Positions 1 to 64,000 of a stretch of 64,000 nucleotides of DNA are shown here, one piece after another. A program made the translations under genes and the position numbers. The notes below the pieces were generated by a model that made no database searches, had not been told where the DNA came from, and worked only from the letters and a program-made list of their open reading frames with translations. The stretch comes from Mesostigma viride (lineage: Eukaryota > Streptophyta > Mesostigmatophyceae > Mesostigmatales > Mesostigmataceae), in contig RPFO01000002.1 in NCBI GenBank assembly GCA_009746045.1, forward strand, positions 2,262,506-2,326,505. Reading direction: 5' to 3'. Within the stretch, counting starts at the first letter, position 1. Every line of letters starts with the position of its first letter.

Positions 1-1238
1 GGATCAAGGCATCGTTTGAGACTTCGCTAGTGGGGCGCACTCCAGCAGACAAGCTGGGGCCCCACTGTTGGTGACAGGCTTCCCCGCGACCAGTAAGTGA
101 GGGGCACACTAGCAGGCATGCTAGGCCTTCACTATTGGTGACGGGTCCTCCACGGCCAGAATGGCCAGGCTGGGGGAAGCGGGAAGGGAGATGGCAGCAT
201 CAGCTGGCTTGGGGGGCCTGCAGATGCTTTATTCACCAATTATGCGACTTTGGTCCAAGAGTCTCTTGTGCGTAAACGTATTTTGTAAAAAATAATGTCT
301 GGAGCCCTCAGTGATGGAGTGAACGAGTTGAGACATGCATAGGGATGGTTGATCTCCCTCGATCTGGATTCCCTGATTTGTCGGGGCGGAGGGAGCGAAG
401 GAGGCGAGGGACGCCGCTGGGTGACAGCACATATAAAAAATAAATAGAGCATTTAATATTTTATAATAGGCCCTGGTCTTTTATAAGGGGCAGTAGTCAC
501 AATTTATAAGGGCCCTGGAATTTAATAAGGGGCGCCAGTGTGGTGGTACGAGATCTGCCCTCTAATAGGGTGTAAGTCCGTACGAGTAACTTGTAAACTA
601 GTTCTAAGTACTTGGATGTAGTTCCAAGTACTTCACTTGGCCTACAGGGTAGTACAGTCTACTTCAATCTACTTCAAACTAGTTCATTCTAGTTCAAACC
701 AGTGCTGACGTGCTTCGGCGTAGCACTGGACGCTCAGGAGGTGAACGAACCTACTGGGGTGTAGTAGACCAAGACTAAACGTAGTACAATGTCAAAAGAA
801 TTAGTAGGGATGGTTCCTTGTAGTACAACTGGCCAAGGGTGCTTTTGGCGCCAAAACCAGGTGTACCGGACTTGCATCCGCCACAGTGGGCAAGTACGCT
901 GCCACTTCGCATGGTGTACGAATATTGTATGGGTCACGGAATTGTGTTTCGACCCGAATTAGAAGGACCTGGGCCGCCGCCGGCCCAAGTCTGAGAAAAA
1001 GTGCTGGCATATAACCAGCCGAGGTGTGCCTGTGCTGGTATTCGTTTTTATTAGCCCACCCAACCCACCCTGAGGGAAGTGAGATGGCAGCATCAGCTGG
1101 CTGGGGGGGCCTGCAGATGCTTTATTCACCAATTATGCGACTTTGGTCCAAGAGTCTCTTGTGCGTAAACGTATTTTGTAAAAAATAATGTCTGGAGCCC
1201 TCAGTGATGGAGTGAACGAGTTGAGACATGCATAGGGA
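1..1238 (+). mobile_element. SDR-B element, 3' portion (hairpins-B1-A2-B2)
   Basis: This is the right-hand end of a noncoding split-direct-repeat element; the rest lies beyond the window. In order it holds two hairpins (30-65 and 97-132), B1 (181-345), A2 (346-1054, starting TGGTTGATCTCCC), a C-rich tract (1055-1070) and B2 (1074-1238). B1 and B2 are both 165 bp and nearly identical. The A2 sequence recurs at about 710 bp in the full copies at 17601-20905 and 58101-61409. It is inserted into the RNase H region of a reversed SDR-A ORF2 that resumes at 1239. No long reading frame is convincing in it. Confidence 0.85.
30..132 (+). other. Tandem hairpin pair of SDR-B
   Basis: Two imperfect inverted repeats share one plan: outer stem, unpaired GCACT-like bulge, inner 4-5 bp stem, 6-nt loop, return. 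Hairpin 1 (30-65) pairs GTGGGGC with GCCCCAC and CCAGC with GCTGG. Hairpin 2 (97-132) pairs GTGAGG with CCTTCAC and TAGC with GCTA. The same plan, with different but still complementary stems, occurs in SDR-A at 10141-10350 and 27745-27954. Confidence 0.75.
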
Positions 1239-2882
1239 GGTAAGATGATGACCGCCCCTTCACCACTGCGCCCAGAACGGCGGTGTTATCCACCAGCCAT
1301 ACGTGCCGTCGCCCCCACCGCGCCCGCGTGCGCAGCCCCCACTCCAGGCTCTGCACGGCTGCGCGCGCCTCTTTCTCATTGATGTGCGCCCCCGCGTCCC
1401 TCCACCGGTGTTTCACCGCCACACGCTAGCGGGCGGTCGCCACCGCCCGATGTTCCCTCTCCCCCGTTCGCTCCACACCGACCTCTTCCGCCCCGACACA
1501 CAGAGTCTTCCACCCCTTCATTTCGCGGCAGTTGGACAAAGCCTTCACGTCTGCCTCTGCCAGACGGGCGTACACCACACCGGAGCCCCGGCTCGACGCG
1601 TCACTGGCCACGACGGTGGTGTCCAGCGGCTGGTTGCGCTGCGCATGCACCAGGGGAGCCAGGCAGACAGCCGCCCAGAGCTCCCGGCGCACACTTGCCA
1701 AGAGTTGGAAGTGTCCACCCTTGCGGAGGGCCAGCACTTGGTGGAGCATCCTGTAGGCGTGGAACCAGGTGCTTAGCAGACTCCTGCGCAGCAGCTGGAT
1801 CCATACCCAGCGTCTCAGTAGGGAGGCCAGCTCATGGTAGCTTGCACGTCCCCGGGCCAGCACCGCCTCGGTGTCGTGGACCAGGAGGGCCAGTCGCTTC
1901 GCCGACGGCCACAAGCTCCCATCTTGGTGAAACTCGATGCCCAGGATCTCCACAGCTTGACCTTCCCGCGCCCGCTCGACCTTTTTCTCATTCACCACCA
2001 GGCCAGCTTGCGCGTAGCACTCGGTGCATGCGCTGTCCAGCAGCGCGTTCGCCTCCGCTGCGCTGCGCGCGTGTGTGGTGCCCAGGTCGTCGATCATGAC
2101 CAACTGCGCCGGCCGAGGAGGGTCCTCGGGCAGCAGCTGCCAGTCAAGTTCGGCGGCCCCCACCAACTCCATCCACTCCCGTCCTCCCTCACACACTGTG
2201 CGCACCCCGAGCTGATGCATCGGGACGCTCACACTCAGCCCGGGGTTCAGCTTCCCCGGCCCGAACAGGGTCTGCATGTGCGCCACCTGCGCCAGCAGGA
2301 CCGAGTGAGACCACCCCATCACCAGAACACGGAACCTGGGATAGAGCCGGCGGCGCTCCCCGGGCTGGCCGACCTCGTCCGACCAGACTGGGGGCAGCGC
2401 GAACCACTCCCGCCACTCCGTTGGCACGGAGAGCGGTAGTAGTACGTCTCCAGGTTCGTTTTGCTCGAGTAGCTGGGCGCGCCCCCTGCCATCTCGGCCA
2501 CCGCCCCCACATCTGGCAGGTAACAGCCGCCAGGGGTGAGGAACTCGTCGTTGCTCTGCACCATGTTGCAGATGAGTCGCTGGCGCTGGGCTGACGGGTC
2601 CACCACCCCTGGATCGCGCTTGGGCACGCCGAACAGGCCGTTGGTGACCGGGGGCTCCTCCTCGCTGTACTCTGTCATCCCGGTCTCCGCCAGCCGCACG
2701 CTCAGGCGCGCGTACTCTGTGTCGCTCGCACAGCCATGCGTCACTCGCCGTCGACGCCCTGGCTGCACTACCTCCTCCTCCCTCAAAATATTTTTTATGT
2801 TGCCATATACCTCCCTCCACTGGGGGGGGAGGCAGTCCATCAGCGGCACGCTGCCCGCCACTCCGCCCGCGGGCAGCGCAAT
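1239..2882 (-). pseudogene. SDR-A ORF2 fragment (RT-RNase H), frameshifted
   Basis: The minus strand from 2882 down to 1239 encodes the end of the ORF2 leader, the reverse transcriptase and part of RNase H of an SDR-A element. RT motif C (MIDDL) and RNase H residues are recognisable by comparison with the copy at 7447-10062. Unlike the other copies, the C-run at the leader/RT boundary (2822-2829 on this strand) has eight bases, not seven, which joins leader and RT in one frame. A one-base deletion near 2431 then breaks the RT frame. The copy is cut at 1239 by SDR-B and at about 2882 by unrelated sequence. Confidence 0.85.
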
Positions 2883-3587
2883 GTCGCGTTTGCGTGCCAT
2901 TTCATCCTGGACTGGTCATTACCACTACTTGGAATGCATCCACTATCAGGATAATCATGTGTGTGATATGCCACCTCCCCCCCCACTCTTTAGCTCACAA
3001 CAACTTGAGAGCAAAAAGTGAAAGAAAGGCATCTCACACAACCGAAGGAAGCCCAAAGAGGGCGTCATTCCAGGCAGCAGCAAAAAGGAAAAAAAAAAAA
3101 TCCAGCTGCTCAAAGATGCTTTTCCAGGATCAGCAACAACCTTAACATGCATGCTTTTAAAGGCTTAGCAATAACCCCTTCAATGGCTTTTTACAGGGAA
3201 AAGCCTAACCTCTTCAGATGCTTTTGAAGGCTAAGCAATAACCTCTTCCTTGTGCTTCCCTGGGTGAAGCAGGAGGAACCCCAGGCTGGCCGGACTGAAC
3301 CCATCATGGGTTGTTCGCTCGTTAACCCCCTACCCGGTAGTCTGCTTCCTTCTGTTCGAAGCCAAGACGTTGGCTTTAGTGTTTATCAACCATCAGCAGT
3401 ACAGGGAACGGCCTGGCTGACAGTTTGTAAAGGAAGTGTCTTGAGACAGATTTTAAGAAAATAGAACTAGCCAGAATTTGCTGGCTCTTGTCTTTTTCTG
3501 GCAGGCTAGTCGAGTCGTTATCCTTGACACCTGTTATAAAGCCTTTGGTTGTTGCTTCTTCTCAGCGAAACCTAGGCTTGTTGGTTC
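2883..3587 (+). other. Leader region upstream of the methyltransferase retroelement gag
   Basis: No gene is recognised here. The part from about 3311 to 3587 recurs in inverted orientation at about 32586-33320 beside a second copy of the same gag, so it belongs to the retroelement 5' region. I could not define an LTR or primer-binding site. A short motif (AAGGCTAAGCAATAACC-like) occurs twice at about 3160 and 3228. Confidence 0.4.
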
Positions 3588-4612
3588 TTGTTTTGCCCAT
3601 CGGTCAGCTGGTGCATGCCACTGACGCGAGCGCAGACTCGAGCCATGGCGGATGCAAATAGAGCAGATGCCGACACGTCCGCTCCGGGGTCGAATGGCGG
3701 GATTCCTCCTGCCGTACCCGCAGTGGGTGAGAGTCGCGACCAAGAAGCGCCGCTGAGTATGGTGGCGCTGTTCGCGCAGATGCAAGCGCAGATGCAGCAA
3801 CAGTCGCAACAGTTGCAGCAGCAACTGGCGCTGCAGATGCGGGAAGTGACCGACAGATTGGTGGCCGTAGAGGGTCGTCATCTGCAGTCCACACCATGGG
3901 ACGGGCAGGCATCGATGCCGGGCCCCAGTGGTGTTGCCGCGGAGCCGAGGGAGCGGGACCAGCCGCCAACCTCAGGTAATGCGGCGGGAAGGGCTTCGAT
4001 GGAACCGGGGTTTTTGGCTGGGTCGCTAACCCAACACGACTTGCTTGGTGAGGCGGATGGTCAGCCACGGGGCGAGTATACGCTGGCGCCCAGGCGCCTG
4101 CCTTTCGATCAAGCGCGAGACGGATTGCACGAGGAGAACGGGGCAGGGCTGGCGCGCGCGATGGACCCACGCAGGGGTGCACCAGGACGCATGCTGCCAG
4201 GCGGGGTCTCAATTCCGTTTGGGCGAGGCGGTGGGGCGATGACCGGCGGGTCGACTGCACGGTGGTCAAGTGTGCCAATCGGGCGCATTCCGCCCATGGA
4301 GGACATAACCACGCCGCTGGCTTTCCGAGTACGGGAGGCAGCACGCCCAAGCACGCTGGCGCAGGGACGCGCAGCTCAGCGACCGCCGGAGGATGCCGAT
4401 GGGGTGCAGTACCCGCAAAGGGGATGCCGATGGGGTGCAGTACCTGAAGGCGCGAAGATGCCCACCCTACCACGGGTGGACATGCGCGAGAAGTTCTCCA
4501 CAACCGGCAATCTGGCCACGCTGGCGCAGGCCTACAACGCATACAAGTCATGGATTGATCTGCAATACATGACTACGCAAGGCGCTGTAATGCATGAGTT
4601 TGTGATGAACAA
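3588..4612 (+). pseudogene. Gag N-terminal part of methyltransferase retroelement (split)
   Basis: This frame encodes the N-terminal part of a Gag-like polyprotein. It has a Gln/Met-rich stretch near residues 60-90 (probably helical) and then a low-complexity, Gly/Arg/Pro-rich region. ATG codons lie at 3588 and 3645; the second (MADANRADAD) is equally plausible as the start. Translation runs into the inserted SDR-A element at 4613 and stops there. The frame continues exactly at 11231: removing 4613-11230 leaves an uninterrupted frame with no duplicated target bases. A second, reversed copy of this gag lies at 31971-32585. There is no close family match I can name beyond retrotransposon Gag. 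Confidence 0.75.
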
Positions 4613-5088
4613 TGGTTGATCTTACGATCTGGATTCCCTGATTTGCGACTAAGGGGAGCGGAGTGCGAGTCGGTGCCGCTGCCTCATGGCTGATCTGCGA
4701 GAAATGCTCCTGGAAAGGGTGAAAGTCCCTGCAAATGACCTCTGGACTGTTTCCAAGTACTTGGATGTAGTTCAAAGTACTTCATTGGTACTACAGGGTA
4801 GTACAATCTACTTCAAACTAGTTCAAACTAGCTCAGGCTAGTAAAGATTCGTTCAGGTGTAGCACAACCTGCCTAGGAGGTGGTATGACCACCTGGGTTG
4901 AAGTAGACAGTGACTAAACGTAGTACAATGTCGAAAGAATCAGTACAAGTGGGTTCTTTGTAGTACAACTGGTCAGTGGCACCTAGGCGCCGCGCCAGTA
5001 CTGTACCGGACTTGCATTCGTCACCGTGCGCATGCAATGCAGCCAATTTATTGAGGAAGACATGGCGGCGCATGCTTTATCAGTTTTC
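4613..5088 (+). repeat. SDR-A repeat A1
   Basis: Left terminal repeat beginning TGGTTGATCTTACG and ending TTATCAGTTTTC. It matches A2 at 10553-11028. It contains an array of roughly 10-bp motifs of the CTAGTTCAAA/TACTTCAAA type (about 4755-4850), repeated GTAGTACAA motifs, and a short palindrome around GGCACCTAGGCGCC. It probably carries the promoter, although no clear TATA box is visible. Confidence 0.9.
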
Positions 5089-5178
5089 AAATTCGTTTTT
5101 CGGTTTTCTAAGCCATCTTTTGGCCGTTTTACCTCGGAATAGATCCGTTTTAAAGCTAACGACTTCCTCTTTACGAAT

Positions 5179-6920
5179 ATGATGGCTAGCGGGGATGAAA
5201 ACGCTAGCGAGACGGGGGATTTACCGCGCGGATTTGCGAGTCGTGTGGAGGAAATCTATGTGAACCATGGCAGGAACGCCTCAGCTGTCGCCTATTTTAT
5301 AGCGGCAGAACTCGGCTCTGAATACCCTAAAATATTGTTGCGTAGCTCGGAAAACAAGTTACGAAGTTTGGCAGAAAAGCTTCGGATCTTTGGGTTTGAA
5401 ATCAATGGGTATGACACTCGTGAGGAGCTGGCGCAAAATATTTCAGCCAAGGTGGCGAAAATGTTAGCACAAGGTACAACAGGCATTACAAACGATGAGG
5501 AACCGAACGGGGACTCCTCAGAGGAGGACACTGATGTCGGGGAAGCTTTGGCAGGGGCCAAAGAGGAGCAGGCGCAGGGATTTCGCCCCCCAGGTGCTAG
5601 CACAGTTGCTGGCGCACCAGGTGCCGTTTTTCCCGCCGTTTTTGGTCATATGGCGCCTGTCGTCGGAGGGGATGGCAGGAAACAGCTTGCAAATGCAGGG
5701 AGGAGCTTGGCAAACGCGGCTGGCGCTAGTTTTGGGGGAGGCGAGGGGGTGTCTGCAGTGCCACGCTCAGGCACTTTAAAAGCGGGCGCGCGCGGGGGAG
5801 GCAAGGAGGAGAAAGCAGGTCTCCCGCGCAGTGCCAAGGGGGACGGGGCGGCCGGAATGGGACTGAGCCCCGAAATGATGGCGCAGATGAATGCCCTCAT
5901 GGGGGGCTTCCAACAGCTGGGGATTGGCGGCGCCCAGGGGTTGGGAGCCGCAGTACGGGTGCCAGCACCCAGCGTGCAGGAAGGGGGCGCATGGGGGGGG
6001 CGGGGGCAGCAGGGCCCAGCCCTGCCGGGTGGACAAGCGGGCCCCATGGGTACCCGGGCACACCGACAGGCGTGGAAAGAACGCAGGGCCCAGCGTACGC
6101 TTACCCAGGGCAGATGGGTGCAGCCTGGCCTCAGCCCTACCCACCAGCGGGTACCGCGTACGGTACCTGGGTGCCAGCGGCTGGAACCCCGTACCACATG
6201 GCGCTCGCAGCAGCCCAAGGTGGGCAGAGGAAACGGGAGAGCAAGCGGTCCAAGTGCCGGGAGTGCGGGCATCGGCACTGCCGGTGCACGTCCAGCGACA
6301 GCACGAGCAGCGACTCGGAGGGGAGCGGGCGAGGGCGCGCGGGTGGCCGGGGCACAGGTGGGAGGTTGACCGACCTGCCAGTTACCCGCGGGGTCAACCT
6401 GCTCGAGTACCTGCCGGCGGGGCGGGCGCTCAGCGTGGTGTGGGACGTGGAAGACCACAAGTACCACCAGCGCACGGCCCCCAAGCACATGGAGACCGCC
6501 ATACAGGGCCACAACGGCAACATGGTGGCCTGGCTGAACGTGCAAAGGGCCCCCGTGCTGCGCCAGCAGAAGGAGGGGACGGGACTTGGGTGGGCATCCA
6601 AGGAGAGGATGGAGCTGGCCCAGAACCTGTGCCACGTCTGGGATACGCTCAACAAGGAGCTCAGTCCCAACGTGTGCAGCGAGCTGGCGGGCGTGGAGTA
6701 CCTGGCGCTCTGCGTGGAGGCTCTCCTGCTGGTGGAGACCAGCGGGTCTTGGAACGCGTCCGGGTACATGCTGCCCTACCGGCCGGCAGGGGGTGTCCGC
6801 ACGCGGGCGGCTCGACGAGCGCTGCGGGCACACAAGAAGGAGCGCGATGCGTTGGCGTCGGCGCGAGGAAAGGAGGACAAGGCGGAGGGAGGAGTGGCGG
6901 GCTCTTCCCAGAAGAAGTGA
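5179..6920 (+). CDS. SDR-A Gag-like protein (ORF1), one frame discontinuity
   Basis: This ORF1 lies between A1 and ORF2 and would supply the nucleocapsid of the element. The N-terminal part (from ATG 5179, MMASGDENAS) has a globular-looking stretch with a PRGFA motif shared with the gag at 37143. A Gly/Ala/Pro-rich linker follows, then a putative zinc-binding motif CRECGHRHCRC next to a Ser/Asp tract, and finally a conserved helical C-terminal domain ending at the stop 6918-6920. The frame changes once, by one base, in G-rich runs at about 5985-6005, so the gene is either mutated there or read by slippage. The C-terminal part matches gag copies at 22819-23666 and 38500-39061. Retroelement Gag function is inferred from position and motif, not from a named domain. 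Confidence 0.75.
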
Positions 6921-7438
6921 GAGGGCGAGGTGTATTCCCCCTCCCAGAGGTGGCCATCAAGCCCCTCGACCGCGCGCGCCTACGGTCCCGACGTAGGTAT
7001 CAGCGGGCCATGCGGCGGCGGGCCCTGCTCCTGCGCAGCGCGCGAATCGTGGATGGCCTCAACTGGTTGTGGAGGGGAGCACAGGAACCGCCTGAAACGG
7101 GTCCTGTCGGTGGCATGCGGATGGCTTTGCCCGCACCTGTTGCCCAGGAGCCCGCGGGTTGCGGTACCAGCGGGGTGTCCTTAGTGACCCCCTGCACTGC
7201 GGCCCAGCAGGCGGCCCTACAAGGGCTGGAGATTGCCGCCCAGGTCCATGAGCGCCGGCTGAGAGCCGTAGCGGCAGAGGACCTGGTGCATGACGTTGAG
7301 TCTGGGCCCTATGGGCCCGACGGGCAATATGAAATAATTGCCCCGGAGAGACTTGCGCTGCCCGCGGGCGGAGTGGCGGGCAGCGTGCCGCTGATGGACT
7401 GCCTCCCCCCCAGTGGAGGGAGGTATATGGCAATATAA
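6921..7438 (+). CDS. SDR-A ORF2 leader peptide region
   Basis: A reading frame directly after the gag stop encodes an Arg-rich start (RLRSRRRYQRAMRRRA), a conserved segment around VDGLNWLW, and a conserved block with AAQQAALQGLEIAAQVHERR. It ends at a stop just after the C-run at 7405-7411. The same leader occurs at 14041-14400, 22330-22792, 23667-24157 and 39079-39478, so it is a real part of the element. No start is certain: ATG 7009 is possible here but is not conserved in other copies. The RT frame lies -1 relative to this one, so the leader may be the N-terminus of the pol protein reached by frameshifting. Confidence 0.6.
7405..7411 (+). other. Candidate -1 slippery heptamer C CCC CCC
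   Basis: Seven cytosines lie in the leader frame as CT[C CCC CCC]AGT, the X XXY YYZ form. A -1 slip would move ribosomes into the RT frame, starting CAG TGG AGG. Seven-C versions are also at 24124-24130 and (reversed) 22332-22338; an eight-C version at 2822-2829 joins the frames directly. There is no ATG near the start of the RT frame (first in-frame ATG 7552), which fits translation by frameshift. Confidence 0.5.
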
Positions 7439-7446
7439 AAAATATT

Positions 7447-10062
7447 TTGAGGGAAGAGGCAGCGCAGCCAGGGCGTCGACGGCGAGTAACGCATGGCTGT
7501 GCGAGCGACACGGAGTACGCGCGCCTGAGCGTGCGGCTGGCGGAGACCGGGATGACAGAGTATAGCGAGGAGGAACCACCGGTCACCAACGGCCTGTTCG
7601 GCGTGCCCAAGCGCGATCCAGGGGTGGTGGACCCGTCAGCCCAGCGCCAGCGACTCATCTGCAACATGGTGCAGAGCAACGACAAGTTCCTCACCCCTGG
7701 CAGCTGTTACCTGCCAGATGTGGGGGCGGTGGCCGAGATGGCCGGGGGCGCGCCCAGCTACTCGAGTAAAACGGACCTGGAGACGTACTACTACCGCTTC
7801 TCTGTGCCAACGGAGTGGCGGAAGTGGTTCGCGCTGCCCCCAGTCTGGTCAGACGAGGTCGGCCAACCAGGGGAGCGCCGCCGGCTCTATCCCAGGTTCC
7901 GTGTTCTGGTGATGGGGTGGTCCCACTCGGTCCTGTTGGCGCAGGTGGCGCACATGCAGACCCTGTTCGGGCCGGGGAAGCTGAACCCCGGGCTGAGTGT
8001 GAGCGTCCCGATGCATCAGCTCGGGGTGCGCACAGTGCGTGAGGGAGGACGGGAGTGGATGGAGTTGGTGGGGGCCGCCGAGCTTGACTGGCAGCTGCTG
8101 CCCGAGGACCCTCCTCGGCCGGCGCAGTTGGTCATGATCGACGACCTGGGCACCACACACGCGCGCAGCGCAGCGGAGGCGAACGCGCTGCTGGACCGCG
8201 CATGCACTGAGTGCTACGCGCCAGCTGGCCTGGTGGTGAATGAGAAAAAGGTCGAGCGGGCGCGGGAGGGCCAAGCTGTGGAGATCCTGGGCATCGAGTT
8301 TCACCAAGATGGGAGCTTGTGGCCGTCGGCGAAGCGACTAGCCCTCCTCGTCCATGACACTGAGGCGGTGCTGGCCCGGGGACGAGCAAGCTACCATGAG
8401 CTGGCCTCCCTACTGGGACGCTGGGTATGGATCCAACTGCTTCGCAGGAGTCTGCTAAGCATCTGGTTCCATGCCTACAGGATGCTCCACCAAGTGCTGG
8501 CCCTCCGCAAGGGAGGACGCTTCCAACTCTGGGCAAGTGTGCGCCGGGAGCTCTGGGCGGCTGTCTGCCTGGCTCCCCTGGTGCATGCGCAGCGCAACCA
8601 GCCGCTGGACACCACCGTCGTGGCCAGTGACGCGTCGAGCCGGGGCTCCGGTGTGGTGTACGCCCGTCTGGCAGAGGCAGACGTGAAAGCTTTGTCCAAC
8701 TGCCGTGAGATGAAGGGGTGGAAGACTCTGTGTGTCGGGTCGGAAGAGGTCGGTGTGGAGCGAACGGGGGAGAGGGAACATCGGGCGGTGGCGACCGCCC
8801 GCTGGCGTGTGGCGGTGAAACACCGGTGGAGGGACGCGGGTGCGCACATCAATGAGAAAGAGGCGCGCGCAGCCGTGCAGAGCCTGGAGTGGGGGCTGCG
8901 CACGCGGGCCCGGTGGGGGCGACGGCACGTACGGCTGGTGGATAGCTCCGCCGTTCTGGGCGCACTGGTGAAGGGGCGGTCATCATCTTACCGCCTCAAC
9001 ACGTGGTGCCGCCGCGCTGCCGCCCTGGGCTGTGCCAGCAACACCAGGTACCACTGGGTGTACATCCGCTCGGAGCGAAACCCCGCGGACGCGCCCAGCC
9101 GGGGCCGGTGGGTGCGGGACCTTACCGCCGATGGCGATGTGGAGAGTAACCCGGGGCCGGGAGGGCGGCAGGAGCTACTGGAGAGCACCGTGCTGCCCGC
9201 GACCCTGCGCAGCTACCATCGCGCAGTGATCGCGTACCTTCTTTGGGCTGAGCCCTATGGTGCTGTACCGCCGGAGGAAGCGGAGAGCGTGTTCTGCGAG
9301 TGGCTCGTGTCTGTCTACGAGGATGGAGGGGGAGCAGGGCGTTCCATGTGCATGAGGGCGCTGTGTGGGCTGCAACTGTACTACCCCAGCCAAGTGCAGG
9401 GGTGGCGCGAGGCCCGCCGACTCCTGTACGGGTGGCAGCGACGCGTGCAAACCCATAGCCCCAATCCGGTGCCGTGGGAGCTGCTCTACCTGGTGGTGCA
9501 GATCCTCCGCTGGCAGGGGGCGCCCATGGCAGCAGCCGTGTGCGTCATCACTTTCCAGCAATACCTGCGCATCGGGGAGGCCTTCAAGCTCCGAGTGGGG
9601 GACGTGGCGCTGCGCGGCGACCGTCGCCTGGGGCAGCGAGGCCTGGGCGCGCTGCTTCTGCGGGATCCCAAGACAGCCAAGGGGGGTGCACAGGCGGTGG
9701 TGGTGCAGGACCCCCTCTCGCTGTACGTGCTCGAGCGCCTGTGCGCTGGGCGGGAGCCCGAGGAGCCCTTGTTTGGGAGCCTCAACTACAGCCAGTTCTC
9801 TCGTCGGTGGCACGCGGCGTGGGATGTTCTGGGCCTGCGGGGGATGTTTCCGCCCTACTCCATGCGACATGGTGGGGCAACGTACGACTACCTGCAGGGC
9901 GTTTCACTCCCAGACATCCAGAAGCGCGGGCGTTGGCGCCAGTTCAAGTCGGTGGACCACTACGTGGGCCTGCACCGTGCTCTAGCGGTGCAAGTGCCGC
10001 GGTGGGTGTGGTTGCTGGCTGAGGAGTTCCCCCCCGCTCAGTGGAGTTCACACTGGCAGTAG
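7447..10062 (+). CDS. SDR-A polyprotein: RT - RNase H - 2A - tyrosine recombinase
   Basis: The frame encodes 871 residues counted from 7447, which is a TTG codon; true entry is probably upstream by frameshift. RT: motif B-like MGWSHSVL, catalytic MIDDL (Asp232/Asp233) and LGIEF. RNase H: Asp395 in ASDASSRGSG, Glu in NEKEA (470-472), Asp499 and Asp548 in NPADAPSR, giving a full D-E-D-D set. A 2A motif follows at 563-571. The C-terminal part is a DIRS/Ngaro-type tyrosine recombinase with Arg708 (YLRIGEAF), MRHGGAT at 806-812, GRW at 828-830 and the probable nucleophile Tyr839. The enzymes copy the RNA and integrate the cDNA circle. The copy looks intact and could be active, apart from the gag discontinuity. 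No methyltransferase domain of the DIRS1 type is present. Confidence 0.92.
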   Translation: MREEAAQPGRRRRVTHGCASDTEYARLSVRLAETGMTEYSEEEPPVTNGLFGVPKRDPGVVDPSAQRQRLICNMVQSNDKFLTPGSCYLPDVGAVAEMAGGAPSYSSKTDLETYYYRFSVPTEWRKWFALPPVWSDEVGQPGERRRLYPRFRVLVMGWSHSVLLAQVAHMQTLFGPGKLNPGLSVSVPMHQLGVRTVREGGREWMELVGAAELDWQLLPEDPPRPAQLVMIDDLGTTHARSAAEANALLDRACTECYAPAGLVVNEKKVERAREGQAVEILGIEFHQDGSLWPSAKRLALLVHDTEAVLARGRASYHELASLLGRWVWIQLLRRSLLSIWFHAYRMLHQVLALRKGGRFQLWASVRRELWAAVCLAPLVHAQRNQPLDTTVVASDASSRGSGVVYARLAEADVKALSNCREMKGWKTLCVGSEEVGVERTGEREHRAVATARWRVAVKHRWRDAGAHINEKEARAAVQSLEWGLRTRARWGRRHVRLVDSSAVLGALVKGRSSSYRLNTWCRRAAALGCASNTRYHWVYIRSERNPADAPSRGRWVRDLTADGDVESNPGPGGRQELLESTVLPATLRSYHRAVIAYLLWAEPYGAVPPEEAESVFCEWLVSVYEDGGGAGRSMCMRALCGLQLYYPSQVQGWREARRLLYGWQRRVQTHSPNPVPWELLYLVVQILRWQGAPMAAAVCVITFQQYLRIGEAFKLRVGDVALRGDRRLGQRGLGALLLRDPKTAKGGAQAVVVQDPLSLYVLERLCAGREPEEPLFGSLNYSQFSRRWHAAWDVLGLRGMFPPYSMRHGGATYDYLQGVSLPDIQKRGRWRQFKSVDHYVGLHRALAVQVPRWVWLLAEEFPPAQWSSHWQ
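9133..9159 (+). other. 2A ribosome-skipping motif GDVESNPGP
   Basis: Codons read GDVESNPGP, a perfect match to the 2A core D[VI]ExNPGP. It lies between RNase H (NPADAPSR at 545-552) and the recombinase. Skipping would release RT-RNase H ending in glycine 570 and a 301-residue recombinase starting with proline 571. The motif is intact in reversed copies at 15698-15724 and 17491-17517, and mutated at 26738-26764. Confidence 0.85.
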
Positions 10063-10108
10063 CCAGTGTGGGGATGCGCCTGCCCCGGTCTAGGCCGGGG
10101 GGGCGCAG

Positions 10109-10115
10109 TATAAAA
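10109..10115 (+). promoter_or_regulatory. TATA-like box upstream of SDR-A hairpins
   Basis: TATAAAA lies 26-32 bases before the first hairpin (10141), downstream of the ORF2 stop. The same box is at 27713-27719, at the same spacing from the first hairpin. A GC-rich inverted repeat (about 10083-10103) precedes it. A start site at the hairpins is inferred. Confidence 0.4.
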
Positions 10116-10140
10116 CGATGCAGCTCCGTTGGAGGAGTCG

Positions 10141-10350
10141 GCAGGGCGCACTCCAGTGGACACGCTGGGGCCCTGCTGGTTTTGGGCGTCGCGCCATCAT
10201 CCTGATTTCCGGTTTGGCTCAACTTCGACCGTATCCTGCCTTGGACAGAGCCGGCGGGGCGCACTCTAGTGGATACACTAGGGCTCTGCGGGTACCTGCG
10301 TTGACAGGTGCAGGGGAGGCGCACTCTAGCAGCCACGCTAGGGCTTCCCC
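10141..10350 (+). other. Three covarying hairpins of SDR-A
   Basis: Three stem-loops follow ORF2: 10141-10176 (GCAGGGC/GCCCTGC), 10246-10288 (CAGAGCC/GGCTCTG) and 10313-10350 (GGGGAGGC/GCTTCCCC). Each has a GCACT segment on the 5' side and an inner stem: CCAGT/GCTGG, CTAGT/ACTAG, CTAGC/GCTAG. Stems differ between hairpins but stay complementary. Likely a structured RNA or cis-acting DNA element; function unknown. Confidence 0.75.
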
Positions 10351-10398
10351 CTCTACAACCACTCCAGATGCGGCCGGGGACGGCCAGGTTGGAGATGC

Positions 10399-10552
10399 GG
10401 GTGTTATATGGTGGCAGCCGCCTGGGACTTGCGCACAATTTGCCAGTCTCTCGGTCTACCAAGGCCTGCAAGCGGCTTAAGCATATAATTTTGCAATAAA
10501 CAAGTTCTGGTGCCTTCTCAAACAAAGTGAACCTGAAAGCATGCACAGAGGA
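10399..10552 (+). repeat. SDR-A repeat B1
   Basis: This 154-bp repeat matches B2 at 11077-11230 and ends GCACAGAGGA, directly against A2. It contains AATAAA at 10495-10500, a possible polyadenylation signal repeated in B2 at 11173-11178. A homologous B repeat in SDR-C (52410-52578, minus) shares the AATAAACAAGTTCTGGTGCC segment. Confidence 0.9.
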
Positions 10553-11028
10553 TGGTTGATCTTACGATCTGGATTCCCTGATTTGCGACTAAGGGGAGCG
10601 GAGTGCGAGTCGGTGCCGCTGCCTCATGGCTGATCTGCGAGAAATGCTCCTGGAAAGGGTGAAAGTCCCTGCAAATGACCTCTGGACTGTTTCCAAGTAC
10701 TTGGATGTAGTTCAAAGTACTTCATTGGTACTACAGGGTAGTACAATCTACTTCAAACTAGTTCAAACTAGCTCAGGCTAGTAAAGATTCGTTCAGGTGT
10801 AGCACAACCTGCCTAGGAGGTGGTATGACCACCTGGGTTGAAGTAGACAGTGACTAAACGTAGTACAATGTCGAAAGAATCAGTACAAGTGGGTTCTTTG
10901 TAGTACAACTGGTCAGTGGCACCTAGGCGCCGCGCCAGTACTGTACCGGACTTGCATTCGTCACCGTGCGCATGCAATGCAGCCAATTTATTGAGGAAGA
11001 CATGGCGGCGCATGCTTTATCAGTTTTC
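10553..11028 (+). repeat. SDR-A repeat A2
   Basis: Internal copy of the terminal A repeat, 476 bp, matching A1 at 4613-5088 without differences that I could see. It starts at the B1 boundary, so the B1/A2 junction reproduces the joined ends of a circular element. Confidence 0.92.
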
Positions 11029-11043
11029 CCCACCCACCCACCC
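11028..11043 (+). other. C-rich G4/i-motif tract between A2 and B2 (SDR-A)
   Basis: CCCCACCCACCCACCC; the other strand is four G-runs with one-base loops, a strong G-quadruplex pattern. A TTTG repeat (about 11046-11069) follows before B2. Equivalent tracts sit at the same place in SDR-B, SDR-C and SDR-D. Confidence 0.85.
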
Positions 11044-11076
11044 TCTTTTGTTTGTTTGTTTGTTTGTTGTCTCTGG

Positions 11077-11230
11077 GGGTGTTATATGGTGGCAGCCGCC
11101 TGGGACTTGCGCACAATTTGCCAGTCTCTCGGTCTACCAAGGCCTGCAAGCGGCTTAAGCATATAATTTTGCAATAAACAAGTTCTGGTGCCTTCTCAAA
11201 CAAAGTGAACCTGAAAGCATGCACAGAGGA
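11077..11230 (+). repeat. SDR-A repeat B2 (right end)
   Basis: Right terminal repeat, 154 bp, matching B1. Its last bases GCACAGAGGA abut the interrupted retroelement gag, which resumes at 11231 in frame with the part ending at 4612. Confidence 0.9.
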
Positions 11231-14024
11231 CATGCATTTCTTCTTTCACGGCCTTACGCTGAGGCGAGTGGCTAGGCTGGTGGAGCAGTGGAGAGAGGTC
11301 TCGCTGTACACGCGTCACACGGACGTGTGGTTCGGCTTCGACGGGCGTGGCCAGCCCGACTATGACAACATCATGTATGGTGTCGACCCTGCCGAGGAAC
11401 TGTGGGGCCTCCTTCGCCAGGAATACCCGGTGGAGACCATCAAGGCAGAGCGTGAGTGGCGCAGTTTCAAGATAGCCGAGGGTGAAACCCCGGAGCAATC
11501 TTACGAGCGCCTCATGGAGTTCGCCAGCGAAGTGGAGGACTGGTCCGAAAAGCTGGCGTGTCAGAAATGGCTGCAAGCGCTAGGCTCCAAGGAGATGGAG
11601 CTGCCCACGCCGCCCAACGGCCAGCCGTGGCGATTGCGGTCACTGTGCATTGAGGTCAGGGCCATGATGCGACGACACGCGCAAGGCCGGATCTCGGTAA
11701 GCACGGTGGTGGCCGAGCTGCAGGCCAAGGTCGACGCGCTGACCAAGGCCAAGTCGGGTGAGTCGTCTGCCACAAGACAAGCGCGCCCGCAAGGCGGCCA
11801 CGGTGCTAGCAGGAACCAAGGGGGGTCTCGCAACGCCTCATCGCATGATGCAACCCAGGGTAACGCAGCTGGCGGCAACAAGGACGCTGCCGCTCCGCCG
11901 ACGCGAGCTGGGGGGGGCACGTCCTCACAGACGGGTAGGACGGATGCGCGCAAATCGGGCTGCTTCCTGTGCGGTCAGGATGGGCACATCAAACGTGATT
12001 GTCCCAAGGCGTGTAAGAAGTCACACCCAGCAACGGTCCGAACCCATCTGGCGGGGCAGTGCCCAGCGCCGGGGGTGCACTTTGCGGACGTAGAGGACAA
12101 GAAGGTGGACGCGGGGGTGGTCATCATTCAGCCGACGGGCGAGGCGGGGGGGCGTGAAAGGGAGGATGGGGGATCGCAGGTTCAATACAGGGACGAGGAC
12201 TTCTGGCGGCCAGCCGACGTGATGGCGTTGGACATCCACGCAGTTGGCGCGCGCGGGAAGCAAGCACGTGCACCACCGTCGTTTCAGGTGGGGCAGCCAA
12301 GTGAGACTGTGGGGCAGTTGCCTCAGTCCTTTCGCATGGCTCCCGCTCGGACCGGCTCCACCCTGGAACACGACAATCCTGCTGGGGCAGAGCAGCGGCG
12401 CAGGTTGTTGCCATTATACCCTATGCCGTCGGTCGTGGACACGCCTGCATACACTCCCCGGCAATTGGTCGAGTGGTTCGGTCAGCGGGCCGTGGAGGTG
12501 CTCGGGTCGCATGCGTCAGAGGTACAGCGGTACGCTGACACAATGGACGCCCGTAGGTTGCACAACGCCGAAACAGCCACATTTGTCGGGCATCGCCCTG
12601 CATCGGCTTCGGTAATCGTGGGTCATGTCGCTCATGGTGTCTTGGACAACGCGCAGCGGGCGTGCGTAGTGCCTAGGGCACCCACTGTCACCTCATATCC
12701 GGATGGCGAGCCAGCAATGGCGTTTCAGGCGCAGGGGCACGGGGAGCCCCTGAGCAACGTGGTCTACAGTACTGACCATGAATTGGTCGTGAAACTGGAC
12801 AGCGGGGCCCAGCCACTCGTTATCAGTGCTCGGCTGGCCCAGTTGCTCAACCTAACCAGGGAGAATGGCGGGCTGCAGGACAGTCATGTGTCCGTGGCGG
12901 GCTGGCAGGGCCCTGCCGCTAAACCCTTTGCCATGACTGCGGTCCAGGTAATGGTCATCCTCAACCCGCTCAGGCCATCCGACATGGCCTGCATCCCTGT
13001 GAATGCCCTTGTGACCGAGCAGTCATCGTATGACGTGCTGGTCGGCATGGAGGTCATGTTTCCCATGCGGCTCGAGGTACGCATGTGGGAAGGCCGCGCG
13101 GTGTACATCGTTGACAGAGACGGTGACGCCATGCGCCAAGCAAGCATCCCGGTGAGCTGCTACAGCTCGGACAATGGGGCAGTGCGTGTCTCGACGGTCA
13201 ACCGGGTCGAGGCTGGCTCGCACGACGCGGTGGTGGAGGTACGGATGGGGGAGGTCACGGCAGCTGGGGGGGCTGTGCGTGATAAGCATCGGCCGTGCAT
13301 CCCAACAGCGCTGGTGGGACGGGCCTCATTGCACAGCACGTGGGCGGCGCGACAGCAGCCGCAAGCGCGGCAGGCCCTTTTGCGTCAGAACGTCACCAAC
13401 GCGGTGCGGCAGCAACAACTCGGCTCTCATCTCCCGCGGCAATCGCAGTCCCAAGTGGCTGTCGCGACAACGGAAGGTAACTTCTGTGCCGATGTTGTGG
13501 CAGAGTCGCGGGTCTTGTCCGAGGGGGTTGTATTGCTAGAATTGTTTGCTGGGATGGGAGGGGGGCTGGCTGGCTTTCTCGCTGCAGGCGGTACGTGCCA
13601 CACGTTGATCGCCGTAGAGCCGTCTCCTACCGCTCGGGCAGTGTATAGGCATCACTGTGCCCAGTTGTCTGCCCTGTATCCATCCCAGTTTCCTCCGTCT
13701 GCGTGGACAGATCCCTTTGGGGAGTGCCCTCAGGATATCCGTGCCATTGGGGAGGTTCATGTGCGAGGCCTTTTGAGGCGGCACAAGAGGATAGACCTCG
13801 TCCTCGCGGGCTGGGAATGTCAAGGGCTGAGTCAGGCCGGCGTAGGACGCGGGCTTGCGGATCCTAGGAGCGGGTTGTTTTGGGATCTGCTTCGAGTCGT
13901 TGGACTCTTGCAGCAGCTGCAGGACCAGCCACTAGCGTATCTTTTTGAGAACGTGGTGGCTGACGACAGCCCTCACGAGGTAGTGAGGAAGGTGCTGGGT
14001 AACTTCTTGAGTGCACGGACGTAA
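11231..14024 (+). pseudogene. Gag-protease-C5 cytosine methyltransferase retroelement polyprotein, 3' truncated
   Basis: This continues the frame broken at 4612. A Gag helical domain comes first, then a CCHC zinc knuckle (CFLCGQDGHIKRDC, 11961-12002), an aspartic-protease-like LDSGA (12795-12809), and a C5 cytosine DNA methyltransferase domain. Motif I is LELFAGMGGG (13536-13565); motif IV reads GWECQGLS with the catalytic Cys at 13818-13820; motif V-like DPRSGLFWDLL follows; motif VI is FENVV (13944-13958). The usual Pro before the catalytic Cys is Glu here. The frame ends at 14024, where a reversed SDR-A fragment begins, so the C-terminal target-recognition region and any RT/integrase are missing. 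Cytosine methyltransferases captured by Ty3 and Copia retrotransposons are known in charophyte algae and dinoflagellates. Methylation of element DNA is inferred, not shown. Confidence 0.85.
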
Positions 14025-14040
14025 ATGATCACGGACGTGA

Positions 14041-14648
14041 CAGCAAGTCTTTCTGGGACAATCATTTCATATTGCCCGTCGGGCCCATAGGGCCCAGACT
14101 CAACGTCATGCACCAGGTCCTCTGCCGCTACGGCTCTCAGCCGGCGCTCATGGACCTGGGCGGCAATCTCCAGCCCTTGTAGGGCCGCCTGCTGGGCAGC
14201 GGTGCAGGGAGCCGTTGCCGTCGCCCCGCTAGTGCCGCGCCCTGGGGGCCCGCCGGCAGGCGTGGCCATTGCTGGCCCCGCCCCACACCCGGCCGCCCCC
14301 ACAGGCGGTTCCCGTGTCCCCCCCCACATCCAGTTCAGGCCTTCCACGAGCCGGACCATGAGCAGCAAGCGTGCCCGCCGCCGCGTGGCTCGCTGCAGCC
14401 TGCGTCGTGAGCGCAGGCGGGACCGGCCAGTCCCCGCTGCCCCAGGCGACGGTCGCCACACAGTGCCACGTCCCCCACTCGGAGCTTGAAGGCCTCCCCG
14501 ATGCGCAGGTATTGCTGGAAAGTGATGACGCACACGGCTGCTGCCATGGGCGCCCCCTGCCAGCGGAGGAGCTACACCACCAGGTAGAGCAGCTCCCACG
14601 GCACCGGATTGGGGCTATGCGTTTGCACGCGTCGCTGCCACCCGTACA
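14041..14648 (-). pseudogene. SDR-A deletion derivative: ORF2 leader joined to recombinase
   Basis: On the minus strand this piece holds the ORF2 leader (14041-14400) joined at about 14430 to the middle of the recombinase (around YLRIGEAFKLRVGD), so the whole RT, RNase H and 2A region is deleted. The recombinase part is interrupted at 14649 by a TIR element and continues at 15434. It truncates the methyltransferase retroelement on its left. Confidence 0.8.
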
Positions 14649-15433
14649 CATCCCGTTTCGTTTAAGTGGCCAGCCGGAGCGGCTGCTTAGGTTTTAGCGG
14701 GCAAGTGTTCGAAGCGCGTCATTGGTGAATTACTCGGGAACTTGGGTTTCCCCGCGAAACTCCAACCGCACGTTCAGATTTCCAAATCTCAAGTAAAGTT
14801 CGGCGCAACTTTCTGAACGGGGGCAGTTGACGAGCAGCATTCCTCCGGACGAATGAATTGCGTTCCATACTTGCGCAAAATTTTGAAAGGTAGCTTGCGT
14901 GCAGCCCTACTAAAATTTGCGCGCACGTTCAGATTTCCAAATCTCAAGTAAATTTCGGCGGAACATTCTGAACGGGGGTAGTTGGCGGGCAGCGTTCCTC
15001 CAGACGAATGAAATGCGTTCCATACTAGCGCAAAATTTTGAAAGGTAGCTTGCGTGCAGCCCTACTAAAATTTGCGCAAAGTGTGGGACTGAAAATTCGT
15101 AACGGAAACTTTTTGGTAGTTGCCGTCACTTCCTCTTGTGCAAACGTGTGGGAGTGAAAATTCGTAACGGAAACTTTTTGGTAGTTGCCGTCACTTCATT
15201 TTGCGCGAGTGTTGGGCTGAAAATTCGTAACGGAAACTTTTTGGTAGTTGCCGTCACTTCCTTTGGTTCGACTGAAAATTCGCTGAAATTCGCTGAATTC
15301 GTACCGTAGCCTAATTTTTAGTACCTCGAAGTGACGGGGCACCTAAAAATTTGCCCACAAGTACACTTGGCAGCGCGCTCACTGGGAAAAATTGTACAGC
15401 CGCTCCGGCGGGCCACTTGAACGAATTGTAATG
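14649..15433. mobile_element. TIR element E, 785-bp deletion derivative
   Basis: Imperfect terminal inverted repeats of about 37 bp (outer ends CATC.../CATTAC..., inner core AAGTGGCC then GCCGGAGCGGCTG) bound this element. It lies inside a recombinase fragment with at most one duplicated base. Subterminal tandem repeats are present: about 155 bp twice (14760-15070) and about 64 bp three times (15080-15270). A longer copy is at 34971-36409 in opposite orientation, and this one lacks its middle. No transposase is seen, so it is nonautonomous and of uncertain superfamily. Confidence 0.75.
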
Positions 15434-15807
15434 AGGAGCCGGCGGGCCTCGCGCCACCCCTGCACTTGGCTGGGGTAGTACAGTTGCAGCCCACACAGCG
15501 CCCTCATGCACATGGAACGCCCTGCTCCCCCTCCATCCTCGTAGATAGACACGAGCCACTCGCAGAACACGCTCTCCGCTTCCTCCGGCGGTACAGCACC
15601 ATAGGGCTCAGCCCACAGGAGGTACGCGATCACTGCGCGATGGTAGCTGCAGGGTCGCGGGCAGCACGGTGCTCTCCAGCAGTTCCTGCCGCCCTCCCGG
15701 CCCCGGGTTACTCTCCACATCGCCATCGGCGGTAAGGTCCCGCACCCACCGGCCCCGGCTGGGCGCGTCAGCGGGGTTTCGCTCCGAGCGGATGTACACC
15801 TGGGCAG
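15434..15807 (-). pseudogene. SDR-A recombinase N-terminus with intact 2A motif
   Basis: The minus strand encodes the end of RNase H (ERNPADAPSR), the 2A motif GDVESNPGP (15698-15724) and the first part of the recombinase. A two-base deletion near 15650 (absent from the duplicate at 17436) breaks the frame shortly after the 2A. The fragment is cut by SDR-B at 15808. Confidence 0.8.
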
Positions 15808-17114
15808 TCCCTATGCATGTCTCAACTCGTTCACTCCATCACTGAGGGCTCCAGACATTATTTTTTACAAAATACGTTTACGCACAAGAGACTCTTGGAC
15901 CAAAGTCGCATAATTGGTGAATAAAGCATCTGCAGGCCCCCCAGCCAGCTGATGCTGCCATCTCACTTCCCTCAGGGTGGGTTGGGTGGGCTAATAAAAA
16001 CGAATACCAGCACAGGCACACCTCGGCTGGTTATATGCCAGCACTTTTTCTCAGACTTGGGCCGGCGGCGGCCCAGGTCCTTCTAATTCGGGTCGAAACA
16101 CAATTCCGTGACCCATACAATATTCGTACACCATGCGAAGTGGCAGCGTACTTGCCCACTGTGGCGGATGCAAGTCCGGTACACCTGGTTTTGGCGCCAA
16201 AAGCACCCTTGGCCAGTTGTACTACAAGGAACCCATCCCTACTAATTCTTTTGACATTGTACTACGTTTAGTCTTGGTCTACTACACCCCAGTAGGTTCG
16301 TTCACCTCCTGAGCGTCCAGTGCTACGCCGAAGCACGTCAGCACTGGTTTGAACTAGAATGAACTAGTTTGAAGTAGATTGAAGTAGACTGTACTACCCT
16401 GTAGGCCAAGTGAAGTACTTGGAACTACATCCAAGTACTTAGAACTAGTTTACAAGTTACTCGTACGGACTTACACCCTATTAGAGGGCAGATCTCGTAC
16501 CACCACACTGGCGCCCCTTATTAAATTCCAGGGCCCTTATAAATTGTGACTACTGCCCCTTATAAAAGACCAGGGCCTATTATAAAATATTAAATGCTCT
16601 ATTTATTTTTTATATGTGCTGTCACCCAGCGGCGTCCCTCGCCTCCTTCGCTCCCTCCGCCCCGACAAATCAGGGAATCCAGATCGAGGGAGATCAACCA
16701 TCCCTATGCATGTCTCAACTCGTTCACTCCATCACTGAGGGCTCCAGACATTATTTTTTACAAAATACGTTTACGCACAAGAGACTCTTGGACCAAAGTC
16801 GCATAATTGGTGAATAAAGCATCTGCAGGCCCCCCAAGCCAGCTGATGCTGCCATCTCCCTTCCCGCTTCCCCCAGCCTGGCCATTCTGGCCGTGGAGGA
16901 CCCGTCACCAATAGTGAAGGCCTAGCATGCCTGCTAGTGTGCCCCTCACTTACTGGTCGCGGGGAAGCCTGTCACCAACAGTGGGGCCCCAGCTTGTCTG
17001 CTGGAGTGCGCCCCACTAGCGAAGTCTCAAACGATGCCTTGATCCCCCTTGGATAGGAGAGAACAGCGTCCAACCAAAGGTACGGTCAATCAATCCCCCA
17101 CACCTTTCCCCCCT
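15808..17114 (-). mobile_element. SDR-B 3' portion (duplicated unit)
   Basis: Reading leftward: hairpins (16985-17020 and 16919-16954), B1 (16701-16865), A2 (15991-16700), G-rich tract (15975-15990), B2 (15808-15972). It is a second copy of the right end of the SDR-B at 17601-20905, produced by the tandem duplication described at 15324-18909, and is not an independent insertion. Confidence 0.8.
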
Positions 17115-17223
17115 CCTCGAAGTGACGGGGCACCTAAAAATTTGCCCACAAGTACACTTGGCAGCGCGCTCACTGGGAAAAATTGTACAGCCGCTCCGGC
17201 GGGCCACTTGAACGAATTGTAAT
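17115..17223. mobile_element. TIR element E, end fragment
   Basis: This is the duplicate of 15324-15433: the last part of TIR element E including its terminal inverted repeat, joined on the left to SDR-B internal sequence by the tandem duplication. Confidence 0.75.
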
Positions 17224-17600
17224 GAGGAGCCGGCGGGCCTCGCGCCACCCCTGCACTTGGCTGGGGTAGTACAGTTGCAGCCCACACAGCGCCCTCATGC
17301 ACATGGAACGCCCTGCTCCCCCTCCATCCTCGTAGACAGACACGAGCCACTCGCAGAACACGCTCTCCGCTTCCTCCGGCGGTACAGCACCATAGGGCTC
17401 AGCCCACAGGAGGTACGCGATCACTGCGCGATGGTAGCTGCGCAGGGTCGCGGGCAGCACGGTGCTCTCCAGCAGTTCCTGCCGCCCTCCCGGCCCCGGG
17501 TTACTCTCCACATCGCCATCGGCGGTAAGGTCCCGCACCCACCGGCCCCGGCTGGGCGCGTCAGCGGGGTTTCGCTCCGAGCGGATGTACACCTGGGCAG
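17224..17600 (-). pseudogene. SDR-A recombinase N-terminus with intact 2A motif (duplicate)
   Basis: This is the duplicate of 15434-15807, but without the two-base deletion, so the frame stays open from the RNase H end through the 2A motif (17491-17517, GDVESNPGP) into the recombinase. It is truncated by TIR element E on one side and by SDR-B on the other. Confidence 0.8.
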
Positions 17601-17769
17601 TCCCTATGCATGTCTCAACTCGTTCACTCCATCACTGAGGGCTCCAGACATTATTTTTTACAAAATACGTTTTACGCACAAGAGACTCTTGGACCAAAGT
17701 CGCATAATTGGTGAATAAAGCATCTGCAGGCCCCCCCAGCCAGCTGATGCTGCCATCTCACTTCCCTCA

Positions 17770-17785
17770 GGGTGGGTTGGGTGGG
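17770..17785 (-). other. G4 tract of SDR-B
   Basis: GGGTGGGTTGGGTGGG as written on the plus strand lies between A2 and B2. It is the same tract as 1055-1070, 25717-25732 and 61226-61241 in other SDR-B copies. Confidence 0.8.
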
Positions 17786-18708
17786 CTAATAAAAACGAAT
17801 ACCAGCACAGGCACACCTCGGCTGGTTATATGCCAGCACTTTTTCTCAGACTTGGGCCGGCGGCGGCCCAGGTCCTTCTAATTCGGGTCGAAACACAATT
17901 CCGTGACCCATACAATATTCGTACACCATGCGAAGTGGCAGCGTACTTGCCCACTGTGGCGGATGCAAGTCCGGTACACCTGGTTTTGGCGCCAAAAGCA
18001 CCCTTGGCCAGTTGTACTACAAGGAACCCATCCCTACTAATTCTTTTGACATTGTACTACGTTTAGTCTTGGTCTACTACACCCCAGTAGGTTCGTTCAC
18101 CTCCTGAGCGTCCAGTGCTACGCCGAAGCACGTCAGCACTGGTTTGAACTAGAATGAACTAGTTTGAAGTAGATTGAAGTAGACTGTACTACCCTGTAGG
18201 CCAAGTGAAGTACTTGGAACTACATCCAAGTACTTAGAACTAGTTTACAAGTTACTCGTACGGACTTACACCCTATTAGAGGGCAGATCTCGTACCACCA
18301 CACTGGCGCCCCTTATTAAATTCCAGGGCCCTTATAAATTGTGACTACTGCCCCTTATAAAAGACCAGGGCCTATTATAAAATATTAAATGCTCTATTTA
18401 TTTTTTATATGTGCTGTCACCCAGCGGCGTCCCTCGCCTCCTTCGCTCCCTCCGCCCCGACAAATCAGGGAATCCAGATCGAGGGAGATCAACCATCCCT
18501 ATGCATGTCTCAACTCGTTCACTCCATCACTGAGGGCTCCAGACATTATTTTTTACAAAATACGTTTACGCACAAGAGACTCTTGGACCAAAGTCGCATA
18601 ATTGGTGAATAAAGCATCTGCAGGCCCCCCCAGCCAGCTGATGCTGCCATCTCACTTCCCGCTTCCCCCAGCCTGGCCATTCTGGCCGTGGAGGACCCGT
18701 CACCAATA

Positions 18709-18811
18709 GTGAAGGCCTAGCATGCCTGCTAGAGTGCCCCTCACTTACTGGTCGCGGGGAAGCCTGTCACCAACAGTGGGGCCCCAGCTTGTCTGCTGGA
18801 GTGCGCCCCAC
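18709..18811 (-). other. Hairpin pair of SDR-B
   Basis: Minus-strand hairpin 1 is 18811-18776 and hairpin 2 is 18744-18709, with the same stems, bulge and six-base loops as 30-132. In hairpin 2 the bulge is CACTC, against CACAC at the window start. Confidence 0.7.
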
Positions 18812-20905
18812 TAGCGAAGTCTCAAACAATGCCTTGATCCCCCTTGGATAGGAGAGAACAGCGTCCAACCAAAGGTTCGGTCAATCAATCCCCCACACCT
18901 TTCCCCCCTCCTCGTCCAGCGAAAATAGCTGGCACGTCTGCCAACTTCCACCCTACACCATCCTCCTCGCGCTCCTCATGCCATAACTGTCACGATCCAG
19001 TGCTATGGCCCAGCGACTCGCCAAAAGTCACATGCCACAAGCTGCCGCTACGGTCACAGCCCTCTGTTTGCAGGGCGTAACCCGGGGTGCAAGCATCCCC
19101 AGGTACTCGCCCTAGAGGGCTGCCGGCGGCATACATAGCAAGGTGTAATCTCCATTCCATTCTCAGGACAGCTAGCCGGTCACTTAGGCTATCTTGAGCA
19201 AGCGCCCCTGCTCTTAGCCCTCACAACCGTCAAAACCAGCCGGTCTCACCAGGCTCCCCCCATTGCCTGCCCACCTCTTGGATGCCATTACAGATGTCAT
19301 CCCAAAGCTCTCAGGGTTCCAGCCTGGCAGCGCCCAAAAGTCTTTTTACGTAGGCCGCTCATTTTGCCTCCCCCCAGTTCCAAAACACCACAGTTCTTAG
19401 CTCCCCAAAGCCGTCAAGAAAGGCACCTCCCCCAACCGGCCACCACTGGCCCATGGCCGCCGAGCCGCCCTACCACCACGTAAGCCCTCGAGAAATAAAA
19501 TCCAGGGAGCCACACCCAGCGCTCCTCCAGCCACCGGTTTTCCCCATAAAATTCGGCTCCACATATTCTTTTTCACGTTACCATCACGTAATGGACCAGC
19601 CGACCCGCTCCATCAAAGCCATCGGGCTGTGACGCGGTATGCCCTGCCCGCAAAGCCCCGAGAGCCAAAGATAGCTAATGATGCCGCATTCAGATCTTGG
19701 GCAGCCGGCATTGCAGCCTACTATATTTTTTACACCGCTCGTCGTTGAGGGTCATCGTGCAAGGCAGTATCAAACGTAAAACAGCTCGAACAAGCACGCC
19801 CAGGGCCGAAATAGAATTTTCGTTCCCTTACCGCACTTTCCGGCCTTGCGACTCAATTTCGGGTCAAAATTTCTATGCCCACCCCTCAAACGACGGGACA
19901 GCAGCCGGCCACCTTTGCTCGTCGTTTAGGACCATCGAAACAGGTCCAAGCAACCTTTATTCGCCTCGTCCCAGGTCAGTTAAGGCCGAAAAAGATTGCC
20001 GGCACCCTACCGCAGATTTCGGCACTAAATCCGCAATTTCTGCCCCGATTTTCAACGACTGGCCCTCAAACGACCGCTTGGACGCCGACCACCGTCGCGC
20101 GTCTCTAAATAAAATTCATTCCCAGCCCCCCGGACTCGGGGAGGCCTTTTGCATTCGCTTAAATCATTGCCAGCCACCATGGCTGGCCGTCACCACTAAT
20201 AAAAACGAATACCAGCACAGGCACACCTCGGCTGGTTATATGCCAGCACTTTTTCTCAGACTTGGGCCGGCGGCGGCCCAGGTCCTTCTAATTCGGGTCG
20301 AAACACAATTCCGTGACCCATACAATATTCGTACACCATGCGAAGTGGCAGCGTACTTGCCCACTGTGGCGGATGCAAGTCCGGTACACCTGGTTTTGGC
20401 GCCAAAAGCACCCTTGGCCAGTTGTACTACAAGGAACCCATCCCTACTAATTCTTTTGACATTGTACTACGTTTAGTCTTGGTCTACTACACCCCAGTAG
20501 GTTCGTTCACCTCCTGAGCGTCCAGTGCTACGCCGAAGCACGTCAGCACTGGTTTGAACTAGAATGAACTAGTTTGAAGTAGATTGAAGTAGACTGCACT
20601 ACCCTGTAGGCCAAGTGAAGTACTTGGAACTACATCCAAGTACTTAGAACTAGTTTACAAGTTACTCGTACGGACTTACACCCTATTAGAGGGCAGATCT
20701 CGTACCACCACACTGGCGCCCCTTATTAAATTCCAGGGCCCTTATACATTGTGACTACTGCCCCTTATAAAAGACCAGGGCCTATTATAAAATATTAAAT
20801 GCTCTATTTATTTTTTATATGTGCTGTCACCCAGCGGCGTCCCTCGCCTCCTTCGCTCCCTCCGCCCCGACAAATCAGGGAATCCAGATCGAGGGAGATC
20901 AACCA

Positions 20906-22792
20906 TCCCTCCACCGGTGTTTCACTGCCACACGCCAGCGGGCGGTCGCCACCGCCCGATGTTCCCTCAACCCCGTTCGCTCCACACCGACCTCTTCCGA
21001 CCCGACACACAGAGTCTTCCACCCCTTCATTTCGCGGCAGTTGGACAAAGCCTTCACGTCTGCCTCTGCCAGACGGGCGTACACCACACCGGAGCCCCGG
21101 CTCGACGCGTCACTGGCCACGACGGTGGTGTCCAGTGGCTGGTTGCGCTGCGCATGCACCAGGGGAGCCAGGCAGACAGCCGCCCAGAGCTCCCGGCGCA
21201 CACTTGCCCAGAGTTGGAAGCGTCCTCCCTTGCGGAGGGCCAGCACTTGGTGGAGCATCCTGTAGGCGTGGAACCAGGTGCTTAGCAGACTCCTGCGCAG
21301 CAGCTGGATCCATACCCAGCGTCCCAGTAGGGAGGCCAACTCATGGTAGCTTGCACGTCCCCGGGCCAGCACCGCCTCGGTGTCGTGGACCAGGAGGGCC
21401 AGTCGCTTCGCCGACGGCCACAAGCTCCCATCTTGGTGATACTCGATGCCCAGGATCTCTACAGCTTGACCTTCCCGCGCCCGCTCGACCTTTTTCTCAT
21501 TCACCACCAGGCCAGCTGGCGCGTAGCACTCGGTGCATGCGCTGTCCAGCAGCGCGTTCGCCTCCGCTGCGCTGCGCGCGTGTGTGGTGCCCAGGTCGTC
21601 GATCATGACCAACTGCGCCGGCCGAGGAGGGTCCTCGGGCAGCAGCTGCCAGTCAAGTTCGGCGGCCCCCACCAACTCCATCCACTCCCGTCCTCCCTCA
21701 CGCACTGTGCGCACCCCGAGCTGATGCATCGGGACGCTCACACTCAGCCCGGGGTTCAGCTTCCCCGGCCCGAACAGGGTCTGCATGTGCGCCACCTGCG
21801 CCAGCAGGACCGAGTGAGACCACCCCATCACCAGAACACGGAACCTGGGATAGAGCCGGCGGCGCTCCCCGGGCTGGCCGACCTCGTCCGACCAGACTGG
21901 GGGCAGCGCGAACCACTTCCGCCACTCCGTTGGCACGGAGAAGCGGTAGTAGTACGTCTCCAGGTCCGTTTTGCTCGAGTAGCTGGGCGCGCCCCCTGCC
22001 ATCTCGGCCACCGCCCCCACATCTGGCAGGTAACAGCTGCCAGGGGTGAGGAACTTGTCGTTGCTCTGCACCATGTTGCAGATGAGTCGCTGGCGCTGGG
22101 CTGACGGGTCCACCACCCCTGGATCGCGCTTGGGCACGCCGAACAGGCCGTTGGTGACCGGGGGCTCCTCCTCGCTGTACTCTGTCATCCCGGTCTCCGC
22201 CAGCCGCACGCTCAGGCGCGCGTACTCTGTGTCGCTCGCACAGCCATGCGTCACTCGCCGTCGACGCCCTGGCTGCACTACCTCCTCCTCCCTCAAAATA
22301 TTTTTTATGTTGCCATATACCTCCCTCCACTGGGGGGGAGGCAGTCCATCAGCGGCACGCTGCCCGCCACTCCGCCCGCGGGCAGCGCAAGTCTCTCTGG
22401 GACAATCATTTCATATTGCCCGTCGGGCCCATAGGGCCCAGACTCAACGTCATGCACCAGGTCCTCTGCCGCTACGGCTCTCAGCCGGCGCTCATGGACC
22501 TGGGCGGCAATCTCCAGCCCTTGTAGGGCCGCCTGCTGGGCAGCGGTGCAGGGAGCCGTTGCCGTCGCCCCGCTAGTGCCGCGCCCTGGGGGCCCGCCGG
22601 CAGGCGTGGCCATTGCTGGCCCCGCCCCACACCCGGCCGCCCCCACAGGCGGTTCCCGTGTCCCCCCCACATCCAGTTCAGGCCTTCCACGAGCCGGACC
22701 ATGAGCAGCAAGCGTGCCCGCCGCCGCGTGGCTCGCTGCAGCCTGCGTCGTGAGCGCAGGCGGGACCGGTCGAGGGGCTGGACGGCCGGAAC
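20906..22792 (-). pseudogene. SDR-A ORF2 (leader, RT, partial RNase H), truncated
   Basis: The minus strand encodes the leader (from 22792), the seven-C slippery run (22332-22338), an open RT frame (22296 down) with MIDDL and LGIEY, and RNase H through the first Asp motif. It is cut at 20906 by SDR-B. LGIEY replaces LGIEF, and a terminal RTGLREH change is seen near the end. It belongs with the gag at 22819-23666 and forms the left arm of a large inverted repeat with 23667-26450. Confidence 0.85.
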
Positions 22793-22818
22793 TGGGAGGG
22801 GGAACACGCCGCGCCCCC

Positions 22819-23474
22819 TCACTTCTGCTTGTTGCTGGTGGAGGAGGAGGCCACCGCCCCCCCATCCACCTTGGCCAGCACCGCCGCGCTGACCCGCGCG
22901 TCGTGCTCCTTCTTGGCGGCCTTGAGAGCCCGTCGCGCCGCCCTCGTCCGCTGGCTGCCGCTCTCCACCACCGGCAGCACGAAGGCGGCCTGGGCGACCC
23001 ACGCGCCCTGGCCCCGCTCGCTCTCCACCACCATGAGTGACTCCACGATGCGTGCAAAGTACTCCATGCACGCGAGCTCGGTCACCGCCGTGACTCCCAG
23101 CTCCTTCACCGCCACGTCCAGGGCGTGGCATAGGTTGACCGCGATGTCCATGCGCTCGCGACTCTGCCACCCGCTGGTCTGGCCTGGCCCACGGATGAAC
23201 ATGGGCTTCAGGCCCTCCAGCCGGGCCCGCAGACTGCCCCCGTACCGGTCCTTGGCCGTTTGCAGGTACTCGGGCAGCACCCGCAGCTTGTACCGGTAGT
23301 CCTCCACCTCCCAAGGGATGCTGGTGGCAGTCCCCGGCAGGGTGACCCCCTTGGTCATGGGCACAGCCAACACCTGGCCGCTCGCTGGGTCGGCGCGACC
23401 CGGTAGGCGGTCCCTGCGGCGCCGGCTGCTGCTGCGCCGGCCCGAGTCGCTGCTGCTGTCGCTGCTGCTGCTGC

Positions 23475-23510
<36 letters not shown>

Positions 23511-23666
23511 AACGGCACGTGCGATGGCGGCACTTGGGACACTTGGCTGCCTTGGCTCGCGCCGGTGCTGGGGCCACTGGCTTGGCGCCGGGCAGGATTG
23601 TCCCACCCCCCCGCGCCCCTTGCTGGGCCGCTGGGTGTGAGCTGTGCAAGGGATACCCCTCTGCAA
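22819..23666 (-). CDS. SDR-A (subfamily 2) Gag, N-terminally truncated
   Basis: The minus-strand frame from about 23666 to the stop at 22819 encodes the second half of Gag. It has the putative zinc motif CPKCRHRTCRC, a long serine tract encoded by an AGC repeat (about 23455-23512), an Arg-rich patch, and the conserved C-terminal domain (SIPWEVEDYRYKLRVLPEYL onward) ending KQK. It is nearly identical to 38220-39061. The N-terminus is lost where the frame meets an oppositely oriented ORF2 leader at 23667. Confidence 0.8.
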
Positions 23667-24157
23667 AAGTTCCGGCCGTCCAGCCCCTCGACCGGTCCCG
23701 CCTGCGCTCACGACGCAGGCTGCAGCGAGCCACGCGGCGGCGGGCACGCTTGCTGCTCATGGTCCGGCTCGTGGAAGGCCTGAACTGGATGTGGGGGGGG
23801 ACACGGGAACCGCCTGTGGGGGCGGCCGGGTGTGGGGCGGGGCCAGCAATGGCCACGCCTGCCGGCGGGCCCCCAGGGCGCGGCACTAGCGGGGCGACGG
23901 CAACGGCTCCCTGCACCGCTGCCCAGCAGGCGGCCCTACAAGGGCTGGAGATTGCCGCCCAGGTCCATGAGCGCCGGCTGAGAGCCGTAGCGGCAGAGGA
24001 CCTGGTGCATGACGTTGAGTCTGGGCCCTATGGGCCCGACGGGCAATATGAAATGATTGTCCCAGAGAGACTTGCGCTGCCCGCGGGCGGAGTGGCGGGC
24101 AGCGTGCCGCTGATGGACTGCCTCCCCCCCAGTGGAGGGAGGTATATGGCAACATAA
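23667..24157 (+). CDS. SDR-A ORF2 leader, second plus-strand copy
   Basis: Same leader as 6921-7438 but of subfamily 2 (MVRLVEGLNWMW instead of RIVDGLNWLW). It runs to a stop just after the seven-C run at 24124-24130. ATG 23758 is a possible start. The gag that should precede it is absent; the upstream sequence is the opposite-strand gag. Confidence 0.6.
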
Positions 24158-24165
24158 AAAATATT

Positions 24166-25008
24166 TTGAGGGAGGAGGAGGTAGTCCAGCCAGGGCGTCG
24201 ACGGCGAGTGACGCATGGCTGTGCGAGCGACACAGAGTACGCGCGCCTGAGCGTGCGGCTGGCGGAGACCGGGATGACAGAGTACAGCGAGGAGGAGCCC
24301 CCGGTCACCAACGGCCTGTTCGGCGTGCCCAAGCGCGATCCAGGGGTGGTGGACCCGTCAGCCCAGCGCCAGCGACTCATCTGCAACATGGTGCAGAGCA
24401 ACGACAAGTTCCTCACCCCTGGCAGCTGTTACCTGCCAGATGTGGGGGCGGTGGCCGAGATGGCAGGGGGCGCGCCCAGCTACTCGAGCAAAACGGACCT
24501 GGAGACGTACTACTACCGCTTCTCCGTGCCAACGGAGTGGCGGAAGTGGTTCGCGCTGCCCCCAGTCTGGTCGGACGAGGTCGGCCAGCCCGGGGAGCGC
24601 CGCCGGCTCTATCCCAGGTTCCGTGTTCTGGTGATGGGGTGGTCTCACTCGGTCCTGCTGGCGCAGGTGGCGCACATGCAGACCCTATTCGGGCCGGGGA
24701 AGCTGAACCCCGGGCTGAGTGTGAGCGTCCCGATGCATCAGCTCGGGGTGCGCACAGTGCGTGAGGGAGGACGGGAGTGGATGGAGTTGGTGGGGGCCGC
24801 CGAACTTGACTGGCAGCTGCTGCCCGAGGACCCTCCTCGGCCGGCGCAGTTGGTCATGATCGACGACCTGGGCACCACACACGCGCGCAGCGCAGCGGAG
24901 GCGAACGCGCTGCTGGACAGCGCATGCACCGAGTGCTACGCGCCAGCTGGCCTGGTGGTGAATGAGAAAAAGGTCGAGCGGGCGCGGGAAGGTCAAGCTG
25001 TGGAGATC
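24166..25008 (+). pseudogene. SDR-A RT, 5' exon-like half split by solo SDR-B
   Basis: This is the first part of the RT of the second plus-strand SDR-A, with YSEEEPPVTN, MGWSHSVL and MIDDL as in 7447-10062. The frame is intact up to codon ATC at 25006-25008, where the solo SDR-B begins. The rest of the frame resumes at 25901 with CTG GGC ATC GAG, so removal of the insertion leaves the codons contiguous. Confidence 0.9.
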
Positions 25009-25900
25009 TGGTTGATCTCCCTCGATCTGGATTCCCTGATTTGTCGGGGCGGAGGGAGCGAAGGAGGCGGGGGACGCCGCTGGGTGACAGCACATATAAA
25101 AAATAAATAGAGCATTTAATATTATAATAGGCCCTGGTCTTTTATAAGGGGCAGTAGTCACAATTTATAAGGGCCCTGGAATTTAATAAGGGGCGCCAGT
25201 GTGGTGGTACGAGATCTGCCCTTTAATAGGGTGAAAGTCCGTACAAGTAACTTGTAAACTGGTTCTAAGTACTTGGACGTAGTTCCAAGTACTTCACTTG
25301 GCCTACAGGGTAGTACAGTCTACTTCAAACTACTTCAAACTAGTTCATTCTAGTTCAAACCAGTGCTGACGTGCTTCGGCGTAGCACTGGACGCTCAGGA
25401 GGTGAACGGACCTACTGGGGTGTAGTAGACCAAGACTAAACGTAGTACAATGTCAAAAGAATTAGTAGGGATGGGTTCCTTGTAGTACAACTGGCCAAGG
25501 GTGCTTTTGGCGCCAAAACCAGGTGTACCGGACTTGCATCCGCCACAGTGGGCAAGTACGCGGCCACTTCGCATGGTGTACGAATATTGTATGGGTCACG
25601 GAATTGTGTTTCGACCCGAATTAGAAGGACCTGGGCCGCCGCCGGCCCAAGTCTGAGAAAAAGTGCTGGCATATAACCAGCCGAGGTGTGCCTGTGCTGG
25701 TATTCGTTTTTATTAGCCCACCCAACCCACCCTGAGGGGAGTGAGATGGCAGCATCAGCTGGCTGGGGGGGCCTGCAGATGCTTTATTCACCAATTATGC
25801 GACTTTGGTCCAAGAGTCTCTTGTGCGTAAACGTATTTTGTGAAAAATAATGTCTGGAGCCCTCAATGATGGAGTGAACGAGTTGAGACATGCATAGGGA
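25009..25900 (+). mobile_element. Solo SDR-B (A-G4-B only)
   Basis: An 892-bp unit starts TGGTTGATCTCCC and ends GCATAGGGA: one A (25009-25716), the C-rich tract (25717-25732) and one B (about 25736-25900). It lies between two codons of the RT with no target duplication. It is what recombination between A1 and A2 of a full element would leave, like a solo LTR, or a minimal mobile form. Confidence 0.9.
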
Positions 25901-27667
25901 CTGGGCATCGAGTTTCACCAAGATGGGAGCTTGTGGCCGTCGGCGAAGCGACTGGCCCTCCTGGTCCACGACACCGAGGCGGTGCTGGCCCGGGGACATG
26001 CAAGCTACCATGAGTTGGCCTCCCTACTGGGACGCTGGGTATGGATCCAGCTGCTGCGCAGGAGTCTGCTAAGCACCTGGTTCCACGCCTACAGGATGCT
26101 CCACCAAGTGCTGGCCCTCCGCAAGGGAGGACGCTTCCAACTCTGGGCAAGTGTGCGCCGGGAGCTCTGGGCGGCTGTCTGCCTGGCTCCCCTGGTGCAT
26201 GCGCAGCGCAACCAGCCACTGGACACCACCGTCGTGGCCAGTGAGGCGTCGAGCCGGGGCTCCGGTGTGATGTACGCCCGTCTGGCAGAGGCAGACGTGA
26301 AGGCTTTGTCCAACTGCCGCGAAATGAAGGGGTGGAAGACTCTGTGTGTCGGGGCGGAAGAGGTCGGTGTGGAGCGAACGGGGGAGAGGGAACATCGGGC
26401 GGTGGCGACCGCCAGCTGGCGTGTGGCGGTGAAACACCGGTGTAGGGACGCGGGGGCGCACATCAATGAGAAAGAGGCGCGCGCAGCCGTGCAGAGCCTG
26501 GAGTGGGGGCTACGCACGCGGGCGCGGTGGGGGCGACGGCACGTACGGCTGGTGGATAACACCGCCGTTCTAGGCGCAGTGGTGAAGGGGCGGTCATCAT
26601 CTTACCGCCTCAACACGTGGTGCCGCCGCGCTGCCGCCCTGGGCAACACCAGGTACCACTGGGTGTACATCCGCTCGGAGCGAAACCCCGCTGACGCGCC
26701 CAGCCGGGGCCGGTGGGTGCGGGACCTTACCGCCGATGGCGATGTGGAGAGTAACCTGGGTCCGGGAGGGCGGCAGGAACTGCTGGAGAGCACCGTGCTG
26801 CCCGCGACCCTGCGCAGCTACCATCGCGCAGTGATCGCGTACCTCCTGTGGGCTGAGCCCTATGGTGCTGTACCGCCGGAGGAAGCGGAGAGCGTGTTCT
26901 GCGAGTGGCTCGTGTCTGTCTACGAGGATGGAGGGGGAGCAGGGGGTTCCATGTGCATGAGGGCGCTGTGTGGGCTGCAACTGTACTACCCCAGCCAAGT
27001 GCAGGGGTGGCGCGAGGCCCGCCGGCTCCTGTACGGGTGGCAGCGACGCGTGCAAACGCATAGCCCCAATCCGGTGCCGTGGGAGCTGCTCTACCTGGTG
27101 GTGCAGATCCTCCGCTGGCAGGGGGCGCCCATGGCAGCAGCCGTGTGCGTCATCACTTTCCAGCAATACCTGCGCATCGGGGAGGCCTTCAAGCTCCGAG
27201 TGGGGGACGTGGCACTGCGTGGCGACTGTCGCCTGGAGCAGCGGGGACTGGGCGCGCTTCTTCTGCGGGATCCCAAGACAGCCAAGGGGGGTGCACAGGC
27301 GGTGGTGGTGCAGGATCCCCTCTCGCTGTACGTGCTCGAGCGCCTGTGCGCTGGGCGGGAGCCCGAGGAGCCCTTGTTTGGGAGCCTCAACTACAGCCAG
27401 TTCTCTCGTCGGTGGCACGCGGCGTGGGATGTTCTGGGCCTGCGGGGGATGTTTCCGCCCTACTCCATGCGACATGGTGGGGCAACGTACGACTACCTGC
27501 AGGGCGTTTCACTCCCAGACATCCAGAAGCGCGGGCGTTGGCGCCAGTTCAAGTCGGTGGACCACTACGTGGGCCTGCACCGTGCTCTAGCGGTGCAAGT
27601 GCCGCGGTGGGTGTGGTTGCTGGCTGAAGAGTTCCCCCCCGCTCAGTGGAGTTCACACTGGCAGTAG
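25901..27667 (+). pseudogene. SDR-A RT C-terminus, RNase H, mutated 2A, recombinase
   Basis: This is the continuation of 24166-25008. It has the RT end (LGIEF), RNase H (EASSRGSG, with Asp replaced by Glu at the first catalytic position: ASEASS instead of ASDASS), VDNTAVLG and NPADAPSR, then GDVESNLGP (26738-26764) and a complete recombinase with YLRIGEAF, MRHGGAT, GRW and HYVG. A three-residue deletion precedes NTRYHW. The two halves together give 869 residues, against 871 in the intact copy. The RNase H and 2A substitutions suggest the copy is inactive. Confidence 0.88.
26738..26764 (+). other. Mutated 2A motif (NPGP to NLGP)
   Basis: CCG is changed to CTG at 26756-26758, giving GDVESNLGP. 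Loss of the first proline of NPGP is known to abolish 2A skipping, so this copy would make an uncleaved RT-recombinase fusion. Confidence 0.8.
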
Positions 27668-27712
27668 CAAGTGTGGGGATGCGCCTGCACCGGTCTAGGC
27701 CGGGGGGCGCAG

Positions 27713-27954
27713 TATAAAACGATGCAGCTCCGTTGGAGGAGTCGGCAGGGCGCACTCCAGCGGACACGCTGGGGCCCTGCTGGTTTTGGGCGTCGCGCCA
27801 TCATTCTGATTTCCGGTTTGGCTCAACTTCGACCATATCCTGCCTTGGACAGAGCCGGCGGGGCGCACTCTAGTGGATACACTAGGGCTCTGCGGGTACC
27901 TGCGTTGACAGGTGCAGGGGAGGCGCACTCTAGCAGCCACGCTAGGGCTTCCCC
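27713..27954 (+). other. TATA-like box and three hairpins, second SDR-A
   Basis: TATAAAA at 27713-27719 is followed by hairpins at 27745-27780, 27850-27892 and 27917-27954, as in 10109-10350. In hairpin 1 the inner stem is CCAGC/GCTGG, against CCAGT/GCTGG in the first copy: a G-U pair replaced by G-C. Confidence 0.7.
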
Positions 27955-28002
27955 CTCTACAACCACTCCAGATGCGGCCGGGGACGGCCAGGTTGGAGAT
28001 GC

Positions 28003-28630
28003 GGGTGTTATATGGTGGCAGCCGCCTGGGACTTGCGCACAATTTGCCAGTCTCTCGGTCTACCAAGGCCTGCAAGCGGCTTAAGCATATAATTTTGCAA
28101 TAAACAAGTTCTGGTGCCTTCTCAAACAAAGTGAACCTGAAAGCATGCACAGAGGATGGTTGATCTTACGATCTGGATTCCCTGATTTGCGACTAAGGGG
28201 AGCGGAGTGCGAGTCGGTGCCGCTGCCTCATGGCTGATCTGCGAGAAATGCTCCTGGAAAGGGTGAAAGTCCCTGCAAATGACCTATGGACTGCATGCTT
28301 CCAAGTACTTGGATGTAGTTCAAAGTACTTAATTGGTACTACATGGTTGTACAATCTACTTCAAACTTGTTCAAACTAGCTCAGGCTAGTAAAGATTCGT
28401 TCAGGTGTAGCACAACCTGCCTAGGAGGTGGTATGACCACCTGGGTTGAAGTAGACAGTGACTAAACGTAGTACAATGTCGAAAGAATCAGTACAAATGG
28501 GTTCTTTGTAGTACAACTGTTCAGTGGCACCTGGGCGCCGCGCCAGTACTGTACCGGACTTGCATCCGTCACCGTGCGCATGCAATGCAGCCAATTTATT
28601 GAGGAAGACATGGCGGCGCATGCTTTATCA
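28003..28630 (+). repeat. SDR-A B1 and truncated A2
   Basis: B1 (28003-28156) joins A2 (28157-28630) exactly as at 10552/10553. A2 is cut short at TTTATCA, where a 5'-truncated SDR-B begins, so the C-rich tract and B2 are lost. Confidence 0.85.
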
Positions 28631-30469
28631 GGAGGTGAGGGACGCCGTTGGGTGACAGCACATATAAAAAATAAATAGAGCATTTAATATTTTATAATAG
28701 GCCCTGGTCTTTTATAAGGGGCAGTAGTCACAATGTATAAGGGCCCTGGAATTTAATAAGGGGCGCCAGTGTGGTGGTACGAGATCTGCCCTCTAATAGG
28801 GTGAAAGTCCGTACAAGTAACTTGTAAACTAGTTCCAAGTACTTGGACGTAGTCCCAAGTACTTCACTTGGACTATAGGGTAGTATAGTCTACTCCAATC
28901 TACTTCAAACTAGTTCATTCTAGTTCAAACCAGTGCTGACGTGCTTCGGCGTAGCACTGGACGCTCAGGAGGTGAACGAACCTACTGGGGTGTAGTAGAC
29001 CAAGACTAAACGTAGTACAATGTCAAAAGAATTAGGAGGGATGGGTTCCTTGTAGTACATCTGGCCAAGGGTGCTTTGGGCGCCAAAACCAGCTGTACCG
29101 GACTTGCATCCGCCACAGAGGGCAAGTACGTTGCCACTTCGCATGGTGTACGAATATTGTATGATCACGGAATTGTGTTTCGACCCGAATTAGAAGGACC
29201 TGGGCCGCCGCCGGCCCAAGTCTGAGAAAAAGTGCTGGCATATAACCAGCCGAGGTGTGCCTGTGCTGGTATTCGTTTTTATTAGTGGTGACGGCCAGCC
29301 ATGGTGGCTGGCAACGATTTAAACGAATGCAAAAGGCCTCCCCGAGTCCGGGGGGGCTGGGAATGAACTTTATTTAGAGACGCGCGACGGTGGTCGGCGT
29401 CCAAGCGGTCGTTTGAGGGCCAGTCGTTGAAAATCGGGGCAGAAATTGCGGATTTAGTGCCGAAATCTGGGGTAGGGTGCCGGCAATCTTTTTCGGCCTT
29501 AACTGACCTGGGACGAGGCGAATAAAGGTTGCTTGGACCTGTTTCGATGGTCCTAAACGATGAGCAAAGGTGGCTGGCTGCTGTCCCGTCGTTTGAGGGG
29601 TGGGCATAGAAATTTTGACCCGAAATTGAGTCGCAAGGCCGGAAAGTGCGGTAAGGGAACGAAAATTCTATTTCGGCCCTAGGCGTGCTTGTTCGAGCTG
29701 TTTTACGTTTGATACTGCCTTGCATGATGACCCTCAACGACGAGCAGTGTAAAAAATATAGTAGGCTGCAATGCCGGCTGCCCAAGATCTGAATGCGGCA
29801 TCATTAGCTATCTTTGGCTCTCGGGGCTTTGCGGGCAGGGCATACCGCGTCACAGCCCTATGGCTTTGATGGAGCGGGTCGGCTGGTCCATTACGTGATG
29901 GTAACGTGAAAAAGAATATGTGGAGCCGAATTTTATGGGGAAAACCGGTGGCTGGAGGAGCGCTGGGTGTGGCTCCCTGGATTTTATTTCTCGAGGGCTT
30001 ACGTGGTGGTAGGGCGGCTCGGCGGCCTTGGGTCAGTGGTGGCCGGTTGGGGGAGGTGCCTTTCTTGACGGCTTTGGGGAGCTAAGAACTGTGGTGTTTT
30101 GGAACTGGGGCGAGGCAAAATGAGCGGCCTACGTGAAAAGACTTTTGGGCGCTGCCAGGCTAGTACCCTGAGAGCTTTGGGATGACATCTGTAATGGCAT
30201 CCAAGAGGTGGGCAGGCAATGGGGGGAGCCTGGTGAGACCGGCTGGTTTTGACGGTTGTGAGGGCTAAGAGCAGGGGCGCTTGCTCGAGATAGCCTAAGT
30301 GATCGGCTAGCTGTCCTGAGAATGGAATGGAGATTACATCTTGCTATGTATGCCGCCGGCAGCCCTCTAGGGCGAGTACCTGGGGATGCTTGCACCCCGG
30401 GTTACGCCCTGCAAACAGAGGGCTGTGACCGTAGCGGCAGCTTGTGGCATGTGACTCTTGGCGAGTCGC
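28631..30469 (+). mobile_element. SDR-B 5' portion (truncated at both ends)
   Basis: The A repeat lacks its first 60 or so bases (28631-29285) and is followed by the internal noncoding region up to 30469, including the 30378-30402 hairpin. It then switches abruptly to the SDR-C gag on the other strand. It is somewhat more diverged than the copy at 58101-60165. Confidence 0.8.
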
Positions 30470-30501
<32 letters not shown>

Positions 30502-31221
30502 GCGACTCTCGTCGCTCCCACTGCTGGTGTCTGTCGAGCCTGGGCTGCTCCCGCGCCGCGCGCGTCTCTTCTCCCGGCGCTTGCTCTTCGGATGGCCCTT
30601 GCCCCCTTTGTCCTCGCGCTGGCTCTTTCCTTTCCTCGCTTCCCTCCTCTTCCCCCGCGCCAGGGCTTGCAACTCCGCTCCGATGAGCTCGCGGACGCCC
30701 GCCAGAAGGGCAGCATTCTCTGCCAGCTTTCGGTTCCTGCCCTGAGACTTCTTTCCCTTGGCGCGAGCAGCAGCAGGGGCCAGCTGCTCGCGCGCGTCCA
30801 AAAAATCCTCAGAGCTCGTCGCGCCCTCCTCTTCCTCGTCGGTGCCGTTGCTGGGAGGATCCTTTCGGGTCCTTTCGCCCCTGGCTGGACCAGTCTTCCC
30901 CTTGCCCCCAGTGGCCACTGGGGGCTTCTTCATCTCTAGAGTAATGGCCTTGCACAACATGGAACCCATGTCGGAATCACTTGACCCCTCACTAATCTGG
31001 AGCCCTGTCTTGAGAAACTGTCCCAAGGATGTCAAACAACCCTCAGACATAGTAGTAAGCCTTTGGGCCCAGTTTGGACCGAGATACTCAGTCAAGAACT
31101 TCAAAGTCGTTAGCAGCTCCTTGCCCCCCTGAAAATACGATTTTTTCACATTTAATAAGAAATCTCGGTCTACTGCCTCAAGGGTGGTGTCTTCGTGATC
31201 ACTAGCCACTATAGAATTCAA
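30470..31221 (-). CDS. SDR-C Gag-like protein (3' truncated)
   Basis: The minus-strand frame from ATG 31221 (MNSIVASDHED) encodes an N-terminal helical domain of about 90 residues. An acidic stretch with EEEEG follows, then a long Lys/Arg-rich segment and a serine tract encoded by a CTG/CAG repeat (30470-30500). The sequence then passes into unrelated SDR-B DNA. It lies directly downstream of an SDR-C A repeat (31970-31452, minus), the same position gag has in SDR-A. Similarity to SDR-A Gag is in layout (basic plus Ser tract), not clear sequence identity. Gag role is inferred. Confidence 0.6.
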
Positions 31222-31451
31222 AGATGAAGAAATTTCTCACAACTAGGCTCAATATTCCGCAATCTTGGAGACTGAGAAAAATTTCGAACTGAAAATTTGT
31301 CACTCAGTTCTACCTTGCGGACTTTTACTCCCGTTGCGCAAACCCGTCAAAACTTGATGCGAAAACCGTCAAAATGTTGTCGGCTATTGTCTCACGATTA
31401 GTTTGACACCAACTTTGTCAAAAACGGTGTGAAGTATTGCTCTAGTTGTGT

Positions 31452-31970
31452 TGAAAACTGATAAGCTGGCTTGGCAGCCATCACCACCCATAATACATCG
31501 CATCAACGTTGCATCCGTGACACATGCAAGTGCGGCGCCCCGCTGGCGCGGCGCTCCATGTAAGAATGACCTCAGAATACTACTGTACTAGATCTAGGAC
31601 CCTGATACTACTTTTCTCAACATTGTACTACATTTTTATGATGTCCCACATGTTCTGTCATGCGAAAACCGTTCAGCAACCACCTGGCATATCTTGAGGG
31701 TCCCTGGATACTAGTTGAAGTAGATTGAACTAGTTTGAACTAGTTTGAACTAGTTGGTACTACCTGTACTAACTTTGAACTAGTTCGAACTACATCTGAG
31801 GCCCATCCAAGGCTGTCAGACCCTCCAGAGAGGGCGTGGCAACCCCGTTTGGCTCCCGCATGTCGACTTGCACCACTGGGCAACGGTGTAGCGCCTCCAA
31901 GGTAGCGGCGCACCTCCATCCCTCCGCTCCCCCAGGCAAAATCAGGGAATCCCGATGGTAAGATCAATCA
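31452..31970 (-). repeat. SDR-C repeat A1
   Basis: On the minus strand it starts TGATTGATCTTACCATC and ends CTTATCAGTTTTC, matching the ends of SDR-A A repeats (TGGTTGATCTTACG, TTTATCAGTTTTC). It includes a run of AACTAGTTTG-type motifs (about 31715-31790). A second copy is at 52595-53112. It is inserted into the reversed methyltransferase-element gag at 31971. Confidence 0.8.
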
Positions 31971-32736
31971 GGCAGCATGCGTCCTGGTGCACCCCTGCGT
32001 GGGTCCATCGCGCGCGCCAGCCCTGCCCCGTTCTCCTCGTGCAATCCGTCTCGCGCTTGATCGAAAGGCAGGCGCCTGGGCGCCAGCGTATACTCGCCCC
32101 GTGGCTGACCATCCGCCTCACCAAGCAAGTCGTGTTGGGTTAGCGACCCAGCCAAAACCCCTGGTTCCATCGGAGCCCTTCCCGCCGCATTACCTGAGGT
32201 TGGCAGCTGGTCCCGCTCGCTCCCTCGGCTCCGCGGCAACACCACTTGGGCCCGGCATCAATGCCTGCCCGTCCCATGGTGTGGACTGCAGATGACGACC
32301 CTCTACGGCCACCAATCTGTCGGTCACTTCCCGCATCTGCAGCGCCAGTTGCTGCTGCAACTGTTGCGACTGTTGCTGCATCTGCGCTTGCATCTGCGCG
32401 AACAGCGCCACCATACTCAGCGGCGCTTCTTGGTCGCGACTCTCACCCACTGCGGGTACGGCGGGAGGAATCCCACCATTCGACCCCGGAGCGGACGTGT
32501 CGGCATCTGCTCTATTTGCATCCGCCATGGCTCGAGTCTGCGCTCGCGTCACTGGCATGCACCAGCTGACCGATGGGCAAAACAAGAACCAACAAGCCTA
32601 GGTTTCGCTGACAAGAAGCAACAACCAAAGGCTTTATAACAGGCGTCAAGGATAACGACTCTACTAGCCTGCCAGAAAAAGACAAGAGCCAGCAAATTCT
32701 GGCTAGTTCTATTTTCTTAAAATCTGTCTCAAGACA
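31971..32736 (-). pseudogene. Methyltransferase-retroelement Gag N-terminus, second copy
   Basis: Minus-strand frame from ATG 32585 to about 31971 is nearly identical to 3588-4200 (Gln/Met-rich segment, TSAPGSNGGIPP). A small change near 32215 shifts the frame. It is truncated by SDR-C at 31970, and its leader is split by an SDR-A A repeat at 32737-33202. Confidence 0.75.
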
Positions 32737-33202
32737 TGGTTGATCTTACGATCTGGATTCCCTGATTTGCGACTAAGGGGAGCGGAGTGCGAGTCGGTGC
32801 CGCTGCCTCATGGCTGATCTGCGAGAAATGCTCCTGGAAAGGGTGAAAGTCCCTGCAAATGACCTCTGGACTGTTTCCAAGTACTTTGATGTAGTTCAAA
32901 GTACTTCATTGGTACTACAGGGTAGTACAATCTACTTCAAACTAGCTCAGGCTAGTAAAGATTCGTTCAGGTGTAGCACAACCTGCCTAGGAGGTGGTAT
33001 GACCACCTGGGTTGAAGTAGACAGTGACTAAACGTAGTACAATGTCGAAAGAATCAGTACAAGTGGGTTCTTTGTAGTACAACTGGTCAGTGGCACCTAG
33101 GCGCCGCGCCAGTACTGTACCGGACTTGCATTCGTCACCGTGCGCATGCAATGCAGCCAATTTATTGAGGAAGACATGGCGGCGCATGCTTTATCAGTTT
33201 TC
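32737..33202 (+). repeat. Isolated SDR-A A repeat
   Basis: A 466-bp A repeat with a 10-bp deletion in the CTAGTTCAAA array. It replaces about nine bases of the retroelement leader found at 3431-3439; the leader continues after a few extra bases near 33216. No B repeat follows, so this is a remnant. Confidence 0.75.
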
Positions 33203-33320
33203 AATCAATCAGTTTACAAACTGTCAGCCAGGCCATTCCCTGTACTGCTGATGGTTGATAAACACTAAAGCCAACGTCTTGGCTTCGAACAGAAGGAAGC
33301 AGACTACCGGGTAGTCTCTT
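33203..33320 (-). other. Methyltransferase-retroelement leader fragment
   Basis: This is the reverse complement of about 3312-3430 of the first copy. Similarity ends at GACTACCGGGTAG, after which the sequence is unrelated. Confidence 0.6.
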
Positions 33321-34727
33321 CGAGTAACAAAAGGAGGGTTCTCAGCCGAGGACAAGGAACTGTCCCTCGTGCCTGATGACCACCTTATTGGTCCCCTTGT
33401 GTACCGTCACGTGCCGCGTTTGACTATCCTTGCTGAGGCGTTAGCTAGACGCTCCAACTAATCTAATTGCGACAATGATTATGGTGCAAGATGATGCTTT
33501 TGCCTCCCCTGCTATAGAACAATGTTTTCACAACACACACTTTGCACAGTCTGATGATGAAGCCGCACATGCGGAATTTATTGAGAAAGTTAATACAATT
33601 ACAACACGTTGATAGTCTCAATATCGATGCACTCCATGCTCACGAGCCCGCAGTTAGGCAGCGCTCCATGACATGCTACCGGGCTTGCTTTTGAGGAAAG
33701 GGAGAAACACGAAGGCCACTAACGAGAGACTCGAAGAGACTACACGCTACGTGAAAGTCCTCTTCGACTATGAACCAAACCATTCGTCATGCCACACGCA
33801 TGACACACGCCACACTTGTCAGTCCAGCCAGGAATGCCAAAACTATCTTGCTGCCTGAACCATGCAAACAGAAACCGCATTCCAGTTGCCGTCCTGGCTT
33901 ACTACCACACATGCCAACAAAAACAGGAAGGCATCCCGACAAATCTAAATTGCTACCCTTTTGCCAATCTCATCTCCTAGTCTGAGGCTCCGGCATTTCT
34001 GTCCCTGGGAATGTCCGGCATTTAGTCACGACCACCAAGGTGGAAGCATAATATCCTTCAAACAATCTGCACGCTCACACCTAGCGTGTGAGTGGCCCAG
34101 CAAACATTGCTTCTAATCTTTCCTTTCTAGAAGAAATCCCTTTGTAGGGCTGCCAGCGATTTCGCATTCATTCCAGCGATCTGGCTCCGCACCGCAAATT
34201 GTCCTTTTCCATTTTCTGTCCAGTCCTCATAACGTTGACCCGCTATTCTACACCACAAAGACACCTGGCCTGTCAATAGCCTCGGCGCTGTTGAAGTCCA
34301 GCAGTCCAGCTCCAGCTCCAGCTCCAGCTCCAGCTCCAGCTCCAGCTGTCCTAGTACTCGCGTATGATCCTCTCGACGCTGCGCACTTGTGCTGCCGTCC
34401 GTTCAAGTCAGTGCTGCGCGCCCAGCCGTGCCTGGCCCGGCGCGCGCGCACGTACACTTTCGTCCGCTCTTATGCTGCAAGTGCTAGTGTCCCCCCCCCC
34501 GGTCACTTGCCTTTAACTGTTTAGATTATCCCACCAAGCCAGAGAAACGGCAGGCAGTGCACAGCATGCTGCAAGGTGCTCACCTCGCCGATGGTCTTCA
34601 CGCGCTTGTCAGTGAACAAAATAACAACAACAAACAAAGTAAAAAATGCGCAGAAAACAAATTCCTTGCGCACGTCACTGGTCTTGTGCATAGTGGGCAC
34701 CCGGATGACATAGCTCGCGTCCGTGAC
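33321..34727. other. Unassigned region with hexamer microsatellite
   Basis: No gene or known element is recognised. The only clear structure is about seven tandem copies of the hexamer GCTCCA at about 34306-34349. Reading frames are short and without recognisable domains. Confidence 0.4.
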
Positions 34728-34970
34728 AGGCCTCCCTACTGGGACGCTGGGTATGGATCCAGCTGCTGCGCAGGAGTCTGCTAAGCACTTGGTTCAACGC
34801 CTACAGGATGCTCCACCAAGTGCTGGCCCTCCGCAAGGGAGGACGCTTCCAACTCTGGGCAAGTGTGCGCCGGGAGCTCTGGGCGGCTGTCTGCCTGGCT
34901 CCCCTGGTGCATGCGCAGTGCAACCAGCCGATGGACACCACCGTCGTGGCCAGTGACGCGTCGAGCCGGG
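34728..34970 (+). pseudogene. SDR-A RT/RNase H fragment interrupted by TIR element
   Basis: Encodes the RT-RNase H connection (GRWVWIQLLRRSLL-like) up to VVASDASSR. The coding sequence resumes after the TIR element at 36410-36574. The joint GAGCCGGG/GCTCCGG matches the uninterrupted copies exactly. Confidence 0.8.
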
Positions 34971-36409
34971 CATTACAATTCGTTCAAGTGGCCCGCCGGA
35001 GCGGCTGTACAATTTTTCCCAGTGAGCGCGCTGCCAAGTGTACTTGTGGGCAAATTTTTAGGTGCTCCGTCACTTCGAGGTACTAAAAAATTAGGCTACG
35101 GGACAAAGTCGAATTACATAATTGTACTGATTGTCTCGAGTCCAATTTCAAGTTTCAAATTTCAAAGGTCGCGCAACTCAAACAGGGGGGCCAGAGATCA
35201 ATTAAGATCTACCAAGAGGATCAATTATATACCCGACTTCTCCGTTAAATCTCATCGACCGGTTTTCGAAACAACCAACGAACGCCGTAGATGCAGATCC
35301 AACGGAGTAAACAACGTCAGGACCGACGCGGCGCCTAAGTTCCTTTTGTGCGAGCCATTTTAACTTCGCGCCGCGTCGTGTACCTGCCGAGCCCTTTTCT
35401 GAACGTGAGATGCAAAATCCGCTTGCCAGACCGGGAACTCCGTCCAATGCCGTCTTGCAGTACCACCAATGCACTACCATTCAAATCACCGATATCGCTG
35501 GACGTAAACCTCTTATTTAACTTCGCCATCTAGAAACGCGACACTACCGCGACTTCAGTACTTTTCGTCACCCTTGACATGTTGTCGTACAATACTGCAA
35601 ATTAAAGCCAATAGAAACTCGCCTCATCAGCAGTTTTACTCCGATTTCTTATCCCGCGCCCTTATTATTGGTTGCCTTTCCGCTGTTCCGCGGACCTTAC
35701 GATTGCCTAGCTTTGCGCGAAACTTTGAAATTTGAAATTTGAAGCCAGTTTTACACCGATTCGGCGAATTTCAGCGTATTTTCAGTCGAACGAAAGGAAG
35801 TGACGCCAACTACCAAAAAGTTTCCGTTACGAATTGTCAGCCCAACACTCGCGCAAAATGAAGTGACGGCAACTACCAAAACGTTTCCGTTACGAATTTT
35901 CAGTCCCACACGCTGGCACAAGAGGAAGTGACGGCAACTACCAAAACGTTTCCGTTACGAATTTTCAGTCCCACACTTCGCGCAAATTTCAGTAGGCATG
36001 CACGCAAGCTACCTTTTAAAATTTTGCGCAAGTATGGAACGCATTTCATTCGTCTCGAGGAACGCTGCCCGCCAACTACCCCTGTTCAGAAATTTCCCTC
36101 GAACTTTACTTGAGGTTTGGAAATCTGAACGTCCGCGCAAATTTTAGTAGGGCTGCACGCAAGCTACCTTTCAAAATTTTGCGCAACTATGGAACGCAAT
36201 TCATTCGTCCGGAGGAATGTCGCTCGTAAACTGCCCCCGTTCAGAAAGTTCCGCCGAACTTTACTTGAGATTTGGAAATCTGAACGTGCGGTTGGTGTTT
36301 CGTGGGGAAACCCAAGTTCCCCAAGTAATTCACCAATGACGCGCTTCGAACACTTGCCCGCGAAAACCTAAGCAGACGCTCCGGCTGGCCACTTAAACGA
36401 AACTTGATG
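34971..36409. mobile_element. TIR element E, 1439-bp copy
   Basis: Ends read CATTACAATTCGTTCAAGTG on the left and, as the complement on the right, CATCAAGTTTCGTTTAAGTG, each followed by the GCCGGAGCG core. It is inserted in SDR-A RNase H with no duplicated bases. It has three copies of a 64-bp repeat (about 35797-35980) and two of about 155 bp (about 35985-36295). A block at about 35548-35598 also occurs in the foldback element at 62366-62420. Short frames (for example minus 35335-35529) match nothing I know. Superfamily unassigned. Confidence 0.75.
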
Positions 36410-36574
36410 GCTCCGGTGTGGTGTACGCCCGTCCGTGGCAGAGGCAGACGTGAAGGCTTCGTCCAACTGCCGCGAGATGAAGGGGTGGAAGACTGTGTGT
36501 GTCGGTTCGGAAGAGGTCGGTGTGGAGCGAACGGAGGAGAGGGAACATCGGGCGGTGGCGACCGCCTGCTGGCG
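36410..36574 (+). pseudogene. SDR-A RNase H fragment
   Basis: Continuation of 34728-34970 (GSGVVYARL onward). It carries a small insertion near 36432 (GTCCGTGG for GTCTGG), and is cut at GCTGGCG by the next SDR-A A1. Confidence 0.8.
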
Positions 36575-37050
36575 TGGTTGATCTTACGATCTGGATTCCC
36601 TGATTTGCGACTAAGGGGAGCGGAGTGCGAGTCGGTGCCGCTGCCTCATGGCTGATCTGCGAGAAATGCTCATGGAAAGGGTGAAAGTCCCTGCAAATGA
36701 CCTATGGACTGCTTCCAAGTACTTGGATGTAGTTCAAAGTACTTCATTGGTACTACAGGGTAGTACAATCTACTTCAAACTTGTTCAAACTAGCTCAGGC
36801 TAGTAAAGATTCGTTCAGGTGTAGCACAACCTGCCTAGGAGGTGGTATGACCACCTGGGTTGAAGTAGACAGTGACTAAACGTAGTACAATGTCGAAAGA
36901 ATCAGTACAAATGGGTTCTTTGTAGTACAACTGTTCAGTGGCACCTGGGCGCCGCGCCAGTACTGTACCGGACATGCATCCGTCACCATGCGCCTGCAAT
37001 GCAGCCAATTTATTGAGGAAGACATGGCGGCGCATGCTTTATCAGTTTTC
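36575..37050 (+). repeat. SDR-A A1 of the 36.6-kb copy
   Basis: Left terminal repeat matching 4613-5088 with scattered substitutions. It opens an SDR-A subfamily-2 copy continuing to 40573, and is inserted in the RNase H of an older SDR-A. Confidence 0.88.
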
Positions 37051-37142
37051 TTTGCCGTTTCTTGGTCAAAATCACTCGTTCTTTTTGCGCTCTTTAAAGC
37101 TCGATAATTTCCACGTCATATTAAGTGATTTCGTAGCAAAAA

Positions 37143-39061
37143 ATGGGGTCGAATGAGCCCATTCCGAGAGGTTTCGCGCAAACTGCACGAAATCTTTATT
37201 TTGCAGCAAATAAGGATAGCACTTCGTTGGCCACTTTGATAGTGGGTTCCCTCGGTCCTGCCTACAAGGCAAGACTTGCAGCTTCTTCAAAAAGTCCCTT
37301 AGACTCATTAGGACGGTATTTGGTGAGTGTGGGATATGAAATAGAAGCTAGCAGCGAGCCAGCACAACTGGGAAGAATATCGCGTTTTCCTTGGAGCACA
37401 AACTGCCAGAGGGGTTCCTGGCCGAAATGGGGGCCGAGGAGGGCTTCGTAGGCTCTGAGGAGGCCGAAGATATGTTGGGGGACATGTCTGGGGCCTCTGG
37501 AGATGAGCAGAATGATGGGGCGCCTCAAGCTGCGAATTTTTCCAATGATTTGGCAAAAATTGCGGCAACCATGGGCAACATGAGCATAGAAGCCCTAGGA
37601 TCGGCTCAGGAGACTGGCACAGGTCTCCCAGGGGGTGGGGAGACTGTTGGCAGAGGTGCCACGCCATTTGCTGCGCGAGGGAAGGTGGTGGGAGGCACCC
37701 CCCTGGTGGCTGGAGGGGCCAGGGGAAAGGGGGTAGGGAACACGGCCCCAACTGTGGGGGGGGGGCGCAGCGGTGGCAAGGGAGGGGCTGCGGGGGCCCA
37801 CCTGTTGGCCATGGACCCCTCCATGATGGCCCGCATGGGCGCCGTCATGGGTGGACAGGGGGTGATGGGTGCGGGGGGGATGGGGGGGGGCCCTGCCGGC
37901 TTGCAGGGAGGAGGGCACCCCCCATTGGGCCCTGCACTGCGAGTGCCGGGTGGGCACACCCCTCAAACCCACCCCGGGATAGCCCCACTGTGGGCTGGTG
38001 GCCTGCACGCCACGGGGGTAGCCCCTCCATGGGGGTACACCAGTGGGGCAGGGGAAGGAGCAGTGCCAGGGGGCGGTTACTGGGTGCCTGCTCCCCCCCC
38101 GGGGTACTGGGGAGCCGGGTGGCCGGGGGCTGGAGGCCCAGGCACTGGGGAAGAGCCCCGGGGCGGCCAGGGGGGATGGGTGACGGCCCCCGTGTCCGTG
38201 GCGGGGGACGAGGAGCCTGCAGAGGGGTATCCCTTGCACAGCTCACACCCAGCGGCCCAGCAAGGGGCGCGGGGGGGTGGGACCATCCTGCCCGGCGCCA
38301 AACCAGTGGCCCCAGCACCGGCGCGAGCCAAGACGGCCAAGTGTCCCAAGTGCCGCCATCGCACGTGCCGTTGCAGCAGCAGCAGCAGCAGCAGCAGCAG
38401 CGGCGGCAGCAGCAGCAGCGACAGCAGCAGCGACTCGGGCCGGCGCAGCAGCAGCCGGCGCCGCAGGGACCGCCTACCGGGTCGCGCCGACCCAGCGAGC
38501 GGCCAGGTGTTGGCTGTGCCCATGACCAAGGGGGTCACCCTGCCGGGGACTGCCACCAGCATCCCTTGGGAGGTGGAGGACTACCGGTACAAGCTGCGGG
38601 TGCTGCCCGAGTACCTGCAAACGGCCAAGGACCGGTACGGGGGCAGTCTGCGGGCCCGGCTGGAGGGCCTGAAGCCCATGTTCATCCGTGGGCCAGGCCA
38701 GACCAGCGGGTGGCAGAGTCGCGAGCGCATGGACATCGCGGTCAACCTGTGCCACGCCCTGGACGTGGCGGTGAAGGAGCTGGGAGTCACGGCGGTGACC
38801 GAGCTCGCGTGCATGGAGTACTTTGCACGCATCGTGGAGTCACTCATGATGGTGGAGAGCGAGCGGGGCCAGGGCGCGTGGGTCGCCCAGGCCGCCTTCG
38901 TGCTGCCGGTGGTGGAGAGCGGCAGCCAGCGGACGAGGGCGGCGCGACGGGCTCTCAAGGCCGCCAAGAAGGAGCACGACGCGCGGGTCAGCGCGGCGGT
39001 GCTGGCCAAGGTGGATGGGGGGGCGGTGGCCTCCTCCTCCGCCAGCAACAAGCAGAAGTGA
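37143..39061 (+). CDS. SDR-A (subfamily 2) Gag, one frameshift
   Basis: The most complete gag of this subfamily. From ATG 37143 (MGSNEPIPRGFAQ) one frame covers about 80 residues of the N-terminal domain. A frame change at about 37385 leads to the long frame ending at 39061. After the N-terminal domain come an acidic stretch (EEAEDMLGDMSG), a long Gly/Pro/Ala-rich linker, the putative zinc motif CPKCRHRTCRC, a Ser tract, an RRSSSRRRRDR patch and the conserved C-terminal helical domain (about 38550-39000). The frameshift probably inactivates it. PRGFA at the N-terminus links it to the gag at 5179. Confidence 0.75.
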
Positions 39062-39078
39062 GGGGGCGCGGCGTGTTC

Positions 39079-39478
39079 CCCCTCCCAGTTCCGGCCGTCC
39101 AGCCCCTCGACCGGTCCCGCCTGCGCTCACGACGCAGGCTGCAGCGAGCCACGCGGCGGCGGGCGCGCTTGCTGCTCATGGTCCGGCTTGTGGAAGGCCT
39201 GAACTGGATGTGGGGGGGGACACGGGAACCGCCTGTGGGGGCGGCCGGGTGTGGGGCGGGGCCAGCAATGGCCACGCCTAACGGCGGGCCCCCAGGGCGC
39301 GGCACTAGCGGGGCGACGGCAACGGCTCCCTGCACCGCTGCCCAGCAGGCGGCCCTACAAGGGCTGGAGATTGCCGCCCAGGTCCATGAGCGCCGGCTGA
39401 GAGCCGTAGCGGCAGAGGACCTGGTGCATGACGTTGAGTCTGGGCCCTATGGGCCCGACGGGCAATATGAAATGATTG
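39079..39478 (+). CDS. SDR-A ORF2 leader, deleted at its end
   Basis: The leader (VRLVEGLNWMW, AAQQAALQGLEIAAQ) follows the gag stop. It ends at QYEMI, where a deletion joins it to the middle of the RT at 39479. The slippery run and the first RT motifs are lost. Confidence 0.65.
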
Positions 39479-40573
39479 CATCAGCTCGGGGTGCGCACAG
39501 TGCGTGAGGGAGGACGGGAGTGGATGGAGTTGGTGGGGGCCGCCGAACTTGACTGGCAGCTGCTGCCCGAGGACCCTCCTCGGCCGGCGCAGTTGGTCAT
39601 GATCGACGACCTGGGCACCACACACGCGCGCAGCGCAGCGGAGGCGAACGCGCTGCTGGACCGCGCATGCACCGAGTGCTACGCGCCAGCTGGCCTGGTG
39701 GTGAATGAGAAAAAGGTCGAGCGGGCGCGGGAAGGTCAAGCTGTGGAGATCCTGGGCATCGAGTTTCACCAAGATGGGAGCTTGTGGCCGTCGGCGAAGC
39801 GACTGGCCCTCCTGGTCCACGACACCGAGGCGGTGCTGGCCCAGGGACGTGCAAGCTACCATGAGTTGGCCTCCCTACTGGGACGCTGGGTATGGATCCA
39901 GCTGCTGCGCAGGAGTCTGCTAAGCACCTGGTTCCACGCCTACAGGATGCTCCACCAAGTGCTGGCCCTCCGCAAGGGAGGACGCTTCCAACTCTGGGCA
40001 AGTGTGCGCCGGGAGCTCTGGGCGGCTGTCTGCCTGGCTCCCCTGGTGCATGCGCAGCGCAACCAGCCACTGGACACCACCGTCGTGGCCAGTGACGCGT
40101 CGAGCCGGGGCTCCGGTGTGGTGTACGCCCGTCTGGCAGAGGCAGACGTGAAGGCTTTGTCCAACTGCCGCGAAATGAAGGGGTGGAAGACTCTGTGTGT
40201 CGGGTCGGAAGAGGTCGGTGTGGAGCGAACGATCAGAGGATGTGGCGGTGAAACACCGGTGGAGGGACTGCGGGGGCGCACATCAATGAGAAGGAGGCGC
40301 GCGCAGCCGTGCAGAGCCTGGAGTGGGGGCTGCGCACGCGGGCGCGGTGGGGGCGACGGCACGTACGGCTGGTGGATAACACCACCGTGGTGGGCGCAGT
40401 GGTGAAGGGGCGGTCATCATCTTACCGCCTCAACACGTGGTGCCGCCGCGCTGCCGCCCTGGGCTGTGTCAGCAGCACCAGGTACCACAAGGTGTACATC
40501 CGCTCGGAGCGGAACCCCGCTGACGCGCCCAGCCGGGGCCGGTGGGTGCGGGACCTGACCTCCGATGGAGATG
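39479..40573 (+). pseudogene. SDR-A RT/RNase H fragment
   Basis: Begins at the RT segment HQLGVRTVREGG and contains MIDDL, LGIEF and the RNase H ASDASSRGSG. At about 40232 a short replacement removes about 50 bases and shifts the frame. RNase H continues in another frame through VDNT and NPADAPSR. It ends at the start of the 2A region (DGDV, 40573), where an SDR-B terminus begins. Confidence 0.8.
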
Positions 40574-40676
40574 TTCTATTTATTTTTATACGTGCTTTCA
40601 CCCAGCGGCGTCCCTTGCCTCCTTTGCTCCCTCCGCCCTGACAAATCAGGGAATCCAGATCGAGGGAGATCAACCA
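40574..40676 (-). mobile_element. SDR-B terminus fragment
   Basis: The first 103 bases of an SDR-B A repeat in reverse, with the TGGTTGATCTCCC end at 40676. It is flanked by LINE sequence on one side and SDR-A on the other. Confidence 0.75.
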
Positions 40677-41037
40677 TGCACCTGGGCTGCCGTACCACCA
40701 TGTAGTCCAGACAGGCCTGACGGTCGTTAGGGCCCCGAACAGTGACCAAGTCCTGTGAGGGACGTTGGAAGTGACAGTAATTGACAGCAACCATGACCCC
40801 GCTATCCCGCAAGAAGGCAGAAAACAAGGGGTTGTTGTCCTTAGCAGCCGTGCCGGCAGGCGCAAAGCGACTTCCAGCAGTGCCCACGGGGAGCGTGGCG
40901 TTGGCGTCGAGCAGCATAACCAAGAAGTGGCGGGCCGGGTTGGCCCCCTCAAGGCTATGCAAGTCCTTGAAGAACTTCTGGCGTTCCAACTGATAAGACC
41001 ACAATGTGGTGCGGAACCCACCCCAACCGTGAGGTGG
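40677..41037 (-). pseudogene. LINE endonuclease (EEP) fragment
   Basis: The minus-strand frame from about 41004 carries VMLLDANATL, a catalytic-core pattern like the GDFNA of exonuclease-endonuclease-phosphatase domains, and LDYMVV, like the IDYILV motif near the end of LINE EEP domains. It is cut by the SDR-B fragment at 40676. It may belong to the same LINE type as 55714-56226, but the two pieces do not overlap. Confidence 0.65.
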
Positions 41038-41879
41038 TGTTTAGACCACCCCTCAACTGAGGTGAAATGTGCTACCTAAGGCGTGGGGTTAGAAACTTCA
41101 GCGTGCTGAGGCTGGCTGCCAGCGGCGAACACAAAAGGCCAACGCCACCTTGGCCTGGCATCCCACTGCCAGCAAAGTAAAAACGCCAACCGCCTGCCAG
41201 GCGATCAGTGAGCACCGTGCCAGTAGGCATCGTGCGACGATGCTCCGGCACGCCTAGAATCGGTTTTCTCTGAATATAGTTTAATTAACGCATGCGGGAA
41301 AGATGGGGCCGCTATGCCGTGGCCTGGATGTGGAAGGCTGTCTGCGACATGGGCTGACTGATTCAATCTGTACAAAGGGTTTCCTGTTCGCCCGAATTTT
41401 CCTTGGATGACCCGGTTGTTTATAAGGGTCGGTGGCTATTATTTAGTGGTCCGAGAAAATTAATTGTAGGTGTTATACGACTTGCTTGCAAAGATTCGTG
41501 TTTGGTTGCACCAGCTGAGGTTAGGTGGGGACCTGTAGGGTCGGCTGGCTGCTTGACGAATCTTTGGCTGATTTGTTTTCTTTAGTGAGTCGTGATTAAT
41601 TATTTTATAGTGGATTCGGACCGGCCCAAGGGGGTCGATGGGCGACTTAATTGTTTGTCAGACTTGGGAACCTTGTACAACTACCTGTACGGTTAACGCA
41701 CTAGCCTGGGGGTGCGTGGCCACGTTGTTTGTAGTGGCGTTTTCAGCACTGTTCAGGCCGGCCTGTGACGCATGCTGGTGTTACTTAATTTAGGATGATG
41801 TCAGCTTGTGTGTCGGCGGGCCATGCCTTAAGCAAGCTAGGCAGGCAATGATCCGCAATTGTTTCTTTCCCCTCCCTCC
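41038..41879. other. Unassigned region left of the LTR retrotransposon
   Basis: No gene recognised. Short frames only. The last five bases (41875-41879, CCTCC) are the left target-site duplication of the LTR element. Confidence 0.4.
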
Positions 41880-42551
41880 TGTTACGTCCCGGCCCTTTTG
41901 GACGGACGTAACAATGGAATAAATTATGTAGTTTGACTTGTTGTCATGGTCCGTAGGACTTTGGGACTCATTTCGGGACTTAATTTGGGAATTGTCCCTT
42001 GGTCAGGACTTTTGTATGGAACTATGACAGTTTGGGTGATTCGGACTAGTTATTTTGGGCCTAGGTTGTTGTATGCGTGTACCTTCTAGGGGCCGGTGCA
42101 GTCGCGCCGCGCTGCGTACTTTATAGCTAGTTGAGATATTGTACTCATGCGTGGATTCTGTAGGCGAGGGTCGATCGATGTCGACCCGAGGATCTTGTGT
42201 GGACTGCATGCTTTGGAAGGTCGGCGCCATGTCGGCGCCCCTTGCCAGCGTAGTGGCAGACCTAGGTGAAATTGGTCCGAGGACGAGAGTCTCGTCCTCT
42301 TGGTTTGATGAATGATACGTGCGAATACGCCTACACATTAAACCTGGGGCAACTATCCATTTGTAATTGGTATTGCTAGCCATTATAAGTGTGTATTAAT
42401 TAGCTTGGCATCAAGTCGCGGTGCCAGATATCTCACGACCCCAGTCGTGAAGCGCAATCTGCATTAGGCCACCTTGAATCTTCCTAATTCCGGCATGGTA
42501 GATCTTTCGCTACGTGGCTCAGGCTAGGTGTGTCTGGGCTGGGACGTAACA
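41880..42551 (+). repeat. 5' LTR
   Basis: 672 bp, TG...CA ends with an 11-bp inverted repeat. Compared with 55037-55708 I see A for G at about 42275 and A for T at about 42357. Confidence 0.92.
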
Positions 42552-42552
42552 C

Positions 42553-42564
42553 TGGTTATCGGAG
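42553..42564 (+). promoter_or_regulatory. Primer-binding-like site
   Basis: TGGTTATCGGAG begins one base after the 5' LTR. It resembles but does not equal the complement of initiator methionine tRNA (TGGTATCAGAGC). Confidence 0.5.
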
Positions 42565-43897
42565 GAAATGTGCTGGAGAGGTCAGCTAACTCTCGCGGAG
42601 AGGGTTAGGGAAGCCAATTAGGAAACCAGGGCGGTGCTTGGCGTAGATAGAGGTTCCGGAATTCAACGATTGCTGACAGGTCGGCGGCCAGCCCGTAAAG
42701 GGATTCAACGACGACCTAGGCAGCAAGCGGCCAGTCCGGGATACTCGGCGGGGCTAGCAATAGTCCTGTGGTGAGGTGCTGTCAACGAAAGCGTTCAGCT
42801 CTCCTGTTTTCAACGACACCAAGTGGCGGCCAGGGCTTGCCTTCAACGACACCGGGTGGCGGCCAGCTCAGGAGGGATGAACGTCATCGAAGATGGTACG
42901 TCCCCTAGTTTAGATTTATCCTTCTAGACGCTTGCTTTCTCTCCGGGACCGCACGCGTAGGGGGTTCTTGTTATACGTTGTGCTTCTATAGGTTCGTTGT
43001 GAATGTCGTTGGTGCCAATGGAAGTCGCGGATGACGACCATTCGTTGTTTGACCTGTCGTGGGGGTGGATACCGTCTGGCTGTTGCCGACTGTGTTGACG
43101 GTGTCTACCTCCGTGTGCTTATTGTATAGCCCTTTGCCGCGGAAGGCTGGGGCGTGTGCTGTGTTAGATTCCGTCTTCTTCCTCGTTGCGTTATGTGGTA
43201 ACTGCACTGCACTTTCGGGGTTCTTTGAACGGAGTTTCTTCTATACGTGAATGCGGGAACAAGAGGCCGCTGGATGAGCGGCTTATAGGTCGCAGTGTTT
43301 ACTCGTAGCTGTTTGGCTAGAGCTTTTGTGATTAGTAGATGCAATATAGTGCATGGTTGAAAAATGAATTAAATAAAATGTGCGTTCCGCGCTTGGGTTG
43401 ATTATACCCGGGCGGAACGGGGCGTGAGGTGCAGTGCCCCTGAAAAGAACAACCTACGCATTATTTAATACTAGCCGTGCAGATTCGGGATATTCTACCC
43501 CCGGTCTGTACGGTTAGCGTCTTACTAGCATCCACTAAACATAAGGGTTTAATGACGTCAGTTAGCTAGGGATAAGGGAGGTTTTGCGACTAAAAGCCGC
43601 TCTGGCTGGTTTTGTCGGCCTCTTTCTTTGCTCGTTGTCGTTGCGGCGGCAGCCGCAGCTATGGGTGCTGCGGAGCAAAATCCCAAAAGCACTGGTTGCA
43701 CTGGCCACTTGGCCAGTGGTGAGACTTCCAGTTGTTAACCGGCCAGGCGTAGTTCCTCGCCCGGTTAACTAAAAGAAAAGAAAAAGATTACCTCCGGTCC
43801 GCACCTTTTCCCCAGCTTGGGGTCTTTGGTGGGCCGGATGCCGTGACAGGTGCTCAACTGTCGCTTGGTCGGCCCAGTGCGCGAGCTGGTGCTCCGT

Positions 43898-43922
43898 ACC
43901 TGGGGATGCTTGCACCCCGGGT
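43898..43922 (+). other. Hairpin shared by SDR-D and SDR-B
   Basis: ACCTGGGG, a nine-base loop, CCCCGGGT. The same 25 bases occur in SDR-B internal regions at 30378-30402, 59902-59926 and (reversed) 19080-19104. Confidence 0.7.
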
Positions 43923-45014
43923 TGGAGCCGGATGGCTGGCACTGGCGACCCGTGTCTCGGTCCGCGGCCTGCGGCTTTTTCTTCGGAAATTGCTGCTGGC
44001 CAGCAAACTTTGCAATTGCCTTCCGCCGAGGGGGGGGTGGTTGGGGCTGGGGACGGCGATGGGAAAAGCGTCTAAGCTAGAAATTTTTTCCCCACGCATA
44101 GAAACCTCGGGGGGAATGCGGTCTTGGCTGAACGGACTCTCGTTCAGCCAGGTGCCTGGGGCTGTGGCCTCGGGCATCCGGGCTGGCGGGGCCTGGGCTA
44201 GGTCCACGTTTTTTCTCGAAGCACCCCGGGTCTATGGGGAGACGGCCATAGCGGTACCGACTCGGGGCCCCGAGAGGGGTCATGATAGGCTGGCCGTGCG
44301 CAATCGCAGTGCAAATGCGCTGGGCCTTTTTGGGCCTGGCCATGCATCCACAGCCGCCGGGCACACGCCTCCCGATGTGGGGGGGCTCCCGTTTTGCGGC
44401 AGGGCGGTCACTTGTGACAACAAGCAAGGTGGAGTGCGGCTTCAAGGGAAAGCCAGGGCGGGGGTGATTGGGCAACGTACTTCATGAAGGGCCTTGAACG
44501 GCGTGCCTCCGGGCATGTCAATTAGTGTCACATGTATGCTTCCACTTATTGTTTTAATGAAGATGCTGGTTTTTGTGGGAGCTACGTGGGACATGAATCG
44601 GGGTTCTTTGAACGGAGTTTCTTCTATACGTGAATGCGGGAACAAGAGGCCGCTGGATGAGCGGCTTATAGGTCGCAGTGTTTACTCGTAGCTGTTTGGC
44701 TAGAGCTTTTGTGATTAGTAGATGCAATATAGTGCATGGTTGAAAAATGAATTAAATAAAATGTGCGTTCCGCGCTTGGGTTGATTATACCCGGGCGGAA
44801 CGGGGCGTGAGGTGCAGTGCCCTGAAAAGAACAACCTACGCATTATTTAATACTAGCCGTGCAGATTCGGGATATTCTACCCCCGGTCTGTACGGTTAGC
44901 GTCTTACTAGCATCCACTAAACATAAGGGTTTAATGACGTCAGTTAGCTAGGGATAAGGGAGGTTTTGCGACTAAAAGCCGCTCTGGCTGGTTTTGTCGG
45001 CCTCTTTCTTTGCT

Positions 45015-45030
45015 CCCCACCCACCCACCC
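45015..45030 (+). other. C-rich G4/i-motif tract of SDR-D
   Basis: CCCCACCCACCCACCC between A2 and B2, identical to the SDR-A tract at 11028-11043 although the surrounding repeats are unrelated. Confidence 0.85.
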
Positions 45031-45176
45031 TTGTCTTGGTTGCCTCTAGGGCAACGTACTTCATGAAGGGCCTTGAACGGCGTGCCTCCGGGCATGTCAA
45101 TTAGTGTCACATGTATGCTTCCACTTATTGTTTTAATGAAGATGCTGGTTTTTGTGGGAGCTACGTGGGACATGAA

Positions 45177-45604
45177 AGAGGTATTCCTGGGATTCCCCTT
45201 TTCCTTCTTGCAAGCTTCTGCTAGCCTATATGCATTACGTCCCTACAGGGCATGGGAGGAATACATTAAGGATAAGGGCTCTATTGCCAGGTGGAAGGGG
45301 TTTGATAACATTACAGATGCAGATAGGTTTGTTAGGGAACACATGCCATTGCCTGAGGGGATGCACACCACTCGTGAATGCTCCAAGCCACCCACGATCA
45401 GCAGTCAGGGGGAGGGGACAGCAGTTACAGTTACCTTCTCTCAGTTGACCATTGGCCCTAGCAGACAGTAGAGGAGATTATTACTAGGGAATAGTACTAG
45501 GTCCTACATATATAAGATCTATAGCACGTGGTTGCCCTCTCTCCCTCTCTCTCTTTCTTTCTGGGGAGGTGTTGCCTGCAGTGTAAGGTATCGGTACGAG
45601 CACC
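45177..45604 (+). promoter_or_regulatory. LTR-element leader with TATA-like box before gag
   Basis: A short frame to 45471 (SLYALRPYRAWEEYI...) has no recognised domain. TATATAAG at 45509-45516 followed by a CT-rich run (45535-45560) precedes the gag ATG at 45605 and could be a promoter or simply leader sequence. Confidence 0.35.
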
Positions 45605-45862
45605 ATGCCACGGAAACGGAGAGAACCTGTCAACAGAGAGATAGAACAGGCAGACAACCACGAGCAAGGTATAGAGGTGGTAGAGGTACCACCGCACGTC
45701 CAAGTAGGGACAGGTACAGGTGAGGTCATGGAGAGACCTGCGGAAGGCTCCCCACGATCCAGAGACCAGGGCCGCAGAGATTCATCAGATGATGACAGTC
45801 CGGACTCCAGGTTGGAACAAGGGGGGGACGGGCGCAGCCAGGAGATGCTCCAGCAGGGTTTC

Positions 45863-45903
<41 letters not shown>

Positions 45904-46032
45904 GCAGCGACAGCAGCAACAGCAGCAGCAACAGCAGCAACAGCAGCAGCAGCAGCAGCAGCAGCAACCGTCACCGCAGCAGCAACGGCAACAACAGCAG
46001 CCCCGACCGCGGCAACAACAACCTCAGACGAG
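45605..46032 (+). pseudogene. LTR-element Gag N-terminus with polyglutamine tract
   Basis: From ATG 45605 (MPRKRREPVNRE) the frame encodes an acidic, low-complexity region, then a long glutamine tract in mixed CAG/CAA codons (about 45850-45966). It is interrupted at 46033 by a hAT element. With the 8-bp duplication counted once, the reading frame continues at 47356 without a shift. Confidence 0.75.
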
Positions 46033-47347
46033 CCAGGTTGGAAAATACGTGTGCGGGGTATAATACGTGGACTTAAAATACGCGTATTATACGTGGGGGG
46101 TATAAAATACGCGGTGGTAAAATGCGCGACAGTTTTTGTGGTCCAATTGTCAGTCACCCAATTAGCACGCTCCTTGATGATGGTCATGCAGTTATTACAA
46201 CTGAAATTTGGTGTATATGCTTATTTATTAACATCTTCCATTTATGCCCTGCAATCCTATCTGATTATGATTTGTTAAATGCAGGGGGGAGCATGCTGCA
46301 ACGGGAATAGTAAGGATTCAATTAATTAATTGATTGTAAGGAAAGCCATCCACTATATAATGCATGAGAGGACATAAGACACAACTTCCGAGAAGGAGGG
46401 GTGACGTGCCCTCCTTTGTACTGGATCATGCCGGCCACCATCTGCTTGAAAGAGGCGCTCTCAGCCGCATTGAAGCAATGCCGTTCTCGATAAAAAATTC
46501 GGCAGCCAGCAGCTGGACACCTTTCTCGTCGACGGGAACCAGCCATTTGGTGATGCTCAGCTGGCCTTTGCTGGGAACCGACGACAAGTCAGCCGGCGCA
46601 GCTGCCCCTCCCATCTCCGCCATTGCCCTGTTCAAATTGTGCTGCTTCTTGGCGTCTGACTGCTGCGACTTGTTGTTATACATCCTGAGAAACCTGCTCC
46701 GGATATTCGGTGGAATTTTGTCGCAGGGTAACATCCCTTCCCCTGCGATTCCGGCAAAGTGTGCACGGACTCGGAATACGCTGATTGCCCCCGCCCCGTA
46801 TGAGAACTTCTTGTTGCAAAATGAGCAGAACTTATTCGACACAAACTGCGTTTTGTTACTAACAGCATCTGTGACTGCTTCTTTCTTCTCGAGAACGAAA
46901 TCCCATTCAGGCCCTTTCTTCTTCATGGCTGCAAATCGAAAATGGCTGCACACTGTCGCACAGTCGCACTGGCCTCGTCGTCGCTATATTGCATTACACC
47001 GTCAGTAGCACAGCTGGCATTTGCTGGCACACTGTTATTTATGCGTTATGTACCTAGTCCTAGCTGTCTCCTACCGGCCAAACATTTTGCAAGGCTTGCG
47101 CTTTATGAAAAGAACTGTAAGCTTACGCATCTACTTCTAGTAGTAAAAATCTCAAATGTGCAGTGAGCGCGCCGCGCCCAGAACCTCAGTGGGCACCGCG
47201 CCAGTGCCCGCTGCCCGCTGGTACCCCCGAAAAATTCTAAGTCCAAACCGCGTGGTCAGACGTAAAATACGCGTAAAATACGTCGAGGCCCATAATATGC
47301 TTTATCCCGCATTTTATCGCAAAAGTGCGGCGTACAGACCAACCCGG
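46033..47347 (-). mobile_element. hAT-type DNA transposon, 1315 bp, defective
   Basis: Short terminal inverted repeats (CCAGGTTGG on the left, complement CCGGGTTGG on the right) and an 8-bp target duplication CAGACGAG (46025-46032 and 47348-47355) are typical of hAT elements. Both subterminal regions are rich in AAAATACGCG-like motifs. It encodes only the N-terminal BED-finger part of a transposase and lacks the catalytic and dimerisation regions, so it needs help from an autonomous relative. Confidence 0.88.
46426..46953 (-). CDS. hAT transposase N-terminal fragment (BED zinc finger)
   Basis: About 175 residues from ATG 46953. CSFCNKKFSYGAGAISVFRVRAH followed by AGIAGEG matches the BED finger pattern of plant-type hAT transposases (Cys-x2-Cys ... 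His, then the LAG-x-G-x-G region and a CDKIPPNIRSRF segment). Near the end, FFIENGIASMRLRAPL resembles the start of the hAT core (F-x-E-N-G-I-P-F-N-x-x-R-S-P). The catalytic DDE residues are absent because the frame stops at 46426. It would bind DNA at most. Confidence 0.75.
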   Translation of the reverse strand: MCSHFRFAAMKKKGPEWDFVLEKKEAVTDAVSNKTQFVSNKFCSFCNKKFSYGAGAISVFRVRAHFAGIAGEGMLPCDKIPPNIRSRFLRMYNNKSQQSDAKKQHNLNRAMAEMGGAAAPADLSSVPSKGQLSITKWLVPVDEKGVQLLAAEFFIENGIASMRLRAPLSSRWWPA

Positions 47348-47355
47348 CAGACGAG

Positions 47356-48955
47356 ACTACAGTGGCTACCCCATGAGCCTGAGCAGCAGGGAGACGAGAA
47401 TGAAGATACCCTGCCCTACCGTTATCAGCAGCCAGCTACAGGGCGGCCATCGCATCCCTGGGCGGGGCGGGGGCGTCCCCAGGGACCTCCGCCGGGCCCC
47501 ACCCACCGGGGCAGACGCAGAGTGTCCTTCGGCAGCACCTCCCTGTTACCCACGGCGCTATGGAATTCGGATGAGGATGGGGAGATTCCAGGGGCAGATG
47601 GCGAGTTCGACGATCTGGAGGGGACTGGCGAGGTTGACGAGGAACCAGTTACGCAGGGCCCACCTGTTGGTACTCATAGACCACGGGCCAGGCCAGGGGA
47701 TGACAGAAGCAGTGTCACTGCCCGAGGCGAGGAGACTCATTCGCCCGTCCAGCGTCCGGTACCTCAACCGCAGCGTCCACGGGTGTTTGACAGCAGCGTG
47801 GTCCCATCGCCTGCGCCTGTCGGCAACCTTAATTTCATCAGCAGGGTGGCCTTGGATGACCCGGGGTACGAACATCCCTCATCAGTACAGGTGCGGCGGA
47901 CTCATGGTACGCCGTCCAGGTCCGGATCTCTCCCCCGGTCGCAGCCCCCCGCCTTCGGCTCCATCTCCTACGTAGACGTCGGTGGGCCCATCACCAACGC
48001 GGTAAAGGCCCCACCGATGCCCAATTTCCAGAATGTACCCAAGCTGCACGCAGACATGAAACCGCGCGAGGTAGACAAATGGGGATGCATGTGGCAACAG
48101 CAGTATACCATCTGGCGCAATCACCACAGCTGGCAGCTGGCCACTTGTGATCTGATCCCGCACGTGGTTAACACCTGCATGGACCCCTCGGTGGTGAGCA
48201 TCCTGAATTGTGAGAGCATCGCATCCCAGTCGTACCCGCAAACCGTAGAGGAGCTGATGGATCGGGTGCGCCGCAAGCTGGTGCCCCCAGATGTTGTAAT
48301 CCACGAGCGACTCGCATTCGGCAAGCTGCGCCAGGGAGCCACTCCGTACCGCGAGTTCCTATCCAAGTTTGAGTCCAGCGCCGCCTACCTGACAGACATG
48401 ACCTGGTACGAGTACAAGATCCGGTTCATTGAGGCCCTCAGTCCCGAGCTGCAGGATGAGGTATTGAAGCACTACGCTGAGGTCCCCTGGGATGAGTGGG
48501 ATATCCTGAAAATCCAGCGGTATCTTCTGCAGGTGGCCGACGTCGTGGCTCGCGGGCGCGCACCATCGGTGCGTCGTTTCTTCCGATCAGGTCCCCCGCA
48601 CGACGGCGAGGGAAACGATGACTCCCCTGATGACCTGGAGGACGGGAACGCTGACCATGGCCTCAACGCCATCGACGCGAGTAAAGCCCGTTGCTTCATG
48701 TGCTTTGAGGTGGGTCACCTCAGGCGCGACTGCCCCAAACTCCGTAGCAGGCACGCTGGACGTGGCACGGGGGAGACCGAGTCCAGGTTTTCAGGCCCGG
48801 CGTTCGGCAGTCGCCCGGACTCCTCCGGCCCAAGGGACAAGCCCCGCAACGCGGACAAGCGGGCGCCAGCAGGCCCGGCAGTTCACGACTCAGCACCAGC
48901 AGCCGCGGCCGCCAGCGATGAGTTCTACCAAGGGCGTGCTGCGTGCGGTCAATGA
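47356..48955 (+). CDS. LTR-element Gag, main part with CCHC knuckle
   Basis: This continues the frame of 45605-46032. A basic and acidic low-complexity region comes first, then a capsid-like helical domain (about 48000-48560, with ERLAFGKLRQGATPYREFLSKF-type sequence typical of retrotransposon_gag domains). A zinc knuckle CFMCFEVGHLRRDC follows (48692-48733), then an Ala/Pro-rich tail to the stop at 48955. A neighbouring frame (to 49064) runs on past the stop and may be the start of the protease frame. Confidence 0.85.
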
Positions 48956-49510
48956 GATCGAGGCTCATCGACTAGCCTCCGGACAGCGTGCGACCTTTGA
49001 GTCACCAGCAGTGGCCGGTTACGAGTTTGCCGCTGGGAAGTATACTATAATATATATTATATAAGTATATTTAAGTAATAATTATATTTTTATAATATGT
49101 TCACTCCGGTGCGCTTTTCCAGTCCTAGTGGCTGGCCACCTTAGCCATTCTGAGAATGCCCACCTGTGTAGGGCAAAGGGGGGGGGTGTCTGTTTTGCCC
49201 CACATCTGTACCAAATACCAAGGGTGCATTGGTCCTGCACAGTAGCAGGTCACCCTGTTATCATGATGTCAGTAGTACGAAGGGTGCATTGGTCCTGCAC
49301 AGTAGCAGGTCACCCTGTTATCATGCTATCAGCAGTAAGGGGGGGTGTTTGGAATCATACACTGACCCCATGCATAGACGCCGTTGGCGGTAATGGGAAA
49401 TTACTAATAGGCGTCTAGCACTAGTGGTTTTATATAGGGTACCGTTGGCGGTAATGGGATATTTTATATGGGAATGTAATAATATATTCAGACACGGCCA
49501 ACCCACCGTC
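48956..49510 (+). other. AT-rich insertion with 61-bp tandem repeat
   Basis: The sequence turns AT-rich after about 49040 and holds a repeated block (AAGGGTGCATTGGTCCTGCA, then GTAGCAGGTCACCCTG) at about 49221-49266 and 49280-49325. A shorter repeat ACCGTTGGCGGTAATGGG-like lies near 49380 and 49440. It separates gag from protease. No gene. Confidence 0.5.
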
Positions 49511-49832
49511 ATGGAGGTCAAGTTTTTGGTCGACACAGGCGCTTTCACGTCCTTCCTCAACGCGGCACTGGCGCGCCGGCTGGGCCTGACGCCCAGCCCC
49601 CACACCGGACGGCCGTGCATCTGACCCACTCGGATGGTCGCCAACACCAATCGCCCGGTCTGGCAGAGATCAAAGGTGTGCTGCAAGGCACCCCGTTCGA
49701 CCTGGCTGCGACCATCGCACCGCTGGGCGCAGCGGACATCATCATCGGGCTCGACTTTGGACGCGCAGGATGTGGACATTCGCGTGCGCCGGCGAGTGGT
49801 TTGGTTTCCCGATGGTTCCTTGTGGTGCCCTG
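49511..49832 (+). pseudogene. Retroviral-type aspartic protease, frameshifted
   Basis: MEVKFLVDTGAFTSFL contains the DTG active site (49532-49540). After LARRLGLTP the frame stops at 49624, and the homologous reading continues in another frame (LAEIKGVL, then AADIIIGLDF, the second conserved segment). Length and motifs fit LTR-retrotransposon proteases. Inactive because of the frameshift. Confidence 0.75.
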
Positions 49833-50039
49833 ACAGCGAGTATAGGGCACATAGCATTACACACGAGCGCCCGGCGGTCCAGCACCCTTGACTCCTTGGC
49901 AGTACTTGGACGATCGCGTGGACGCGTCGTCCCCGGGGGAAGGGGAGGGGTCGCAGGGCGTATGATACCAGATGGCTACTAATAATACCATATACTTCTC
50001 TACTATACCTACCTTTTATATACTAAGTAAGATTGCTCT

Positions 50040-50843
50040 TTTCGCGGACCTCAACGCCCAGGGACGTGCGTGGCTGTTCTCGCTTTCCTTGCGGAGTGTG
50101 GGCTCGGCGTACCTTCGTGCTCTTCCCATGGCCCCCCCATTCGCCTTGGCTCCCAGCCACTACTCGGTGGCGCTCCGGCACCAGCTATTTGCCCCGCAGC
50201 CTCTTGTTCCGGCCGGGCGGCCTTGTGGTAGCTGTGGGCAGCCGCTGGATCCCACGGGGACTCACTACCTTGCCTGCATGGGGGCCAACAGAATCAGAAT
50301 TGGTATTTGTATTTGCACACTGTCCTCCTGACGGTGGTGCTCGCCATGATCCGGTCGGTTTTCCCCCACGCGAACATCCGGTCCGAGGATGCGGATGGCG
50401 CTGCCTTCTATTCCCCCAACCACCGGCCTGACATCGTGGTGCTGGACTTTGAGGGGGGTGGCCGGCATCTGCTTATTGACGTTTCGGTGGCGCGGCCCTT
50501 GGCTCTTAGCCACGTGGCTGGGGCCTCCCTCACGGCAGGTTACACGGCGGACCGGGCGGAGCGGGCCAAGCTCCTGGCCTACGGCGACGTCGGGCACCAT
50601 CGTGTGGTGCCCTTTGTCCTGGAGGAGTTTGGGGCCATGGGGCCCCTGACCTCCGCCTTCTTCAAGGAGTGTTGCCGGCTCCGGGAGGACCGGCTGGACC
50701 TGGAGGGCCAGCGGGCCCCATGGTCGGCGCGGACCTGGACGTCATATTGGCGTCAGCGCTTGTCGGTGGCGCTGACTCGGGCCATGGCTGACATCATGCT
50801 CCGCCGTACGCGGGCTGATTTTGCGGTGCAGCAGGGCTATTAG
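50040..50843 (+). pseudogene. LINE RT C-terminus: zinc finger and PD-(D/E)XK-like nuclease
   Basis: The first frame (to about 50285) has CGSCGQPLDPTGTHYLAC, the C-x2-C...H-x4-C finger common at the C-terminus of non-LTR retrotransposon RTs. After a frame change, the second frame has RPDIVVLDFEGGGRHLLIDVSV, a pattern like restriction-enzyme-type nucleases (PD...D-x-S/K), and a conserved VVPFVLEEFGAMGP. It ends at 50843. AT-rich flanks share TATACTAAGTA on both sides (50017 and 50979), so the piece was inserted as a unit. Assignment to a specific LINE clade is not possible. Confidence 0.6.
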
Positions 50844-52117
50844 GTTCCTCCCGTTAGGCGTTTCCATTGGTCTTATCGTAGTATAGAGCTTTGACATGGC
50901 TCTGTATATAGGTTTATAGCTGGGCGTTTGCTTTGGTTTGAGTGATTTCACTCTGCTGTAAGTAATTATATTTTTAATATATACTAAGTACTTGTACTGA
51001 TCCACTACACTTCTTTATGATAACATACTCTTCTTAATTATTCTGATTATTCTTAATTATATCTAGCTCCTGTATGATCGGCACGGTTCGGCTTTGGATC
51101 GAGCCGGCCATCTATGTACCTGAATCCACCGCAGCCGCGCGTGGATCCGACGACCCTTCTACTGCCATGCCAGGGATCGATGCGCAGCCGCGCGTGGATC
51201 CGACGACCCTTCTACTGCCATGCCAGGGATCGATGCGCCAGTGTGCGGATATTATATATTTTCGATATTCTCTATTTTCTATATAATATATTTTCTCCAT
51301 GCTATATTCTCTATGGGATAATCCGCAAGTGGTGGTGTGCTTGAACGGGTCGTCCCGAAGAGGACCACGTCAGGCACTCAGCACCGCATGTGCACATGGT
51401 CCTAGCCTTTTTGGACATGGGCTCACCGGATGCTTGATGATTCTACTACTAAGGCGTCCGTACCGAGGCGTCTCCGCGTGGGATGCCGGATTCGGCAGCG
51501 AGTGCCAGCGACCCCAGACTACGGCCTGACTGCACGTCGCGTCCCGCGTGACCAACGGACACGGAGTCCCATGGCACGCGGCCAAGTATTATTATAGGGA
51601 GTCTTCCGGCTGGCGGCTATGAGTCACGGCTCCCTGACTTCCTGGCGCATGAGGGACGCGCCTCGCTTCTCGTGCACCCGTACGTGATTAATTTCACCAT
51701 TGCGGCACGGTGCATGGAGACGGCACGGTGCGTGGAGGCTGTTGCAACCCCGATGCGACTGGGCGATCAGGCAGGGCGGAGCCTGTACTGAATCGTGGCC
51801 GACCGGCAAACAGATGTACAGCACCTTGTTGAATTGTCGGTAGCCAACCAATTGGCTACCCCGGCATTGAGTCGACGCCTAGCTGGGTCAGGGCACTCCT
51901 GGGCTCGAGTAACCGTGCATGCGGGGCGCGCCCGCGTCCGCCGCGACCGTCGGGAGTAAGGGCCCCCGGGGCTGCAAGCATATGCGGGCACGGTGCAGTT
52001 GCATGGCGACAGCACGTACTGCCGGCAGTAGTGGTGGATGACCCAGCCGGTCGTCACTGGTTGCACTGGTTGCGCTGGTGCCGGTCGTGGTTGCATCAGA
52101 AGCAGGTGGCGGTGTCC
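50844..52117 (+). other. Decayed region with 53-bp tandem repeat
   Basis: Two tandem copies of a unit of about 53 bp with CGCGTGGATCCGACGACCC lie at about 51133-51238. AT-rich TATATA tracts are at 50960-51062 and 51248-51310. Otherwise nothing is recognised; the part after about 51600 may be very decayed SDR coding sequence. Confidence 0.4.
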
Positions 52118-52409
52118 GGTCATTGTCTCACCGCCTCAACAGTGCGCGTGCATGGTGCCGATGCCACATGATGTGGCGCTGTCGCCCCGCAGACTGCCGG
52201 TGTCCGAGTAACACCCGGTATCACTGCATTGGGCCGGTACATCCGCTCTGAGCGGACTCGGCGCTGACGCGCGCTGAGCCATGGCAGAGCACTGAGGTAC
52301 ATGGGACGTGCGGGATCTGGCCGTCGAGGGCGAGTCACGGGGACTGTAGTAACGGCGACCCGAGACTGAGAGGCAGGCAGGATCGAGCTGCTGGAGTCTG
52401 AGCACCTAG

Positions 52410-53112
52410 TCACTCCACTGTGCATTGCCTAGGTCCACTTCTGGTTGAAGGGCACCAGAACTTGTTTATTACACTATATGTTGAAGCCGACCGGACTTAG
52501 TAGACTGAGAGACATAAAATATTTTTTGGCAGTCCCTGGCCGCCGCTTCCACTTGACCCCCCAAGACAAAACAGAAAAGGGTGGGTGGGTGGGGAAAACT
52601 GATAAGCTGGCTTGGCAGCCATCACCACCTTGAAATACATCGCATCAACGTTGCATCCGTGACACACGCAAGTGCGGCGCCCCGCTGGCGCGGCGCTCCA
52701 TGTAAGAATGACCTCAGAATACTACTGTACTAGATCTAGGACCCTGATACTACTTTTTTCAACATTGTACTACATTTTTATGATGTCACACATGTTCTGT
52801 CATGCCAGAACCGTTCAGCAACCACCTGGCATATCTTGAGGGTCCCTGGATACTAGTTGAAGTAGATTGAACTCGTTTGAACTAGTTTGAACTAGTTTGT
52901 ACTACCTGTACTAACTTTGAACTAGTTCGAACTACATCTGAGGCCCATCCAAGGCTGTCAGACCCTCCAGAGAGGGCGTGGCCACCCCGTTTGGCTCCCG
53001 CATGTCGACTTGCACCACTGGGCAACGGTGTAGCGCCTCCAAGGTAGCGGCGCACCTCCATCCCTCCGCTCCCCCAGGCAAAATCAGGGAATCCCGATCG
53101 TAAGATCAATCA
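52410..53112 (-). mobile_element. SDR-C A-G4-B unit
   Basis: Minus strand: A (53112-52595, start TGATTGATCTTACGATC), G4 tract (52594-52579) and B (about 52578-52410) with AATAAACAAGTTCTGGTGCC as in SDR-A B repeats. No internal region is present, so it is a solo unit like 25009-25900. Confidence 0.8.
52579..52594 (-). other. G4 tract of SDR-C
   Basis: GGGTGGGTGGGTGGGG on the plus strand, at the A/B boundary, the exact complement of the SDR-A and SDR-D tracts. Confidence 0.85.
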
Positions 53113-53991
53113 TGCCCGCGACCCTGTGCATGGCTACCATCGCGCAGTGTTCGCGTCCCTCCTGTGGGCTGAGCCCGGTAGGGAGTTGTTCCTTGCACCA
53201 CTGGTGGAGGCCGATCGAGCGTGATTTGCAAGTGGCTCGTGTCCGCGCGCCTACGAGGTTGCATGGATGAGGGACTCAGAGCAGGGCGTTCCTTGTGCCA
53301 TGGCGGGCGGGCTGTGTGGGCTTCAAAACGTACTCTACCCCATGGCCATGCACTGGTACAGGGGTGGTGAGAGGCCTTCAAGCTTCGAGTGGGGGATGTG
53401 GCGATGCGCGGTGGGGACTGCATACATAAGGGCGTGTTTCTGTTGCGGGAATCGGGCTCCTGGGCAAGACAGCCAAGCGGGGTGGACAGGCGGTGATCGG
53501 TCGTGCGCGGGATTGACCCCGGCCCACGATCGCTGTATGTGCTTGAGCACCTGTGGGCTGGGCGCGATCGAGCCCGAGGAGCTCTTCATGTTTGGGACTG
53601 CGGGGTTGCTTCGGCCCTACTCCATGAGCAGCACGGTGTCTCGCAGGGGCAACGTTACTGATACGGCAGTTCCTGCAAGGCGTGTCACTCCCCGACCTGC
53701 CCATTGCATTATATAAGTGCGGGCATTGCGGGCGCTATGCAGTCCACGTCGGCGGCCTTGAGCATCACATGTTTATGGGCCTGCGCAAACATCAACCGTG
53801 CTCTTGCTGTGCAAGTGTCACGGAGGGTGCATGTGACTGCGAGCTGAGGAGTTTTCCCCCGCTTGCGGTGGAGTTCAGGCACATTGGCAGTAAGGAATGC
53901 GGGGACCGGCGACTGCTCCGGGGCTATGCACGTCGGCCGGAGTGGTGTTGTGCCTAAACTACTGCAGCTTCGTGGAGGTCTGGAGGAGTTG

Positions 53992-54211
53992 GCAGGGCGC
54001 ACTCCAGTGGACACGCTGGGGCCCTGCTAGTTTTGGGCACTTAACGTGCCATATTATCCAAGTTTCCGGTGTTGATCGACTTTGCCTGTTTCCTGCGCTG
54101 GATAGAGACGGCAGGGCGCACTCTAGTGGACACACTAGGGCCTTGCGGGCACCTGCATGCGTTCGCAGGTGCAGGGGAGGCGCACTCTAGCGGCCACGCT
54201 AGGGCTTCCCC
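53992..54211 (+). other. Three preserved hairpins in the decayed copy
   Basis: 53992-54027 (GCAGGGC/GCCCTGC), 54111-54146 (GCAGGGC with GCCTTGC, one G-U) and 54173-54211 (GGGGAGGC/GCTTCCCC). Loops and the GCACT segment match 10141-10350. Confidence 0.7.
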
Positions 54212-54270
54212 CGCTATACAGCCACTCCAGCGGCGGCCAGGGACGGCCACGTTGCATGGTCGGTAATTGG

Positions 54271-55021
54271 CTCACGGCGCGCCTGTATTTGAGAGGACGC
54301 GTACAGCTGTCGGTAGTGAGGCGATGGATCAGATTCTTCTGGTGCACGCCCTCGCTTCTGAGCATGGGGCCTGCACTGCATGCTGTGCCTCACCGTCGTC
54401 GACGCTAGTAGTACTTCTTAATCGTCATGAATGTGATTACGCGCATCAGTCGCGCTGTAAGGCTGGGTTTCGGCTGGACGGGATACATGACTGGCCACCT
54501 CGTCGGCCTGATCATCAAGTTATATGCATGAAAAATGTTCCCTCCTGCTGGCAGTCCCGGCGATTGGCTATATAAAGAGTTGCCCTTGCGTGGCAAGTCT
54601 GGGGGGACCTGGTTTCACTGGCCCATTGGTGCACAAGGGCTGGGACATAGTACCCCTATGGTCAACATTCATCAAGTTTGAGGCTGCTCAGGACCTCAGG
54701 ACTGGTTGAGCGGGATTACATGGACTGTGCATTATTATGTGGATGGGATAGGGCACGCGGTGGCGCCCCCTAAGATGGTTCCAGTGGATCGGCGCGCCAA
54801 CAACGGCGGTCGCTGAGATGGTTGTGAGAGTTTTATGACGGATAGCGGAATTATCCTGTCATCCTGTTTCATGCTACTACGTCAGGGTTGGTCCTGTGTA
54901 TCAACCTCTAGAGGAATTGGTATTACTAACCCGCGGGTGAACCGGGGTTGGGACATAGTACTCTTATAGTAGCTTACTTGTTTCCTTTCTATCTCTTGTA
55001 CGGTAGGGACTACCGACCCCC
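54271..55021 (+). other. Unassigned 3' internal region of LTR element
   Basis: Short frames only; no RT, RNase H, integrase or chromodomain motif recognised. Confidence 0.4.
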
Positions 55022-55036
55022 GTGGGGGGGGAGGAG
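55022..55036 (+). promoter_or_regulatory. Polypurine tract
   Basis: GTGGGGGGGGAGGAG lies directly before the 3' LTR, the expected site of plus-strand priming. Confidence 0.75.
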
Positions 55037-55708
55037 TGTTACGTCCCGGCCCTTTTGGACGGACGTAACAATGGAATAAATTATGTAGTTTGACTTGTTG
55101 TCATGGTCCGTAGGACTTTGGGACTCATTTCGGGACTTAATTTGGGAATTGTCCCTTGGTCAGGACTTTTGTATGGAACTATGACAGTTTGGGTGATTCG
55201 GACTAGTTATTTTGGGCCTAGGTTGTTGTATGCGTGTACCTTCTAGGGGCCGGTGCAGTCGCGCCGCGCTGCGTACTTTATAGCTAGTTGAGATATTGTA
55301 CTCATGCGTGGATTCTGTAGGCGAGGGTCGATCGATGTCGACCCGAGGATCTTGTGTGGACTGCATGCTTTGGAAGGTCGGCGCCATGTCGGCGCCCCTT
55401 GCCAGCGTAGTGGCAGACCTGGGTGAAATTGGTCCGAGGACGAGAGTCTCGTCCTCTTGGTTTGATGAATGATACGTGCGAATACGCCTACACATTAAAC
55501 CTGGGGCAACTTTCCATTTGTAATTGGTATTGCTAGCCATTATAAGTGTGTATTAATTAGCTTGGCATCAAGTCGCGGTGCCAGATATCTCACGACCCCA
55601 GTCGTGAAGCGCAATCTGCATTAGGCCACCTTGAATCTTCCTAATTCCGGCATGGTAGATCTTTCGCTACGTGGCTCAGGCTAGGTGTGTCTGGGCTGGG
55701 ACGTAACA
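55037..55708 (+). repeat. 3' LTR
   Basis: 672 bp, nearly identical to 41880-42551, followed by the CCTCC target duplication. Confidence 0.92.
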
Positions 55709-55713
55709 CCTCC

Positions 55714-56226
55714 CACCCTGGAGGCTTCTTGCTTCCGCGTGCGGATTGAGAAACCACTGTTAACTGGAATAGACACACGATGTGCAATGCAAAAGGCAAC
55801 AAGCTCCTCCACCCGGTAACTATGGTCGCCATCTGCGAGCAATGTGCGTACGTTGAAAGTTGCGAGGGCCAAGGATGCCTGCTGGCCCAACAAGGGAGAA
55901 CGAGGATGGGAGATGGGGGTGGATGCAGCGGAAGATGGGGGTGGAGATGGAACGGAGGGGAGGGAGATGGATGGAATAGTGCTTTTCATCGCATGGAGCT
56001 TGTCCTGCAGGCAAAGGATGCGAGCCTGCTGCCTGCTCTGGGTACTCGGCGATGATTGCGCAACGCAGAGGCGTAGAAAATCTAGCATGCGTTGTGTATT
56101 GCTAATCTGACTGCTGAGAGCTGTCGTTCTGGCCCGAAATACCGGCACCACCATGTGTCTCTGTCGACTAGGTCGATGCCTGGGGGTGGAACGGGTGGGA
56201 CTTTTTAGAGCCTCTGCTGTCCCCAA
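55714..56226 (-). pseudogene. LINE ORF2 N-terminus (EEP endonuclease start)
   Basis: The minus-strand frame from ATG 56226 has a Ser/Pro-rich N-terminal extension. It is followed by LALATFNVRTLLADGDHSYRV (about 55870-55810), the typical first strand of a LINE apurinic endonuclease with the catalytic Asn. The rest of ORF2 is cut away at the LTR-element insertion. It starts 38 bases after the ORF1 stop, as in L1-like LINEs. Confidence 0.7.
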
Positions 56227-56264
56227 AGCCTAGCTGGTAGCCGTGAGCCGACGAGTAGAGTTGT

Positions 56265-56720
56265 CTACCTACTGGAACCACCGGAGGAAGCACGGTTCTT
56301 ACGAGACTCCACACGAGACTCTGCACCCGTTGTGTTAATCTCAACACCGTCAAAGAATGCTCCAAAGGTGCCATTCTGGAGCAGACGCATCTTCACGCGC
56401 TTACCGGGTGTTTGCTGCTCCCGAGCCTTCTGAGACTGGACGGCGGGGCTGTTCCACACCTCACTCCTCGCCTTCAACTGGGCGGGCGTGTAGTCCTCGT
56501 CGAGGCTGATGGGGGTGTTCTTCAGCAGGCGACGTGCTCGCAGCACCAGCCGTTTATCGTGCATGGATGCCATGGTGACGACGACCAAGCCTAGCGGGCC
56601 AGGCAGCTGAATGGCTCGTTCAATAACAACCCCGGCCTGAGCTAGATAGAAGTTTTCTTCTAAATGTCTCAACCAAGCAAGACGAATGCTATCGTTCTTG
56701 TTCTTCCCTTTGTAGAAAAA
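56265..56720 (-). pseudogene. LINE ORF1-like protein fragment
   Basis: The minus-strand frame can be read from about 56720 (KGKNKNDSIRLAWLRHLEEN) to a stop at 56265. A segment RLVLRARRLLKNTPISLDEDYTP strongly resembles the C-terminal region of L1 ORF1-type proteins (…KARRKLKGT-x-I-x-I-x-E-D-L-T). It directly precedes the ORF2 fragment. Upstream sequence is broken by stops. Confidence 0.6.
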
Positions 56721-57846
56721 ACGTAGGTAAGCAGAAATGGTTGCTGTATACTGGAAGACACGGAAACTCGTCCCATCCTTTGATTAGTCTGTTCAGAGGT
56801 CAAACCTCCGATTAACAATGAAAAAGAATAAAATGGTGGTCTCTGCTCCACTAAATGCATAGATCTTTTACCTCCTGTCATTAAAGACAGAACGGTCGAC
56901 TTATGAAACCCCAAGAGACAGGGGAGATTCCTAGCACTCTCCAGGAATCGTAGAGGGTGGTCGTTTCCCGTCTAGAGGCCTCTCCTATGAGACGGTACTT
57001 ACGCGATAGAGAGCGGTGGCCCCCTTTTCGGTTGGGCGTCTCTCTGCTTGTTTATACAGACACAAGACTTCCTGTCTATCGGATATGGCTGTCCAATAAC
57101 AGGGCCTGAAGTGAGGATGTTTGGTTATTAGAAATAACTTCACATTATTGGGGGCTATGGTGACAAACAGGCAAAGCTTATGTCCCCGCCGACACAGAGG
57201 AGTCCAACGCAATCGTAAAGGTCTCGGCCAATCAGAACACAGATGAACGGTAAGGTTCTCTCTCAACATGCTTTACACCCCTAGCTTACGAAAGATACTA
57301 GCTGACATCAGTCAGATTACACATACATAGATTCGAAGGTACTGTCGCGAACCGTCCAGGGCCCAACACAAAGGACCATCAAAAGGGCACTCCGCATACG
57401 AAAGTCCCAAAAAGTCACTGACCTGAGTCAGGCCAGGAATCATTAGACTTTGGCCGTACAACAAGGACTCAGCCATATATATACACTGATTGCTGAACTC
57501 CAAGTACGCGTCCACTTGGATGTAACAGTATTGAATTGAATTGAACTGATTTGAAACATAACTCCGTTGCGGAGTACATGTAGCACATATCCCTGAGAAG
57601 GGGCATACGGCTTTTAATACATTCTGGGCTACTTCCCGCAAGGGTAGGGTGTAAACTACGCCTGCTCTGGGTGCGCACAAAGGGGCACCTGCACACCACT
57701 ACGTATTCCAGCACCTAGGGGGGCGCAGACATAGGGGTGGAAGATCATCATGGCTATACAAAGGCTAGGGCATGGCTTCTCATCAGAGAGTGACTCTCTG
57801 CATAGGCAGAGCTTGGCTGAATTCTTGATGCATCTCCTCAGAGGAG
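56721..57846. other. Unassigned region upstream of LINE ORF1
   Basis: May contain the rest of the LINE 5' part on the minus strand, but no domain is recognised. No other structure is seen. Confidence 0.3.
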
Positions 57847-58092
57847 GACTCCTCAGAGGAGGACACTGATGTCGGGGAAGCTTTGGCGGGGGCCAAAGAG
57901 GAGCAGGCGCAGGGATTTCGCCCCCCAGGTGCTAGCACAGTTGCTGGCGCACAAGGTGCCGTTTTTCCCGCCGTTTTTGGTCATACGGCGCCTGTCGTCG
58001 GAGGGGATGGCAGGAAACAGCTTGCAAATGCAGGGAGGAGCTTGGCAAACGCGGCTGGCGCTAGTTTTGGGGGAGGCGAGGGGGTGTCTGCA
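57847..58092 (+). pseudogene. SDR-A gag fragment
   Basis: About 246 bp nearly identical to 5509-5754 (SSEEDTDVGEALAGAKEEQ). It is truncated at both ends and followed after eight bases by SDR-B at 58101. Confidence 0.85.
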
Positions 58093-58100
58093 CGTTATTC

Positions 58101-58810
58101 TGGTTGATCTCCCTCGATCTGGATTCCCTGATTTGTCGGGGCGGAGGGAGCGAAGGAGGCGAGGGACGCCGCTGGGTGACAGCACATATAAAAAATAAAT
58201 AGAGCATTTAATATTTTATAATAGGCCCTGGTCTTTTATAAGGGGCAGTAGTCACAATTTATAAGGGCCCTGGAATTTAATAAGGGGCGCCAGTGTGGTG
58301 GTACGAGATCTGCCCTCTAATAGGGTGTAAGTCCGTACGAGTAACTTGTAAACTAGTTCTAAGTACTTGGATGTAGTTCCAAGTACTTCACTTGGCCTAC
58401 ATGGTAGTACAGTCTACTTCAATCTACTTCAAACTAGTTCATTCTAGTTCAAACCAGTGCTGACGTGCTTCGGCGTAGCACTGGACGCTCAGGAGGTGAA
58501 CGAACCTACTGGGGTGTAGTAGACCAAGACTAAACGTAGTACAATGTCAAAAGAATTAGTAGGGATGGGTTCCTTGTAGTACAACTGGCCAAGGGTGCTT
58601 TTGGCGCCAAAACCAGGTGTACCGGACTTGCATCCGCCACAGTGGGCAAGTACGCTGCCACTTCGCATGGTGTACGAATATTGTATGGGTCACGGAATTG
58701 TGTTTCGACCCGAATTAGAAGGACCTGGGCCGCTGCCGGCCCAAGTCTGAGAAAAAGTGCTGGCATATAACCAGCCGAGGTGTGCCTGTGCTGGTATTCG
58801 TTTTTATTAG
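58101..58810 (+). repeat. SDR-B repeat A1
   Basis: 710 bp, start TGGTTGATCTCCC, end TTTTTATTAG. It holds the CTAGTTCAAA/TACTTCAA array (about 58345-58455), GTAGTACAA repeats and the 14-bp palindrome TTTTGGCGCCAAAA (58600-58613). Confidence 0.85.
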
Positions 58811-60194
58811 TGGTGACGGCCAGCCATGGTGGCTGGCAACGATTTAAGCGAATGCAAAAGGCCTCCCCGAGTCCGGGGGGGCTGGGAATGAATTTTATTT
58901 AGAGACGCGCGACGGTGGTCGGCGTCCAAGCGGTCGTTTGAGGGCCAGTCGTTGAAAATCGGGGCAGAAATTGCGGATTTAGTGCCGAAATCTGCGGTAG
59001 GGTGCCGGCAATCTTTTTCGGCCTTAACTGACCTGGGACGAGGCGAATAAAGGTTGCTTGGACCTGTTTCGATGGTCCTAAACGACGAGCAAAGGTGGCC
59101 GGCTGCTGTCCCGTCGTTTGAGGGGTGGGCATAGAAATTTTGACCCGAAATTGAGTCGCAAGGCCGGAAAGTGCGGTAAGGGAACGAAAATTCTATTTCG
59201 GCCCTGGGCGTGCTTGTTCGAGCTGTTTTACGTTTGATACTGCCTTGCACGATAACCCTCAACGACGAGCGGTGTAAAAAATATAGTAGGCTGCAAAGCC
59301 GGCTGCCCAAGATCTGAATGCGGCATCATTAGCTATCTTTGGCTCTCGGGGCTTTGCGGGCAGGGCATACCGCGTCACAGCCCGATGGCTTTGATGGAGC
59401 GGGTCGGCTGGTCCATTACGTGATGGTAACGTGAAAAAGAATATGTGGAGCCGAATTTTATGGGGAAAACCGGTGGCTGGAGGAGCGCTGGGTGTGGCTC
59501 CCTGGATTTTATTTCTCGAGGGCTTACGTGGTGGTAGGGCGGCTCGGCGGCCTTGGGCCAGTGGTGGCCGGTTGGGGGAGGTGCCTTTCTTGACGGCTTT
59601 GGGGAGCTAAGAACTGTGGTGTTTTGGAACTGGGGGGAGGCAAAATGAGCGGCCTACGTAAAAAGACTTTTGGGCGCTGCCAGGCTGGAACCCTGAGAGC
59701 TTTGGGATGACATCTGTAATGGCATCCAAGAGGTGGGCAGGCAATGGGGGAGCCTGGTGAGACCGGCTGGTTTTGACGGTTGTGAGGGCTAAGAGCAGGG
59801 GCGCTTGCTCAAGATAGCCTAAGTGACCGGCTAGCTGTCCTGAGAATGGAATGGAGATTACACCTTGCTATGTATGCCGCCGGCAGCCCTCTAGGGCGAG
59901 TACCTGGGGATGCTTGCACCCCGGGTTACGCCCTGCAAACAGAGGGCTGTGACCGTAGCGGCAGCTTGTGGCATGTGACTTTTGGCGAGTCGCTGGGCCA
60001 TAGCACTGGATCGTGACAGTTATGGCATGAGGAGCGCGAGGAGGATGGTGTAGGGTGGAAGTTGGCAGACGTGCCAGCTATTTTCGCTGGACGAGGAGGG
60101 GGGAAAGGTGTGGGGGATTGATTGACCGAACCTTTGGTTGGACGCTGTTCTCTCCTATCCAAGGGGGATCAAGGCATTGTTTGAGACTTCGCTA

Positions 60195-60297
60195 GTGGGG
60201 CGCACTCCAGCAGACAAGCTGGGGCCCCACTGTTGGTGACAGGCTTCCCCGCGACCAGTAAGTGAGGGGCACTCTAGCAGGCATGCTAGGCCTTCAC
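60195..60297 (+). other. Hairpin pair of SDR-B
   Basis: Hairpin 1 60195-60230 and hairpin 2 60262-60297, same stems and six-base loops as 30-132. Confidence 0.75.
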
Positions 60298-61225
60298 TAT
60301 TGGTGACGGGTCCTCCACGGCCAGAATGGCCAGGCTGGGGGAAGCGGGAAGTGAGATGGCAGCATCAGCTGGCTGGGGGGGCCTGCAGATGCTTTATTCA
60401 CCAATTATGCGACTTTGGTCCAAGAGTCTCTTGTGCGTAAACGTATTTTGTAAAAAATAATGTCTGGAGCCCTCAGTGATGGAGTGAACGAGTTGAGACA
60501 TGCATATAGGGATGGTTGATCTCCCTCGATCTGGATTCCCTGATTTGTCGGGGCGGAGGGAGCGAAGGAGGCGAGGGACGCCGCTGGGTGACAGCACATA
60601 TAAAAAATAAATAGAGCATTTAATATTTTATAATAGGCCTTGGTCTTTTATAAGGGGCAGTAGTCACAATTTATAAGGGCCCTGGAATTTAATAAGGGGC
60701 GCCAGTGTGGTGGTACGAGATCTGCCCTCTTCTAATAGGGTGTAAGTCCGTACGAGTAACTTGTAAACTAGTTCTAAGTACTTGGATGTAGTTCCAAGTA
60801 CTTCACTTGGCCTACAGGGTAGTACAGTCTACTTCAATCTACTTCAAACTAGTTCATTCTAGTTCAAACCAGTGCTGACGTGCTTCGGCGTAGCACTGGA
60901 CGCTCAGGAGGTGAACGAACCTACTGGGGTGTAGTAGACCAAGACTAAACGTAGTACAATGTCAAAAGAATTTGTAGGGATGGGTTCCTTGTAGTACAAC
61001 TGGCCAAGGGTGCTTTTGGCGCCAAAACCAGGTGTACCGGACTTGCATCCGCCACAGTGGGCAAGTACGCTGCCACTTCGCATGGTGTACGAATATTGTA
61101 TGGGTCACGGAATTGTGTTTCGACCCGAATTAGAAGGACCTGGGCCGCCGCCGGCCCAAGTCTGAGAAAAAGTGCTGGCATATAACCAGCCGAGGTGTGC
61201 CTGTGCTGGTATTCGTTTTTATTAG

Positions 61226-61241
61226 CCCACCCAACCCACCC
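61226..61241 (+). other. C-rich tract of SDR-B
   Basis: CCCACCCAACCCACCC between A2 and B2. Confidence 0.8.
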
Positions 61242-61543
61242 TGAGGGAAGTGAGATGGCAGCATCAGCTGGCTGGGGGGGGCTGCAGATGCTTTATTCAC
61301 CAATTATGCGACTTTGGTCCAAGAGTCTCTTGTGCGTAAACGTATTTTGTAAAAAATAATGTCTGGAGCCCTCAGTGATGGAGTGAACGAGTTGAGACAT
61401 GCATAGGGAATCGCTTGCAAGCGTCACACACGTCACACAGTGCCGTTGTTGTTGTGTGGGTGGTTCCGCTTACAGCACTGTAGATAGCAGCTGATGTGAA
61501 CATGCAGAAAACTTAGGACCGCTAGCCCCTGCGGTTTGAACTG

Positions 61544-62176
<633 letters not shown>

Positions 62177-62216
62177 CAACCCACGCCGCACATGGGCAGC
62201 AAAGATCTCTAGTCTA

Positions 62217-62740
62217 GAACTAACCCTAGTCTTACGAAGCAAACTTGAAATGTAGTTTCTCGTACGACCTTGGACTATAACTCGAGCTACGGTAGCTGAA
62301 ATGTCAGAGTCATCAGTCCAGCAATGGCGTAAAGAACCAAGACTAGTGAATATTACGACTTTTCCGCGACTTCAGTACTTTCCGTCACCCTTGACATCTT
62401 GTTGTACGATACCGTAGTGGTCATAATCACTTTGCGACAAACTACTTTGCGAATCGACTTCGCAAACTGCTTTTGATGGGGTTTTGGGTCGCAAAGTTCA
62501 AAAGTTACCGCGCCGCGCCTGCGCCGCCCCACACAGCCCGTCTAGTCGTTGAAATTCTGCTATTTTGCTGAAATTTTCACGTTTTCTGGGATTCCCGCCA
62601 ATTTTGGACTGTGTGTGCATGAAACGCTGCTGGACTGATAACTCTGGCATTTCAGCAATCGTAGCTCGAGTTACGGTCCTAGGACGTTGAGCTGTACGAG
62701 TAACTATTTCAAGTCTGCTTCGTAAGACTAGGGTTAGTTC
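62217..62740. mobile_element. Foldback/MITE-like element F
   Basis: Inverted arms of about 115 bp (GAACTAACCCTAGTCTTACG at the left; the complement at the right end) with about 300 bp between them. No target duplication is evident. The block at 62366-62420 matches 35548-35598 in TIR element E. No coding sequence. Confidence 0.75.
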
Positions 62741-64000
62741 AAAGTGCGTGTCCTTTGGTCGATCCAAAGGCGACAGCGAATGCGCGTCGCGTCTTTCATG
62801 TAATCATGTTGGACGAAGGCAAGCCGGCGCGAGCACAGGCACCACAAAAAAAGCCACTGGCGGTGGTTTGCACGTGCGGGAGTGCGGCGATGGCGACAGG
62901 GCCACAGAGGCGTTCAGGGATTCTAACACGTCTTCAGTTCGCAAAGTTTCCCACAGTCCTGGTTAAATATATAAGCACAAATTCTGTCGAGCGGGTGAAT
63001 CTGTCCGACGTGATCAAAAAGAGCGCGATGACATGAAAGAAAGCTGAGGGCAGGGTCAACCGTTGTTGAATTCATAAGGATAGTGGTGGACTATGCAGGG
63101 AAGCCTATGCAAGGAACGCCCATGGTGGTCACGACATTGGTTTATAATCTGAAACGCGACATTGGTTTATAATCTGCCATGTTTTAGGAATCTGCCACGG
63201 TTTTACTGTCCGTCATTTTCATCCAGAAATCTTTTTCAGCCGACCGTCTAATTAGAAGTTGGATCGTCTATGGCCTTGATTTCCTTGTTTCAGCGTCGCC
63301 TATGGATCTTGTGTGCAGGCCGAAGGCCATGCAAGGCGAGATGGACGTGGACGAGGCTCATGCAAGATGAAGACGAGGCGGTCGATGACGTCGGGGAGAC
63401 TTTGTACCATTCCAGTCGGCATTAAGCAAGACACCGAGCGTTTAAACTACGTTCGAAGGGTACAAAGCGCCACAAGACCAAGTTTTTTGGCATGTTTGGG
63501 TACCCCTGAAATCGGAAAATTAAGCTGGGTTCGACATTCAGTATGAACATTGTATTGACGAAGAAGATAAAGGAAAAAGTAGGAGATAGATCGAGTATGT
63601 TGCATGAATCTTACACATTGTGTCTCAATGCGTACAACTTACCAGAAGTGCAGCCGTGTGCTGGTTCAACGATCATGCAAGGATTAGTCGCGAGCCAAAC
63701 CTTGTTAGGACGCTATCACATATGATGAAGACTGGCCACTTGTCTGCATGGTTGGCAGGAGGAAACCAAATTCCTGCATGGTTAGCAGGAGAGTGTACTA
63801 TGGAAGGGGTCTGGACTATCCCCGTGCGCGATCTGCTTTTGAGATCATGGTAACGCCATAGTTGGGTGACCACTCACTGCATGTGATTGCACGTGCCATA
63901 GAGCGAGCGCTGTTATAGTCATGGACGCCATCCTCGCTGAGGTGCGACGCCCTCCGCGTAACAATGACTTGGATGATGACACCGTCATTGAGAAAGTCTT
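62741..64000. other. Unassigned right end of window
   Basis: No gene or element recognised. A short direct repeat CTGCATGGTTRGCAGGAG occurs at about 63745 and 63774. Frames are below 95 codons and show no known motif. Confidence 0.35.

Follow-up and report, generated by a model that had tools for sequence, protein, structure and literature searches.

A putative 2A (StopGo) peptide in the pol frame of a tyrosine-recombinase retrotransposon with split direct repeats

Organisation of the element and its enzyme domains

The analysed stretch of DNA, a window of 64 kb, contains a whole and recent copy of a tyrosine-recombinase (YR) retrotransposon, whose features are collected in Table 1 together with pol fragments of further copies. 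Its repeats follow the split direct order A1 - ORFs - B1 A2 B2 of the Ngaro/PAT type, which has been reported for Ngaro, PAT-like and VIPER elements (PMC6681497). The insertion lies inside the gag-like frame of another retroelement, and when the flanks are joined, this host-element frame is open at two of seven offsets (-2 and +1). No empty copy of the insertion site was found within the window. Both flanks carry ACA, which is compatible with zero or three duplicated target bases; because of this, a 3-bp duplication is indistinguishable from none, and a sure absence of target-site duplication was rejected. Short non-autonomous repeats sharing the A terminus of the element are scattered over the window. 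Scans of the window for tRNAs and against Rfam returned nothing, as did Pfam searches of five further ORFs.

The gag-like region, which was named by its position and showed no family match, is spread over two frames in this copy, and in a related copy (37352-39061) it forms one open frame (37% identity, E 1.5e-32). The preliminary description of the locus had spoken of an intact polyprotein, which holds for pol but not for the gag region. A heptamer of cytosines marks a candidate -1 shift into the pol frame; downstream RNA structure was considered as support for this site and rejected (z -0.57).

Searching the whole pol protein against Pfam at E 0.01 gave the phage integrase family as the sole match. 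For the C-terminal 301 residues, PF00589 was matched with E 5e-5, under the curated cut-off (23.6 vs 27.1 bits), and a three-row YR profile matched Cre recombinase with E 0.0071. The catalytic-type residues were located by alignment to a contig of a Rickettsiales MAG (L001), which is taken to be eukaryotic contamination of the MAG and whose RT-RNase H and YR are each 27% identical to those of the window element. In the YR, R746, K780, R845, W868 and Y877 (pol numbering) are invariant in this alignment, and the box-II His (H..R) of L001 corresponds to Tyr842. In two-row alignments, the RT acids D148, D270 and D271 and the RNase H residues D433, E508/E510, D537 and D586 are likewise invariant, with the caution that a shorter alignment shifts the first RNase H Asp of L001. 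RVT_1 was matched by L001 with E 3e-9 and reached E 0.26, which is not significant, for the window protein alone. A methyltransferase or methylase match was found neither in pol as a whole nor between RNase H and YR, and the gag-like frames, the middle frame and pol gave no match to a protease family. By its architecture, the element is a YR retrotransposon, as it combines split direct repeats with residues of all three enzymes, RT, RNase H and YR. The cautions attached to the target site, to Tyr842 and to the alignments leave the reading of the 2A untouched, because they do not bear on it.

Table 1. Coordinates of the element, its predicted products and further copies within the window
Feature	Position	Strand	Remarks
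Whole YR retrotransposon copy	4612..11230	+	split direct repeats; recent
Split direct repeat A1	4612..5088	+	477 nt, 100% identical to 10552-11028
Gag-like region	5143..6920	+	two overlapping frames, 5143-6369 and 5730-6920; named by position
pol ORF (RT, RNase H, putative 2A, tyrosine recombinase)	7333..10062	+	909 codons; catalytic-type residues by alignment to L001
C CCC CCC heptamer, candidate -1 shift into pol frame	7405..7411	+	in frame of ORF 5891-7438
RT-RNase H part, predicted upstream product ending SNPG	7411..9156	+	assumed start, at the codon right behind the candidate -1 shift
Putative 2A/StopGo stretch WVRDLTADGDVESNPGP	9109..9159	+	pol residues 593-609; motif 4 of PMC12846837
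Tyrosine recombinase, 301 residues from Pro (predicted product)	9157..10062	+	PF00589, Cre profile match, L001 alignment
Split direct repeat B1	10396..10552	+	157 nt, 99% identical to 11074-11230
Split direct repeat A2	10552..11028	+	477 nt, 100% identical to A1
Split direct repeat B2	11074..11230	+	157 nt, 99% identical to B1
pol fragment, GDVESNPGP intact at 15698-15724	15433..15800	-	duplicate of 17224..17593
pol fragment, GDVESNPGP intact at 17491-17517	17224..17593	-	pattern match, pol comparison
3' part of second element copy, NLGP for NPGP	25901..27664	+	pol comparison
pol fragment, linker GRWVRDLTSDGDV	40270..40575	+	another repeat cuts the linker after GDV

The 2A-like peptide and its upstream context

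The peptide GDVESNPGP is encoded at 9133-9159 (+) as residues 601-609 and contains the core (D/G/C/N)(V/I)ExNPGP in frame. The perfect 2A core proposed for this position is thus borne out by its in-frame location within the open pol ORF. The predicted skipped bond is Gly608-Pro609, between nucleotides 9156 and 9157, and a recombinase starting at Pro609 would comprise 301 residues. As the last catalytic-type Asp of RNase H is residue 586, the motif starts right behind the RNase H domain; the core begins 16 residues past this Asp and the YR comes next. All RNase H residues named above (D433 to D586) precede the core and all YR residues (R746 to Y877) follow it, in agreement with the proposed location between the two enzymes.

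At the DNA level, a pattern for GD, one codon with T in the middle and ExNPGP has three matches in the window, at 9133-9158 (+), 15699-15724 (-) and 17492-17517 (-); these match coordinates omit the final base of the last Pro codon, and the 27-nt coordinates are the correct ones. The same pattern had no match in 100 dinucleotide-preserving shuffles of the window. Based on the composition of pol itself, D[VI]ExNPGP is expected 1.3e-6 times in its 909 residues, and across the six reading frames of the entire 64 kb, NPGP is confined to 9133-9159 and the two duplicate copies.

The most telling evidence, which was absent from the argument of the preliminary description, lies upstream of this core. 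From 1,900 sequences representing clusters of viral StopGo, Li et al. 2026 retained six upstream motifs, with 28% of the sequences left unclassified (PMC12846837). The text of that survey gives motif 4 as DLTxDG, set in the longer signature WV(R/K)DLTx[acidic]G, whose Gly is at p11; it goes along with D at p12 and S at p15, residues reported for motifs 2, 4 and 6. Residues 593-609 of the window element read WVRDLTADG-DVESNPGP and, compared by eye with the survey's text rather than with its motif matrices, agree with motif 4 at every position given there. By composition, a chance match of the upstream stretch, the nine residues before the core, amounts to 1.7e-10 per site. By the same text-based comparison, the upstream context thus carries the signature of a known 2A class. 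In reticulocyte lysate, a motif-4 sequence reached an activity of almost 100% (PMC12846837), a figure obtained in rabbit lysate that may not hold for the host of this element. When characteristic residues were mutated in the tested motifs, activity was nearly lost in almost every case (PMC12846837 section 10).

It is barely conceivable that the peptide is an ordinary inter-domain linker that resembles a 2A by chance. Exact DNA matches to GD[VI]ExNPGP do occur at two loci of viral contigs (L002, L003), where the frames look unrelated by eye and which we take as chance background. However, a DNA pattern for motifs 1 and 4 had no locus in the viral contigs, and in the window element the core, the upstream motif, p15 and the position are all concordant, against the above chance values for the core in pol and for the upstream stretch per site.

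Further copies in the window and selection on the pol frame

The reference pol (7333-10062) was set against 11 other stretches of the window. Since eight of these are at least 96% identical to it, conservation among the copies speaks to recent copies and not to long times. The upstream motif is kept in all five readable copies (reference included), with one A-to-S change at a free position, and NPGP is kept in three of the four copies that reach the core, two of these three belonging to one tandem duplication. This duplication (1781 nt at 99.4%) contains the fragments at 15.4 and 17.2 kb; it bears out the earlier remark that the two further intact cores are duplicates of each other, and the pair was rejected as independent support. 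The free-position change (DLTSDG) is found in the fragment at 40270-40575, whose linker also carries two silent changes. Neither this fragment nor the copy with NLGP figured in the preliminary description. In the copy with NLGP, the 5' part is apparently 24052-25032, split off by a repeat insertion of ~0.87 kb. The oldest copy (52.2-53.9 kb) is decayed: its linker is homologous (score 126.5, compared to a maximum of 67.5 in 200 shuffles), and it was left out of the motif and core counts as its frame and core are unreadable. For the same reason, we rejected this copy as proof of an old 2A.

Compared with the reference, dN/dS was 0.07-0.21 for the five larger copies (one with an internal stop codon), 0 and 0.06 for the two short duplicated fragments, 0.21, 0.34 and 0.45 for three short fragments, and 0.37 for the decayed copy. 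Nonsynonymous changes were in deficit in eight of eight binomial tests against neutrality (P 5e-14 to 0.0014), which omit the decayed copy and the three short fragments and are non-independent comparisons with a common reference and, in part, from the same copy. For instance, the YR of the second copy has 3 nonsynonymous changes out of 16 (P 4e-6), and the RT-RNase H of another copy has 9 out of 44 (P 5e-14). The frame that contains the 2A-like peptide was under purifying selection while these copies were active. The linker alone holds too few changes for a selection test, and what points to constraint on the putative 2A itself is its agreement with the outside motif.

The copies also bear on the possibility that the 2A is a relic, inherited from an ancestor and now unneeded or non-working in this host. 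Such a history would fit the NLGP of one copy and the unreadable core of the oldest one. With its dN/dS of 0.16 in pol, the NLGP copy, a recent one, suggests either that the loss of 2A activity may be tolerated temporarily or that the core changed after insertion. We nevertheless regard a relic as quite improbable, given that the copy at 4612-11230 has kept all positions and is fresh, with its A repeats 100% and its B repeats 99% identical, and that pol is under purifying selection.

Proposed function and comparison with known systems

In viral 2As, it is established that the ribosome frees the upstream chain and resumes at Pro without forming the peptide bond (structure: PMC12846837). For the window element, a YR retrotransposon with split direct repeats, we consider it highly probable that a working 2A (StopGo) parts its pol frame, with ribosome skipping deduced from the sequence. 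Inside the exit tunnel, the nascent chain WVRDLTADGDVESNPG would prevent the Gly608-Pro609 bond from forming, whereupon the RT-RNase H protein would be released and the same ribosome would go on to produce a separate tyrosine recombinase of 301 residues that begins with proline. One frame would in this way yield both enzymes in near-equal amounts without a protease, and the recombinase would be free to act on cDNA. Because no protease family was found, co-translational separation appears to be the simplest route to two enzymes from one frame. The release of a recombinase with an initial proline, already suggested in the preliminary description, is supported by the architecture of the element and by the match to an active 2A class over both core and upstream stretch, from which activity is presumed. 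We infer that host ribosomes skip at Gly608-Pro609 and that the separation matters for transposition.

Skipping might also be part-time. A leaky 2A would give a fused RT-RNase H-YR besides the separate enzymes, and the fusion could be packaged or could act on cDNA. Partial 2As with a biological use are known, including a case from sea urchin (PMC12846837 section 14; PMC4981915), and Ngaro elements with pol and YR in one frame are described in fungi (PMC3783388); since such one-frame RT-RNase H and YR proteins exist, a fused protein may be tolerable. Every listed position, however, fits the motif class with a reported activity of almost 100%, and we judge leakiness unlikely, though it is a variant of the working 2A preferred here, so that our confidence in the one overlaps with that in the other.

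A wider proposal, to which we give somewhat less than even credence, is that YR retrotransposons form a further class of retroelements recoding by 2A. In this view, the border of RNase H and YR would have acquired a motif-4 2A, either through exchange with an RNA virus or because the same 17 residues evolved convergently, and the recombinase set free could also serve, in trans, the short non-autonomous repeats that share the A terminus. A working 2A in this element would widen the known range of 2A, beyond RNA viruses and non-LTR elements, to an order of retroelements described as having no protease (PMC3783388). How YR elements with fused frames obtain separate enzymes becomes a directly testable question in this element. 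The match to a motif class of RNA viruses further leads one to ask whether modules of 17 residues are passed between viruses and retroelements, or whether they arise repeatedly since few solutions fit the exit tunnel. As StopGo is described as almost absent from plant viruses (PMC12846837), the finding would gain added interest if the host is a green alga.

The preliminary description knew of no 2A in DIRS/PAT-like elements. This agrees with our search of the open literature, where no report of a 2A in tyrosine-recombinase or DIRS elements was found; the two papers likeliest to say otherwise lie outside its coverage, namely Rao et al. 2025 (Cell Reports 44:115822), which reportedly surveys the 2As of eukaryotes and viruses, and Odon et al. 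2013, which is said to deal with retrotransposon 2As. Broader literature searches contained none among the matches listed. In the main text of PMC12846837, the words recombinase, DIRS and retroelement do not occur, and retrotransposon appears in a reference title only. That YR elements were previously not known to use a 2A is accordingly put forward as an unproven claim.

Relatives of the element were sought in several sequence collections. Among 31 candidate stretches of genome contigs, one relative was confirmed (L001), in which no 2A was seen. In viral contigs, none of the candidates was confirmed (RNase H-2A-YR 0/6, RT 0/5, YR profile 0/37). Using tblastn at E 1e-3, plasmids gave no match and phages gave one match to a XerC-like integrase. 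L001 encodes RT-RNase H (1353-2921) and YR (3027-4610) in separate ORFs, whereas the window element has them in one frame, and the listed translations of L001 lack the NPGP that is present in the pol of the window.

To our knowledge, non-LTR elements have neither a YR nor split direct repeats. What they have in common with the window element is a 2A in a retrotransposon frame, as described for the APE-type L1Tc (Odon et al. 2013 and Heras et al. 2006, described in PMC4981915). Among YR elements, PAT, TOC and kangaroo also carry split direct repeats (PMC3266345), but they are described as the sister group of DIRS1-like elements, whose pol includes a methyltransferase, whereas the YR of the window element directly follows RNase H. 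A methyltransferase between RNase H and YR is described as absent in Ngaro and VIPER (PMC3266345). Ngaro combines RT-RNase H and YR without it, as does the window element, where 16 residues lead from Asp586 to the core and the YR comes next, pointing to Ngaro rather than PAT. In fungal Ngaro, the YR may share the frame of RT-RNase H, as here, with the mode of separation left unstated in that account (PMC3783388 section 15); overlapping frames are the alternative arrangement in other elements (PMC6681497, PMC3266345). The Ngaro descriptions available to us mention no 2A, unlike what we propose for the window element, and the likeness to Ngaro is one of description and not of a tree. With motif 4 of RNA viruses, as characterised in the text of PMC12846837, the window element shares both the signature WV(R/K)DLTx[acidic]G and what comes next, namely D at p12, V, E, S at p15 and NPGP; there, the motif lies in the ORFs of RNA viruses, whereas here it lies in the pol of a YR retrotransposon.

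Duplication and possible exchange among element copies

The gag-like proteins encoded at 5730-6920 and 37352-39061 share only 37% identity, yet the pol genes that accompany them are 93-97% identical, and this mismatch between the two coding regions points to recombination between element families. The pol fragments bearing the 2A motif sit inside a tandem duplication (see table). The decayed copy at 52200-53900 differs from the reference element by numerous short insertions, besides substitutions. Outside the window, an exact 2A core (TGDIESNPGP) is encoded at ~3593-3618 of locus L003, in a long ORF of an IMG/VR viral contig, and was taken as a chance occurrence.

Features of the window discussed in this section
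Feature	Position	Strand	Remarks
Tandem duplication, ~1.78 kb	15324-17100 and 17115-18895		99.4% identity
Short repeats, ~0.7-0.9 kb	345-1238, 15808-16701, 17601-18496, 20196-20906, 25032-25900, 58124-58810, 60512-61409, 28630-29285		96-98% similarity
C CCC CCC heptamer	7405-7411	+	in frame of ORF 5891-7438
Flanking retroelement frame hosting the YR element	3576-4611 and 11231-14024		CCHC knuckle, weak aspartyl-protease-like region, C-5 cytosine DNA methylase

Short repeats, probable non-autonomous elements

Where the start of a short repeat is readable, it consists of the ~35 bases that open repeat A, and the far end of the single repeat aligned there, without a control, is similar to the B end. 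The short repeats are likely non-autonomous split-repeat elements, which the recombinase of the YR element could mobilise in trans. In the pol copy at 40270-40575, the 2A codons are interrupted by a piece that has a repeat-A-type start and ends at 40677 (minus strand). A trinucleotide-type repeat of ~0.7 kb lies within 61433-62371, visible as long single-amino-acid runs in several frames.

Candidate shift into pol, and the host retroelement

The position of the heptamer would suit a -1 shift from the upstream ORF into the pol frame, making it a candidate shift site. This stretch recurs in the element copy at 22410-20905; RNA structure 3' of the heptamer was not above shuffles (z -0.57).

In the retroelement that received the insertion, the aspartyl-protease-like region is weak. 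With its C-5 cytosine DNA methylase, this retroelement recalls the DNMT-carrying retrotransposons reported from Klebsormidium and Symbiodinium (PMC5890265).
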